From assembly GCA_016783065.1 (NCBI GenBank), contig JADHXI010000009.1, positions 1 to 41,019 on the forward strand: a stretch of DNA of 41,019 nucleotides. The letters are read 5' to 3'. The translations under genes and the position numbers were made by a program. The DNA comes from Desulfobacteraceae bacterium (GTDB lineage Bacteria; Desulfobacterota; DSM-4660; Desulfatiglandales; Desulfatiglandaceae). Of this stretch, positions 1 through 41,019 are shown one piece after another (position 1 is the first letter of the stretch; every line of letters begins with the position of its first letter). Below the pieces are notes generated by a model, which saw nothing but the letters and a program-made list of their open reading frames with translations, was not told where the DNA came from and searched no databases.

Positions 1-653
1 CTTAGAAAGGCTCTACCAGTTGGGGTCCGCTCCTCGAAATACTTTATGACTTCGGGATCTTCCTGAAAGTGTTGGTTAAGGGGGGTCGCAGTGGCCCCAG
101 GAGAGATACAATTGACATTAATGCCGAACTTGGCAACCTCGGCTGACAAGGATTTTGTGAGCGTAAGGATGCCGCCCTTGCTCGCGCTGTAAGGCGCCGA
201 GTTTGGGAAAGCGCGCGTCGCCACAATAGAAGCGGTCAAGATGATTCTTCCGTTCTGTTTCTCTTTCATAATGGGAACTACTGCTTGACACATCAGGAAA
301 CCCCCCTTGAGATTCACATCAATTGTGGCATCCCATTCTTCTTCGGTATAGTCTTCAATCAGTTTGTTGATCATAATGCCTGCGTTGCTCATGAGAATGT
401 CCACTGTCCCGAATTCGTGGAGGACGTTCTTGACCAAAGCCTGACATTGATCCCGTTTAGAAACGTCGCAGCGGAAGGCCTTAGCCGTGCCGCCCCTATC
501 TACAATCTTTTTAGCGACCGCCTGACCCAGTTCCGGTTTCCGATTGTTGGCGACCGCGACCTTTGCACCCTCCCGCGCATATGCATAGCAAATCGCTTCG
601 CCGATCCCTGTGGAACCTCCCGTTACGATGGCCACCTTGTCTTTCAGTCTCAT
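1..653 (-). CDS. SDR family NAD(P)-dependent oxidoreductase, C-terminus cut off by window edge
   Basis: Open from the ATG at 653 to the window edge (217 codons of a usual ~250). The Rossmann fold carries TGGSTGIG at residues 11-18 (cofactor glycine motif) and SNAG at 89-92. The complete SDR tetrad is visible: N114, S142, Y155 and K159 (YSASK). The end of beta-2 reads ANNRK with no acidic residue, which favours NADP(H). A strong ribosome site, GGAGG, lies 8 bases before the ATG. The classical SDR family oxidises or reduces alcohol/keto groups; the substrate cannot be read. The gene is separated from the next one by about 780 bases of repeats, so it starts its own transcript. An acyl-CoA or aromatic substrate would fit the other catabolic genes, but that is only inference. 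Confidence 0.9.
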   Translation of the reverse strand, partial: MRLKDKVAIVTGGSTGIGEAICYAYAREGAKVAVANNRKPELGQAVAKKIVDRGGTAKAFRCDVSKRDQCQALVKNVLHEFGTVDILMSNAGIMINKLIEDYTEEEWDATIDVNLKGGFLMCQAVVPIMKEKQNGRIILTASIVATRAFPNSAPYSASKGGILTLTKSLSAEVAKFGINVNCISPGATATPLNQHFQEDPEVIKYFEERTPTGRAFL

Positions 654-923
654 TATGACACCTCCTTTTTTGTGTGGGGAGCATAAGGAAATTGCTCTTG
701 TGTATCAAATTGAATTCAACCTCATGATGTTGTGGGGGCAATTTGTGGAAAGGGGGACGAGGCTAAGAAAATAATTAAGTCAATGTGTTAATTTAATACC
801 CCTTTCGGTCGATATGCGATCTCCTCTTCTAACTGCGTACACTACCCCCGGTTGGCTCATTCCAAGCCGCTCCGCTGTGCCCTGTGAAATTGATGTCAAT
901 CACACCGAAGTTTACCCCGTTTA

Positions 924-951
924 CCCCGTAGCTTCGGCAAATGGTACTGGG
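924..951. repeat. 29-bp 'GTACTGGGG' element, copy 1 (diverged)
   Basis: Reads CCCCGTAGC, then a variable centre, then ATGGTACTGGG. Near-identical copies lie at 18872-18900, 20892-20920, 21272-21300 and 35887-35915. This copy has diverged in the centre (TTCGGCAA) and is not inside the CACCGCAGAGG element that hosts three of the others. Confidence 0.65.
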
Positions 952-1127
952 CTAGGTTCGGGAAATCGTACTGGGGCGTATTTAACCCGGGCATCTCCAG
1001 CATACTATAGCCGAGCTCCCTTACGGCCCAATAACAAAATAAACCTCATGCTTCCGCTTTTTACTTTTCCCGTTGTTTTATTGGCTTACTTTGCCCCTCC
1101 CCAAATCCCCGCTTACGAGAGCAAAGA

Positions 1128-1165
1128 GAATTAGTATAGTTTGTAAAGGACGTCCCCAAATCCAC
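1128..1165. repeat. GGACGTCC-ended repeat, copy 1 (short form)
   Basis: A 38-bp unit reading GAATTAGTATAG...AAAGGACGTCCCCAAATCCAC. The same unit occurs at 1372-1409, 3906-3942 and 12531-12568. It contains the palindrome GGACGTCC. Only the 38-bp core is shared by this copy; the bases upstream differ from the longer copies. Confidence 0.75.
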
Positions 1166-1288
1166 AGGGATGGACGTGAATGCAATATCTTGTTTCTGAG
1201 ACTTTCAACCCGCTTATTTAACTTCATAGAACCTCTTCCAGACCTCCTCAAGGTAAAGATGTCTTCTACTCTTGACCCCTTTAATTTA

Positions 1289-1409
1289 GAAATAGGCCCT
1301 CCAATGTTAAGTTTCTTAGTTTCTTATGGACGTCTCGCAGTTCTCTTCTCCCTTCTAAAGCATAGAAAGGGGAATTAGTACAGTTTGTAAAGGACGTCCC
1401 CAAGTCCAC
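1289..1409. repeat. GGACGTCC-ended repeat, copy 2 (long form, ~120 bp)
   Basis: Matches 12447-12568 over its whole length, with scattered substitutions: both begin GAAATAGGCC, share AAGTTTCTTAGTTTCT in the middle and end in the GGACGTCC core. It sits just downstream of the AOR gene's stop. No open reading frame is conserved between the copies, so it is a non-coding interspersed repeat. Confidence 0.75.
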
Positions 1410-1437
1410 GAAGCACCCCTTTAATGGCTGGCCCCTT

Positions 1438-3288
1438 TTACAAATCAAGTTCCCTGAGTATATCTTGGGTGGGAATGCCGGTCTTCCTGTCCCACCCCCA
1501 TTCTTCGTAGTAATCTCCAATCATCTGCTCCGAGTCTTCGCGGGTCAGGAGTTTTTCCGAGGCATAGTCCTTAAATCCATGGTCCCCGAACCATTTCTCG
1601 GGAGGCGTCTCATCCGTTCTGTCCAGACCCTCCCTCACATTGGCCATTCTCAGCAGGGTCCACACACGGTCCACACGTTTCCTGAGTTCGGGCAGATCGG
1701 TCTTGATACCTGTTACCGTTTCATAAAATTGGGCGCAAAGAGATGCATTATAGAACCGGTTGATGGCGGCCCGGGCGCATATGCCTAAGGAACCCAGGGT
1801 GGTGAACCACGTATGGGAATACCTGAGGAGCCGTCCCACCATGATTTCCTGTTCCTGGCCGGGTGAGTTCAAGCCTGGCAGAATACGCTCGATGGCCTCT
1901 TCCGGTACCCCCATTCGTCTCAGGTGCCTGGGAAAGACCTCAAGAGGTCTCTTTGCAAAATAGGTGGGAGAACCGCCCGATCCCACATGCGGCCCCCGGG
2001 GATCAAGCACCTGTCCCAGTTCCATGGTCCCGAAAAGGTCCCAGGGTAGTGCGGATCCGGGTCCCGCATAAGGGTGCATCCCCTTTATCAGGGCCGGGGC
2101 ATATTTTTCCGCCTCTTCACCGAATTCTTCCAGGATTCCCTTGAAACCCCCGGCCAGCACATGGCCCAATCCCTCCCTTTTGCTTATCTTCCCGGCCCAG
2201 GTCTCCATGGATTGAAGGGAATCCATCAGGATCTCCGGTTCCATAAGGTCCCCGGCAATGACCCCCTCATCGCCAAGCGCTTTTGCAAAACCCATGACCC
2301 CGAAGAATTCAAACATATCCAGGCCATACTGGTCTATGGTGGCCATGCACTTAATGGACTCCCTGTAATCCTTAAACCCGTATATTACAGGTGTGTACAG
2401 GTTTATCACTGAGCTGCTGCATTTCACGAGACCCTTGAATTCCCCGTCCGGGATTCGGATGACGTCTTTACACCCGATGGGACAGGATATACAGGCAATG
2501 CGTCTCTTTTTCATACGCATATAGGTGTCTTTTGGAATCATGGGGAATGAATTGACCAGGCCAAGTTCCTGCCATTCTTTCAGATAACGGTATTCGCGGA
2601 TCGTCTGGAAAAAGGCCTTACTAAGCTTTTTGTACCCTTTTCTGTCAGATACCCTGATCCCATTGGTTCCGGTGACAATAATCGCCTTGAGATTCTTGGA
2701 TCCCATGACGGCTCCCAGACCGCCCCTCCCCAAAGTGGCAATCCGATCAATGAATGCCATTGAAAAGGGAACCAGGTTTTCACCTGCCTGGCCGATGGTC
2801 ATTATTCCCTTTGGCCTGCCGAATTCCTCCCATAGCGCTTCACTGGTATCATCTACTCCTTTGCCCCACAGAGACCCTGCATCGCGTATCTCAACCCGGT
2901 CGTCATTGATATCCAGATAGACCGGTCTGTGGGACCGGCCCTCTATGACCATGTGGTCATAACCTGCATTTTTGAAAAGGCAACCGAAGGTGACACCACC
3001 CGCTCCGCACCAGCCGATTGTGTTGCTTGTGGGCAGCTTGGTTATGGCATATACCCTGGAGGTGGAAGGGAGGTTTGTTCCCACAAGCGCCCCTGTCCCC
3101 AGGATGATCGGATTATCCGGGGATAAGGCATCTGTTCCGGGTTTGATTGTGTCATAGGCGAGCTTAACCGTAAGTCCAAAGCCCCCGATGAATTTCTCCG
3201 CCAGCGCAGGGTCCAGAGGCTCGCGTCTTATCTTGCCGTGCGTCAGGTCAACGTATAAGACATTCCCCGCAAATCCACCTATTGTCAT
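1438..3288 (-). CDS. Aldehyde:ferredoxin oxidoreductase family (tungsten-pterin enzyme)
   Basis: A 616-residue protein of the AOR family, which oxidises aldehydes to acids with a bis-tungstopterin and passes electrons to ferredoxin. The N-terminal GGFAGNVLYVDLTHG is the family's opening motif. C266, C269 and C273 (CxxCxxxC) plus C504 in the late LGSLGIC motif are the expected [4Fe-4S] ligands. Length is normal for the family (~600-650). The ATG at 3288 is chosen over an in-frame ATG 19 codons earlier because the family starts here and because this ATG overlaps the ferredoxin stop (ATGA), which indicates translational coupling. The natural aldehyde is unknown. BamB-like benzoyl-CoA reductases belong to the same superfamily, but the multi-cluster Bam partners are not present here. 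Confidence 0.92.
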   Translation of the reverse strand: MTIGGFAGNVLYVDLTHGKIRREPLDPALAEKFIGGFGLTVKLAYDTIKPGTDALSPDNPIILGTGALVGTNLPSTSRVYAITKLPTSNTIGWCGAGGVTFGCLFKNAGYDHMVIEGRSHRPVYLDINDDRVEIRDAGSLWGKGVDDTSEALWEEFGRPKGIMTIGQAGENLVPFSMAFIDRIATLGRGGLGAVMGSKNLKAIIVTGTNGIRVSDRKGYKKLSKAFFQTIREYRYLKEWQELGLVNSFPMIPKDTYMRMKKRRIACISCPIGCKDVIRIPDGEFKGLVKCSSSVINLYTPVIYGFKDYRESIKCMATIDQYGLDMFEFFGVMGFAKALGDEGVIAGDLMEPEILMDSLQSMETWAGKISKREGLGHVLAGGFKGILEEFGEEAEKYAPALIKGMHPYAGPGSALPWDLFGTMELGQVLDPRGPHVGSGGSPTYFAKRPLEVFPRHLRRMGVPEEAIERILPGLNSPGQEQEIMVGRLLRYSHTWFTTLGSLGICARAAINRFYNASLCAQFYETVTGIKTDLPELRKRVDRVWTLLRMANVREGLDRTDETPPEKWFGDHGFKDYASEKLLTREDSEQMIGDYYEEWGWDRKTGIPTQDILRELDL

Positions 3289-3524
3289 TTTTCCTGCTCC
3301 TTCTCGGATTTCTCCAATGCATCGTAAAAACAGTGGTCCACGCATACCCCGCAGTCATTGCACTCATCCGTAAAGCTAATGTCCCAGTCCGCATCAGAGA
3401 CTGTCACCCTGATCATTGCCACAGAAGGGTTAAAGACCTTGGTGTAAAGATCCGAGCAGGCCAGTTCGCATCTCAGACAACCGGTGCATCTTTCCGTAGC
3501 CACGTGAATGTTATAATTCCCCAT
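3285..3524 (-). CDS. 2x[4Fe-4S] ferredoxin, electron partner of AOR
   Basis: A 79-residue protein with two CxxCxxCxxxC sets: C13/C16/C19/C23 and C55/C58/C61/C65. The pattern binds two [4Fe-4S] clusters. The two halves are separated by a short beta-rich insert (residues 28-52). The tail EKSEKEQEK is highly charged. Its stop codon overlaps the AOR start, so it is the first gene of a two-gene operon and the probable electron acceptor or relay of that enzyme. The ribosome site is weak (GGGGGT, about 12 bases before the ATG). Confidence 0.9.
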   Translation of the reverse strand: MGNYNIHVATERCTGCLRCELACSDLYTKVFNPSVAMIRVTVSDADWDISFTDECNDCGVCVDHCFYDALEKSEKEQEK

Positions 3525-4009
3525 GTGTCCAACCCCCGTGATATCGGTTTCGTAATAGGTTCATTTTCCCCGTCGAGGCAGGGCATTTGGAAAGTATCCT
3601 TTCCCTTGAGCTTTTAGCCTTACTCCTTGCACCGGAATGCATAAAAAAAAGGGGTCATCCACGTTTGACTGTTGCTCAGGGTTTTAATTAGTTTTCCAAC
3701 ACGCAGCCTAATGCCCTTACCCCTTATTGTATCATTCAGAGACAACCGCCAGTTGAAAGCCGCGGGACGTCCATAAAATCATAAGTTGCTTTTAACATTT
3801 TGACTACACAATGAATTTTACCTGCCAGAAATGCCCTTGTTCTGAATTCTTAATAAGAGAAGGTTATAGTTTTATAAACATCCCGCGAGCCCGCGCTAGA
3901 AACCGGAATTAGTACAGTTTGTTAAGGACGTCCCCAAGTCCATGATTTTGCGGTTCTCTGTCAACTGTGTAGGCCTGACACTCGTGTCTTTTCACCCGGT
4001 TTTCAATTT
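3525..4009. other. Intergenic stretch with repeats and a decarboxylase-tail relic
   Basis: No gene is supported. Read on the minus strand, 3731-3757 encodes QLAVVSE followed by a stop. This matches the last residues (TLAVVSE-stop) of the acetoacetate-decarboxylase-like gene at 17.7 kb. A GGACGTCC repeat lies at 3906-3942. The run AAAAAAAAGGGGTCA near 3643 resembles the boundary repeat found beside the toxin-antitoxin modules. Confidence 0.55.
3906..3942. repeat. GGACGTCC-ended repeat, copy 3
   Basis: Reads GAATTAGTACAG...TTAAGGACGTCCCCAAGTCCA, nearly identical to the cores at 1372-1409 and 12531-12568. It lies about 70 bases past the end of hsdR, so like copies 2 and 4 it sits downstream of a minus-strand gene. 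Confidence 0.75.
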
Positions 4010-7000
4010 TTAAGCCGCTGCTGCATACTGATAGTAAGGCGACGGGACAGTCGGGTACACACGAAATACATGGCGGAACACTTCATCTGATCGTGTCTGC
4101 ACATCGTCTTCCGTGTAACTGTCCACGGGCAGGCCTGTTTTGTCGCTCCAAAGGAAATTTTGGATAGTTACCCGCACTGCGTCACGTGTGGCCTCCTTGT
4201 CCCGCCACTGATCCACGCGCAGTTTCTCCGCTTTAAGCGTTTCCAGCAGTCTGACGGCAACGCTTTTTATCCGCTTTATGTCAGCAGCATTCAAATCCCC
4301 CTTTTTCAGCAGGTCGAATATGGCCAGCGATTCTTCATCAAGACCTTCGCGAACCGCCCTGCTCTCTTCCTCATCCAGCTCTTCCACCAGTTTGAGCAGG
4401 GCCTCGAAAGTCCGTTCGATGTTTACCCTGTCCTTCTCGCGGTTGTATTCTGCGACAATGGCCTCGTAGTGCTGCTGGAAGTCCGTGCGCAGGGGATTCT
4501 GCTGCAAAAGCCGCTGTAACCGGGTTTCAACGGCCTGCTTCAGGGTCTGAACCGTTGTCCTTTTGGCGGGACTGCGCTCAAATTCCTTCTTGAGTTTATC
4601 GAAATCGATGCGGCTCATGTCGTAGGGAGCCTTTTCCTCGGCCGTCCTTTCAGACTTTGTTTCAATGGCCATATCAACCACCTGGTGCAATTTACGAATG
4701 ATATCGGAAATATCGGCCTGATCCCGGTCCTGTTGGAGGCTCTTGTAGACGATGTTGATGGCATCGCGGTCGGCCCGGTGCGCGTTGACCCCTAGGACAT
4801 TGATGCACGCCTTGAACTTCTTGAAGACCTCGCGGCACATCACCTCGAAACGCTTGCGGGTCTCGTCGTTCTCGTTGGCCGCCTCCTTGCAGGCCACTAT
4901 GGCGGCGTTGCGTTCAAAGCCCGTCTTGCCGATAACATCATCCAGTGAGGCGTTTCGCTCCTTGATAAATGTCTGAACCAACACGATCGCCTCGGCCAGA
5001 TCGTCCAGCAGCTCTTCTTCGGGTCTGGCCGGATCCGTCCCGCCGCCCGGACCTCCAGGTTGGGTTCCAGCAAAGGTCGCCAACGCCTTGCGAAGGTTTT
5101 TGAGGATGCCACAATAGTCGACGATCAGGCCGTTGTTCTTGCCCTCGTTGACCCGGTTGGCGCGCGCGATGGCCTGCATCAAGGTGTGGGCCTTGAGGGG
5201 TTTGTCCAGGTAAAGTGTGGAGAGGCTCGGGACGTCAAATCCGGTTAGCCACATCGCACAGACAATGGCTATGCGAAAGGGGTGCAATTCCTCCTTGAAA
5301 GCGTCGTCCAGATCCATCCGCTGCATGTTGCGAAACCGTGGCTGGCTGCGCATCCCATCTGGCAGATCCATGCCGTCCTTGATGAGTTTGCGGTGCACTG
5401 TGATGTCAAGATCCCATTTGCGGAATTTATCCACTTCGCCCTGCTCTTCACTGACAACCACTGCCGTGCGGGTCTCCCGCATCCACTCGATCTGCCGCTG
5501 CAGGTAGATCTCTTCCTGCTCGTCCTGGCATAAAGATCGTTCGGACTCCATCTCGGCCATGCGTTCGTTCCAGTATGTCACGATACGGTTGTACATCCGC
5601 ACGCAGGTCACCTTGTCGATACAGACCAGCATGGCCTTGCCGGTTTCCCATGCCGCCGAATAGTGATTTACGAAATCACGGGCTACCTGGTCAAGACGCT
5701 TGTCGGCGGTGATGATGTGGTAATCTCGTTTGAGCTCTTTCTCCAGCCGCTGCTGGACATCAATATCGATTGTCTCCAGCTCCTCCAGCTTCTCGGCCAA
5801 ACGCTCGTTCAGGTCGCCGATGGCGATCCCCAGCTTGTCTCCGCGCGCATCGTAATAGAGCGGTACAGTGGACTTATCCTCCACTGCCCGCTGAAAGTCG
5901 TATGTCGAAACATATTCTCCAAAAACCCGCCGTGTGATCTGATCGTCGGTAAAAAGAGGCGTACCGGTAAACCCGATATAACTCGCATTGGGCAGCGCAT
6001 TTCGCATGTTGAGCGCCAGAGTACCGTATTGCGTGCGGTGTGCCTCGTCGGTGATAACGATGATGTCGTCGCGGCGGGTATAGCCCTCGTCCGGGTCCAC
6101 CTCCTGGTTGAACTTCTGGATCAGTGAAAAGACATAGGACTTGTGCTGTCCCAGCATGCGGCCCAGGTGCTTGCCGCCGGAGGCACGACACGGCTCGCGG
6201 TCGTGATTCACCACCCCGCAACCCGCAAAGGTTTTGTAGATCTGCGTGTCCAGGTCTTCCCGATCGGTGAGCACCAGAAAGGTAAAATTACCGCCGAGCT
6301 TGCGGTGCACCTTGCGGGTGAACATCACCATAGAGTAACTCTTGCCTGCCCCCTGGGTGTGCCAGAAGACGCCCAGCCTGCCCCGCCGGACCCTCCGTTC
6401 GCGCACCGATTCAACAGCCAGGTTCACACCTAAAAACTGGTGGTTTCTTGCAAGGATCTTTTTGGGTTCACCGGATGATTCGTCAAAGAGGATGAAGTTT
6501 TCCACCAGGTCCATTAGGTTGCGCTTGTTGCAAATACCCTTGAGCAGCGTCTCCATGTCCACTGTCCCCGGTTCATCCTCTGCCAGGCGTTTCCAATCGT
6601 GAAAATGTCCCCATTTGCTGGTGATGGAGCCTATTTTGGCCTTTTCCCCGTTTCCGAACATCACAATGGCGTTGTGATGGAAGATGTGGGGAATAGTGTC
6701 GCGATAATCGGAATAGTTCATCTCAAATGCGGTCTTGAGATCCTTATGTATGTTCTTACACTCAATAAAAAGCAGCGGCAGGCCATTGACGAATCCCACG
6801 ATATCCGCCCGGCGGCGGTAGAGATCACCGCGCACCCACAGCTCGCGCACGCAGAGAAAATCATTGTTGTCCGGTTCGGCGAAGTCGAATATCTTCAGCC
6901 GGTCCCGCACCCGTTCGCCCTTGTCATTGCGGAAAGTGACCTGCACACCGTCGCGCATGAGGTCGTACTTTTCTCGATTGGTGGCCACGATGGTCTGCGA

Positions 7001-7255
7001 GGCTACAGTGGAGGTGATCTGCCTCACAGCGTCATCATAGGCCGCATCCGGAAGACCCGGATTCAGTTGGATGAGTTTGGCCCTCAGTGTCCTTATCAGC
7101 ACCACTTCCTGGTCTGAGTTGCGACCCAGGAAGCCCTCCGGTCCGAAGTCCTCGTCATTGTGGGAATAGACCGACTCCCAACCAAGCTGGTTTTCCAGAT
7201 ACTCGGCTGTGGTCTGCTGAACAAGGGTGTCTTCCGTATAGGATGTGGGCGTCAT
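4010..7255 (-). CDS. hsdR: Type I restriction enzyme, R subunit (nuclease-translocase)
   Basis: A 1081-residue motor and nuclease of a type I restriction system. It cuts unmodified DNA far from the recognition site after ATP-driven translocation. The N-terminal PD-(D/E)xK nuclease is visible as D151 ... E165-C-K167. SF2 helicase motifs follow: TQGAGKS (300-306, Walker A), DEAH (403-406), FTGTP (429-433) and a motif VI region ARANRVNEG. The C-terminal ~300 residues are helical and highly charged, as usual for docking to HsdM/HsdS. All catalytic residues are intact, so the enzyme looks active. The start overlaps the stop of the preceding gene by 4 bp (ATGA), so it is the last gene of the operon. 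Confidence 0.96.
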   Translation of the reverse strand: MTPTSYTEDTLVQQTTAEYLENQLGWESVYSHNDEDFGPEGFLGRNSDQEVVLIRTLRAKLIQLNPGLPDAAYDDAVRQITSTVASQTIVATNREKYDLMRDGVQVTFRNDKGERVRDRLKIFDFAEPDNNDFLCVRELWVRGDLYRRRADIVGFVNGLPLLFIECKNIHKDLKTAFEMNYSDYRDTIPHIFHHNAIVMFGNGEKAKIGSITSKWGHFHDWKRLAEDEPGTVDMETLLKGICNKRNLMDLVENFILFDESSGEPKKILARNHQFLGVNLAVESVRERRVRRGRLGVFWHTQGAGKSYSMVMFTRKVHRKLGGNFTFLVLTDREDLDTQIYKTFAGCGVVNHDREPCRASGGKHLGRMLGQHKSYVFSLIQKFNQEVDPDEGYTRRDDIIVITDEAHRTQYGTLALNMRNALPNASYIGFTGTPLFTDDQITRRVFGEYVSTYDFQRAVEDKSTVPLYYDARGDKLGIAIGDLNERLAEKLEELETIDIDVQQRLEKELKRDYHIITADKRLDQVARDFVNHYSAAWETGKAMLVCIDKVTCVRMYNRIVTYWNERMAEMESERSLCQDEQEEIYLQRQIEWMRETRTAVVVSEEQGEVDKFRKWDLDITVHRKLIKDGMDLPDGMRSQPRFRNMQRMDLDDAFKEELHPFRIAIVCAMWLTGFDVPSLSTLYLDKPLKAHTLMQAIARANRVNEGKNNGLIVDYCGILKNLRKALATFAGTQPGGPGGGTDPARPEEELLDDLAEAIVLVQTFIKERNASLDDVIGKTGFERNAAIVACKEAANENDETRKRFEVMCREVFKKFKACINVLGVNAHRADRDAINIVYKSLQQDRDQADISDIIRKLHQVVDMAIETKSERTAEEKAPYDMSRIDFDKLKKEFERSPAKRTTVQTLKQAVETRLQRLLQQNPLRTDFQQHYEAIVAEYNREKDRVNIERTFEALLKLVEELDEEESRAVREGLDEESLAIFDLLKKGDLNAADIKRIKSVAVRLLETLKAEKLRVDQWRDKEATRDAVRVTIQNFLWSDKTGLPVDSYTEDDVQTRSDEVFRHVFRVYPTVPSPYYQYAAAA

Positions 7256-7860
7256 GATTGCTCCTTGCCCTGTCGTTTGAGCAATTCTTGTCCCAGTTCG
7301 GTCAGACGGTAACGTTGTTTGCTACTGCGCGGCTTATCAGGGATCGTAAGCTCCATGAGATCAGCGTCGATCAGTGGTTGCAGGATCGTTTTTCTGAAAC
7401 GGGTTCGATTTGTGTGCCCTGCCAGAGCCATCAGCGTCAACATATCCACCGGTGAAGTTGAAGCCTGCATGATCATCTCGGCAAGGTCAGTTGGGACAGA
7501 CTTGGGACAGACTTGGGACAAGCTTTGGACGGAAACGGTCCCAAGTCCCCCGGTTTCAACGGATGCCAGGCTCTCATCCTGGACGATGGGTCTCGGAAAG
7601 CTCACGGTAAACCAATGTTCGGACACCTCAATACGTGGTTCGGCAGAACGGGCGATGGCCTGCACTTCTGACTTCAGCCGGTTGTGATCGGCGACGCCGA
7701 CGATTTTGCCTTTATCCGTTACACCGATCAGGATTACGCCGCCGGTGGCGTTGGCAAAGGCACAGATTTCGCGCCTGAGATTCGAAGTGCTTGCACGCTT
7801 GAACTCGGTTGTGAAGCCTTCACCGAGGGCCATCAGATCCATCAGATGTTTTCGTTTCAT
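7252..7860 (-). CDS. AlbA/Schlafen-domain protein with apparent internal deletion
   Basis: A 202-residue protein. Residues 1-70 are an AlbA_2 (Schlafen-like, divergent AAA) domain: FTTEFKRA, then EICAFANATGGVILIGVTDKG. Around residue 71 the sequence passes directly into EPRIEVSEHWFTVSFPRP, which in full-length relatives (~450 residues) comes after a long central domain. A winged-helix segment follows (residues ~135-200). I infer an in-frame loss of about 250 residues. Such proteins often sit between hsdS and hsdR; their role is unclear. The start overlaps the hsdS stop and the stop overlaps the hsdR start (both ATGA), so its translation is coupled. Alternatively it may be a naturally short family variant. 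Confidence 0.75.
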   Translation of the reverse strand: MKRKHLMDLMALGEGFTTEFKRASTSNLRREICAFANATGGVILIGVTDKGKIVGVADHNRLKSEVQAIARSAEPRIEVSEHWFTVSFPRPIVQDESLASVETGGLGTVSVQSLSQVCPKSVPTDLAEMIMQASTSPVDMLTLMALAGHTNRTRFRKTILQPLIDADLMELTIPDKPRSSKQRYRLTELGQELLKRQGKEQS

Positions 7861-9023
7861 ACCGAAATCTCTCCGTTCATCAGGCGCGGCAGGAGCAGGT
7901 CGCGGGCGTTCGTAAGAGATGACTTTTGTTGTTCCAGCAATTCAAGTTGCTGGAACAACGTCTTTACAACTACTTCAAATTCTTTAAGTAGGTTTTCAGA
8001 TGGAATGAGCACTGGTATGGATGTGAATTTAGTTTTATTGACATTTGGCATCGTCGCACCTCCGCCCATCGCCTCCAACCGTGGTTTTATATCAATTAAC
8101 GCAAAGAGGATGTAATGTCTCATGTAGTCCTCATATGGGATGACAGCGTTAATCTGCTGATTGGTTTGACATGGACGGGTGGTAATGGAAACAACACCAA
8201 GTTTGGCGCCAATACAAGCAACTAATATTGTGCCTACAGGCAAAGTTTTTTTGTGCTGGGTGGCAGCACCTCTGTCTGACAGCGATTCTTCTGTTTCAAT
8301 AATTATTCGACTGCGGTGCATGTCAGGTGTTTTTACAAATAGAATATTGCCACCAAAGTTTTCGGGTATTTTGGTTGAAGGTGTTTTCCCTGTAATACAT
8401 TTTCCAAAGTCAGCTACAGTACCTTTGACCCACCCCTTCGGCACGCCGTCGATGATTTTTACGAGTTCGTAACCGGGGAAGCGGAGGTGGACGAACCACT
8501 CCTTGTAGAGCAGCCGCGCCGCCTGTTCTAGCAATTGAATCCGCCGCCGGTTGTTCTCGATCAGGTCGTCGTAGGATGACAGGATAGAGGCGATGTCTCG
8601 TCGTTGTGATGGCAAAAACTGCGGGAATTCAAAGTCTGAAAAGAGTTTCCATTTCGTTCGTGGTCGGGCGCCCTTTGAATTGGTAGTAGCGTACTTTATA
8701 AACTGCGGTTGTGCAATCCCATAGAAGATGAATTTCTGATCTTCAGGTTCAAAGGCACGAACAACGCTGAACTCTGTTGAACAGACTCCATCGCATGGAG
8801 CAACTATGACTTTTCGAAAATAGGGTCGCAATGTCCCAAACAGGATATCTCCTATTTTGAAACGAAATTTACTGCTTTCTACTTCCTGCGATGATCCAAT
8901 AGACGAAAGGTGTAAAGATCCCTGCTTCACATGCTCCAGTCCGATGTAGGGTAAATCATCTTCCTTGTTGGGCATATAGACATCCTTGATTTCGATGGCG
9001 AGGTCAGAAATCCTGCTATTCAT
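7857..9023 (-). CDS. hsdS: Type I restriction-modification specificity subunit
   Basis: A 388-residue DNA-recognition subunit. It has two target-recognition domains (residues ~1-140 and ~185-340), each followed by a conserved helical region: LSSYDDLIENNRRRIQLLEQ in the centre and LLEQQKSSLTNARDLLLPRL at the C-terminus. The helices form the spacer that sets the distance between the two half sites. The target sequence cannot be deduced. It is coupled by 4-bp overlaps to hsdM upstream and the AlbA-domain gene downstream. The first domain is AT-richer than hsdM/hsdR, a usual sign of domain swapping in hsdS. Confidence 0.94.
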   Translation of the reverse strand: MNSRISDLAIEIKDVYMPNKEDDLPYIGLEHVKQGSLHLSSIGSSQEVESSKFRFKIGDILFGTLRPYFRKVIVAPCDGVCSTEFSVVRAFEPEDQKFIFYGIAQPQFIKYATTNSKGARPRTKWKLFSDFEFPQFLPSQRRDIASILSSYDDLIENNRRRIQLLEQAARLLYKEWFVHLRFPGYELVKIIDGVPKGWVKGTVADFGKCITGKTPSTKIPENFGGNILFVKTPDMHRSRIIIETEESLSDRGAATQHKKTLPVGTILVACIGAKLGVVSITTRPCQTNQQINAVIPYEDYMRHYILFALIDIKPRLEAMGGGATMPNVNKTKFTSIPVLIPSENLLKEFEVVVKTLFQQLELLEQQKSSLTNARDLLLPRLMNGEISV

Positions 9024-11134
9024 ACCCCCAACTCCTCAAATTTTTTCTTAATGTTCGCCGCCAACGTTACCGCTTCGGCGTTGAGGTCCTCGAGCTCGAC
9101 GTGAATCTCGCGCAGGGCCTCCTCGAAGTCGAAGTTTTCGTCTTCTTCCTCAGGGGCGATGCCCACGTAGCGGCCGGGGGTCAAGCTCCAATCATTGGCT
9201 TCGATCTCGGCGTGGTCCACCAGTTTGACCAAACCCTCCACATCGCAGAGCTTGGCCTCGGAAAAACGTTCGGTGAGCCAGCGGGCCTGTTTCCAGAAAT
9301 AGCGTACCTGCTTGAGCTGGGTGATGGCGAGTTGACGTGCCACATCGGCGGCCTTGCTCAAATGGGTGATGTCACGGCCTACCCAGGTATCGCTTAATTT
9401 GGCATTGCACTCTTTCTCGCAGGTCTCAATCAGATGGGTGGCGAGTTTGTAGAGCAGGTCGCTCTGTTTGATCAGATTGCGGCTGGTCTCGACCATCGAG
9501 GCGAGTCGGTCAACCGCTTTTTTGAGTGCGCCGTTGGTGGTCTTCTGCGCTTTCCATACGTCTTCCTGTTCAACAAGGGCCTTTTTGAACCCGGCGACAT
9601 CGGTTTGGAATGCGGGCAGGGCCTTTGTTAGTTCCACTTGAATCGAGGTATGAGCGACATCTGCGGAAAGGGTGTCTGTGAAGGTTTTTATGTTGTTTAT
9701 CAGGGTCTTGATGGCCTTGGCAAAGTCGGGCAGAGGCCGGATGGCGTCTCCGCTTTCGTCCTTTGTGTTGAAACAGTCCGAGCCTTCATTCAGAGTACGG
9801 CGGCAGTAACCGGAAACCAGTTCAAGGTACCTGTCGGTCCGACCGCGATAGAGCCACACAATGGCCAGCAGGTTCTGCCGCTGCTCGGGGCTGAAGTCGT
9901 AGATCTTGCGAGTGACCTTCCTATAGACATTCCGCGCGTCGATCATCAGCATCTTATCGCGGTGGGCATCGGGCTTGTCGCGGTTCAAAAACCACAGCTC
10001 GCAGGGGACCGTGCGGGTATAAAAGAAATTGGACCGAATGGCCACCATCACGTCCACATCGCCGCTCTCCACCAGCTTTCGGCGCACCTTGGCCTCGCCG
10101 CCCCCGGCACTGGAGGCCTGGGAGGACATGACAAAACCGGCCCGCCCCCGCTCGCTTAAATAGCTGTAAAAATAACTGATCCAGATGTAGTTACCGTTGG
10201 AGACCTTCCCCTTTTTGTTGACCCCGGGCAGACCGAATGGCAGGCGCGGGTCGGTCTTGACCTTGTCCGCATCAATTTCGTCCACATTGAAAGGCGGATT
10301 GGCCATCACGAAGTCGGATTTGCCGACCAGCTCGTGGGGGTCTTCGTAATACGTAATCGCCTTCTGAATGTCGCCTTCAAGGCCGTGGACGGCCAGGTTC
10401 ATCTTGGCCAGCCGGATGGTGGTGGCGTTTTTTTCCAGGCCGCGGAAGGTCAGCCGTTCAGTGGGGCTCTGACCGTGCTCCTCCACTATACGCGCACTCT
10501 GAACAAACATGCCGCCTGAGCCGCAGGCCGGGTCCAGCACCGTGCCGCGTTCGGGATCGAGCACGTGGGCGATCAGTGAAACCAGCGACACAGGGGTGAA
10601 AAACTCCCCACCGTCGTGAGCCTTCTGGTCGGCAAACTGGGTCAGAAAATATTCATAGATGCGGCCAAAAACATCTCCCGAGACCTTTTTCAGTACGTCT
10701 GGGTTGAGCGTGCGCAAAAGCTGACCGAGGACATCGTTGTCCAGTTCCTGGTATTCACTCTTAGGCAGGATACCGCGCAAATTGTCGTAATCCGCCTCGA
10801 TGGACTCCATGGCCTTGATAATGGCCTTGGCACGGTCCGCACTGTCAGGCATGGCCACAAGATAGTCGAACTGCGCTTCAGGCTGCAGGAAGATCGAGCT
10901 CTGCTGGGAAAAGTCCTCCTTAGTCAGCGCCCGCGTCTTGCCGCCGCGGGTAGGCAGATTGGCCTCGATCCCGTCCTTTACCGCCAAGAAGCGGCTGTAG
11001 GCATGTCGCAGGAAAACCAGACCCATCACAGGCAAAAAGTATTCGTTGCTGGCATAATTCGAGTTGGCGCGCAGCGTATCCGCCGCACCCCACAGCCGCT
11101 TTTCAATCGCCTCGATATGTTCTAATTGTGTCAC
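9020..11134 (-). CDS. hsdM: Type I restriction-modification DNA adenine methyltransferase subunit
   Basis: A 704-residue N6-adenine methylase. It has an N-terminal helical HsdM_N region (1-130), the SAM-binding DPACGSGG (201-208) and the catalytic NPPF (279-282). The long C-terminal extension (~480-704) is helical and heptad-like, probably contacting HsdS/HsdR; it makes this protein larger than classic ~500-residue HsdM. The start is GTG at 11134 (GTGACACAATTAGAA), with GGAG about 8 bases upstream. It is the first gene of the operon. The upstream space contains attC-like palindromes, so the operon borders the cassette array. Confidence 0.95.
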   Translation of the reverse strand: MTQLEHIEAIEKRLWGAADTLRANSNYASNEYFLPVMGLVFLRHAYSRFLAVKDGIEANLPTRGGKTRALTKEDFSQQSSIFLQPEAQFDYLVAMPDSADRAKAIIKAMESIEADYDNLRGILPKSEYQELDNDVLGQLLRTLNPDVLKKVSGDVFGRIYEYFLTQFADQKAHDGGEFFTPVSLVSLIAHVLDPERGTVLDPACGSGGMFVQSARIVEEHGQSPTERLTFRGLEKNATTIRLAKMNLAVHGLEGDIQKAITYYEDPHELVGKSDFVMANPPFNVDEIDADKVKTDPRLPFGLPGVNKKGKVSNGNYIWISYFYSYLSERGRAGFVMSSQASSAGGGEAKVRRKLVESGDVDVMVAIRSNFFYTRTVPCELWFLNRDKPDAHRDKMLMIDARNVYRKVTRKIYDFSPEQRQNLLAIVWLYRGRTDRYLELVSGYCRRTLNEGSDCFNTKDESGDAIRPLPDFAKAIKTLINNIKTFTDTLSADVAHTSIQVELTKALPAFQTDVAGFKKALVEQEDVWKAQKTTNGALKKAVDRLASMVETSRNLIKQSDLLYKLATHLIETCEKECNAKLSDTWVGRDITHLSKAADVARQLAITQLKQVRYFWKQARWLTERFSEAKLCDVEGLVKLVDHAEIEANDWSLTPGRYVGIAPEEEDENFDFEEALREIHVELEDLNAEAVTLAANIKKKFEELGV

Positions 11135-11161
11135 ACTGACTCCGTTTGATTTTATCTTTCA

Positions 11162-11219
11162 GGCTAACGTGCTCTTCAGGGGGCGCGGCTTTTTGCGCTC
11201 CGCTGAAAGAGGTTCCAAC
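11162..11219 (-). other. Degenerate attC-like imperfect palindrome
   Basis: On the minus strand an arm beginning GGAACCTCTTTCAGCGG pairs, with bulges, with an arm ending CCTGAAGAGCACGTTAGCC around an AAAAA loop. Bulged arms with AAC/GTT at their bases are the architecture of an integron attC. The core boxes are imperfect (GTTAGCC rather than GTTRRRY). It lies just after the DUF3644 gene, where a cassette's own attC is expected. Confidence 0.4.
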
Positions 11220-11221
11220 TA

Positions 11222-11260
11222 CAGGATAGATCGTGGTTCGCTTCGCTCACACAATCTATC
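11222..11260. repeat. 13-bp inverted repeat hairpin
   Basis: AGGATAGATCGTG ... CACAATCTATCCT, one mismatch, enclosing a GCTTCGC centre that can pair further. It stands between the DUF3644 stop and hsdM and could act as a transcription barrier, though it has no T-run. Confidence 0.5.
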
Positions 11261-11268
11261 CTTATTCA

Positions 11269-12357
11269 TTAGGGTTCGTATTCCTCAATATTTAATATTT
11301 TTCCAGAATCAAATTGTTCTTTTACTTCGTCTATCGTTATACCTGATTGTAAAAGATGAATTAAAAAGTCAGTCCATTTATCATTATACACATAGTCGTT
11401 ATGAGGCTCATCATAATGACAATAATCAGTATTTGTGTCAAATGGATCGTCTGCGCCTCCAGGCGGACGAATACCAAAAACAGTATAAATATATCTATGT
11501 CTTGGGTGATTCAGAATCTTTTTGCCAAATGTTTCATTCACTTTATCAATAACTTGCCCTGGTTTTAATCTGCCTACGTTAACTCCTTCTACCTTAATTT
11601 TTCTGTCTTTGACTAACACTGTTATTTTCTCATATAGTTCTTTATCTTTTCGTTCAAGTTGATCAAAATTTACATATTCTATCACAAGATCATTTCTATT
11701 TGTGTTAGATATTTTTGGAACTTGTAGTAATTTAATGCTATATTCCTGAGAGTTAAAAGTGTCTTCATCCAGTGATGTTCTGTGTTTATTAACATAATCT
11801 ATTATTTCTTTTAGATCTCTCGAAAGAGCAATTTTACTTGATTTCATCTGTTCTTTAGTGCGGAGATGTGAAAATTGAAGAGAATAAACCAATGATTCAT
11901 TAAGCGCATATTTATTTCCAAATAACTCTATCAGTAAATTTTCGTAATTATATAGAAATGCTTGGCATTCGCCAAATATTAGAATGTCAACTTCACGTTT
12001 TTCTATATGCCTGTGTTCAATTTTATTTCGCAATTGAATAAAAAATTGCAAATTCTTTTTAACCGGTTCTTTTAATTTTCCATATTTTCTTATACAAGTG
12101 GATAGCTCCCATGCTTTCCTTTCACCATCAATAGTTTCATATCTTCCAGTTTTCTTTTTATAAAAATATTTATTACCAATGGTATGATTAAAGTAAGCAT
12201 GAAATAGTCTCGTCCATGATATTACCATTAGCGCTATGAATCCCTCACATCTAAAGGTTGTTCTCGGCTTATTATAAATCTCAACGGCGAGTAGCGCTGA
12301 ATCAATAGATGATTGTAATAGTGTTTTTGTCCGTCCTTTTCTTAGAGATACAGCCAT
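11269..12357 (-). CDS. DUF3644-like protein with HEPN-type R-N-K-x-x-H motif
   Basis: A 362-residue protein. The N-terminal SSIDSALLAVEIYNKP...RCEGFIALMVISWTRLFHAYF matches the DUF3644 pattern as I know it. QLRNKIEHRH gives R110-x4-H115, the metal-independent RNase motif of HEPN domains. The C-terminal third (from ~240) is a separate region with RPPGGADDPF and many acidic/aromatic residues. The gene is much richer in A/T than hsdM next to it, a sign of transfer. DUF3644 genes are commonly found near defence systems. The upstream side carries GTTAGGG, a likely attC core, so this is probably a cassette gene. An RNA-cleaving abortive-infection role is inference. Confidence 0.7.
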   Translation of the reverse strand: MAVSLRKGRTKTLLQSSIDSALLAVEIYNKPRTTFRCEGFIALMVISWTRLFHAYFNHTIGNKYFYKKKTGRYETIDGERKAWELSTCIRKYGKLKEPVKKNLQFFIQLRNKIEHRHIEKREVDILIFGECQAFLYNYENLLIELFGNKYALNESLVYSLQFSHLRTKEQMKSSKIALSRDLKEIIDYVNKHRTSLDEDTFNSQEYSIKLLQVPKISNTNRNDLVIEYVNFDQLERKDKELYEKITVLVKDRKIKVEGVNVGRLKPGQVIDKVNETFGKKILNHPRHRYIYTVFGIRPPGGADDPFDTNTDYCHYDEPHNDYVYNDKWTDFLIHLLQSGITIDEVKEQFDSGKILNIEEYEP

Positions 12358-12367
12358 AATTTTGGAA

Positions 12368-12612
12368 CCCTAACCCACTCCTCAGGCGCGGCCTTTAGTG
12401 TAACAGGGGTCAATTCCTTGCGAGGCAATTGAATCTCTGTAATTCCGAAATAGGCCTTCGAATGTCAAGTTTCTTAGTTTCTGATGGACCCTCCGCAGTT
12501 CTCATTCTCTCTTTTACAGCATAGAGCGCGGAATTAGTACAGTTTGTTAAGGACGTCCCCCAAGTCCAAGGGCCGCGAGGTCCTTGGGATCAGGTGGAGC
12601 GAAAGGTTGGGG
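12368..12612 (-). other. Probable attC site interrupted by a GGACGTCC repeat
   Basis: On the minus strand CCCCAAC (12612-12606) follows directly after the stop of the 263-residue gene. GTTAGGG (12374-12368) precedes the DUF3644 gene. The stretches next to these cores are partly complementary (CTCC, CCTGA, GCGCGGCC). Between them lies a full ~120-bp GGACGTCC repeat. Subtracting it leaves ~123 bp, within the attC size range. The pairing is weaker than in the two clear sites. Confidence 0.4.
12447..12568. repeat. GGACGTCC-ended repeat, copy 4 (long form)
   Basis: Full-length partner of 1289-1409: begins GAAATAGGCC, shares AAGTTTCTTAGTTTCT and ends AAGGACGTCCCCCAAGTCCA, with an extra C in the last C-run. 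It appears to be inserted within an attC-like site between two cassette genes. Confidence 0.75.
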
Positions 12613-12613
12613 C

Positions 12614-13405
12614 TTATAGTATGTGTTCTTCAACACGTTGTGCCCCTGTCGGTGAAAGGAGAACAGAGTCTGTTTCCTTGTCAAATTCTATCATCCGCTT
12701 CTTGTGAAGAGTCTTGAGAACACGACTTTTGAAGACACTAAGATTTGAGTATTCTATCCAGTCGCAGAGATCCTCCACGAGTAGGGCCGATTCTTTCGAA
12801 GAGTAAAGAATTAGGAGAACTTGATCCCCAGCGGAGAGTCCTTTCTTGAGAACACGTTTCTTTCCGGCCACTTCCCAGATTGCGGGCAGTTGTCGCACAG
12901 AGATGCTGTCCACAAGGTCCTGAGCTTCTTCGAGGGACATTCCGTGGTGGATTCTGACTAGCTCACAGAGAACCCAGTCAGCTGTGCGAGCCATGACTGC
13001 CGTATCTATCTCATTTGCATCAACATCTCCACCTATATGGCCAATGCCTCGCTTGTTTCTCATGGTATAAAGAAACACGAGTGCTCTCGGGAGAATGACT
13101 CGTTCCGATTCGGTTGAAGCCCCGGAGGGAGAGACGATCAACTTCCGGCACTCATCTGCAAAGTTGCCAATCTTTTTGTTGAACGGTATGGATGAGCCTG
13201 TGACTACCTTCTGAATGTGACGAAGAACGGCTTCGCAGAATTTTCCTGCAGCCAAGCCAGCCGCATCGTGACGAGCTTCAATACAATTCCGCTTTAGATC
13301 GAAATATGCGGTAATAATTTTCGTGCGAAACTTCTTTTGGATACTGCTTAATGCAGCATCTAGAAGGGCGTTATGCTTTGGTGTATTCATATTGATTATC
13401 TGCAT
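12614..13405 (-). CDS. Unknown protein with HEPN-like R-N-K-x5-H motif
   Basis: A 263-residue protein that I do not assign to a named family. A largely helical N-terminal region (20-150) contains KFCEAVLRHIQKVVTG and MRNKRGIGHIGGDVDA. R116-N-K-...-H123 is an Rx6H motif like that of HEPN nucleases. The C-terminal part (175-263) looks like a winged helix (KSRVLKTLHKKRMIEFD). The start at 13405 has a GAAAGAAGA ribosome site; an ATG at 13390 has none. It overlaps the upstream 153-residue gene by ~35 bases in another frame, so the two are co-translated. It probably forms a two-gene cassette with that partner; the two ends of the pair carry matching GTTGGGG/CCCCAAC cores. Confidence 0.6.
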   Translation of the reverse strand: MQIINMNTPKHNALLDAALSSIQKKFRTKIITAYFDLKRNCIEARHDAAGLAAGKFCEAVLRHIQKVVTGSSIPFNKKIGNFADECRKLIVSPSGASTESERVILPRALVFLYTMRNKRGIGHIGGDVDANEIDTAVMARTADWVLCELVRIHHGMSLEEAQDLVDSISVRQLPAIWEVAGKKRVLKKGLSAGDQVLLILYSSKESALLVEDLCDWIEYSNLSVFKSRVLKTLHKKRMIEFDKETDSVLLSPTGAQRVEEHIL

Positions 13406-13832
13406 TCTTCTTTCGTGTCAGTTCGCCGTTGCGGACCATTCTTGAGAGTTTGCTGGAGAATTCATTTGCTTTAAAATTGCGAGCAAAATTCGTTGAGCAA
13501 TGCTGAATGATGTCATTAATAGTTCTGGGTTTAGAGAAGAAGTCGCCTTCAGCCAACTTGCTCACGGTCGCAACTGCGCCAGTGCCCGCAGCCGTAATCT
13601 TTTTCTTGCCTTTATTCGCAGCAACATTAGCCGACTTGGTTGCCGCCTTTGGCTTCTTGCGCGATGGCTTCTGAGACACTCTGTCCTTTGCTGGTATTTT
13701 GTCTCCTTGAAATACAGACGAATCTAGGATTAACTCAACAATACGAAGCTGGACGGCTTCTGACTTGAAGGCGTTTAAGACCCCGGCGAGTTCTTTAAGC
13801 TCTTTTTTGACCGTTTCGAAGTTCTTGATCAT
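13371..13832 (-). CDS. Unknown small basic protein, partner of the HEPN-like gene
   Basis: A 153-residue protein with three visible parts: a helical N-terminus (1-45, VKKELKELAGVLNAFKSEAV), a Lys/Ala-rich flexible linker (50-85) and a C-terminal winged-helix-like part (95-153, TINDIIQHC...SKLSRMVRNGELTRK) that could bind DNA. A strong AGGAGA ribosome site lies before the ATG at 13832. It starts 21 bases after the attC core GTTGGGG, so it is the first gene of its cassette. A regulator or antitoxin-like role for the following HEPN-like protein is possible but unproven. Confidence 0.6.
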   Translation of the reverse strand: MIKNFETVKKELKELAGVLNAFKSEAVQLRIVELILDSSVFQGDKIPAKDRVSQKPSRKKPKAATKSANVAANKGKKKITAAGTGAVATVSKLAEGDFFSKPRTINDIIQHCSTNFARNFKANEFSSKLSRMVRNGELTRKKNADNQYEYTKA

Positions 13833-13852
13833 CTCTGTCTCCTTTCTTTTTG

Positions 13853-13940
13853 CCCCAACACTGCAAATAACCGGTTGCCAAATGTTGTATAGCGAAGCGG
13901 CGCAACGTTTGGCAATCCGAGTTAATTTGCCTTGTTAGGT
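13853..13940 (-). other. attC: Integron attC recombination site
   Basis: An 88-bp imperfect palindrome. Read on the minus strand, it begins ACCTAAC (13940-13934, fits RYYYAAC) and ends GTTGGGG (13859-13853, GTTRRRY except the last base). The arms AAGGCAAATTAACTCGG ... and ... CCGGTTATTTGCAG pair with single unpaired bases on one side, the signature extrahelical bases of attC. TTGCCAAA/TTTGGCAA forms the inner stem. It starts 3 bases after the stop of the HEPN/zinc-ribbon gene, as expected for that cassette's own attC. Confidence 0.8.
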
Positions 13941-13943
13941 ATT

Positions 13944-14858
13944 TCATTCGTCCCATTGACAGAATCCTGGACAACATTTTCCCTCTCCAATATTGGCTTC
14001 TAACGCCACTTCTGCGTCACATTTTTTACATACGTAAATCAAGTCATCGTCTCCACACTTGAGGCAAAGTCCCCTCATTGTTCTATCTTTTTGACAATCG
14101 ATATTTAATGCATCGTAGACCATTGATCTTTTAGATTTACAGTATGGGCAATTAATGAAGCCTGCATGACTTAAATCCTCACAACAGGAGTAGCAGTATT
14201 CGGAACCGTAATCGACTGAAAGAGAGTCGTTTCCACAATGGACACAGCAATATACATTCTCTGCATTCTCCTTAGCTACTTTATGCATCTCATGTGCATA
14301 AGGTGGGAATTTGACTAATTTCAAAAAGTCTTTCGAATCTATATTTTCAGCTATTGCCTGGGATGGTTTAACTTCCTCCTCGGTTAAAGTGGGGATAACC
14401 ACTTTAACAATAAAATAGGTTAAATCATATTTTAGATCATACAGTTCCGATTCATCAAACTTATAATTCAAATGAACTAGCTTGTTTCTTATTTTTTGGA
14501 ATTCATTTATTAAATATTCATCATCACTATTTAAAAAAACGGTTCTTTCTAAAGCGTCTTTTTTCAACATGTTAAAAGGCTTCGTCATCAACTCGTTGTT
14601 TTCAAATTTTGACAGCAGGCTTTCTGCAGTTAATGTAGTGTCTACTCCTTTAACAATTCCGTGTATTCCATCGGCTTTTATGAAATAAGCAACCAATGAA
14701 AGCTCAAATGACATTTGAATTAAAGTGGTAGCCATAATGGCTTTTTCCTCAGTCAAGCCTTCATCATTTGAGTCGTCGTGGCTGATTAATTCTTTTATAG
14801 CCCTCCTGAGAAAGAGCCACGAGTTATCACGAACCTTTTTAACTATATTACTGCTCAT
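13944..14858 (-). CDS. HEPN-like protein with C-terminal zinc ribbons
   Basis: A 304-residue protein. The N-terminal ~180 residues are helical and include KIRNKLVHLNY: R124-x4-H129, the HEPN ribonuclease motif. The C-terminal third holds a series of Cys pairs: C204/C205/C208, C222/C225/C226, C237/C240, C265/C268, C277/C280 and C295/C296/C300. This is enough for about three zinc ribbons that could bind RNA, DNA or protein. The gene lies cleanly between two attC sites (14870-14941 and 13853-13940), so it is a mobile cassette. It is AT-rich compared with the core genes. I infer an RNA-cleaving defence or stress effector; I know of no named family with this exact layout. Confidence 0.7.
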   Translation of the reverse strand: MSSNIVKKVRDNSWLFLRRAIKELISHDDSNDEGLTEEKAIMATTLIQMSFELSLVAYFIKADGIHGIVKGVDTTLTAESLLSKFENNELMTKPFNMLKKDALERTVFLNSDDEYLINEFQKIRNKLVHLNYKFDESELYDLKYDLTYFIVKVVIPTLTEEEVKPSQAIAENIDSKDFLKLVKFPPYAHEMHKVAKENAENVYCCVHCGNDSLSVDYGSEYCYSCCEDLSHAGFINCPYCKSKRSMVYDALNIDCQKDRTMRGLCLKCGDDDLIYVCKKCDAEVALEANIGEGKCCPGFCQWDE

Positions 14859-14869
14859 AGTGCCCCAAT

Positions 14870-14941
14870 ACCTAACGCCTAGCTTCAGTTGCCGCTGTGG
14901 AGCGCAGCGGAACAGCGGTCAACTGCAAGCTGATGTTAGAT
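14870..14941 (-). other. attC: Integron attC recombination site
   Basis: A 72-bp site. On the minus strand it begins ATCTAAC (14941-14935) and ends GTTAGGT (14876-14870), exact RYYYAAC and GTTRRRY boxes. The arms CATCAGCTTGCAGTTGACC and GGCAACTGAAGCTAGGC pair with unpaired G and A on one side, then ACAGCGG/CCGCTGT closes a 13-base loop. These are all the structural marks of attC. It lies between the TIR-SLOG gene and the HEPN/zinc-ribbon gene. Confidence 0.88.
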
Positions 14942-14984
14942 GGCCTGCAATGGATTTCCGGCGATATCTGTTCTCAAAATATCT

Positions 14985-16046
14985 CTAATCCGAGCCATAA
15001 AGAAACTCCGCAATTCCCTTCGCCGGCTTAGCCTTCTCATACTTGCGCCAGCCTTCATAAGGTTTCTGCTCAATTTCCGACGCCTCTTTCCAGAGGTGAT
15101 ACGCAGTACCTTCAAAGAAAGGAACCATCACAACTTTCGTCTTCAACTCCTTTGCGGCCTTATATTCCTCCATGGTACCGACATTTCCCCCTACCAGTAC
15201 TAAGCACTCAACATCGGCTAAGTAGCTTTTCCTGAATTCGTGTAAATGGAGCATCCATTCCTCTTGAAGTTCAGACTCAAGATCGCTTTCCTCTCGTGCA
15301 AACCGGTCTACGGGATACAGACCGCCGATACGATAGTGAGCTTCTTCAGTTCTATGTTTTCTTCGATAATCAAGGTACGCACTCGATACAACTTTGCCCA
15401 AATCCTCTACTTGGGGACACGATGCAATACTAAATCCTCTTTGAAGAAGGGAGGCAGTGAGATCACTTACGAACTTTCTCAATCGGTTCCTGTGTCTCTT
15501 ATCATTAGCTTTCTCGGCGGCAAGATTCCCTGCTATAAAGATCCAGCGTACTTTGGAGATCCTCAGGATCGCGTCCATATGACGGTTGTCAGTGACGAGA
15601 CGTTCAATCTGTGTTCGTATAGTCAACGGCTCTGCTCTTGTATCATGAGCTTTACAGACATTAACGAGAAAATCGGTAAGGCTGTTATGGTCGAAGAGAT
15701 CAAAAACGGTAACGTCCTTACCAATGAGCTCAATTTCGCTAATGGATACGCCAGCTGTTCGGACCGGAAATCTCTTAAGACCAAAAGCTTCTGCAGCACC
15801 AGACTCGAAGAGAACCCAAGGCCGTCTGACTGAGTGTCTAGTATATATCGGCACGAAACATGAGCTCTCTCTGATCCCTCGTAGTACATGCTTCCGCCAC
15901 GCTTCACCTCCTGCCGATCGGCGAAGAGCATCAGGTGCGAAGTAGACAGTTTCGCGAATGTCTAGAAACAAGTCGCTGAGTTTCTGTGCCAGTTCTCGAT
16001 CCGGTTGGGCAAAGCTTAAAAACACGGTATGCTTATTATTATCCAT
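14985..16046 (-). CDS. TIR-SLOG (STALD-like) fusion protein, candidate immune NADase/sensor
   Basis: A 353-residue protein. Residues 5-95 are a TIR domain: VFLSFAQPDRELAQKL at the start, then RESSCFVPIYT and PWVLFESGAAEA, with E81 as the probable catalytic glutamate of TIR NADases. Residues ~165-320 form a SLOG/LOG-like Rossmann domain: WIFIAGN, LLQRGFSIASCPQ and VGGNVGTMEE (286-294, the nucleotide-binding GGxxGTxxE motif). In Thoeris, ThsA carries a SIR2 joined to a SLOG-type STALD domain that senses a cyclic ADP-ribose signal made by a separate TIR protein. Here TIR and SLOG lie in one chain. Ribosome site GGAGGG precedes the ATG. It lies next to an attC, so it is probably a cassette gene. 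The function is inferred. Confidence 0.82.
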   Translation of the reverse strand: MDNNKHTVFLSFAQPDRELAQKLSDLFLDIRETVYFAPDALRRSAGGEAWRKHVLRGIRESSCFVPIYTRHSVRRPWVLFESGAAEAFGLKRFPVRTAGVSISEIELIGKDVTVFDLFDHNSLTDFLVNVCKAHDTRAEPLTIRTQIERLVTDNRHMDAILRISKVRWIFIAGNLAAEKANDKRHRNRLRKFVSDLTASLLQRGFSIASCPQVEDLGKVVSSAYLDYRRKHRTEEAHYRIGGLYPVDRFAREESDLESELQEEWMLHLHEFRKSYLADVECLVLVGGNVGTMEEYKAAKELKTKVVMVPFFEGTAYHLWKEASEIEQKPYEGWRKYEKAKPAKGIAEFLYGSD

Positions 16047-16146
16047 AGGGAATTCCCTCCATTAACAGAACATTGGAAAGATCAATGTAGTTGCTCATCA
16101 CACCTTTTTTCATTAGGTGAAATTCACAGCCATCTACGTTAACATG

Positions 16147-16600
16147 AAGGGGTCAAATCTTTGATTGACCTTTCTTTATAGTGAAGCAAATATTTGCCCA
16201 TAACGCTTTTTGAACTTATTGTTTCACAACCTTCTTTTTACCCTGCTGATTGCATTGCTTACGGAACTGTAATTCTTTAGATTAAATTCCTCACTTTCAC
16301 CCCCAGAAAATAACAATACCACTCCTCATCCAGCTAATCGTTTCATTCAGAATCACCGCCAGGGTGTTGAAATTTTCAATTTTTGCTCACGATCCCTTCA
16401 AAAGAGACTGGCACAAATAAAAAGCGCCTTTGGGAACAGTTGCCCAAAGGCGCTTTTAAGGTCGTCCTGCGCAATTACGAAACCATAGGCTTTCGGCTTT
16501 GGGGCCATCGGCCCGCTCCCACCTATTTTGGTTGTTTATATTGGAATTATCTATTCAATTTTGTCGGTACAACTGCTTTCCTTATATTTCCCTAAATGTC
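16147..16600. pseudogene. Relic of an acetoacetate-decarboxylase-like locus: both flanks kept, gene lost
   Basis: Copy 1 of a repeat that also surrounds the intact gene at 17698-18492. The left 200 bases (from AAGGGGTCAAATCTTTGATT) match 17502-17700. The right 200 bases (the hairpin and its tail) match 18530-18745. Between them almost all of the coding part is missing; only a frame-broken trace of the last codons remains near 16345-16370. The simplest reading is duplication of the whole locus followed by deletion of the gene. The PIN-toxin gene's 3' end overlaps the right edge. Confidence 0.65.
16420..16457. terminator. 15-bp perfect hairpin, copy 1
   Basis: AAAAGCGCCTTTGGG pairs perfectly with CCCAAAGGCGCTTTT across an 8-base loop. 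With A-runs before and T-runs after, it can act as an intrinsic terminator on either strand. Copies lie at 18557-18594 (one mismatch) and 20993-21030 (perfect). Confidence 0.75.
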
Positions 16601-17089
16601 AAGAGGTTTTTTGAGATGGCTCCGGGATTTAGCAGCCATATATTCGCGGGGTGTCATAACAATGCCTTGGAACTTGCTCTTAAAGTGATCTTTATCCCAT
16701 GTAACCAGGGTTGAGATGAAAGAGAGGTTCTTTTGGGTAACTGTCAGCATCAGGGCGTCCCCAAGCGAGATCTTCTTCTGAAACTGCTCAAACAGATCCA
16801 CGATGCGAAAACCTGGAAAGTCAGAAGTCATATCAGGTGGAGGCAGCACCGTGACTTTGTATCGCTCTTGGAAGTAACGCCACAGGTCGAGCAACTGTTT
16901 TTCATTGAGATTTAAAGAGAGAATCCCGCAAAGTTCCAGAAGATTAATCAGTGTTGTAAACCCGGTACCCCTTTTGGCAACTGTGTCCAGAAATGCCAGA
17001 TTCATACGGTAATTTACATCCTGTTTATAGCGAAGATCGATCACAAATACATTTGTATCGATCAGAATCAGATCCTCTTGCGGACCCAT
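16592..17089 (-). CDS. PIN-domain toxin (VapC-like RNase)
   Basis: A 165-residue PIN-domain protein with the acidic set D11 (LILIDTNVF), E52 (NLLELCG), D111 (SLGDALML) and D132/D134 (TWDKDHF). PIN toxins cleave RNA, often tRNA, with Mg2+. The ATG at 17089 is preferred because GGGAGG lies 6-7 bases upstream; the in-frame ATG at 17107 contains that site inside the gene. It overlaps the 3' end of the Phd-type antitoxin by ~20 bases, the usual coupled order antitoxin-toxin. Confidence 0.88.
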   Translation of the reverse strand: MGPQEDLILIDTNVFVIDLRYKQDVNYRMNLAFLDTVAKRGTGFTTLINLLELCGILSLNLNEKQLLDLWRYFQERYKVTVLPPPDMTSDFPGFRIVDLFEQFQKKISLGDALMLTVTQKNLSFISTLVTWDKDHFKSKFQGIVMTPREYMAAKSRSHLKKPLDI

Positions 17090-17331
17090 TCTGTTGCCTC
17101 CCGCCACCCCTGAAACTGAGGTTCTGTTTCCCGCAATGCTGCTTCAATGCCTCTCCAGACATGTTTCACGTCTCTCAACCCTTCTGATTTACTATCTTCT
17201 TCCAGGGAAGAGGGCGTAATAACGGCAACCGGCCTTCCCCTGTATGTCACGGTCAGCCGTTCGCCAGATCTGACCCGTTTCATAACTTCACCGGTTCTTT
17301 GCTTAAGATGCTTTGCGGTGATGGTCCCCAT
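17068..17331 (-). CDS. Phd/YefM-family antitoxin
   Basis: An 87-residue antitoxin. N-terminal TITAKHLKQRTGEVMKRVRSGERLTVTYRGRPVAVITP is the DNA-binding Phd/YefM fold. The C-terminal part (45-87, rich in E/W/R) would wrap the PIN toxin encoded next. A GGAGG ribosome site precedes the ATG at 17331. Members of this family repress their own operon. Confidence 0.88.
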   Translation of the reverse strand: MGTITAKHLKQRTGEVMKRVRSGERLTVTYRGRPVAVITPSSLEEDSKSEGLRDVKHVWRGIEAALRETEPQFQGWREATEWVRKRI

Positions 17332-17697
17332 TGCAATTGCCTCCGATCAGAAGTAAGCACTTTAAAAAAGAGTAACCACTTCCTCTAACTATGTCAAGAC
17401 AAAAAAGGACCGTTCCATGGGGACCAAAACAAGGGGGTCAGGTCTTCATTCTTCACTGCCGCTTAGGTTCTGTTGATTGGGGAAAACCCCCGTGGGGAAT
17501 ATGAAGGGGTCAAATCTTTGATTGACCTTTCTTTATAGTGAATCAAATATGTGCCCATAACGCTTTTTGAACTTATTGTTTCTCAACCTTCTTTTTACCC
17601 TGCTGCTTGCATTGCTCACGGAACTGTAATTATTTAGATTAAATTCCTCACTTTCGCCCCAGATAACAACAATACCACTCCTCATCCACTTATCACC
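17332..17697. other. Intergenic: boundary repeat plus downstream flank of the decarboxylase gene
   Basis: No gene. 17425-17490 is a GGGGGTCAGGTCTTCATTC boundary repeat, also seen at 25123-25190, 27588-27650 and 28364-28440. 17502-17697 is the flank copied in 16147-16380 and partly in 20452-20575. It starts with GGGTCAAATCTTTGATTGACC, a short inverted repeat. Confidence 0.65.
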
Positions 17698-18492
17698 TCA
17701 TTCAGAAACAACCGCCAGGGTGTCAACGTTCCACCGTTGGTCCGGGGCGTGGAGCTTGCTCATCACCCCTTCAGCATATTGTCCACTCGAAGAAGTTTTG
17801 CTCAGATTAAGTTCTGAAATTTCCTGGCTGATCCGATGGACTCCCAACTCAAGTTTGGCCTTGTGTCCCATCATCTTCACACCATACCTGGGCGCCCATC
17901 CATCAACAAACGTATGCATCACTACATTTTCTTTGATTGAATAAGTATGAAATTCAAGTCGGGCGGATTGTTTTAGCGGGAGCTTTGCCGCATTCATTTT
18001 GAGAATCAGTTCATCTCCCTCTTTGAGCGTAACTTCCAAGTTCTGATCCTGATCCTCAAACGTAATCTCAGACAGAAACTTGGGATAATTATAGAAGTGG
18101 ACGCCACCCATGCGGGCAATATCTGTGGTAACGGGCAGGTGATGGATATAGACGGAAAAACGATTCTTACGCATCATAGAGATCGCGGAGAGTCCGGGAA
18201 AAACAAATCCCGGGGGAAATCTGACAGGGATGGCAATTGCGACCTCATTATAGGGTCCTATGGCGGTGTCCAGGTATTCAAAGGCTGTGACGATAAGCAT
18301 GCCTGTTCCCGGCAAAATCTCAATGGGCTTGAAATTGGAGTGGGGAAGGAGTTTTTTGAGCTTTTTGGTCTTGGCGGTAAACGTACTGCTGATCATACGA
18401 AAATTATAGTAAAGGACCGGGAATTCAAAAGGCTCGCCTTCCATATCCAGGGTCTTTATCGGAGTGTCCTCAAAAAATGGGTCGTCTCTCAT
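17698..18492 (-). CDS. Acetoacetate decarboxylase family protein
   Basis: A 264-residue protein of the acetoacetate decarboxylase (ADC-like) family. Visible family features are FEYLDTAIGPYNEV (71-84), IPVRFPPGFVFPG, and YNYPKFLSEITFED, where K138 matches the Schiff-base lysine region (GxPK). Length is normal. The substrate is uncertain: the family includes enzymes acting on larger keto acids and cyclic dienes. An AAAGGGGTG ribosome site precedes the ATG at 18492. It is the only intact copy of a locus with decayed copies at 3.7, 16.3, 20.2 and 20.6 kb. A strong hairpin lies ~65 bases before the start, inside a repeated leader. Confidence 0.85.
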   Translation of the reverse strand: MRDDPFFEDTPIKTLDMEGEPFEFPVLYYNFRMISSTFTAKTKKLKKLLPHSNFKPIEILPGTGMLIVTAFEYLDTAIGPYNEVAIAIPVRFPPGFVFPGLSAISMMRKNRFSVYIHHLPVTTDIARMGGVHFYNYPKFLSEITFEDQDQNLEVTLKEGDELILKMNAAKLPLKQSARLEFHTYSIKENVVMHTFVDGWAPRYGVKMMGHKAKLELGVHRISQEISELNLSKTSSSGQYAEGVMSKLHAPDQRWNVDTLAVVSE

Positions 18493-18529
18493 CGTTTCAC
18501 CCCTTTCTTATTTCAATTCCGGCTCACAA

Positions 18530-18745
18530 TCCCTCGAAAAAAGACCTCCACAAATAAAAAGCGCCTTTGGGAACAGCTACCCAAAGACGCTTTTAACGTC
18601 GTCCAGCGCAATTACGAAACCATAGGCTTTCGGCTTTGGGGGCATCGGCCCGCCTCACACACCTATCTTGGTTGTTTATATTGAAAATTACCTACTCAGG
18701 CTTGCTGGTATAAGTATTTGCTTAAAATTTGACAGGATGTCAAGC
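18530..18745 (-). promoter_or_regulatory. Repeated 5' leader of the decarboxylase gene, with hairpin and promoter-like dyad
   Basis: On the minus strand TTGACATCCTGTCAA (18743-18729) is a perfect 6-bp dyad containing a -35-like TTGACA. It is followed by ~135 bases conserved in the copies at 20980-21180 and 16412-16560, which contain GGGCCGATGCCC (stem with tetraloop) and AAAGCCGAAAGCC. The leader ends in the 15-bp hairpin and TTTTTATTTG. A conserved leader ending in a terminator-like hairpin just before a start codon is the layout of an attenuator or riboswitch. It matches no riboswitch class that I can recognise. Confidence 0.45.
18557..18594. terminator. 15-bp hairpin upstream of decarboxylase gene, copy 2
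   Basis: Same hairpin as 16420-16457 with one C-A mismatch (GACGC instead of GGCGC) in the right arm. It lies between the putative promoter and the start codon of the decarboxylase gene, so if it forms as a terminator it would limit that gene's expression. Confidence 0.7.
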
Positions 18746-18774
18746 AGTTTCTTCAAATTTGTGAAAAAAAAGTC

Positions 18775-19065
18775 ATGAATGGAAATAATAGGTGGATATT
18801 GGGGTTGATGGATTTATGTTCGGTGATATCTTGGTACAGCGGCATGGGCAGAAGATTATTCACCGCAGAGGCCCCAGTACCATCTCCCGGAGCTACGGGG
18901 CAGGCGCGGGGTACGCAGAGCCTGATCTATTCTTTCCTTGCGTTGAGCCCCACTCAAAGTCCGGGATAAAAGTGCGCAAAGCAAAGCTGGGGCCATCCCG
19001 CCACGCGGGGAGGTTTAAGGAGATGTCAACTAACAGTGAACAGGAAAACTGACCCAATTTTCAAG
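18775..19065. repeat. Fragment of the CACCGCAGAGG mosaic element
   Basis: No gene. CACCGCAGAGG at 18861 is followed at once by the 29-bp element (18872-18900), then GCGCGGGG..ACGCAGAG. Next comes an imperfect stem, CTTTCCTTGCG ... CGCAAAGCAAAG. CCATCCCGCCACGCG near 18991 recurs at about 33500. It separates the decarboxylase leader from the zeta module. Confidence 0.6.
18872..18900. repeat. 29-bp 'GTACTGGGG' element, copy 2
   Basis: Begins CCCCAGTACCATCT and ends GGAGCTACGGGG. It is inserted between CACCGCAGAGG and CAGGCGCGG; the equivalent element at 20630 has CACCGCAGAGGCGCGG without the insert. Confidence 0.7.
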
Positions 19066-19269
19066 TCAGGCACCCGTTTCCAGCGATGGTTTCACAGTAA
19101 TCCGCAACTCCGCTTCTTCCGGCGGAACTTCTCTTATCTGCTCATCCTCCCAGATAACCACGGGAGTGCTCGTCTGTTTGGCCCTTTCGAGGACCTTCTC
19201 TGCTGCCTGCCGGATAGCCCTATCCACTTTTTCAACCATCAGGGTATCTTTTTCTGAATTACTGTTCAT
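19066..19269 (-). CDS. Small acidic partner of the zeta toxin, candidate antitoxin
   Basis: A 67-residue protein. VEKVDRAIRQAAEKVLERAKQ (12-32) is one amphipathic helix, followed by a strand-rich acidic part (VVIWEDEQIREVPPEEAELRI). Start at 19269 with a very good GAGGAG ribosome site; a longer in-frame start inside the toxin gene is unlikely. The start overlaps the zeta gene's end by 11 bases, so the two are coupled with the toxin first. It is not like the classical epsilon antitoxin. The antitoxin role is inferred from position. Confidence 0.7.
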   Translation of the reverse strand: MNSNSEKDTLMVEKVDRAIRQAAEKVLERAKQTSTPVVIWEDEQIREVPPEEAELRITVKPSLETGA

Positions 19270-19894
19270 CGCTTTTCTCCTCAACGCTCTTTTCAATTCT
19301 CTCGAATAGACGTGAATGAAAGACTTGGAGCCTACCTTCTTTTTCACGAGCAATTTTTTTTGGAGGGAATTCCGACCCATCTAATAACCATACGATATGG
19401 GCAATAGGGTAATACAGTCGAAAGAAGTTTCGCAGGCCACTTCCATATCGCCTCCGTATAACCGGTTCGGGTACGTTATGACCTCCCTGTCGGACTCGTG
19501 CTCTCACGCGCGCCACCGCCATATCTGCGCTCGGCAGCCAGAGAAAAAACAGTTCAATCCGATATCCAATCATTCTCAGTTTCTTGAAGAGGCGCACATA
19601 ACCGCGTCCGGCCAGGGTCGTCTCAAATCCAAAGTTTTCTTTTGCAGCAGTAAGTTCCTTTATCCTGGTCAAAAGCAAGCGTCCTGCTCTCACGTTCTGC
19701 GTCTCCGGAGCAAATGGCGACAGCCCTGCGGCGATCAGGTCGGCGTTCAGGAATTCACGACAGTACACAAAGTCCGGCAAGAATTCGTTGGCAAACGTGG
19801 TTTTCCCTGCGCCGTTGGGTCCGGCAATGACATAAACCGTCGAATTTTCAGTCTGAGTGTCTTTTTCTTCTGGTTCGGCTTCTGTCATTCTCAT
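19259..19894 (-). CDS. Zeta-toxin family P-loop kinase
   Basis: A 211-residue protein with Walker A GPNGAGKTT (25-33). Other zeta-family marks are FLNADLIAAGLSPF, NFGFETTLAGRGY, RVRARVRQGGHNVPEPVIRRRY and LLDGSEFPPKKIA. Zeta toxins phosphorylate UDP-N-acetylglucosamine and so block cell-wall synthesis; related members act on other small molecules. The start is 19894 or the ATG two codons on (19888); neither has a strong ribosome site, which may keep expression low. The toxin-first order is reversed from classical epsilon-zeta. Confidence 0.88.
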   Translation of the reverse strand: MRMTEAEPEEKDTQTENSTVYVIAGPNGAGKTTFANEFLPDFVYCREFLNADLIAAGLSPFAPETQNVRAGRLLLTRIKELTAAKENFGFETTLAGRGYVRLFKKLRMIGYRIELFFLWLPSADMAVARVRARVRQGGHNVPEPVIRRRYGSGLRNFFRLYYPIAHIVWLLDGSEFPPKKIAREKEGRLQVFHSRLFERIEKSVEEKSDEQ

Positions 19895-20204
19895 TCGTGC
19901 TGTTTATGTTATTCGTGGTTGCTACCCCTATTTTTACCATTTATGCAATCCGTGTAATCTGTGGATCACTTTGGCCTTTTTCCGTCTACAGCCTTTTATC
20001 TCCGCCGCCAGACTTACAAATTTGTCAAAGTTTACCTTCACCCATCGTCTAGGTCAAGACTGATCAATTGGCCGGCGGCGCGACGTGTGCGCACTGGGAA
20101 CGTCCATTGGCAGATAAGTAGCTCAATAACTTATTGAATTCCAAATAGGATCCCCCACTTTCACGTGCAGAAAAAACCATACTATCCCTCGCCAACATAT
20201 TGTC
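19895..20204. other. Non-coding stretch upstream of the zeta module
   Basis: No credible gene. Pyrimidine-rich with short imperfect repeats (TGCTGTTTATG, TTCGTGGTTGCT). From 20098 it matches 20453 onwards: ACGTCCATTGG, then CAATAACTTATTGAA and AATAGGATCC. These are flank sequences of the decarboxylase locus copies. Confidence 0.5.
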
Positions 20205-20318
20205 TCATTCAGATACAACCGCCAAACTGTTTACTTTCCACCGCTAGTCCGGGGCGCAGAGCTTGCTCATCACCCCTTCGGTATATTGTCCAATCGAAGA
20301 GGTCTTGCTCAGATCAAT
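20205..20318 (-). pseudogene. C-terminal remnant of a second acetoacetate-decarboxylase-like gene
   Basis: In one frame this encodes DLSKTSSIGQYTEGVMSKL, then CAPD, a TAG stop, RWKVNSLAVVSE and a TGA. The intact gene reads NLSKTSSSGQYAEGVMSKL, HAPDQRWNVDTLAVVSE. So 37 codons survive, with CAG changed to TAG. The rest of the gene is replaced from 20319 by a GGGGTCAAATCT...TTGACCC boundary repeat. Clear evidence of a duplicated, decayed locus. Confidence 0.9.
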
Positions 20319-20323
20319 TAAAG

Positions 20324-20345
20324 GGGTCAAATCTACTCTTGACCC
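20324..20345. repeat. Boundary inverted repeat GGGTCAA...TTGACCC
   Basis: GGGTCAA and TTGACCC separated by 8 bases. It abuts the truncation point of the decarboxylase remnant. The same motif begins the repeats at 16150 and 17504 and is half-present at 1271, so it marks recombination boundaries. Confidence 0.6.
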
Positions 20346-20451
20346 TTGCTTAATTCAAATGTCAACGCTTCAACGTTTCTTTTGATTTTCTTATCCCTTA
20401 TTATTTCACGCTTCAATCTTCTATCAATACTGCTGATTGTGATTTGCGGGA

Positions 20452-20580
20452 CGTCCATTGGTAAATAAGTAACGCAATAAGTTATTGAACTACAAATAGG
20501 ATCCCTCACTTTCACCCCCAGAAAACAACGATACCACTCCTCATCCAGTTATCGCCTCATTCAGAGACAACCAGCCCTAA
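20452..20580. pseudogene. Third decayed decarboxylase locus: downstream flank and last codons
   Basis: Flank ACGTCCATTGG ... AATAGGATCC ... CTCATCCAGTTATCGCCTCATTCAG matches the downstream side of the intact gene. On the minus strand it ends with LVVSE and a stop, like LAVVSE-stop of the intact gene. The coding part is replaced by the mosaic element at 20596. The right flank (leader and hairpin) resumes at 20980. Confidence 0.65.
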
Positions 20581-20595
20581 AAAGGCTGGCTTGTA

Positions 20596-20940
20596 TGATG
20601 ACCCTGAAAGGGCCTTTGACAGAAGGTTATTCACCGCAGAGGCGCGGGGGACGCAGAGTTTATTTTTTGATTTGTTTTCCTTTGAGAGGAAGGAAAACAA
20701 ATAACAACATGCTGTACCCGATACAGTCATTATATCCAAAAATGTGTTTTTATGTGACCAGCTACTATCATGACTGACATAAAGCTGTGGCTCTTTTCTT
20801 TCCAGTGCCCCTGCCCTGCGGTATCCAAAGTCTATTCCACCGGGGTCAGCAGAAAAGAAAAGGTAGTCTCTCTTTGCAAACTTTGCCCTTGCCCCGTAGC
20901 TCCGGGAGATGGTACTGGGGTCTCGAGCGGGGTGCACGGA
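20596..20940. repeat. CACCGCAGAGG mosaic element, nearly full length
   Basis: Begins GACCCTGAAAGGG, then CACCGCAGAGGCGCGG (20631), then a perfect 13-bp palindrome ATTTGTTTTCCTT/AAGGAAAACAAAT (20670-20702). A second stem near 20792-20862 (CTTTTCTTT ... AAAGAAAAG) encloses a conserved core. The 29-bp element follows at 20892-20920. Closely matches 33165-33464 on its left part. An apparent 134-codon frame on the minus strand is an accident of this repeat. Confidence 0.7.
20892..20920. repeat. 29-bp 'GTACTGGGG' element, copy 3 (inverted)
   Basis: CCCCGTAGCTCCGGGAGATG ... ACTGGGG, the reverse complement of copies 2 and 4. It stands in the right end of the mosaic element. Confidence 0.7.
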
Positions 20941-20979
20941 GATAAATGATGCCTCGATCAAGGGCCGTCTTCAAAAGGG

Positions 20980-21215
20980 ACCGCCGCAAATAAAAAGCGC
21001 CTTTGGGAACAGTTGCCCAAAGGCGCTTTTAACGTCGTCCAGCGCAATTACAAAACCATAGGCTTTCGGCTTTGGGGGCATCGGCCCGCCTCACGCACCT
21101 ATTTTGGTTGTTTATATTTAAAACTACCTACTCAGGCTTGCTGGTATAAGTATTTGCTTAAAATTTGACAGGATGTCAAGAAGTTTTTTCAAATTTGTGA
21201 AAAAAAAGATTATGG
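20980..21215 (-). promoter_or_regulatory. Orphan copy of the decarboxylase leader with hairpin
   Basis: Almost identical to 18545-18770, including the dyad TTGACATCCTGTCAA (21179-21165, minus strand), GGGCCGATGCCC and a perfect 15-bp hairpin (20993-21030). The gene it once served is gone; the mosaic element follows instead. Conservation in an orphan copy shows recent duplication rather than selection by itself. Confidence 0.55.
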
Positions 21216-21227
21216 TGGAAATACACT

Positions 21228-21420
21228 GTACCCTGAAAGGGTCTTTGACAGAACATTATTCACCGCAGAGGCCCCAGTACCATCTCACGGAGCTACGGGG
21301 CAGGCGCGGTGGTCGCAGAGAAATGATTTGTTATTTTGCTTTTCGCTGACCCCGGAGAAATAGGCTTCACATTCCACAGGGCAAGGACAGCGAAAAGCAA
21401 AATCCATTCATCCGCGATGG
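21228..21420. repeat. CACCGCAGAGG mosaic element, short form
   Basis: CCCTGAAAGGG (21232), CACCGCAGAGG (21261), the 29-bp element (21272-21300), then CGCAGAG. Next is a perfect 16-bp stem ATTTTGCTTTTCGCTG / CAGCGAAAAGCAAAAT (21333-21348 and 21388-21403) around ACCCCGGAGAAATAGG ... GGGCAAGGA. Confidence 0.7.
21272..21300. repeat. 29-bp 'GTACTGGGG' element, copy 4
   Basis: CCCCAGTACCATCT ... GGAGCTACGGGG with one change from copy 2. Same insertion point (after CACCGCAGAGG) and same right junction CAGGCGCGG. Confidence 0.7.
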
Positions 21421-21480
21421 GTGGATACCCTCAAAACGATGCCTTATTCTATGACTGCTTAGCATGAGCATTTGCAGCTG

Positions 21481-21544
21481 CAACCTCAGTTACCGAGCGG
21501 TTTTTCAGCGCCGCCGTTATTCCGATCAGGTCCAACGTGATGTT
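21481..21544 (-). other. attC-like imperfect palindrome downstream of nucleotidyltransferase gene
   Basis: CAACCTCAGTTACCGAGCGG pairs, with several one-sided unpaired bases, with CCGATCAGGTCC AACGTGATGTTG. The right core GTTGGCT fits GTTRRRY in six of seven positions; the left core is poor. It ends 36 bases past the stop of the gene at 21581. Suggests a degenerate integron cassette end. Confidence 0.4.
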
Positions 21545-21580
21545 GGCTGGCCCGCATAGATTGTGACAAAGCAAATGACA

Positions 21581-22249
21581 TCACCGTTCAGAGAAGACGA
21601 CCTTACTTTCCACTATATCCAGTATTTTATCACTAATTGAGTGAACGCTCAGCGTGCGTGATCGTGACTTAAGATATAGCTTGACCTCATCCTCAGGCCA
21701 AGATATCTGATCAATAAAGGTGTTAAAATGTTTACCTTTCTTTTGCGCTTCATGAGCGTAATCAAGAACGGCTTGCGGCCTTTCTTCACCTACAAACCGG
21801 GGATGATCTTCTTTCCAATCTAACTCAACGGCGATGTCTATATCATTCAATTTTGGAGAATCACCAAGGTAACTGCCGAAAACTACTACCTTCTTCACTT
21901 TCATAAGGAAGCAAGGATCCTTATTAACTTGCTTCACCCGTTCCATGAACTCGAAATAAATTCTATTCGCAGTTTTACGAGTAACAGATTTTGCAGCAGA
22001 GGCCAGGCCGAGCGTGCTGCCTTTAAGCGTTTTCCGCCAAAATTGTTCTCGCGTATAAATCTCACCACGTTCAATATAGCCCCTCCGCTCCAGTTCTTGA
22101 ATAAGCCTATTGGCCTTTTGAGGAGAGAGCTTAAGAAGACTAGTGACGTGGTTCTTGCCCCAATCCGATTCATTGTCGACGCCTTTTAAGAGCTTTCGAA
22201 CCTCAAGAATTGGTACTTCCGCTATCTTTTGCTTAGGGTCAATGCGCAT
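21581..22249 (-). CDS. Winged-helix nucleotidyltransferase (MNT-fold) protein
   Basis: A 222-residue protein. The N-terminal ~75 residues are a winged helix (WGKNHVTSLLKLSPQKANRLIQELERRGYIERGEIY). Residues 118-140 hold the nucleotidyltransferase signature VVVFGSYLGDSPKLNDIDIAVEL: G125-S126 and D136/D138 as GSx9DxD. A later DQISWPEDEVKLYLKSRSRTLSVHSI could supply the third strand. Proteins of this fold add nucleotides to RNA, proteins or small molecules, and some act as toxins or antitoxins. No HEPN partner is adjacent. It stands between two attC-like palindromes, so it may be a cassette gene. The target is unknown. Confidence 0.75.
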   Translation of the reverse strand: MRIDPKQKIAEVPILEVRKLLKGVDNESDWGKNHVTSLLKLSPQKANRLIQELERRGYIERGEIYTREQFWRKTLKGSTLGLASAAKSVTRKTANRIYFEFMERVKQVNKDPCFLMKVKKVVVFGSYLGDSPKLNDIDIAVELDWKEDHPRFVGEERPQAVLDYAHEAQKKGKHFNTFIDQISWPEDEVKLYLKSRSRTLSVHSISDKILDIVESKVVFSER

Positions 22250-22276
22250 TGATAACCTACATCTTTGTTAAGTATC

Positions 22277-22334
22277 GGACAACATCGCAAATCAGCGGCG
22301 CGATTTATCGCGTACGCTGGATTTGTCTTGTTCG
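22277..22334 (-). other. attC-like imperfect palindrome between Fic-like and nucleotidyltransferase genes
   Basis: GGACAACATCGCAAATCAGCG pairs with CGCTGGATTTGTCTTGTTCG with one-sided bulges; an inner GCGCGA/TCGCG stem caps it. The geometry is attC-like but the core boxes (GACAAC, GTTCGC) deviate from RYYYAAC/GTTRRRY. It could be the attC of the Fic-gene cassette. Confidence 0.4.
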
Positions 22335-22375
22335 CTGATCATTTATGTCTATCGTATCAGACAAAATTCCCGGGG

Positions 22376-23761
22376 TTACTTCCAGTCTCGCTTCCACACA
22401 TCAAACTCGGATGGTCGCAAACGGTAACGTGCTATGTTGCCCTCATGTAGATTGCTGATTTCCGTTTCGACCACTTCTACGAACCTAGGCTGATCGTTTT
22501 TGGGAATATCCTGGGTCACCTGAATCGCTATCCATTTCGCCGCAGCGCGCTTATCCATCCCGTCTTGAACTACACCACGAACAAATTGGCCGATCTGCTG
22601 CCGATATCGCAGGCGGAACGGGTCTGGTTCGCCCAAGGACTGGCGGATCGCGGAATATCTCATGCAAGACCGTCGATAGGCCCACGCGAAAACATCCCGC
22701 AGGTATTCGACGCGATTCAGTTCATAAACACCAAGAGTACCTTGCACGTAGTCATCCTGAGGCACATCAACAAAGGACAGCGGGCAGAGGTTGTGACGGA
22801 TGAGGGGGATGTTGGCAGCCAGGCGGGAGACCCGCTTGTTCACGTCTTCGAAAGGCTGGAGATATGGGATGTGCACCATCACGAAAAAGGCCTGCTCGAA
22901 TGGATTACGGATAGCTTCGGCCTTTTGGAGAATTTGATCAAAATACTGCTCGATCCGCTGTGGGACTTCCAGCGGTTCATAGACGGTTCCGCTTATGCCA
23001 ACAAGACGAGTGCGCACATGTCCCCCGGCAGCAGGGTCGGGTAGAAGGTTTTCTGAAAGTAGGGCGTGGAGATTACAAATCGTGTAGCGGTTGAACCCGA
23101 TCCCCTCGGCGTTTTCCACGAGCATCTCTATGGCTGACTTGTGGTTAAGGATCATCTGGGTTTCCTCCGCCGTTTTCCCTTCAGCGCTATCTCCCTGCTC
23201 GAATAGCCGTTGTGTGTCGAGCAGAGAGTAGGTGTTCCCCTCCAGACGGCTCGAGTTCCAGGATAAATCAATGAGCAGGCGGTCCATAACCTGACGTAGG
23301 TAGGTTCCAGCCGGCAGGTCAGCCTGCCCAACCTGTCCCATTTCTGTTAGCTCGCGCTGAAGTTCGTCCGAAATATATGCCGTTGTGTTTGGCTCATAGG
23401 ACGCCAGAAATTCGGACTGATAGCCAACAGGTGTACGCTCTGAAACAGAGCGTAAGACCGACTGCTTGATCGCCTCTCCATTCGCTGAAAGTCTGATCCC
23501 ACCCGTAGCGGGGGTGGAACGGCTTTTTTCTCCGGCCTCGGGTTTCGGGCCTCTTTTTGGGAAGTAACGTTTGCCCTTCCCCGTTCCTTTGGTAACAATT
23601 CTTCCCTCATCGGCCAGTCGCCTGAGCCGGCGTTGGAGCATCCGGTCCGGGAGGGTGATATCGAGACCTTTGCGAATGGCGTCGATCTTGACCCCGCCGG
23701 GGTGCGCTGCCACAACCGTGACAACCGCTTCAAACTCTTTGTTTGGGATTTTCTTTGGCAT
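22376..23761 (-). CDS. Fic-like protein with N-terminal winged helix, catalytic His missing
   Basis: A 461-residue protein. Residues ~8-65 are a winged helix (IDAIRKGLDITLPDRMLQRR...). SWNSSRLEGNTYS (167-179) contains the [S/T]xxxE[G/N] inhibitory-helix motif (E174). The Fic core HPFxDGNGRxxR appears as QPFEDVNKRVSR (302-313): Q302 replaces the catalytic His, and DVNKR replaces DGNGR. Canonical Fic enzymes AMPylate proteins using that His, so this one is probably inactive in that reaction or does something else; proteins with FEDVNKR are a known Fic subgroup. The winged helix and three phased repeats just upstream suggest a DNA-binding autoregulator. Start at 23761. Confidence 0.85.
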   Translation of the reverse strand: MPKKIPNKEFEAVVTVVAAHPGGVKIDAIRKGLDITLPDRMLQRRLRRLADEGRIVTKGTGKGKRYFPKRGPKPEAGEKSRSTPATGGIRLSANGEAIKQSVLRSVSERTPVGYQSEFLASYEPNTTAYISDELQRELTEMGQVGQADLPAGTYLRQVMDRLLIDLSWNSSRLEGNTYSLLDTQRLFEQGDSAEGKTAEETQMILNHKSAIEMLVENAEGIGFNRYTICNLHALLSENLLPDPAAGGHVRTRLVGISGTVYEPLEVPQRIEQYFDQILQKAEAIRNPFEQAFFVMVHIPYLQPFEDVNKRVSRLAANIPLIRHNLCPLSFVDVPQDDYVQGTLGVYELNRVEYLRDVFAWAYRRSCMRYSAIRQSLGEPDPFRLRYRQQIGQFVRGVVQDGMDKRAAAKWIAIQVTQDIPKNDQPRFVEVVETEISNLHEGNIARYRLRPSEFDVWKRDWK

Positions 23762-23767
23762 GCCAGT

Positions 23768-23860
23768 ATTTATATGTCGTAAAACGTATTATAGCGACAA
23801 AAAAAGACTTTATTTGTCGCGTATCCACTTTATTTGTCGCGAAAGTGACTTGAATTGTCG
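23768..23860 (-). promoter_or_regulatory. Promoter and three phased direct repeats upstream of the Fic-like gene
   Basis: ACTTTATTTGTCGCG occurs exactly at 23807-23821 and 23827-23841. A shorter match ACTTGAATTGTCG is at 23848-23860. Starts are 20 and 21 bases apart, two turns of the helix, so a protein would bind on one face. A perfect TATAAT (-10) lies on the minus strand at 23793-23788. No good -35 is seen at the right distance, which fits an activator or repressor-controlled promoter. The winged-helix Fic-like protein is the obvious candidate binder. Confidence 0.6.
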
Positions 23861-24132
23861 AAAATATTGAGGCAGCCCCTTTCTTGCTGGCGGCGACAGC
23901 AGCAGAAACAGACAGCCGACGTCTCCCACAAAACACACAATGAGTGGTACAGTTTCTTTCTCATGTACGGCGAACGGGGCAGTCAGCTGCCGAAGGTCAG
24001 CTGGAGTGCCATTGTTATAACTTAATATTCAATTACGCCTGGTAGCTTTGAACCAAGAATCAGTGCCTTAGGCATCCTTTTGATTTCATAGACCTCATCC
24101 ATGGTAGCCCTAAATGTAGCACTGTCACGGGT
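23861..24132. other. Intergenic: possible gene remnant and attC-like palindrome
   Basis: On the minus strand 24108-24022 reads RATMDEVYEIKRMPKALILG and then SKLPGVIEY-stop, a plausible but unidentified C-terminal remnant. Two bases after it an imperfect palindrome begins (24021-23971): AACAATGGCACTCCAGCTG pairs with CAGCTGACTGCCCCGTTCG. This is the gene-attC order of a cassette whose 5' part was lost to the toxin-antitoxin module. The core boxes are degenerate; the call is tentative. Confidence 0.35.
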
Positions 24133-24579
24133 TTACGAGCGTCCTTGTGAATGCGGATGCTCGGTATCTTTATTGTATTTTCTACAAAAATCAAGGAATT
24201 CAGATGGCGATAAGGTTTTTATGCCCTGTCGGTATTTTCTAGGATAATCAGATTTATTTCCGGTAATTAAACATTCAGCCGATCCAGCAATGGCAACTTC
24301 AAGAAAAGCCTCATCATCCGAATCAGGCAGACGATTTTTTAGAGGACTTGTTGGAATTAACTGGCCGTTCTGTTTTACAAAGGTAAGAAAGGCATCAATG
24401 TCTTCCTTATTGAATTGAAATTTCGGCCAGTGAAGGACTTCCTGGTATTCTAAAAATATTCGCGCATCATATTGCAAAATGATCCTGCCCGCCGAGACCA
24501 TACGCACAATTTCCCCGCTTGGCCCAAACGGGGTGAGAAGACCGGGGACGAGAACATTTGTATCCAGTACAATTTTCAT
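24133..24579 (-). CDS. PIN-domain toxin, 'putative toxin PIN family' type
   Basis: A 148-residue PIN-domain RNase. Acidic residues are D6 (VLDTNVL), E44, the cluster D86/D88/D89-E90 (PDSDDEAFLEVA) and D111 (GNKSDYP). The DSDD-F-x-E-A arrangement is typical of the COG1569-like group. It starts at 24579 with a 4-bp ATGA overlap with the antitoxin stop, so it is translationally coupled. Predicted role: RNA cleavage when the antitoxin is degraded. Confidence 0.9.
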   Translation of the reverse strand: MKIVLDTNVLVPGLLTPFGPSGEIVRMVSAGRIILQYDARIFLEYQEVLHWPKFQFNKEDIDAFLTFVKQNGQLIPTSPLKNRLPDSDDEAFLEVAIAGSAECLITGNKSDYPRKYRQGIKTLSPSEFLDFCRKYNKDTEHPHSQGRS

Positions 24580-24863
24580 CTTTTGCGCTTAGACCGCACA
24601 GTCTTTATTTCATCATCAATTTCGTCCATGGTAATCTTATCGGATCCCTTGCCAACGGATTCATACTGAATTGATGTAACTGCTTCCATTGCACGAGCCC
24701 GGCGAAATGCTGATAAAACCCGCTCTAGGTTGTTTTCGGTTATTGATGAAAGGATAGCAATGGGTCTGCCATTGCTGGTTATGATCATATCCTTTTGGTA
24801 GGGAAGCTCTTTCCAGACCTGTGCCGATTTCGTTTTAAGATCTCTTATGCTTAGAAATTTCAT
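24576..24863 (-). CDS. Phd/YefM-type antitoxin
   Basis: A 95-residue protein. MKFLSIRDLKTKSAQVWKEL ... TSNGRPIAILSS is the Phd/YefM DNA-binding fold. The C-terminus (MDEIDDEIKTVRSKRKR) would cover the toxin. The ATG at 24863 is chosen over an upstream in-frame ATG because GGAGG lies exactly in place. Overlaps the toxin start. Confidence 0.88.
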   Translation of the reverse strand: MKFLSIRDLKTKSAQVWKELPYQKDMIITSNGRPIAILSSITENNLERVLSAFRRARAMEAVTSIQYESVGKGSDKITMDEIDDEIKTVRSKRKR

Positions 24864-25245
24864 AATACACCTCCAAATGAGACTCAATTATATACTCGAT
24901 TGAGACCCATTTCAAGTCTAATTTTCATTTTTCACAGAACGTTGGTATTAAAGACGAGGGGGATGTTAAGGGGTCTTCTGTTGACTTATCTCCGTGATTG
25001 AGAGGCTGGATTTCATTTTTCACAGAATTATATTAAAAAATATCAGGTTTAACCCGCTAATCGCGCAATAACGCGCAAGCTTTATTAAAAATATATTGCG
25101 CATTATTGCGTAATCGTGCAAACCAAGGGGGTCAGGTCTTCATTCTTCACTCCCGCTTAGGTTCTGTTAACTGGGGAAAACCCCCAGATTCTTTCCAGTC
25201 CATCTTCATCAGCAAGGTTATAACCTCAGTTCGATATTATCCTGT
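24864..25245. other. Intergenic with inverted repeat and boundary repeat
   Basis: No gene. CGCGCAATAACGCGCAA (25062-25078) pairs with TTGCGCATTATTGCGTA (25096-25112) with two or three mismatches across an A/T-rich 17-base loop. It is followed at 25123-25190 by the GGGGGTCAGGTCTTCATTC repeat. TTTTTCATTTTTCACAGAA is also present twice (24921-24940, 25012-25027, approximate). Confidence 0.55.
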
Positions 25246-25545
25246 TTACACTTGAAGGGCGTGTACTTCACCATCAAGCCGGTCCTCGAGCAAATCCTCA
25301 GTCACTTCAAGATCATGACGCGTCTGGAGGTTTAGCCAAAACTGAGGTGACATGCCAAAAAACCGTCCCAAACGAAGTGCGGTATCAGCAGTAATGGATC
25401 TTTTCCCATGCACAATTTCATTTATGCGCCTGGGGGGCACACTTATATCCTTGGCCAGTCGGTATTGGCTGATCCCCATGGGCTCTAAGAATTCCTCCAG
25501 AAGAATTTCGCCTGGATGGATCGGTGGAAGCCTTCTATTTTTCAT
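25246..25545 (-). CDS. higA: HigA-family antitoxin, orphan
   Basis: A 99-residue HTH protein. [44 protein letters not shown] is the HigA signature, followed by [22 protein letters not shown]. In higBA modules the RelE-fold toxin gene lies directly upstream. Here only its last ~21 codons remain (25555-25617), so the antitoxin is an orphan. A good ribosome site, AGGAG, sits 8 bases before the ATG. It may still repress or cross-neutralise other HigB toxins. Confidence 0.9.
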
Positions 25546-25554
25546 ATGGTTCTC

Positions 25555-25626
25555 CTAATGATAATCCGTGATTTCAACATCATACGCATCGCCATCGCTC
25601 CATTTGAAACATATCCGTAACAAAAC
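25555..25626 (-). pseudogene. higB: Remnant of HigB toxin gene (C-terminal end)
   Basis: In one frame the minus strand reads RICFKWSDGDAYDVEITDYH and stop, the standard C-terminus of HigB toxins (usually RICFRW...DAYDVEIVDYH). The upstream part (from ~25618) no longer resembles HigB and the frame lacks the catalytic core. The stop lies 9 bases before the higA ATG, the normal higBA spacing. So the toxin has been lost and the antitoxin kept. Confidence 0.88.
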
Positions 25627-25671
25627 GGGAACAATCCCACCCTGCGAGAAGGTTCCACGTTGATTCCAGGC

Positions 25672-25706
25672 TTGACATCATGAAAAAATGTAATTACAGT
25701 AGTTAC
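25672..25706 (+). promoter_or_regulatory. mazEF promoter with operator-like palindromes
   Basis: TTGACA (25672-25677), 17-base spacer, TACAGT as -10. GTAATTAC (25690-25697) is a perfect palindrome and GTAGTTAC (25699-25706) a near copy 9 bases on; both overlap the -10. This is where a MazE-MazF complex would be expected to repress. Confidence 0.55.
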
Positions 25707-25742
25707 GCAATCAAACCGGATGAAACCTAAGGAGAAAAACCC

Positions 25743-26015
25743 ATGGAAAATCAAATACGAGCAAGAGATGCCAAACTGGTCCCTATAGGCAATTCCAAAG
25801 GAGTTCGCATACCCAAGGCGCTCCTTCAAAAATATGGCCTAAAAAATCCCCTTTTAATTGAAGAAACAGACAGGGGACTGCTTCTTCGGAATAAAGAAGA
25901 AAGCAAGCTCCCTTGGGAAGATACGTATAAAGCCATGGCTAATGAAAAGGAACATTGGGACGATTTTGACACAACGCTTCTTGACGGCCTGGAGGATGAG
26001 GACTTTGAATACTAA
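25743..26015 (+). CDS. mazE: MazE-type AbrB-fold antitoxin
   Basis: A 90-residue protein. AKLVPIGNSKGVRIPKALLQKYGL is the AbrB/SpoVT swapped-hairpin DNA-binding fold. The C-terminal half is acidic (KEHWDDFDTTLLDGLEDEDFEY) and would fill the MazF active site. An AAGGAG ribosome site lies 8 bases upstream. Its 3' end overlaps the mazF start by ~20 bases. This is the first plus-strand gene in the island, divergent from higA. Confidence 0.92.
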   Translation: MENQIRARDAKLVPIGNSKGVRIPKALLQKYGLKNPLLIEETDRGLLLRNKEESKLPWEDTYKAMANEKEHWDDFDTTLLDGLEDEDFEY

Positions 26016-26331
26016 AAGGTACGAAATATATTTTGCTGATCTCAACCCCACCATAGGAAGCGAAATAAAAAAAGTGCGTCCTGTCGTCATAATTAGCCAA
26101 GACGAAATGAATAAATATTTGAAAACAGTGGTCGTATGTCCATTAACCTCAAAATTGCACCTGCAATGGAGGACTCGTCTCCAGATTAAGTGCGCGGATA
26201 AAGATGCTGAAATCGCTGTTGACCAAATCCGCACCATTAGCAAGCAAAGATTGAGAAAGAAAATTGATAAATTATCCAACAACAAAGCCGCTCAATTACG
26301 AAAGCTCATAACTGATATGTACGGTGAATAG
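25996..26331 (+). CDS. mazF: MazF-family endoribonuclease toxin
   Basis: A 111-residue protein. RYEIYFADLNPTIGSEIKKVRPVVIISQDEMN is the MazF/PemK opening, followed by VVCPLTSKLHL and DQIRTISKQRL. MazF toxins cut single-stranded RNA at short sequences. The ATG at 25996 gives the family's usual length but has GGAGG directly against it; the TTG at 26005, better spaced from GAGG, is an alternative start. A longer ATG-started frame from 25858 lies inside mazE and is rejected. Confidence 0.92.
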   Translation: MRTLNTKRYEIYFADLNPTIGSEIKKVRPVVIISQDEMNKYLKTVVVCPLTSKLHLQWRTRLQIKCADKDAEIAVDQIRTISKQRLRKKIDKLSNNKAAQLRKLITDMYGE

Positions 26332-26410
26332 CCTTTCAGGTTTATCCCCATGTTGCATTAAAATTCACTCAAACCCTTGAATCTTCCCTTAACCCTGAAC
26401 ATTGAACCCC

Positions 26411-26443
26411 GCCCGCCTCTCCTGAGCGAGAGCGATGGCGGGC
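26411..26443. terminator. Hairpin downstream of mazF
   Basis: GCCCGCC (26411-26417) pairs with GGCGGGC (26437-26443), with TCTC/GAGA continuing inward. No T-run follows, so it is only a possible transcription end between mazEF and the next antitoxin. Confidence 0.4.
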
Positions 26444-26476
26444 AGGCCTGAACCTTTGAACTGTTACCGTTATTTC

Positions 26477-26520
26477 TTGACATTTTGGTCATAATGGTCA
26501 TAATGGTCATTTATGGGAGG
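26477..26520 (+). promoter_or_regulatory. Promoter with tandem GGTCATAAT repeats before the Phd antitoxin
   Basis: TTGACA at 26477-26482, 16-base spacer, CATAAT at 26499-26504. GGTCATAAT occurs twice in tandem, and GGTCAT a third time, with a 9-base period. The repeats overlap the -10, so they can serve as the antitoxin's operator. Confidence 0.5.
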
Positions 26521-26526
26521 TGCATT

Positions 26527-26808
26527 ATGAACAAGAGCGTATCAGTTGCTGAAGCAAAAGCCACATTTTCTGAATGTATTCGCCAAGTGGAATCAGGCTC
26601 GCCCGTGATCATTACCAGGCACGGTAAATCTGTCGCTGCACTGGTCCGCCCTGATGACTTGGAACACCTCGAACGTCTGAGAAAAGCCGGTCCTGAAACC
26701 GGACTTGTCAGCATTGCCGGAGGCTGGGAGGGCTCTGATGACCTGGTTGACATTTTAGAAAAATCTCCCCGCATCGGACAACGCGAGATTCCGGACTTCG
26801 GACAGTAA
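26527..26808 (+). CDS. Phd/YefM-family antitoxin (separated from its toxin)
   Basis: A 93-residue protein. SVSVAEAKATFSECIRQVESGSPVIITRHGKSVAALVRPDDL is a textbook Phd/YefM N-terminus; the rest (GGWEGSDDLVDILEKSPR) is the toxin-binding tail. The ATG at 26527 follows GGGAGG; the upstream in-frame ATGs lie in the operator repeats. The PIN toxin expected directly after it begins only at 27100, beyond a repeat element. Confidence 0.88.
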   Translation: MNKSVSVAEAKATFSECIRQVESGSPVIITRHGKSVAALVRPDDLEHLERLRKAGPETGLVSIAGGWEGSDDLVDILEKSPRIGQREIPDFGQ

Positions 26809-27075
26809 AGATCCGGGGCCAGAGGACCCGGCTTTGGTTATCCCCGGAGGGGATTTAGTCTACTACAATTTGAATGGCTCAAGGAGTGATGGAGTACTGG
26901 AGTGATGGAATGTTGAAAGAGCTACATGATTTCCTATGGAGGTAATAGACAAACCCAGTTCCCGGAAACTCACTGCCTTTTATGGTTTTTCCAATACTCC
27001 ATTACTCCATCACTCCAATACTCCAGGTCAATCCTCTCAGGCAGAGCCATTTATCGCTGACCTGGCCCTGAGGAC
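26809..27075. repeat. AAAGATCCGGGGCC element, copy 1
   Basis: Starts AAAGATCCGGGGCCAGAGGA, then CCCGGCTTTGGTT and CCCCGGAGGGG (two hairpins). Next is GAGTGATGGAGTACTGGAGTGATGG, answered ~90 bases later by the inverted CCAATACTCCATTACTCCATCACTCC. The same layout recurs at 32121-32370. It separates an antitoxin from its toxin. Confidence 0.65.
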
Positions 27076-27099
27076 CAGGATTTCTATTTTGAATTAAAA

Positions 27100-27525
27100 A
27101 TGGCATTTCTTTTTGATACAGATGCGATTTCAGAGCTCTTGCGTCAACGCCCTGCAACAAATTACATCAAGTGGCTGATGGAAATTCCCAGAGAAGAGCA
27201 ATTCACCAGTTCCATTGTCATCGGTGAATTGTATAAAGGCGCCTACCGTTCCCGGGCCTGCGAGCATCACCTGTCCAATATAGAGCAACGTATTCTCCCT
27301 GCGATCACCGTGCTTCCTTTTGACATCCGTACCGCTAAAATCTTTGGTAAAATTCGAGCGAACCTTCAGGAGACAGGGGCGATCCTTCCTGATGCGGATA
27401 TTCAAATTGCTGCAACAGCACTATACCATGGACTGGAACTGGTATCAGTCAATTTGCGTCATTTCCAAAGGATTCATGACTTGAGGCTGAATACAATTCT
27501 CTCGGACTCCCGACCAAAGCAATGA
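27100..27525 (+). CDS. PIN-domain toxin (VapC-like)
   Basis: A 141-residue PIN-domain RNase with D6 (LFDTDAI), E43 (IGELYKG) and D98/D100 (LPDADIQIA); the fourth position is N118 (SVNLRHF). It pairs by type with the Phd antitoxin at 26527-26808, but 291 bases of repeat lie between them and no strong ribosome site precedes the ATG. Coupled translation is therefore lost. Function otherwise intact by motif. Confidence 0.88.
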   Translation: MAFLFDTDAISELLRQRPATNYIKWLMEIPREEQFTSSIVIGELYKGAYRSRACEHHLSNIEQRILPAITVLPFDIRTAKIFGKIRANLQETGAILPDADIQIAATALYHGLELVSVNLRHFQRIHDLRLNTILSDSRPKQ

Positions 27526-27587
27526 CCCCAATTTCTCAGGGCCTGCGCAGAAATAACTTCGCAGAATTGGCGCCCGGATTTGTAAAA

Positions 27588-27650
27588 ACAGGGGGGTCAG
27601 GTCTTCATTCTTCACTCTCTCTTAAGTTCTGAAAGAATGAAGACCCTACA
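27588..27650. repeat. GGGGGTCAGGTCTTCATTC boundary repeat
   Basis: GGGGGGTCAGGTCTTCATTC, TTCACTCTCTCTTAAGTTCT, then AGAATGAAGACCC, so the two ends are inverted (GGTCTTCATTC / GAATGAAGACC). Related copies are at 17425-17490, 25123-25190 and 28364-28440, all at edges of toxin-antitoxin modules. Confidence 0.65.
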
Positions 27651-27669
27651 ACCAGTTTCATTTGTTCCT

Positions 27670-28056
27670 TCACCAGATACGTGTGATTTGGTAATCCGAA
27701 AGGCGGCCGTCACGGCTCAATACCAGCATATCTTCGACCATAGCCTGAGCAATCAACATTCGGTCAAAAGGATCCCTGTGATGAAAAGGCAGTTTCGTCA
27801 ATTCGGCACAATGTAGCATTTCAATAGGCAGCCACTGGATGGCATTGACCTTCATTTCATCTTGAATGGCTTTGAGCCACCCACTCTTTAGGGAGAGCCT
27901 TCCCAGGCTCTTTTTTATACATATCTCCCACAAACTGGCAGCGCTGAAAAACAGACTGTTTTCCTGATCCAGAAAGATTTTTTTGGCTGTTTCGCTGAGC
28001 CGCTCATCGCCAGTGATCAACCAGAGCAAGGCATGGGTATCCAGCAATGTCTTCAT
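27670..28056 (-). CDS. PIN-domain toxin (VapC-like)
   Basis: A 128-residue PIN toxin with D6 (LLDTHALLW), E44 (SLWEICIK), D95/D98 in the hallmark HHRDPFDRMLIAQA and D116 (SRDGRLSDY). This is the common 'HRDPFDR' VapC subgroup. The start overlaps the Phd antitoxin stop by 4 bp (ATGA). Predicted RNase. Confidence 0.93.
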   Translation of the reverse strand: MKTLLDTHALLWLITGDERLSETAKKIFLDQENSLFFSAASLWEICIKKSLGRLSLKSGWLKAIQDEMKVNAIQWLPIEMLHCAELTKLPFHHRDPFDRMLIAQAMVEDMLVLSRDGRLSDYQITRIW

Positions 28057-28289
28057 TTCATGTAGTCTTTGAAGTCATCGAGGGGTTCGTCGAAATCATC
28101 AGCCATGGACAGAATCAATCCCTTTGCATTCCCGATTTTTCTGTGGCTTCGTACATCCGGTAATACATCCAGACGGACAACGGGTTTGTTGCCTCTGGCA
28201 ATGATGACTTCCTTTCCCTTAAGCGCCTCCTGGATCAATTTTGACAATTGAGTCTTGGCTTCATGAATATTTACCTGAAGTGTTTCCAT
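28053..28289 (-). CDS. Phd/YefM-family antitoxin
   Basis: A 78-residue antitoxin: VNIHEAKTQLSKLIQEALKGKEVIIARGNKPVVRLDVLP is the DNA-binding fold; the acidic DDFDEPLDDFKDYMK tail binds the toxin. An AAGGAGG ribosome site precedes the ATG. Expressed from a well-formed promoter/operator just upstream. Confidence 0.92.
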   Translation of the reverse strand: METLQVNIHEAKTQLSKLIQEALKGKEVIIARGNKPVVRLDVLPDVRSHRKIGNAKGLILSMADDFDEPLDDFKDYMK

Positions 28290-28323
28290 GACTCCCTCCT
28301 TAATGGTGAGCCCTGCTTTAATA

Positions 28324-28358
28324 TTAGCTAATTTAGTTAGCTAATTCGGGCTTGTCAA
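28324..28358 (-). promoter_or_regulatory. Promoter and paired TTAGCTAA operators of the Phd/PIN module
   Basis: On the minus strand TTGACA (28358-28353), 17-base spacer, TAAATT (28335-28330). The perfect palindrome TTAGCTAA occurs at 28337-28344 and 28324-28331, 13 bases apart, spanning the -10. Typical of an autorepressed antitoxin promoter. Confidence 0.65.
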
Positions 28359-28363
28359 GAAAA

Positions 28364-28440
28364 ACATGGGGCCAGGTCTTTATTTTCACTCTCTCCTAAT
28401 TCCGTTAAGAATGGATGACCCTTTTAAATCCAATCATCTG
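28364..28440. repeat. GGGGCCAGGTCTTTATTTTCAC boundary repeat (diverged)
   Basis: ATGGGGCCAGGTCTTTATTT ... CACTCTCTCCTAATTCCGTT ... GACCC, a diverged copy of the repeat at 27588. It marks the junction between the toxin-antitoxin island and the catabolic cluster. Confidence 0.55.
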
Positions 28441-28452
28441 ATATGGGTGGGG

Positions 28453-29598
28453 TCAGATCCCCATCATCTTTGCGATCACCGTCTTCATGATCTCGGTGGT
28501 GCCGGCGTAGATGGTGGAGGCGCGGATATCGCGGTACCACTTGCAGATGGGGTATTCCTCCATAAACCCGTAGCCCCCGTGGAGCTGGACACAGTCATAG
28601 GCCACACGGTTTGCCATCTCGGCGATCCACCACTTGGCCATGGAGACCTTTTTTACGATGTCTTTTCCCGCCAAATGATCCGCTATCAGGTCATCCAGAA
28701 AGGTCTTGCCCAGTTGAATCTCTGTCGCCATCTCCACGAGCTTAAAGGTGTTGTGCTGGAACCGGCTGATGGGACGGCCAAAGGCCTCCCGTTCTTTACA
28801 GTATTTGATGGTCTGCTCCAACATGACCTCGGCCGCGCTTTGGACCCTGATCACCACCATGAGCCGCTCCTGTTGGAGTTTGTCCATGAGATACACAAAC
28901 CCCTTCCCCTCCTGGCCGATCAGGTTTTCCGCAGGAACCACACAATCCTCAAAGATAAGCTCGGCAGTGTCCTGGAAGTCCAGCCCCATCTTCTTTAGCT
29001 TCTGGCCTTTGACAAAACCCGGTGTTCCATCTTCAACCACAATAAGGCTCATTCCCTTGTGGGCCGGTCTTGCATCAAGGTCGGTCTTACAGACCACGAT
29101 AACAAGATCGCAACAGATGCCGTTTGAGATAAATGTCTTCTGTCCATTGAGGACGTAGGTGTCCCCCTCCCTGACGGCCTTTGTTCGAATGGCCTGGAGG
29201 TCTGATCCGGCCCCCGGTTCTGTCATGGCGATGGCCGTGACAATATCACCGGTGGTGCACCCGGGAAGCCACTTGTCCTTCTGCGCCTCGGTCCCATATG
29301 AATCTATGTAGGGGACAACAATGTCGTTATGAAGAGAAATGGCAAAGCCCATTGCGCGAGCACGGCTCATTTCTTCCGCCATGACAATGGAATACTCAAA
29401 ACCGGCCTCTGATCCCCCATATTTTTCTTCAAGCCCTGGGCACAGAAATCCCTGCTCGCCGACCTTTTTCCAGGCGCTCCGGGGGACCTCCCGTTTTTCT
29501 TCCCACTCATCTAAGTAAGGCACCACCTCATTTTCCAGATATTTTCTGAAACTCGCCCTGAAGATGTCGTGTTCTTCCGTAAAATACTTTTGACTCAT
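28453..29598 (-). CDS. Acyl-CoA dehydrogenase
   Basis: A 381-residue FAD enzyme that makes the alpha,beta double bond of an acyl-CoA. AMTEPGAGSD (124-133) is the flavin/substrate motif. QLHGGYGFMEEYPICKWYRD and IYAGTTEIMK (E369 as catalytic base) mark the C-terminal domain. Length is normal. It is the last gene of the catabolic cluster in transcription order, 74 bases after the crotonase gene, so probably cotranscribed with it. The chain length or ring substrate cannot be read. Confidence 0.95.
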   Translation of the reverse strand: MSQKYFTEEHDIFRASFRKYLENEVVPYLDEWEEKREVPRSAWKKVGEQGFLCPGLEEKYGGSEAGFEYSIVMAEEMSRARAMGFAISLHNDIVVPYIDSYGTEAQKDKWLPGCTTGDIVTAIAMTEPGAGSDLQAIRTKAVREGDTYVLNGQKTFISNGICCDLVIVVCKTDLDARPAHKGMSLIVVEDGTPGFVKGQKLKKMGLDFQDTAELIFEDCVVPAENLIGQEGKGFVYLMDKLQQERLMVVIRVQSAAEVMLEQTIKYCKEREAFGRPISRFQHNTFKLVEMATEIQLGKTFLDDLIADHLAGKDIVKKVSMAKWWIAEMANRVAYDCVQLHGGYGFMEEYPICKWYRDIRASTIYAGTTEIMKTVIAKMMGI

Positions 29599-29672
29599 AA
29601 TTTTCTTCTCCTAAAATGCGTTTTTTTGACAGGATTAACAGGATTGACAGGATCTCTTGCCCCTGTTCTGCC

Positions 29673-30458
29673 CTACCTTCCTTTAAAGACGGGTTTCCTC
29701 TTTTCCTTGAAGGCCCGCATTCCCTCTTTTCTGTCTTCGGATGCGTAGAGGATCGAGGCACAGTGGGCTTCGTAATCCAGGGCCGAGGTCATGTCAAGCT
29801 GCAGCCCCCTGTTGACCGCTCGCTTGGCATATTGGATGGAAAGGGGCGGGTTCTTGGCGAGCTTTTGTGCCAGGGCCCGGGTCTCTTCCATCAAATGATC
29901 CACGGCCACGACCCTGTTTACCAGCCCCATCCGGTACGCCTCCTGGGCATCTATAAACTCGCCGGTAAATAAAATCTCCTTTGCCCGGGTGGCGCCGATG
30001 AGCCGGGGAAGTCTCTGGGTCCCTCCGGCAGAGGGTATGACCCCCAGCTTCACCTCGGGAAGACCAAAACGGGCCGTGTCAGATGCGATGCGAAGATCGC
30101 ACACCAGTACCAGTTCAAGGCCTCCGCCAATGGCAACCCCGCTGATTGCCGCGATCACCGGCTTCTCAAATTGCTCAATCCTCGTATAAAACTCCTGGCT
30201 CTTCCTCTGGGCAGAGTAAAATTGCGATTGCGTCAGTTGAACCTGAGACCGTTCCTTTATGTCGGCACCTGCACTAAAGGCCTTCAGACCCCCGGTCAGT
30301 ATGACGACCTTTATCTCCTCATCCTCTTCCAACCGGTCAAATACGCTCGAGACCTCTTCTTTCAGCTTAAAACTCAAGGCGTTCATCCGGTCGGGCCGGT
30401 TGAGGGTCAGAACGGCCATCCCCTGATCCTTTTCGTAAATCAATGTCTCATAACTCAT
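29673..30458 (-). CDS. Enoyl-CoA hydratase/isomerase (crotonase family)
   Basis: A 261-residue crotonase. AFSAGADIKE is the oxyanion-hole region. AAISGVAIGGGLELVLVCD with E115 and FGLPEVKLGVIPSAGGTQRL with E135 give both catalytic glutamates of a true hydratase. The ATG at 30458 is preferred over the GTG two codons earlier because AGAGG is correctly spaced before it. It would hydrate the product of the acyl-CoA dehydrogenase encoded next. Confidence 0.94.
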   Translation of the reverse strand: MSYETLIYEKDQGMAVLTLNRPDRMNALSFKLKEEVSSVFDRLEEDEEIKVVILTGGLKAFSAGADIKERSQVQLTQSQFYSAQRKSQEFYTRIEQFEKPVIAAISGVAIGGGLELVLVCDLRIASDTARFGLPEVKLGVIPSAGGTQRLPRLIGATRAKEILFTGEFIDAQEAYRMGLVNRVVAVDHLMEETRALAQKLAKNPPLSIQYAKRAVNRGLQLDMTSALDYEAHCASILYASEDRKEGMRAFKEKRKPVFKGR

Positions 30459-30464
30459 AGACAC

Positions 30465-30577
30465 CTCTTGGTGATCTCATAAGGTTGCTCAATTCTGTAG
30501 TTCCTTGTTTTTTTTGCTTTTCAATCGACAATCTTCAATAATCAATCTTCAATCGTACGAATCGTTTTCTCGTACCG
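30465..30577. repeat. Short AT-rich direct repeats between ligase and crotonase genes
   Basis: CAATCTTCAATAATCAATC, TTCAATCG: the unit AATCTTCAAT occurs twice at about 30529-30555. A similar CAATATTCAATAATCAATTC lies at the right window edge (41000-41017). Otherwise nothing is seen. Confidence 0.45.
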
Positions 30578-32101
30578 TTACCTGAGCACCCGTTTTAGGA
30601 TCTTTCCGGCCGGGTTCTTGGGAAGCTCATCCATAAACTCAACGGATTTGGGGCACTTGAACCCGGCGATCCGTTCTCTGCAAAAATCGATGATCTCTTT
30701 TTCCGTGGCCGATTCCCCTTGACTGAGCACCACAACCCCTTTTATTGCCTCGCCCCACTTGGAATCAGCCACCCCGATGACCGCGGCCTCTGCGATCTTG
30801 GGGTGTGCGTAAAGGACCTCCTCCACCTCCCTGGGGTAGACATTCTCGGCACCGGTGATGATCAGATCCTTTTTGCGGTCTACGATGTAAAGAAACTCCT
30901 CGTCATCCAGCCGCCCCAGATCCCCCGTGTGCATCCACCCGTTCTTCATGGCCGTTTCGGTGGCATCGGGGTCCTTGTAGTAGCCTTTCATCAAATTGTT
31001 GCCCCTGAAGATCACCTCTCCCACCTCACCGGTCGGGATATCCCGGTCATTTTCATCCACCACCCGTATCTCCACCCCGATAAGCGGGGTTCCCACACAG
31101 GCCGCCTTTCGATCGGAGTCCAAAGGGGTGAGGGTGGTGATCCCGCCCGCGGACTCGGACATGCCGTAATTGTCAAAAAACCGGGCGTTTGGAAAGACCT
31201 CTTTGAGTCTCTTTCGGGGCTCAACGGGCATGATGGCCGCGCCCCACCCCAAAAGGGTGACCGAAGAGGTATCATATTTCTCGATTTCCGGGAGTTGGAG
31301 AAGGATGTTAAAGACCGTTGGCGCAGCGGCCCAGCGGGTTATCTTTTCCCTCTGGATGGTCTCCATACAATCCTTTGGATCAAAGGTCTTTTTGAGAAAA
31401 ACGGTGCCGCCGAGATAGACATAGGTGAGCACATTTCCGATGGCAGCCACGTGATAGAGGGGAAATACCTGGAGACAATAATCTCCTTCTCGAAAGGTCC
31501 GGGTATAGGCCCAGTTTATACAGTTCCAAAGGCAGGAATTATGGGTGAGCAGAACCCCTTTGGGTCTCCCCGTGGTCCCGGCCGTATAGACGATAAAGGC
31601 GACTTCATCCCCCAGGACTTCCACGGCGGGTGCATCATCCGCACCTTTCTCAATAACCACCTGGAAGGTAAGTGCGTCGTCGGGCGCTCCCCCCTCCCCC
31701 ATCAATATATAGGACTTTATCGCCGGGAGACCCGCCCGAAGGGCCTGGGCCCGCTCACTGAATTCGCTTGAAAAGACAAGGGCGCGGGAGTCGGAATGAT
31801 CCAGGAGCCACTGCATCTCGAGTTCTGCCAGCCGCACGTTTATTGGCACTGCCACCCCGCCCATCTTGAAGATCCCAAAGAAGACAATCATCTGCTCGTT
31901 ACAGTTGAGAGACAGGACCGCGATATGATCACCCTTCTGAAACCCCAGCGCCAGCAGGCCGTTTGCAAACCGGTTGCTGAGGGTGTTCAGCCGGCTGAAG
32001 GTCAACCGCTCTCCCTCATGAGAGACATAGGCCGGCCGATCCGGGTGTTTATGGGCCGTCCGGGTCAGGGTGCTCCCGAGGTTGATGGTGTAGATTCCCA
32101 T
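30578..32101 (-). CDS. Acyl-CoA synthetase (AMP-forming ligase)
   Basis: A 507-residue ANL-superfamily ligase that activates a carboxylic acid to its CoA thioester via an acyl-AMP. VYTAGTTGRPKG (171-182) is the P-loop, DNYGMSESAGG the A5 motif, WMHTGDLGRLDDEEFLYIVDRKKD the A7/A8 region, and K500 in PAGKILKRVLR the catalytic lysine. No membrane segment. It is the most likely entry step of the cluster. A GGAGGG ribosome site lies upstream. The 328 bases before it hold a repeat element. Confidence 0.95.
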   Translation of the reverse strand: MGIYTINLGSTLTRTAHKHPDRPAYVSHEGERLTFSRLNTLSNRFANGLLALGFQKGDHIAVLSLNCNEQMIVFFGIFKMGGVAVPINVRLAELEMQWLLDHSDSRALVFSSEFSERAQALRAGLPAIKSYILMGEGGAPDDALTFQVVIEKGADDAPAVEVLGDEVAFIVYTAGTTGRPKGVLLTHNSCLWNCINWAYTRTFREGDYCLQVFPLYHVAAIGNVLTYVYLGGTVFLKKTFDPKDCMETIQREKITRWAAAPTVFNILLQLPEIEKYDTSSVTLLGWGAAIMPVEPRKRLKEVFPNARFFDNYGMSESAGGITTLTPLDSDRKAACVGTPLIGVEIRVVDENDRDIPTGEVGEVIFRGNNLMKGYYKDPDATETAMKNGWMHTGDLGRLDDEEFLYIVDRKKDLIITGAENVYPREVEEVLYAHPKIAEAAVIGVADSKWGEAIKGVVVLSQGESATEKEIIDFCRERIAGFKCPKSVEFMDELPKNPAGKILKRVLR

Positions 32102-32429
32102 GGGTCAAGACCCTCCTTGTAAAGATCCGGGGCCTAAGGGCCCGGCTTTGGTTTACCCCAGAGGGGATAAGTTCTCCGGAACTTCATTGGCTCATAGAGT
32201 AATGGAGTACTGGAGTGTTGGAGTGCTGATAAAGAACCTTGAACAGGAATAATGGAGCGTACAAAACAGTTCTTGTTTTGGCAAAAAATAATTACCTTCT
32301 ACGACGTTCCAATTCCAATACTCCACAACTCCCCCGAAAAAGCCAGGTTATTTTCCTCTGGAGGGGAGTTTCGCCTCAACAGATTCCTTTATCTTGACCT
32401 CACCGCCCTGGCCCCTGGATGATTCCTTC
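32102..32429. repeat. AAAGATCCGGGGCC element, copy 2, filling the gap
   Basis: AAAGATCCGGGGCCTAAGGG (32121), CCCGGCTTTGGTTTACCCCA, GAGGGG, then AATGGAGTACTGGAGTGTTGG answered by CCAATACTCCACAACTCC near 32315. Same order as at 26809-27075. No gene is supported here. Confidence 0.65.
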
Positions 32430-33098
32430 CTACGGAATTTCAAGAAACCGGAAAAACTCTTCGGGCTTTCCCCTTTCGCTGTGAAAGAGATTGACCGGAT
32501 GATCCTGAATCGGGGTGCCGATGGCCATCCCCATGACCAGCATCTGGTCCGGCGGGATACCCGCGTGTTTTCTGACTACATCGGGGTACCTGACGGCCTG
32601 TGCGAGAAAACAGGTCCCAAGGCCTTTCTCCACCGCAAGAAGCGCAATGGTCTGGAGGATAGTGCCGCCGTCCATCAGGGCATAGGGGTTAAAGCCTTTG
32701 TCCAGTTGCAGGTAGATCACATGGGGGGCTCCCAGGGCCCGCATCATGTTCTCGTAGAAAGTGTTTCTCTTTTCCGTGTCCTCCCTTTCGATCCCCAGTG
32801 CCTGAAAGAGCCCCTTTCCCAACCCCTGATATCTGACCTTTTGTGCGTCACTGAATTCGGTGGGCATCTCAAAATCGGAGTTGGGCGGGACGTCCTCACC
32901 AAAGAGCCGGACATATTCTTCCTGTATCCGCGTCAGCGGATCACCGCCGACAATGGTAAACTTCCACGGTTGGGTGTTTCCCCAGGAGGGGGCCCGGAGG
33001 GCCGTCTCCAGTATCTCCTCGAGCACTTTCCGGGAGACGGGCGTCGCATCAAATGCCCGAATACTCTTCCTTGCCAGCACAGCATCTTTTACATCCAT
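32430..33098 (-). CDS. Nitroreductase-family FMN oxidoreductase
   Basis: A 222-residue protein. RKSIRAFDATPV (10-21) and APSWGNTQPWKFTIVGG (36-52) are the FMN-binding motifs of the nitroreductase fold, and LAVEKGLGTCFLAQAVRYPD the C-terminal flavin contact. In degradation clusters such proteins can act on enones or ring systems rather than nitro groups. An AAGGAG ribosome site precedes the ATG. Within a catabolic acyl-CoA cluster, a CoA-thioester or ring reduction/oxidation role is inferred. Confidence 0.9.
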   Translation of the reverse strand: MDVKDAVLARKSIRAFDATPVSRKVLEEILETALRAPSWGNTQPWKFTIVGGDPLTRIQEEYVRLFGEDVPPNSDFEMPTEFSDAQKVRYQGLGKGLFQALGIEREDTEKRNTFYENMMRALGAPHVIYLQLDKGFNPYALMDGGTILQTIALLAVEKGLGTCFLAQAVRYPDVVRKHAGIPPDQMLVMGMAIGTPIQDHPVNLFHSERGKPEEFFRFLEIP

Positions 33099-33164
33099 AT
33101 TTTATTTCTCCTTTATTCTCTAAGTTGCATAATTCAACCACCACTTTCAAAAAAGGTGGTTTGA

Positions 33165-33464
33165 ATGGTGACCCTGAAAGGGTGTTTGAAAAACAATTCT
33201 CACCGCAGAGGCGCAGAGGTCGCAGAGTTTAATTTTTGATTTGTTTTCCTTTGAGAGGAAGGAAAACAAATAACAACATGTCGAGTCCGACAAAGAATGT
33301 TATTCACGAGCGTATTCTTATGTGCGCAGACACTATCTTCACTGCCATCACGCCGTAAGATCTTTTCTTTTCTGCCCTCTCAGCAGAAAAGAAAAAAATC
33401 TTCCTCTGCGAACTCCGCGTCTCAAGTGAAACCCCGACAGCGGGACAGGCTGGGCGGTGAAAAA
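33165..33464. repeat. CACCGCAGAGG mosaic element, full length
   Basis: Left end CACCGCAGAGGCGCAGAGG (33201), then the palindrome ATTTGTTTTCCTT/AAGGAAAACAAAT (33239-33271), AACAACATG, a second stem CTTTTCTTTTCTGC / GCAGAAAAGAAAA, and a right end CCTCTGCGAACTCCGCGTCTC ... GCGGTGAAAA, inverted to the left end. The right end is split by AAGTGAAACCCCGACAGCGG. It fills the gap 33099-33530 together with CCATCCCGCCACGCG at about 33500. Confidence 0.7.
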
Positions 33465-33530
33465 CATTCGCTTACTTACTTGCAAAGCCAAGCCTAGACC
33501 ATCCCGCCACGCGAGATTACAATCTAAACA

Positions 33531-34691
33531 CTAGATCACACCCGAATCGGCAAATGATTGAATCTCATCCTCCTCAAACCCCAGGTTCTGCAGCACCTCC
33601 CGGGTATCACGGCCCTTTGTCGGTGCAGGCCGGTCTTCCACTTCCTTCTGGTCAGGGAAGATGGCCGGATAATCCACCTGTTTGAAGGGGTGCCCGGTTT
33701 CATCCGCAAGATCGAACATGAGCCCCCGGTGGGCCACCTGGGGATCGTTCTCCACCTCATCAAGATAGTTTACGGGCGCGACAGGGACATCCTCCCGATC
33801 AAAAAGGGGCATCCATTCGGCAAGATCTTTCTCCACCAGGATGGGCCCCAGAACCTCCCGGATGGCCTGACGGTTCTCGGTACGGAGTCCATCGGTCACA
33901 AACCGGGAGTCCCGGGCCATATCCTCTCTTCCGATGGCGCGGACAAGATTCCGCCAGAACCTGTCTTCGATAACCCCCAGGCTGATGTACCGGCCGTCCC
34001 GTGTCTGATATACATCATAGCCCCCCCCACGGATCAGGTCGCTCCGGGTGGTCTTTCCTTTTCCCAACCCCGCAGCCAACCGGGCAGACATGAGAGAGAG
34101 AGAGGCATCCATCATGGCCGCATCAACATAACACCCGGTGCCCGAGTCGGCCCTGGCCAAGAGTCCGGCCAGGATGGCGTGGCTCGCCATTACACTCCCG
34201 GCAAGGTCGGCCAGCGGCAGGGGCAGCACCACGGGCAGCTCACCCGGGTCTGCGGTCAGCCCCAGAACGCCTGAGATGGACAGATAGTTGATATCATGAC
34301 CGCTCCTGAGCCTGTAAGGACCACTCTGCCCGTATCCGCTGAGAGAACAGTACACCATGCCCCTGTTAACGTCCTTCACGGTTTCATATCCCAGACCCAG
34401 CCGCTCCATAACGCCGGGCCGAAAGCTCTCAAGAAGCACGTCATTCGCCTTGACCAGCCGGAAAAAGATCTCTTTGCCCCGGGGGTGTTTGAGGTTGAGG
34501 GTCATGCTCATCTTGTTCCGGTTCATGGCATGAAAGACATGTGGATTCAGCTCCCGCATGTAGTCGCCGCGGAGAGGCTCCTCCACTTTGAGGACTCGTG
34601 CCCCCAGATCCACCAGCAATTGGGTGCACTGGGCGCCGGGGATGAGGCGGGAGAGGTCAAGGACCCGGATATGCTTCAGCAATCCCTTCAT
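33531..34691 (-). CDS. Class III CoA-transferase (CaiB/BaiF family)
   Basis: A 386-residue family III CoA-transferase that moves CoA between carboxylic acids through a covalent aspartyl intermediate. IRVLDLSRLIPGAQCTQLLVDLGARVLKVEEP opens the protein. PLADLAGSVMASHAIL carries the probable catalytic D162. LLESFRPGVMERLGLGYE is also diagnostic. Starts 10 bases after the amidohydrolase stop, so the two are cotranscribed. It may load the pathway acid with CoA from a product thioester. Confidence 0.94.
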   Translation of the reverse strand: MKGLLKHIRVLDLSRLIPGAQCTQLLVDLGARVLKVEEPLRGDYMRELNPHVFHAMNRNKMSMTLNLKHPRGKEIFFRLVKANDVLLESFRPGVMERLGLGYETVKDVNRGMVYCSLSGYGQSGPYRLRSGHDINYLSISGVLGLTADPGELPVVLPLPLADLAGSVMASHAILAGLLARADSGTGCYVDAAMMDASLSLMSARLAAGLGKGKTTRSDLIRGGGYDVYQTRDGRYISLGVIEDRFWRNLVRAIGREDMARDSRFVTDGLRTENRQAIREVLGPILVEKDLAEWMPLFDREDVPVAPVNYLDEVENDPQVAHRGLMFDLADETGHPFKQVDYPAIFPDQKEVEDRPAPTKGRDTREVLQNLGFEEDEIQSFADSGVI

Positions 34692-34701
34692 GAAACGCCC
34701 T

Positions 34702-35544
34702 TTATGCCATCCCCAGAACCCTCTTGGCGTTCTTCAGCATCACCTTTTCCCAGACCTGCGGTTTCAGATCCAGTTGCTCAAAGTCCCGAAGCCATCGGTC
34801 GGGTTTGATAAAGGGATAATCCGTCCCAAAAAGGGCCTTGTTCTGGAGACGGCTGTTGACCTCCCGAGTGAGTTGTGGCGGAAAATATTTTGGCGACCAT
34901 CCCGAGAGATCCACAAAAACGTTGGCCTTGTGTACGGCCATGGCAATGGAGACGTCGGTCCAGGGCCAGGCCGGATGTGCACAGATGATGGTGAGCTCTG
35001 GGAAATCTGCTGCCACGTCATCGATGGGCAGCGGATCGACGTACTTGAGTTTGATGCCCAACCCCCCGGGCATTCCTGCCCCGAGACCTGTGGTGCCGCA
35101 GTGAAACAGTACAGGGATATTGAGTTCAACACACTTTTCCCACAGGGGATAAAAGCGGCGATCGTTTGGAAAAAAGGCCTGGGAGGCCTGCTGGAATTTT
35201 GCCCCCTGGAGACCCAGCTCCTTGACGGCCCGCTCCAGTTCCTCGATGGCCGCCCTCCCCTTCCAGGGGTCCACCCCGGCAAAACCGATAAAGGTGTCGG
35301 GAAAACGGCGCACCATATCCGCCACATATTCGTGTGATACGGGTTTGATACCAGAGACGGATTCATCATCGGTGGGGAGGAGCACGCCCATGATATCCAG
35401 GTCCTGATAGACCTTGGCCATCTCTTCGTCTGTCAGGACCTCCAGTTTTGTCTTGAAATAGGTCTCCAGTGCATCCCCGTAAAACCCCAATTTGCGCCGT
35501 CCCTCCGCTGTGGAGAAATGGACGTGAATATCAATGGCCTTCAT
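34702..35544 (-). CDS. Amidohydrolase-2 family metalloenzyme (hydrolase or decarboxylase)
   Basis: A 280-residue TIM-barrel protein of the amidohydrolase/ACMSD-like family. Metal and catalytic residues: H7 and H9 (IDIHVHF), H148 (VLFHCGTT), H190 (AHPAWPW) and D242 (FGTDYPF). The ATG at 35544 is preferred over an earlier in-frame start because AAAGGAGG lies just before it. Members either hydrolyse C-O/C-N bonds or decarboxylate ring-derived acids. Coupling with a CoA-transferase suggests it works on a pathway intermediate such as a ring-opening or decarboxylation step; not proven. Confidence 0.9.
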   Translation of the reverse strand: MKAIDIHVHFSTAEGRRKLGFYGDALETYFKTKLEVLTDEEMAKVYQDLDIMGVLLPTDDESVSGIKPVSHEYVADMVRRFPDTFIGFAGVDPWKGRAAIEELERAVKELGLQGAKFQQASQAFFPNDRRFYPLWEKCVELNIPVLFHCGTTGLGAGMPGGLGIKLKYVDPLPIDDVAADFPELTIICAHPAWPWTDVSIAMAVHKANVFVDLSGWSPKYFPPQLTREVNSRLQNKALFGTDYPFIKPDRWLRDFEQLDLKPQVWEKVMLKNAKRVLGMA

Positions 35545-35585
35545 TTGCTGCCTCCTTTCAAAAAGATTCAAAACTTTCCCAAAAA

Positions 35586-35930
35586 TTTCACCGCAAAGGC
35601 GCTAAGAACGCAGAGGGTTACATTTTTATTGTTTTCCGGTGACCCCGGTTAAATTGTCTGGCGAATTTAACGGGGCGAGGACGCCGGAAAACAATAAGAA
35701 CCGATTTCTTGATCTATGTGGCAGTGTCAAAACAACAAGCTCTGCAATTTACCTAAGATACTAATTTGTTTTAAGAAAAGTGCTCTTTTTTCTTTGCCGT
35801 CGTCCCTGCCCCGTTAAATCTGAAAGCTATTTAACCGGGGTCAACGGCAAAGAAAACAAAAAACTACTTTGCGTCCTTTGCGCCCGCCCCGTAGCTCCGG
35901 TAGATGGTACTGGGGTCTTTGCGGTGAAAA
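35586..35930. repeat. CACCGCAAAGG mosaic element with inverted ends and two nested stems
   Basis: Fills the gap before the amidohydrolase gene. Left end TTTCACCGCAAAGGCGC and right end GCGGTGAAAA are inverted. Stem 1: TTATTGTTTTCCGG / CCGGAAAACAATAA (35626-35639, 35684-35697), enclosing CCCCGGTTAAATT / AATTTAACGGGG. Stem 2: TTCTTTGCCGT / ACGGCAAAGAA (35790-35800, 35844-35854), enclosing CCCCGTTAAAT / ATTTAACCGGGG. The 29-bp element sits in the right end at 35887-35915. Confidence 0.75.
35887..35915. repeat. 29-bp 'GTACTGGGG' element, copy 5
   Basis: CCCCGTAGCTCCGGTAGATG ... ACTGGGG, inverted orientation as in copy 3. It interrupts the right terminal repeat between CTTTGCGCC and CTTTGCGGTGAAAA. 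Confidence 0.7.
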
Positions 35931-35940
35931 CAGCTTGATA

Positions 35941-37728
35941 TCAAAGCTTTCCCAAAAATTTCCGATCCGGATCAAAGAGCCTCAGGAGCATCAGTTCCTT
36001 CAGGGAGGGCGGGGAAACCCGGACCAACTCCCCGGCCACCTTGAGCTCCCATCCGCATTGGTCTTTGATGTATCGCACGGCCTCGTCCTCTCCCCGGCAA
36101 GCGGGGTTCGGAAAGATCCCGGTCAACACCAGTTCGCCACCCGCTTCCCCTTTTTCAAAGACACCCAGGGTGGAGATGAGGGTGGCGACCCGTTTTCCCG
36201 GGCTTGTAATATAAGGGACATCCATCACAAAGGAGCCGGGTCGCTGGATCGCCGTCACCACCACCTCTTGAGCTGAACTTGAGATGTCGTTTGCACCCCC
36301 GGATCCCACCATGTAAAGCCGTTTTTCAGGAATCTTGGTGCTATTGATATTCCCGAAGCGATCGATCTGGCCCGCCCCCAGAGACCCGATACAGCGGTTT
36401 TGGCCGCCGCCTGCAAAGATCCCCATCACGTGGTGGAGATCCGTGAGCATCTTGCAGGAGGGAAAGTTTCGACTGTTAAAGGTCGTGGGGTCCCCGGGTC
36501 TGGGTGCATACCCAAACATACCGGCCTCCGCCATGATTTCCAGATCCGTGCCCGCCTCCCGGAGTTGATAATAGGCCATCCACCCCGCAAGGTTTGCCAT
36601 ACCCGCCCCGCAGAGGATATTCTGATATCCGTTTTCCCTGACCTTTTTTTGCAATCTCCTTGAGGCCACCACAATGGCCATCTCCGCAGGAGTGTATTCC
36701 TCGCTCGTTGAAAGACGCCCCTTTAGGTCCCGAAACTCCACCTCCCATGAATCATCCCGGATCTTTCCCTTGAGATAGAGCAGTCTCTCATGCCCCACCT
36801 TCCGGAGATAGGCCTCGTGATCAGGGCAGCCCAGGACCCAGTGATCGATCCATTTTCCAAGTTCCTTTTCATCCTTTGCCGCCTCTTTGGCCGCGATGAT
36901 AAATTCATAATCTTCGCCATACCCCTCAAAACCGTCGAGCCCCTTTTGCGGATGTTTGCTGGGGTGCCCCCCACACGGGACCTCGGAGAGGCTCAAGACA
37001 TACTGCCCGGGCAGTTTGACAAGGTGTGAGTATCGACGGATAGTGTCGGTGGAGACGATCTTATCCACCGTCACAATGGCGCCCAGACGGCTCGCCATGG
37101 CACCGTAAACGTTCTCCACGTTGGGGGCCAGAAAAATGGTGTTTCCATAAGGGTCTGCAACCGCCCCGTGGAGGATACTCACATCCGGGACAAGCGCCTT
37201 GACCAGTCCGATCCGCCGGCCCGGTGTGAGGGGGTCTTCTATTTCCAAAAAGGCGTCCCTGTTTTCCTCGGCCATGGTGCTCCCCATGATGGAATGGGTG
37301 GGCAGAAAACCTACTCCCATGGCTGCGGCCTTGAGTCTCAGGGGAAGCGTCAGGATGGACCAGTTCTCAAATTCCACGGTCCCGTCGCGGTAGGCCCGTT
37401 GAAACGCGGCATTGGGGCCGGGGGTAGGATAGGAGTCCCCGCAGTAGGTAAGGATCAGTTTCTTGGCCAATCTGCCGTGAAGAAATACTGCGGTGGGGTG
37501 GTTCATGCCCACGCCAATGAGGGTAAAACCGGGGGAGCGGTCCCAGAACTGGCGGGCAATCTCATAGATGGTTGCCGTCGCCCACCGGACACCTGCCTGA
37601 CCAAAGTGGATGGACATACCCGGTTTGATATGGGCGGCCACGGCCTCCTTCAGCCCGCAGAGCTTGCTCTTCCCTTCGTAAGGTTCAAGGGGAACGACCC
37701 TATCTATGACTTTCTGATAACCTTCCAC
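35941..37728 (-). CDS. Fused class I CoA-transferase (alpha and beta subunits in one chain)
   Basis: A 595-residue protein. The N-terminal half (~25-320) is a glutaconate-CoA-transferase-type alpha unit (LKEAVAAHIKPGMSIHFGQAG ... DVSILHGAVADPYGNT). The C-terminal half (~345-560) is the beta unit (YTPAEMAIVVASRRL ... IMAEAGMFG with E401 ... GSLGAGQIDRFGNINST). In family I enzymes the beta-unit glutamate forms the acyl/CoA intermediate, and E401 is the candidate. Usually the two subunits are separate genes, so this is a fusion. The start is GTG with AGGGG upstream. Relatives include IpdAB, which opens a steroid ring, so a hydrolase role is also possible. Confidence 0.88.
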   Translation of the reverse strand: MEGYQKVIDRVVPLEPYEGKSKLCGLKEAVAAHIKPGMSIHFGQAGVRWATATIYEIARQFWDRSPGFTLIGVGMNHPTAVFLHGRLAKKLILTYCGDSYPTPGPNAAFQRAYRDGTVEFENWSILTLPLRLKAAAMGVGFLPTHSIMGSTMAEENRDAFLEIEDPLTPGRRIGLVKALVPDVSILHGAVADPYGNTIFLAPNVENVYGAMASRLGAIVTVDKIVSTDTIRRYSHLVKLPGQYVLSLSEVPCGGHPSKHPQKGLDGFEGYGEDYEFIIAAKEAAKDEKELGKWIDHWVLGCPDHEAYLRKVGHERLLYLKGKIRDDSWEVEFRDLKGRLSTSEEYTPAEMAIVVASRRLQKKVRENGYQNILCGAGMANLAGWMAYYQLREAGTDLEIMAEAGMFGYAPRPGDPTTFNSRNFPSCKMLTDLHHVMGIFAGGGQNRCIGSLGAGQIDRFGNINSTKIPEKRLYMVGSGGANDISSSAQEVVVTAIQRPGSFVMDVPYITSPGKRVATLISTLGVFEKGEAGGELVLTGIFPNPACRGEDEAVRYIKDQCGWELKVAGELVRVSPPSLKELMLLRLFDPDRKFLGKL

Positions 37729-38039
37729 ACTTAAATCCCCTATAAAAATAGAACCGCAGAATATCGAACACTGAATTCTAAATGATGAAATTTTTTAACT
37801 TTGTTTTTGACTCTCAAATGCTCGTCACCAAAAAGACGCTTTCGAATAAGATGATTCCCTCGTTTCTTCATGAAAAAGAATGGGTATGGCGAATCATTAG
37901 TTCTGTGCAATTCATCAAGACCCATTCGAGACTAAACATGTCATACCATTCGGCATTCGCTATTCGTTATTCATTATTCGTTATTCTCTTCCTCATAAAC
38001 GTTCTCAATTAGATCCGTCATCTAATCACCTGTTGACCA
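37729..38039. other. AT-rich intergenic stretch with short tandem motifs
   Basis: No gene. TATTCGTTATTCATTATTCG and neighbours (about 37961-37985) form a short imperfect tandem of ATTCGTT units. The region follows the thiolase gene and precedes the CoA-transferase gene on the minus strand, so it must contain the latter's leader. No promoter is convincing. Confidence 0.5.
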
Positions 38040-39173
38040 TTAATCTCTCACAAAAATGTGAACCGCACAGGCTCCCGCCTCCAATCCCGGGATTGCCCCG
38101 CCCATTGTATGGGTCAGCCCTACCCGGGGGGTTTCCACCTGTCGTTTTTCGGCCTCCCCCCGCAATTGCCGAACAATCTCCACCACCTGTGCAATGCCGG
38201 TTGCCCCAAGAGGGTGTCCTTTTGAAAGGAGTCCCCCGCTGGGGTTGACCGGGATGGTGCCCGTGATTTCGGTCGCACCATCCTGGATCAGCCGTCCTCC
38301 TTCACCCCTCGGGCAAAACCCCAGATTTTCATAATGCAGAATCTCTCCAATGGTGAAGGCATCGTGACACTCGCAGACATCCACGTCCTGGGGTCCCACC
38401 GAGGCCATCTCGTATGCGTTTTGTGAGGTCTCCCTTGTGAGGGGCGAGGCAAGAATGTCCTCCCCCGCCCCCACAAAATTCCCTGAGCGGACCACGGAAC
38501 CGGCCACCCGGATAAGGGGCCGGCCTGATTGTTCAGCCTCTTTTCTGGAACAGAGAATTGCGGCGGCGGCGCCGTCGCCGGTGGGGCAACACTGAAGCAA
38601 GGTCAACGGATCGGCCACCATGCGGGAACCGAGGACCTGGTCCAGGGTGACCGATTCCTGGTATTGTGCAAGCGGATTGAGGGACGCATTCTTGTGGCTC
38701 TTTACCGAGACCATGGCAAGCTGCTCCGGGGTGGTGCCGTACTCGTACATATGGCGCACCGCCTTCATGGCATAGTGGCCGGGCAGAACCCGTCCCTGCA
38801 ACCCATCCAGGTCCTCGGGATTTGGCGGGAGAAGACCGCCCCCCACCTTCTCCATGCCCACGGCGAGGGCCATGTCGTAAAGCCCCCCTGCAACCGAAAG
38901 ATAGGCCTGTCGAAACGAAGTAGAGCCCCCGGCGCACGCGTTTTCCACGTTGACCACCTCAATGCCGCTGATCCCGGCCTGTTTGAGGGCCCTCTGGCCT
39001 GCCACACGGCCCTGGTGAGAGTGCCCGCAGTAAGCCACCATCAGTTTTTTGGGATCGATTCCGGCGTCTTTGACGGCCCCCAGGATCGCCTGTCTCCCCA
39101 GTTCCTCCATCCAGACCTCCGGGAACTTCCCAAACCGGATCATTCCCACACCCATCACAAAGACATCTCTCAT
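38040..39173 (-). CDS. Thiolase-like protein (SCP-x / acetyl-CoA acetyltransferase type)
   Basis: A 377-residue thiolase of the lipid-transfer-protein/SCP-x group. C80 (ENACAGGSTS) is the nucleophile, H270 (CECHDAFT) and H320 (SKGHPLGATG) the other catalytic positions. The expected second cysteine region is replaced as usual in this group. ATG 39173 is preferred; a GTG 12 bases upstream is the alternative. In bacteria these thiolases work with a DUF35 protein, encoded immediately upstream here. It would cleave a 3-ketoacyl-CoA at the end of a beta-oxidation round. Confidence 0.92.
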   Translation of the reverse strand: MRDVFVMGVGMIRFGKFPEVWMEELGRQAILGAVKDAGIDPKKLMVAYCGHSHQGRVAGQRALKQAGISGIEVVNVENACAGGSTSFRQAYLSVAGGLYDMALAVGMEKVGGGLLPPNPEDLDGLQGRVLPGHYAMKAVRHMYEYGTTPEQLAMVSVKSHKNASLNPLAQYQESVTLDQVLGSRMVADPLTLLQCCPTGDGAAAAILCSRKEAEQSGRPLIRVAGSVVRSGNFVGAGEDILASPLTRETSQNAYEMASVGPQDVDVCECHDAFTIGEILHYENLGFCPRGEGGRLIQDGATEITGTIPVNPSGGLLSKGHPLGATGIAQVVEIVRQLRGEAEKRQVETPRVGLTHTMGGAIPGLEAGACAVHIFVRD

Positions 39174-39207
39174 CTGTATTCCCACACTTCTTTTTAATGT
39201 ATCCGGT

Positions 39208-39645
39208 TTAACGCGCTTTGGCGGGCCTAAACAGGTAGGAGATCACCTCGTTGCCCGCCATATCCCTGGCAATGGGTCCAAAGGTCAGTTCAACCGGTTC
39301 ATCCAATTTGATTTCATCGGGATCTGCCGTCGTGAGCTGTGCAAAAAGGCGGACCCCCTCGGGGAGATCCACCAGGGCCGTGGCATACGGCGGCTCAAAC
39401 CCGGCCGGGGCCTGACGGACGATGGTATAGGTATAGAGGGTTCCCCGTTGACTCAAGGGGATCTCCTTCATCACGCCCCCTTCCTGGCACTCCGGGCAAA
39501 GGGTCCTTTTTGGAAAAAAACTCTGCCCGCACCCCTCGCAGTGACTCCCCATAAGCGTAGCGGACCCATCGTGGGGGAGGGGCCAGGGGAAGAGGCCTTC
39601 CTTCACCGGGACCTTCCCTTTGACTTCACTATCACCTTGTTTCAT
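39208..39645 (-). CDS. DUF35 zinc-ribbon/OB-fold protein, thiolase partner
   Basis: A 145-residue protein. The rubredoxin-like zinc ribbon is C36/C39 (HCEGCG) and C50/C53 (LCPECQ). The C-terminal OB fold begins at GTLYTYTIVRQAPAGFEPPYATALVDL. Such proteins form complexes with SCP-x-type thiolases and are thought to channel or bind acyl-CoA. The ATG at 39645 has AGGAG 7 bases upstream; a longer in-frame start overlaps the previous gene. Thiolase follows 34 bases later. Confidence 0.93.
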   Translation of the reverse strand: MKQGDSEVKGKVPVKEGLFPWPLPHDGSATLMGSHCEGCGQSFFPKRTLCPECQEGGVMKEIPLSQRGTLYTYTIVRQAPAGFEPPYATALVDLPEGVRLFAQLTTADPDEIKLDEPVELTFGPIARDMAGNEVISYLFRPAKAR

Positions 39646-39668
39646 CTGGATTCTCCTGGCACCGGCCT

Positions 39669-40829
39669 TCACGCTATGGCCGATATCCCCAATACGTCCC
39701 GGCCGATGATGAGCTTCTGGATCTCGGTTGTCCCGTCCGGGATGGTATAGACTCGGGCGTCCCTGAAAAATCTTTCAACGGGGAATTCCTCGGAGAGCCC
39801 GTAGGCCCCATGGATCTCGATGGCTTTGGAGGTAACCCGCACGGCCGCTTCCGTGGCATAATATTTTGCCATGGAGGCCTCCCGGGTAAATTTTCCCCCT
39901 TGATCGATCCGGTCCAGCCCCTTATAGGAGAGCAGCCGGGCCGCCTCGGTCTCGGTCACCATCTCCGCGATCATCTCCTGGATGAGTTGATAGGAACCGA
40001 TGGGTTTTCCGAACTGCTCCCTCTCCCTGGCATAGCGTATGGAGGCGTCGATGGCTGCCTGGGCAATACCCACGGCCGAAACGGCCGCCAGACAACGGGC
40101 GATCTGGATGTTTCTGAGGGCCCCCTTGAAGGCACGTCCCTCTTCTCCCAATAAGGCTCCCTGCGGCACAAAGCAATCCTCAAAAACGATCTCGGCTGTG
40201 GGGAACGACCGAACCCCCATCTTCTTTATCTCCCTGGAGACAAACGGGGATTCTTTTCTGTCAACGATAAAACGCGAGATCCCCTTGGGACCCTTTGCCG
40301 GGTCAGTGGAGGCATAGGTGATCACGATGTCCGCAATGGTCCCATTGGAAATCCACATCTTGGTGCCGTTCAGCCGGTACCCCCCCTCACATGGAACCGC
40401 CCGGGTCTTCATGCCTGCCACATCCGAACCGGCATCGGGTTCGGTTATCCCGGAACACCCCACCATCTCCCCGCTGAGCAAGGGGTTCAGGTATTTGCGT
40501 TTTTGTTCAGGACTTCCCGTTCCGTGGATCGTCCTTGCGCTGCTTGCGGTGATCCCCACCACGCCTCCAAGGGAGGCATAGGCCCTGCGCAGCTCCTCCA
40601 TCAGAAGACCATAGGTCAAAAAGGTGAGCCCGGCCCCGCCATCTTCCTCCGGAATGGTGCTTCCCAGGTATCCAAAGGGGATCAAGCGTTTCAGAAATTC
40701 ATGGGCCTTTTCCTTGGTAAGCGGACCTTCCCTGTCAAGCCCGGAGGCAATGGGGATGATCTCTTTTTCCAGAAACCTGCGGACCGTCTCCATCAACATC
40801 CGCTGTTCGTCTGTCTGTTCAAAAATCAT
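39669..40829 (-). CDS. Acyl-CoA dehydrogenase
   Basis: A 386-residue FAD enzyme. GITEPDAGSD (127-136) is the flavin motif, KMWISNGTIADIVITYA the next, and IPDGTTEIQKLIIGRDVLG carries the catalytic E369. The sequence differs clearly from the other dehydrogenase (28.5 kb), so the two probably act on different intermediates. The GTTEIQKLIIGRDVLG ending is the general short-chain type. It is the first complete gene of the cluster at this side and is followed after 23 bases by the DUF35 gene. Confidence 0.95.
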   Translation of the reverse strand: MIFEQTDEQRMLMETVRRFLEKEIIPIASGLDREGPLTKEKAHEFLKRLIPFGYLGSTIPEEDGGAGLTFLTYGLLMEELRRAYASLGGVVGITASSARTIHGTGSPEQKRKYLNPLLSGEMVGCSGITEPDAGSDVAGMKTRAVPCEGGYRLNGTKMWISNGTIADIVITYASTDPAKGPKGISRFIVDRKESPFVSREIKKMGVRSFPTAEIVFEDCFVPQGALLGEEGRAFKGALRNIQIARCLAAVSAVGIAQAAIDASIRYAREREQFGKPIGSYQLIQEMIAEMVTETEAARLLSYKGLDRIDQGGKFTREASMAKYYATEAAVRVTSKAIEIHGAYGLSEEFPVERFFRDARVYTIPDGTTEIQKLIIGRDVLGISAIA

Positions 40830-41019
40830 AAGACCTCATTACTTCCTTCCATTTAGTACCTATTTGTTCAAACTACATCATGTTTGAGCATGATTTATGC
40901 GATAGCAGATTAAATATTTTGAGAAATTTTTCAAATGTTTGAAAGACCTGTCAAAAAAATGACGGGGCGAAGCGACTTCCACAAATATTCAATTGTCAAT
41001 ATTCAATAATCAATTCCGG
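40830..41019. other. Right-edge intergenic sequence
   Basis: AT-rich. GAGCATGATTTATGC and the AAATTTTTCAAATGTTTGAAAG stretch are the only structured parts. CAATATTCAATAATCAATTC at the end resembles the repeat at 30530. Presumably the promoter region of the catabolic cluster, but no -35/-10 pair is convincing. Confidence 0.4.

Follow-up and report, generated by a model that had tools for sequence, protein, structure and literature searches.

An open reading frame on a bacterial contig appears to place a TIR domain and a Thoeris-type SLOG domain in one chain, and the question raised by this locus is whether such a protein could act as an NAD+-depleting effector that is switched by a nucleotide signal. 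We analyzed the gene within its window, the whole stretch of 41,019 nucleotides of DNA. Judging from its sequence, the encoded protein, denoted here as TIR-STALD, is probably an NAD-destroying TIR enzyme joined to a sensor domain related to that of ThsA, which reads cyclic ADP-ribose in Thoeris defense against phage. The gene and its two domains are located as follows.

14985..16046, minus strand: TIR-STALD(SLOG) fusion gene (open reading frame, Pfam TIR_2 and STALD, profile comparison, AF2 model, Foldseek)
15687..16025, minus strand: TIR domain (Pfam TIR_2), with the Glu81 codon near 15804-15806
15072..15572, minus strand: STALD-type SLOG domain, residues ~159-325, with A172-G173-N174, F249, R272, G287-N288-V289 and E294

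The frame starts with an ATG at 16046, stops at 14985 and encodes 353 aa; GGAGGG lies directly 5' of the ATG, and the plus strand across 14985-16046 carries stops throughout. The original prediction, which had left the strand unstated, gave ends that match this frame exactly, and it correctly placed Glu81 in the context PWVLFESG (residues 76-83) and noted the motif GGNVGTMEE (residues 286-294).

Pfam TIR_2 covers residues 8-120 (E 9.2e-11, 42.7 bits against a cut-off of 28), and Glu81 is the E of the conserved PW[VIL]L[FYW]E[AS]G, a catalytic-type position. When public collections were scanned for this motif, 86 TIR loci were recovered (80 genome, 6 viral; L041-L126), mostly encoding proteins of ~260-370 aa with other C-termini, and the Glu81 motif is common to TIR-STALD and effector-type TIR proteins. 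ThsB_TIR (PF08937) was not among the Pfam matches of the protein, and the PADLOC ThsB profile matched weakly (E 8.5e-3). Based on these profiles and on the fold comparison below, the TIR half seems to resemble NAD-depleting effector TIRs more than ThsB.

The Pfam STALD match on residues 159-325 (E 1e-4) reached 22.3 bits, just below the cut-off of 24 and so borderline on its own. The PADLOC ThsA STALD profile matched residues 158-334 (E 1.2e-5). When the SLOG region was compared by profile with nine canonical ThsA SLOG domains, taken from plasmid Thoeris loci and from BcThsA (whose sequence was checked against PDB 6lhx and 8bto), the probability was 93% (E 3e-7). The identity of the domain to the ThsA SLOG is ~20%. 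In a control profile test, the C-termini of ~84 other TIR proteins reached at most 4% and TIR-STALD 86%. Residues 278-309 also matched TIGR00725 and LDcluster4 weakly.

An AlphaFold model was computed from an alignment of TIR-STALD with nine TIRs and seven viral-contig ThsA proteins (mean pLDDT 76, pTM 0.65), the single-sequence prediction being unusable (pLDDT 40). The model has a predicted TIR fold at the N-terminus and a predicted ThsA-type SLOG fold at the C-terminus. For the C-terminal half, Foldseek returned the BcThsA SLOG with 3'cADPR (7uxs; probability 1.00, TM 0.61-0.64 by target) and ranked ThsA first, a match that is partly built in because ThsA sequences were part of the input alignment; TM1055 (1rcu) and DprA, which are SLOG proteins outside that alignment, were also returned. 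The N-terminal half was closest among solved TIRs to SPARTA TIR-APAZ and SpbK, two defense proteins that consume NAD; other TIRs also matched, and ThsB ranked lower. On the combined profile and model evidence, the C-terminal domain is a divergent STALD-type SLOG that is closest to the ThsA sensor, and the proposed union of a TIR and a Thoeris-type SLOG in a single chain is upheld by profiles and fold matches alike.

In BcThsA, R371, K388 and E403 have been reported to coordinate 3'cADPR (PMC10022894). Two of these three residues are kept in our alignment with BcThsA, R371 as R272 and E403 as E294, and K388, which is invariant across the nine canonical SLOG domains, is replaced by V289. At two further ligand-site positions, F357 is kept as F249 and S288 is replaced by A172, and the loop between the GN and the G..E motif is absent from the TIR-STALD SLOG. 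Since the Lys contacting 3'cADPR and the loop following it are lost, the ligand may not be 3'cADPR. By this alignment the SLOG half is related to the ThsA sensor and has a changed pocket.

Searches for further copies of the fusion covered limited collections and genome samples at limited sensitivity. The genome to which the window belongs was recovered to 72% completeness; it contains one TIR_2 and one STALD, both in the TIR-STALD gene, and no ThsB_TIR, second TIR_2 or second STALD was found in this recovered part. None of the ~84 TIR proteins with the same active-site motif carries a SLOG. Across 85 genomes of the same class, a profile search returned the window copy only, and 395 genomes of the same phylum held no other STALD copy; among 349 genomes of another phylum, STALD gave three strong matches, in open frames of SIR2-STALD length (489-496 aa). 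A search of 247 further genomes with the SLOG as query, run without a positive control, gave no match. Single-protein scans of viral and genome contigs likewise gave no match to TIR-STALD, and tblastn with the protein found nothing in plasmids and only TIR fragments in phages. A DNA pattern for the GG..GT..E[YF] motif matched nothing but unrelated genes. There was no close homologue in the collections searched. The fusion is supported as rare, and, given the limited sensitivity and sampling, uniqueness is not. The combination was not found elsewhere in these collections, and an earlier description in the literature is possible; systematic TIR discovery has been carried out (Yirmiya et al. 2025, as cited in PMC13232231). 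The name of the STALD family, 'Sir2/TIR-associating SLOG', a predicted nucleotide sensor (PMC7272460), already implies an association with TIR, so the pairing had been foreseen and its novelty is lowered.

Two loci met during these searches are recorded for their own sake. In genome G542 (L134, 1186-3185), a TIR frame lies directly upstream of a separate SLOG-like frame with a weak STALD match, possibly a two-gene version. In genome G030, of the same order as the window (L026, 531-3141), two short TIR/ThsB-like frames are followed by a ThcA-like SLOG fused to an apparent patatin-type lipase domain, which may represent a further Thoeris-type operon.

The gene was also proposed to be an integron cassette with the adjacent gene as a possible partner, and the relevant features are listed below.

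14870..14941, minus strand: attC-like site 1, with an R-box motif and a long imperfect hairpin, 3' of the TIR-STALD gene
13944..14858, minus strand: neighboring gene with weak HEPN_Swt1 similarity and zinc-ribbon Cys pairs
13853..13940, minus strand: attC-like site 2, 3' of the HEPN/zinc-ribbon gene
4010-11134: type I restriction system

Read along the minus strand, TIR-STALD is followed by attC-like site 1, the HEPN/zinc-ribbon gene and attC-like site 2, and the two sites fold with z-scores of -3.3 and -4.1 (site 1) and -4.5 and -4.9 (site 2). A relaxed attC scan gave a count not above that of shuffled sequence, so that the two calls are based on their consensus boxes, on the z-scores of the hairpins and on their placement between the ends of genes. 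The cassette claim is borne out at the 3' end of the gene, where an attC-like site lies, but not at the 5' end, where no attC or attI was recognized, nor by an integrase, as no intI in the 72% of the genome that was recovered reached its cut-off. An obligate partnership of the HEPN/zinc-ribbon gene with the TIR-SLOG protein would agree with the position of the former as the next gene on the same strand, 126 bp away. However, one attC-like site separates the two genes and another follows the second, as in separate cassettes, and around the one relative recovered for the HEPN/zinc-ribbon gene, which lies on a Ruminococcus plasmid, the annotation shows neither TIR nor SLOG. Because the gene sits in an attC-like-bounded cassette of its own, it is more likely independent, and an obligate partnership strikes us as barely credible.

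The surroundings are rich in defense and toxin-antitoxin genes (type I R-M, PDC-S19, Phd/PIN, zeta-like, Fic and PemK). Between hsdS and hsdR of the type I operon lies an AlbA/Schlafen-type gene with a Fic-like C-terminal domain (7252-7860), and a DUF3644 gene beside hsdM (11269-12357) matches PADLOC PDC-S19 (E 4e-144). Downstream of attC-like site 2, two overlapping genes (12614-13832) are without significant family matches, and no third attC was recognized near them. At 16141-21320, between toxin-antitoxin genes, lie dispersed direct repeats of several families, with copies of 143-236 nt that are 80-95% identical.

Both domains, a catalytic-type Glu, the conserved Arg/Glu pair of the SLOG and a defense-rich site beside attC-like sites are observed. 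The simplest reading is an effector built like ThsA, with a TIR NADase in the place of the SIR2 NADase and a nucleotide on the SLOG domain as its switch, and we give a probability of about 0.55 to TIR-STALD being a suicide NADase that is gated by a nucleotide in the manner of Thoeris and CBASS effectors. In this mechanism, the STALD (SLOG) domain would bind an ADP-ribose-derived or related nucleotide made during phage infection, and binding would alter the multimerization of the protein. The N-terminal TIR domains would then pack so that an active NAD+ pocket forms around Glu81, NAD+ would drop, and the infected cell would no longer support the phage. The NADase activity, the identity of the ligand, the oligomerization and the anti-phage role are all what we infer for TIR-STALD. 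There are precedents in STING-TIR and SAVED-TIR, which combine sensor and TIR in one chain and oligomerize on nucleotide binding (PMC11204291), and in CARF-TIR Cat1, where a signal sensor and a TIR also share a chain (PMC12162218). Against the gated effector stand the changes of K388 to Val and S288 to Ala, the STALD score below the Pfam cut-off, and the searches of the locus and of the recovered genome, which turned up no partner that would make the signal. Considering that the assembly is 72% complete, a separate signal maker may exist outside the recovered genome.

The original prediction had suggested that the protein could be an autonomous sensor-NADase. In such a self-signaling protein, a product of the TIR, a cADPR isomer or another ADPR product, would bind the SLOG of the same or neighboring chains in a feed-forward manner, and a phage protein or the NAD level would be the primary trigger. 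TIRs are able to make cADPR isomers (PMC10022894), and the sole TIR and sole STALD found in the recovered genome sit in one chain. The idea is weakened by the incompleteness of that genome and by a TIR that has no ThsB_TIR match and resembles depleting effectors; moreover, a chain switched on by what it makes would risk self-toxicity unless there is an extra brake. As the TIR is nearer to depleting effectors than to ThsB, a ThsA-like effector with a TIR fits better, and we consider self-signaling unlikely. The version of a one-gene Thoeris on an integron cassette, in which a closed TIR-SLOG circuit would make and read a TIR-derived nucleotide or read a phage-made one, in either case not 3'cADPR, is doubtful.

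The altered pocket could also mean that the SLOG senses a cue not made by any TIR, be it a protein of the phage or a nucleotide that is damaged or made by the phage, and that the gene is complete without a host signal maker. The K388 and S288 changes and the loss of the loop point to another ligand, no ThsB was found in the 72% of the genome recovered, and SpbK and DUF4062 TIR proteins are directly triggered by phage proteins (PMC12847820, PMC13174449), but at R272, E294 and F249 the residues are those of ThsA, and this explanation appears quite improbable to us. LOG-clade SLOG enzymes cleave base-ribose bonds (PMC9503650), and the SLOG half might itself be an enzyme rather than a sensor, perhaps processing the ADPR product of the TIR. 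The GGNVGTMEE motif resembles LOG-type phosphoribohydrolases, and the weak TIGR00725 and LDcluster4 match over residues 278-309 and the predicted fold similarity to TM1055 (1rcu) and DprA point the same way. However, the motif of TIR-STALD starts with VGG, whereas that of LOG normally starts with PGG, and over the full domain the ThsA sensor, not LOG, matches best; we hold an enzymatic SLOG to be very improbable. If the gated-effector reading is true, SLOG would join SAVED, STING and CARF as sensors coupled straight to a TIR NADase, a TIR would prove able to take the place of the SIR2 half of ThsA, and a new signal molecule for the altered SLOG pocket would become testable.

Among known systems, ThsA of type I Thoeris (SIR2-SLOG) shares with TIR-STALD the C-terminal STALD/SLOG, the pocket Arg and Glu, and an N-terminal NADase-type domain. 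TIR-STALD differs in having a TIR in place of the SIR2, in that the recovered genome (72% complete) yielded no ThsB, and in that K388, S288 and the post-GN loop are not conserved. Because a SIR2 effector and a separate ThsB both define type I Thoeris, TIR-STALD is not filed there, and it may still work like Thoeris. ThcA of type III Thoeris (NCBIfam NF058525) has a Thoeris-variant SLOG that matches residues 260-324 weakly, and membership in that family was rejected (16.7 bits against a cut-off of 110). SPARTA TIR-APAZ is the best solved match to the TIR half, and TIR-STALD is without APAZ or Argonaute; standalone TIR_2 proteins (L041-L126) are alike in TIR motif and length, and their C-termini are unrelated to STALD. 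TIR-SAVED and TIR-STING of CBASS and CARF-TIR Cat1 of type III CRISPR are alike in joining a TIR NADase to a sensor of nucleotide signals in one chain, whereas the sensor of TIR-STALD is a SLOG instead of SAVED, STING or CARF, and no CD-NTase or Cas10 was present among the scanned genes of the window. Taken all together, the parts of TIR-STALD are known already, and what is new, within the collections searched, is their combination.
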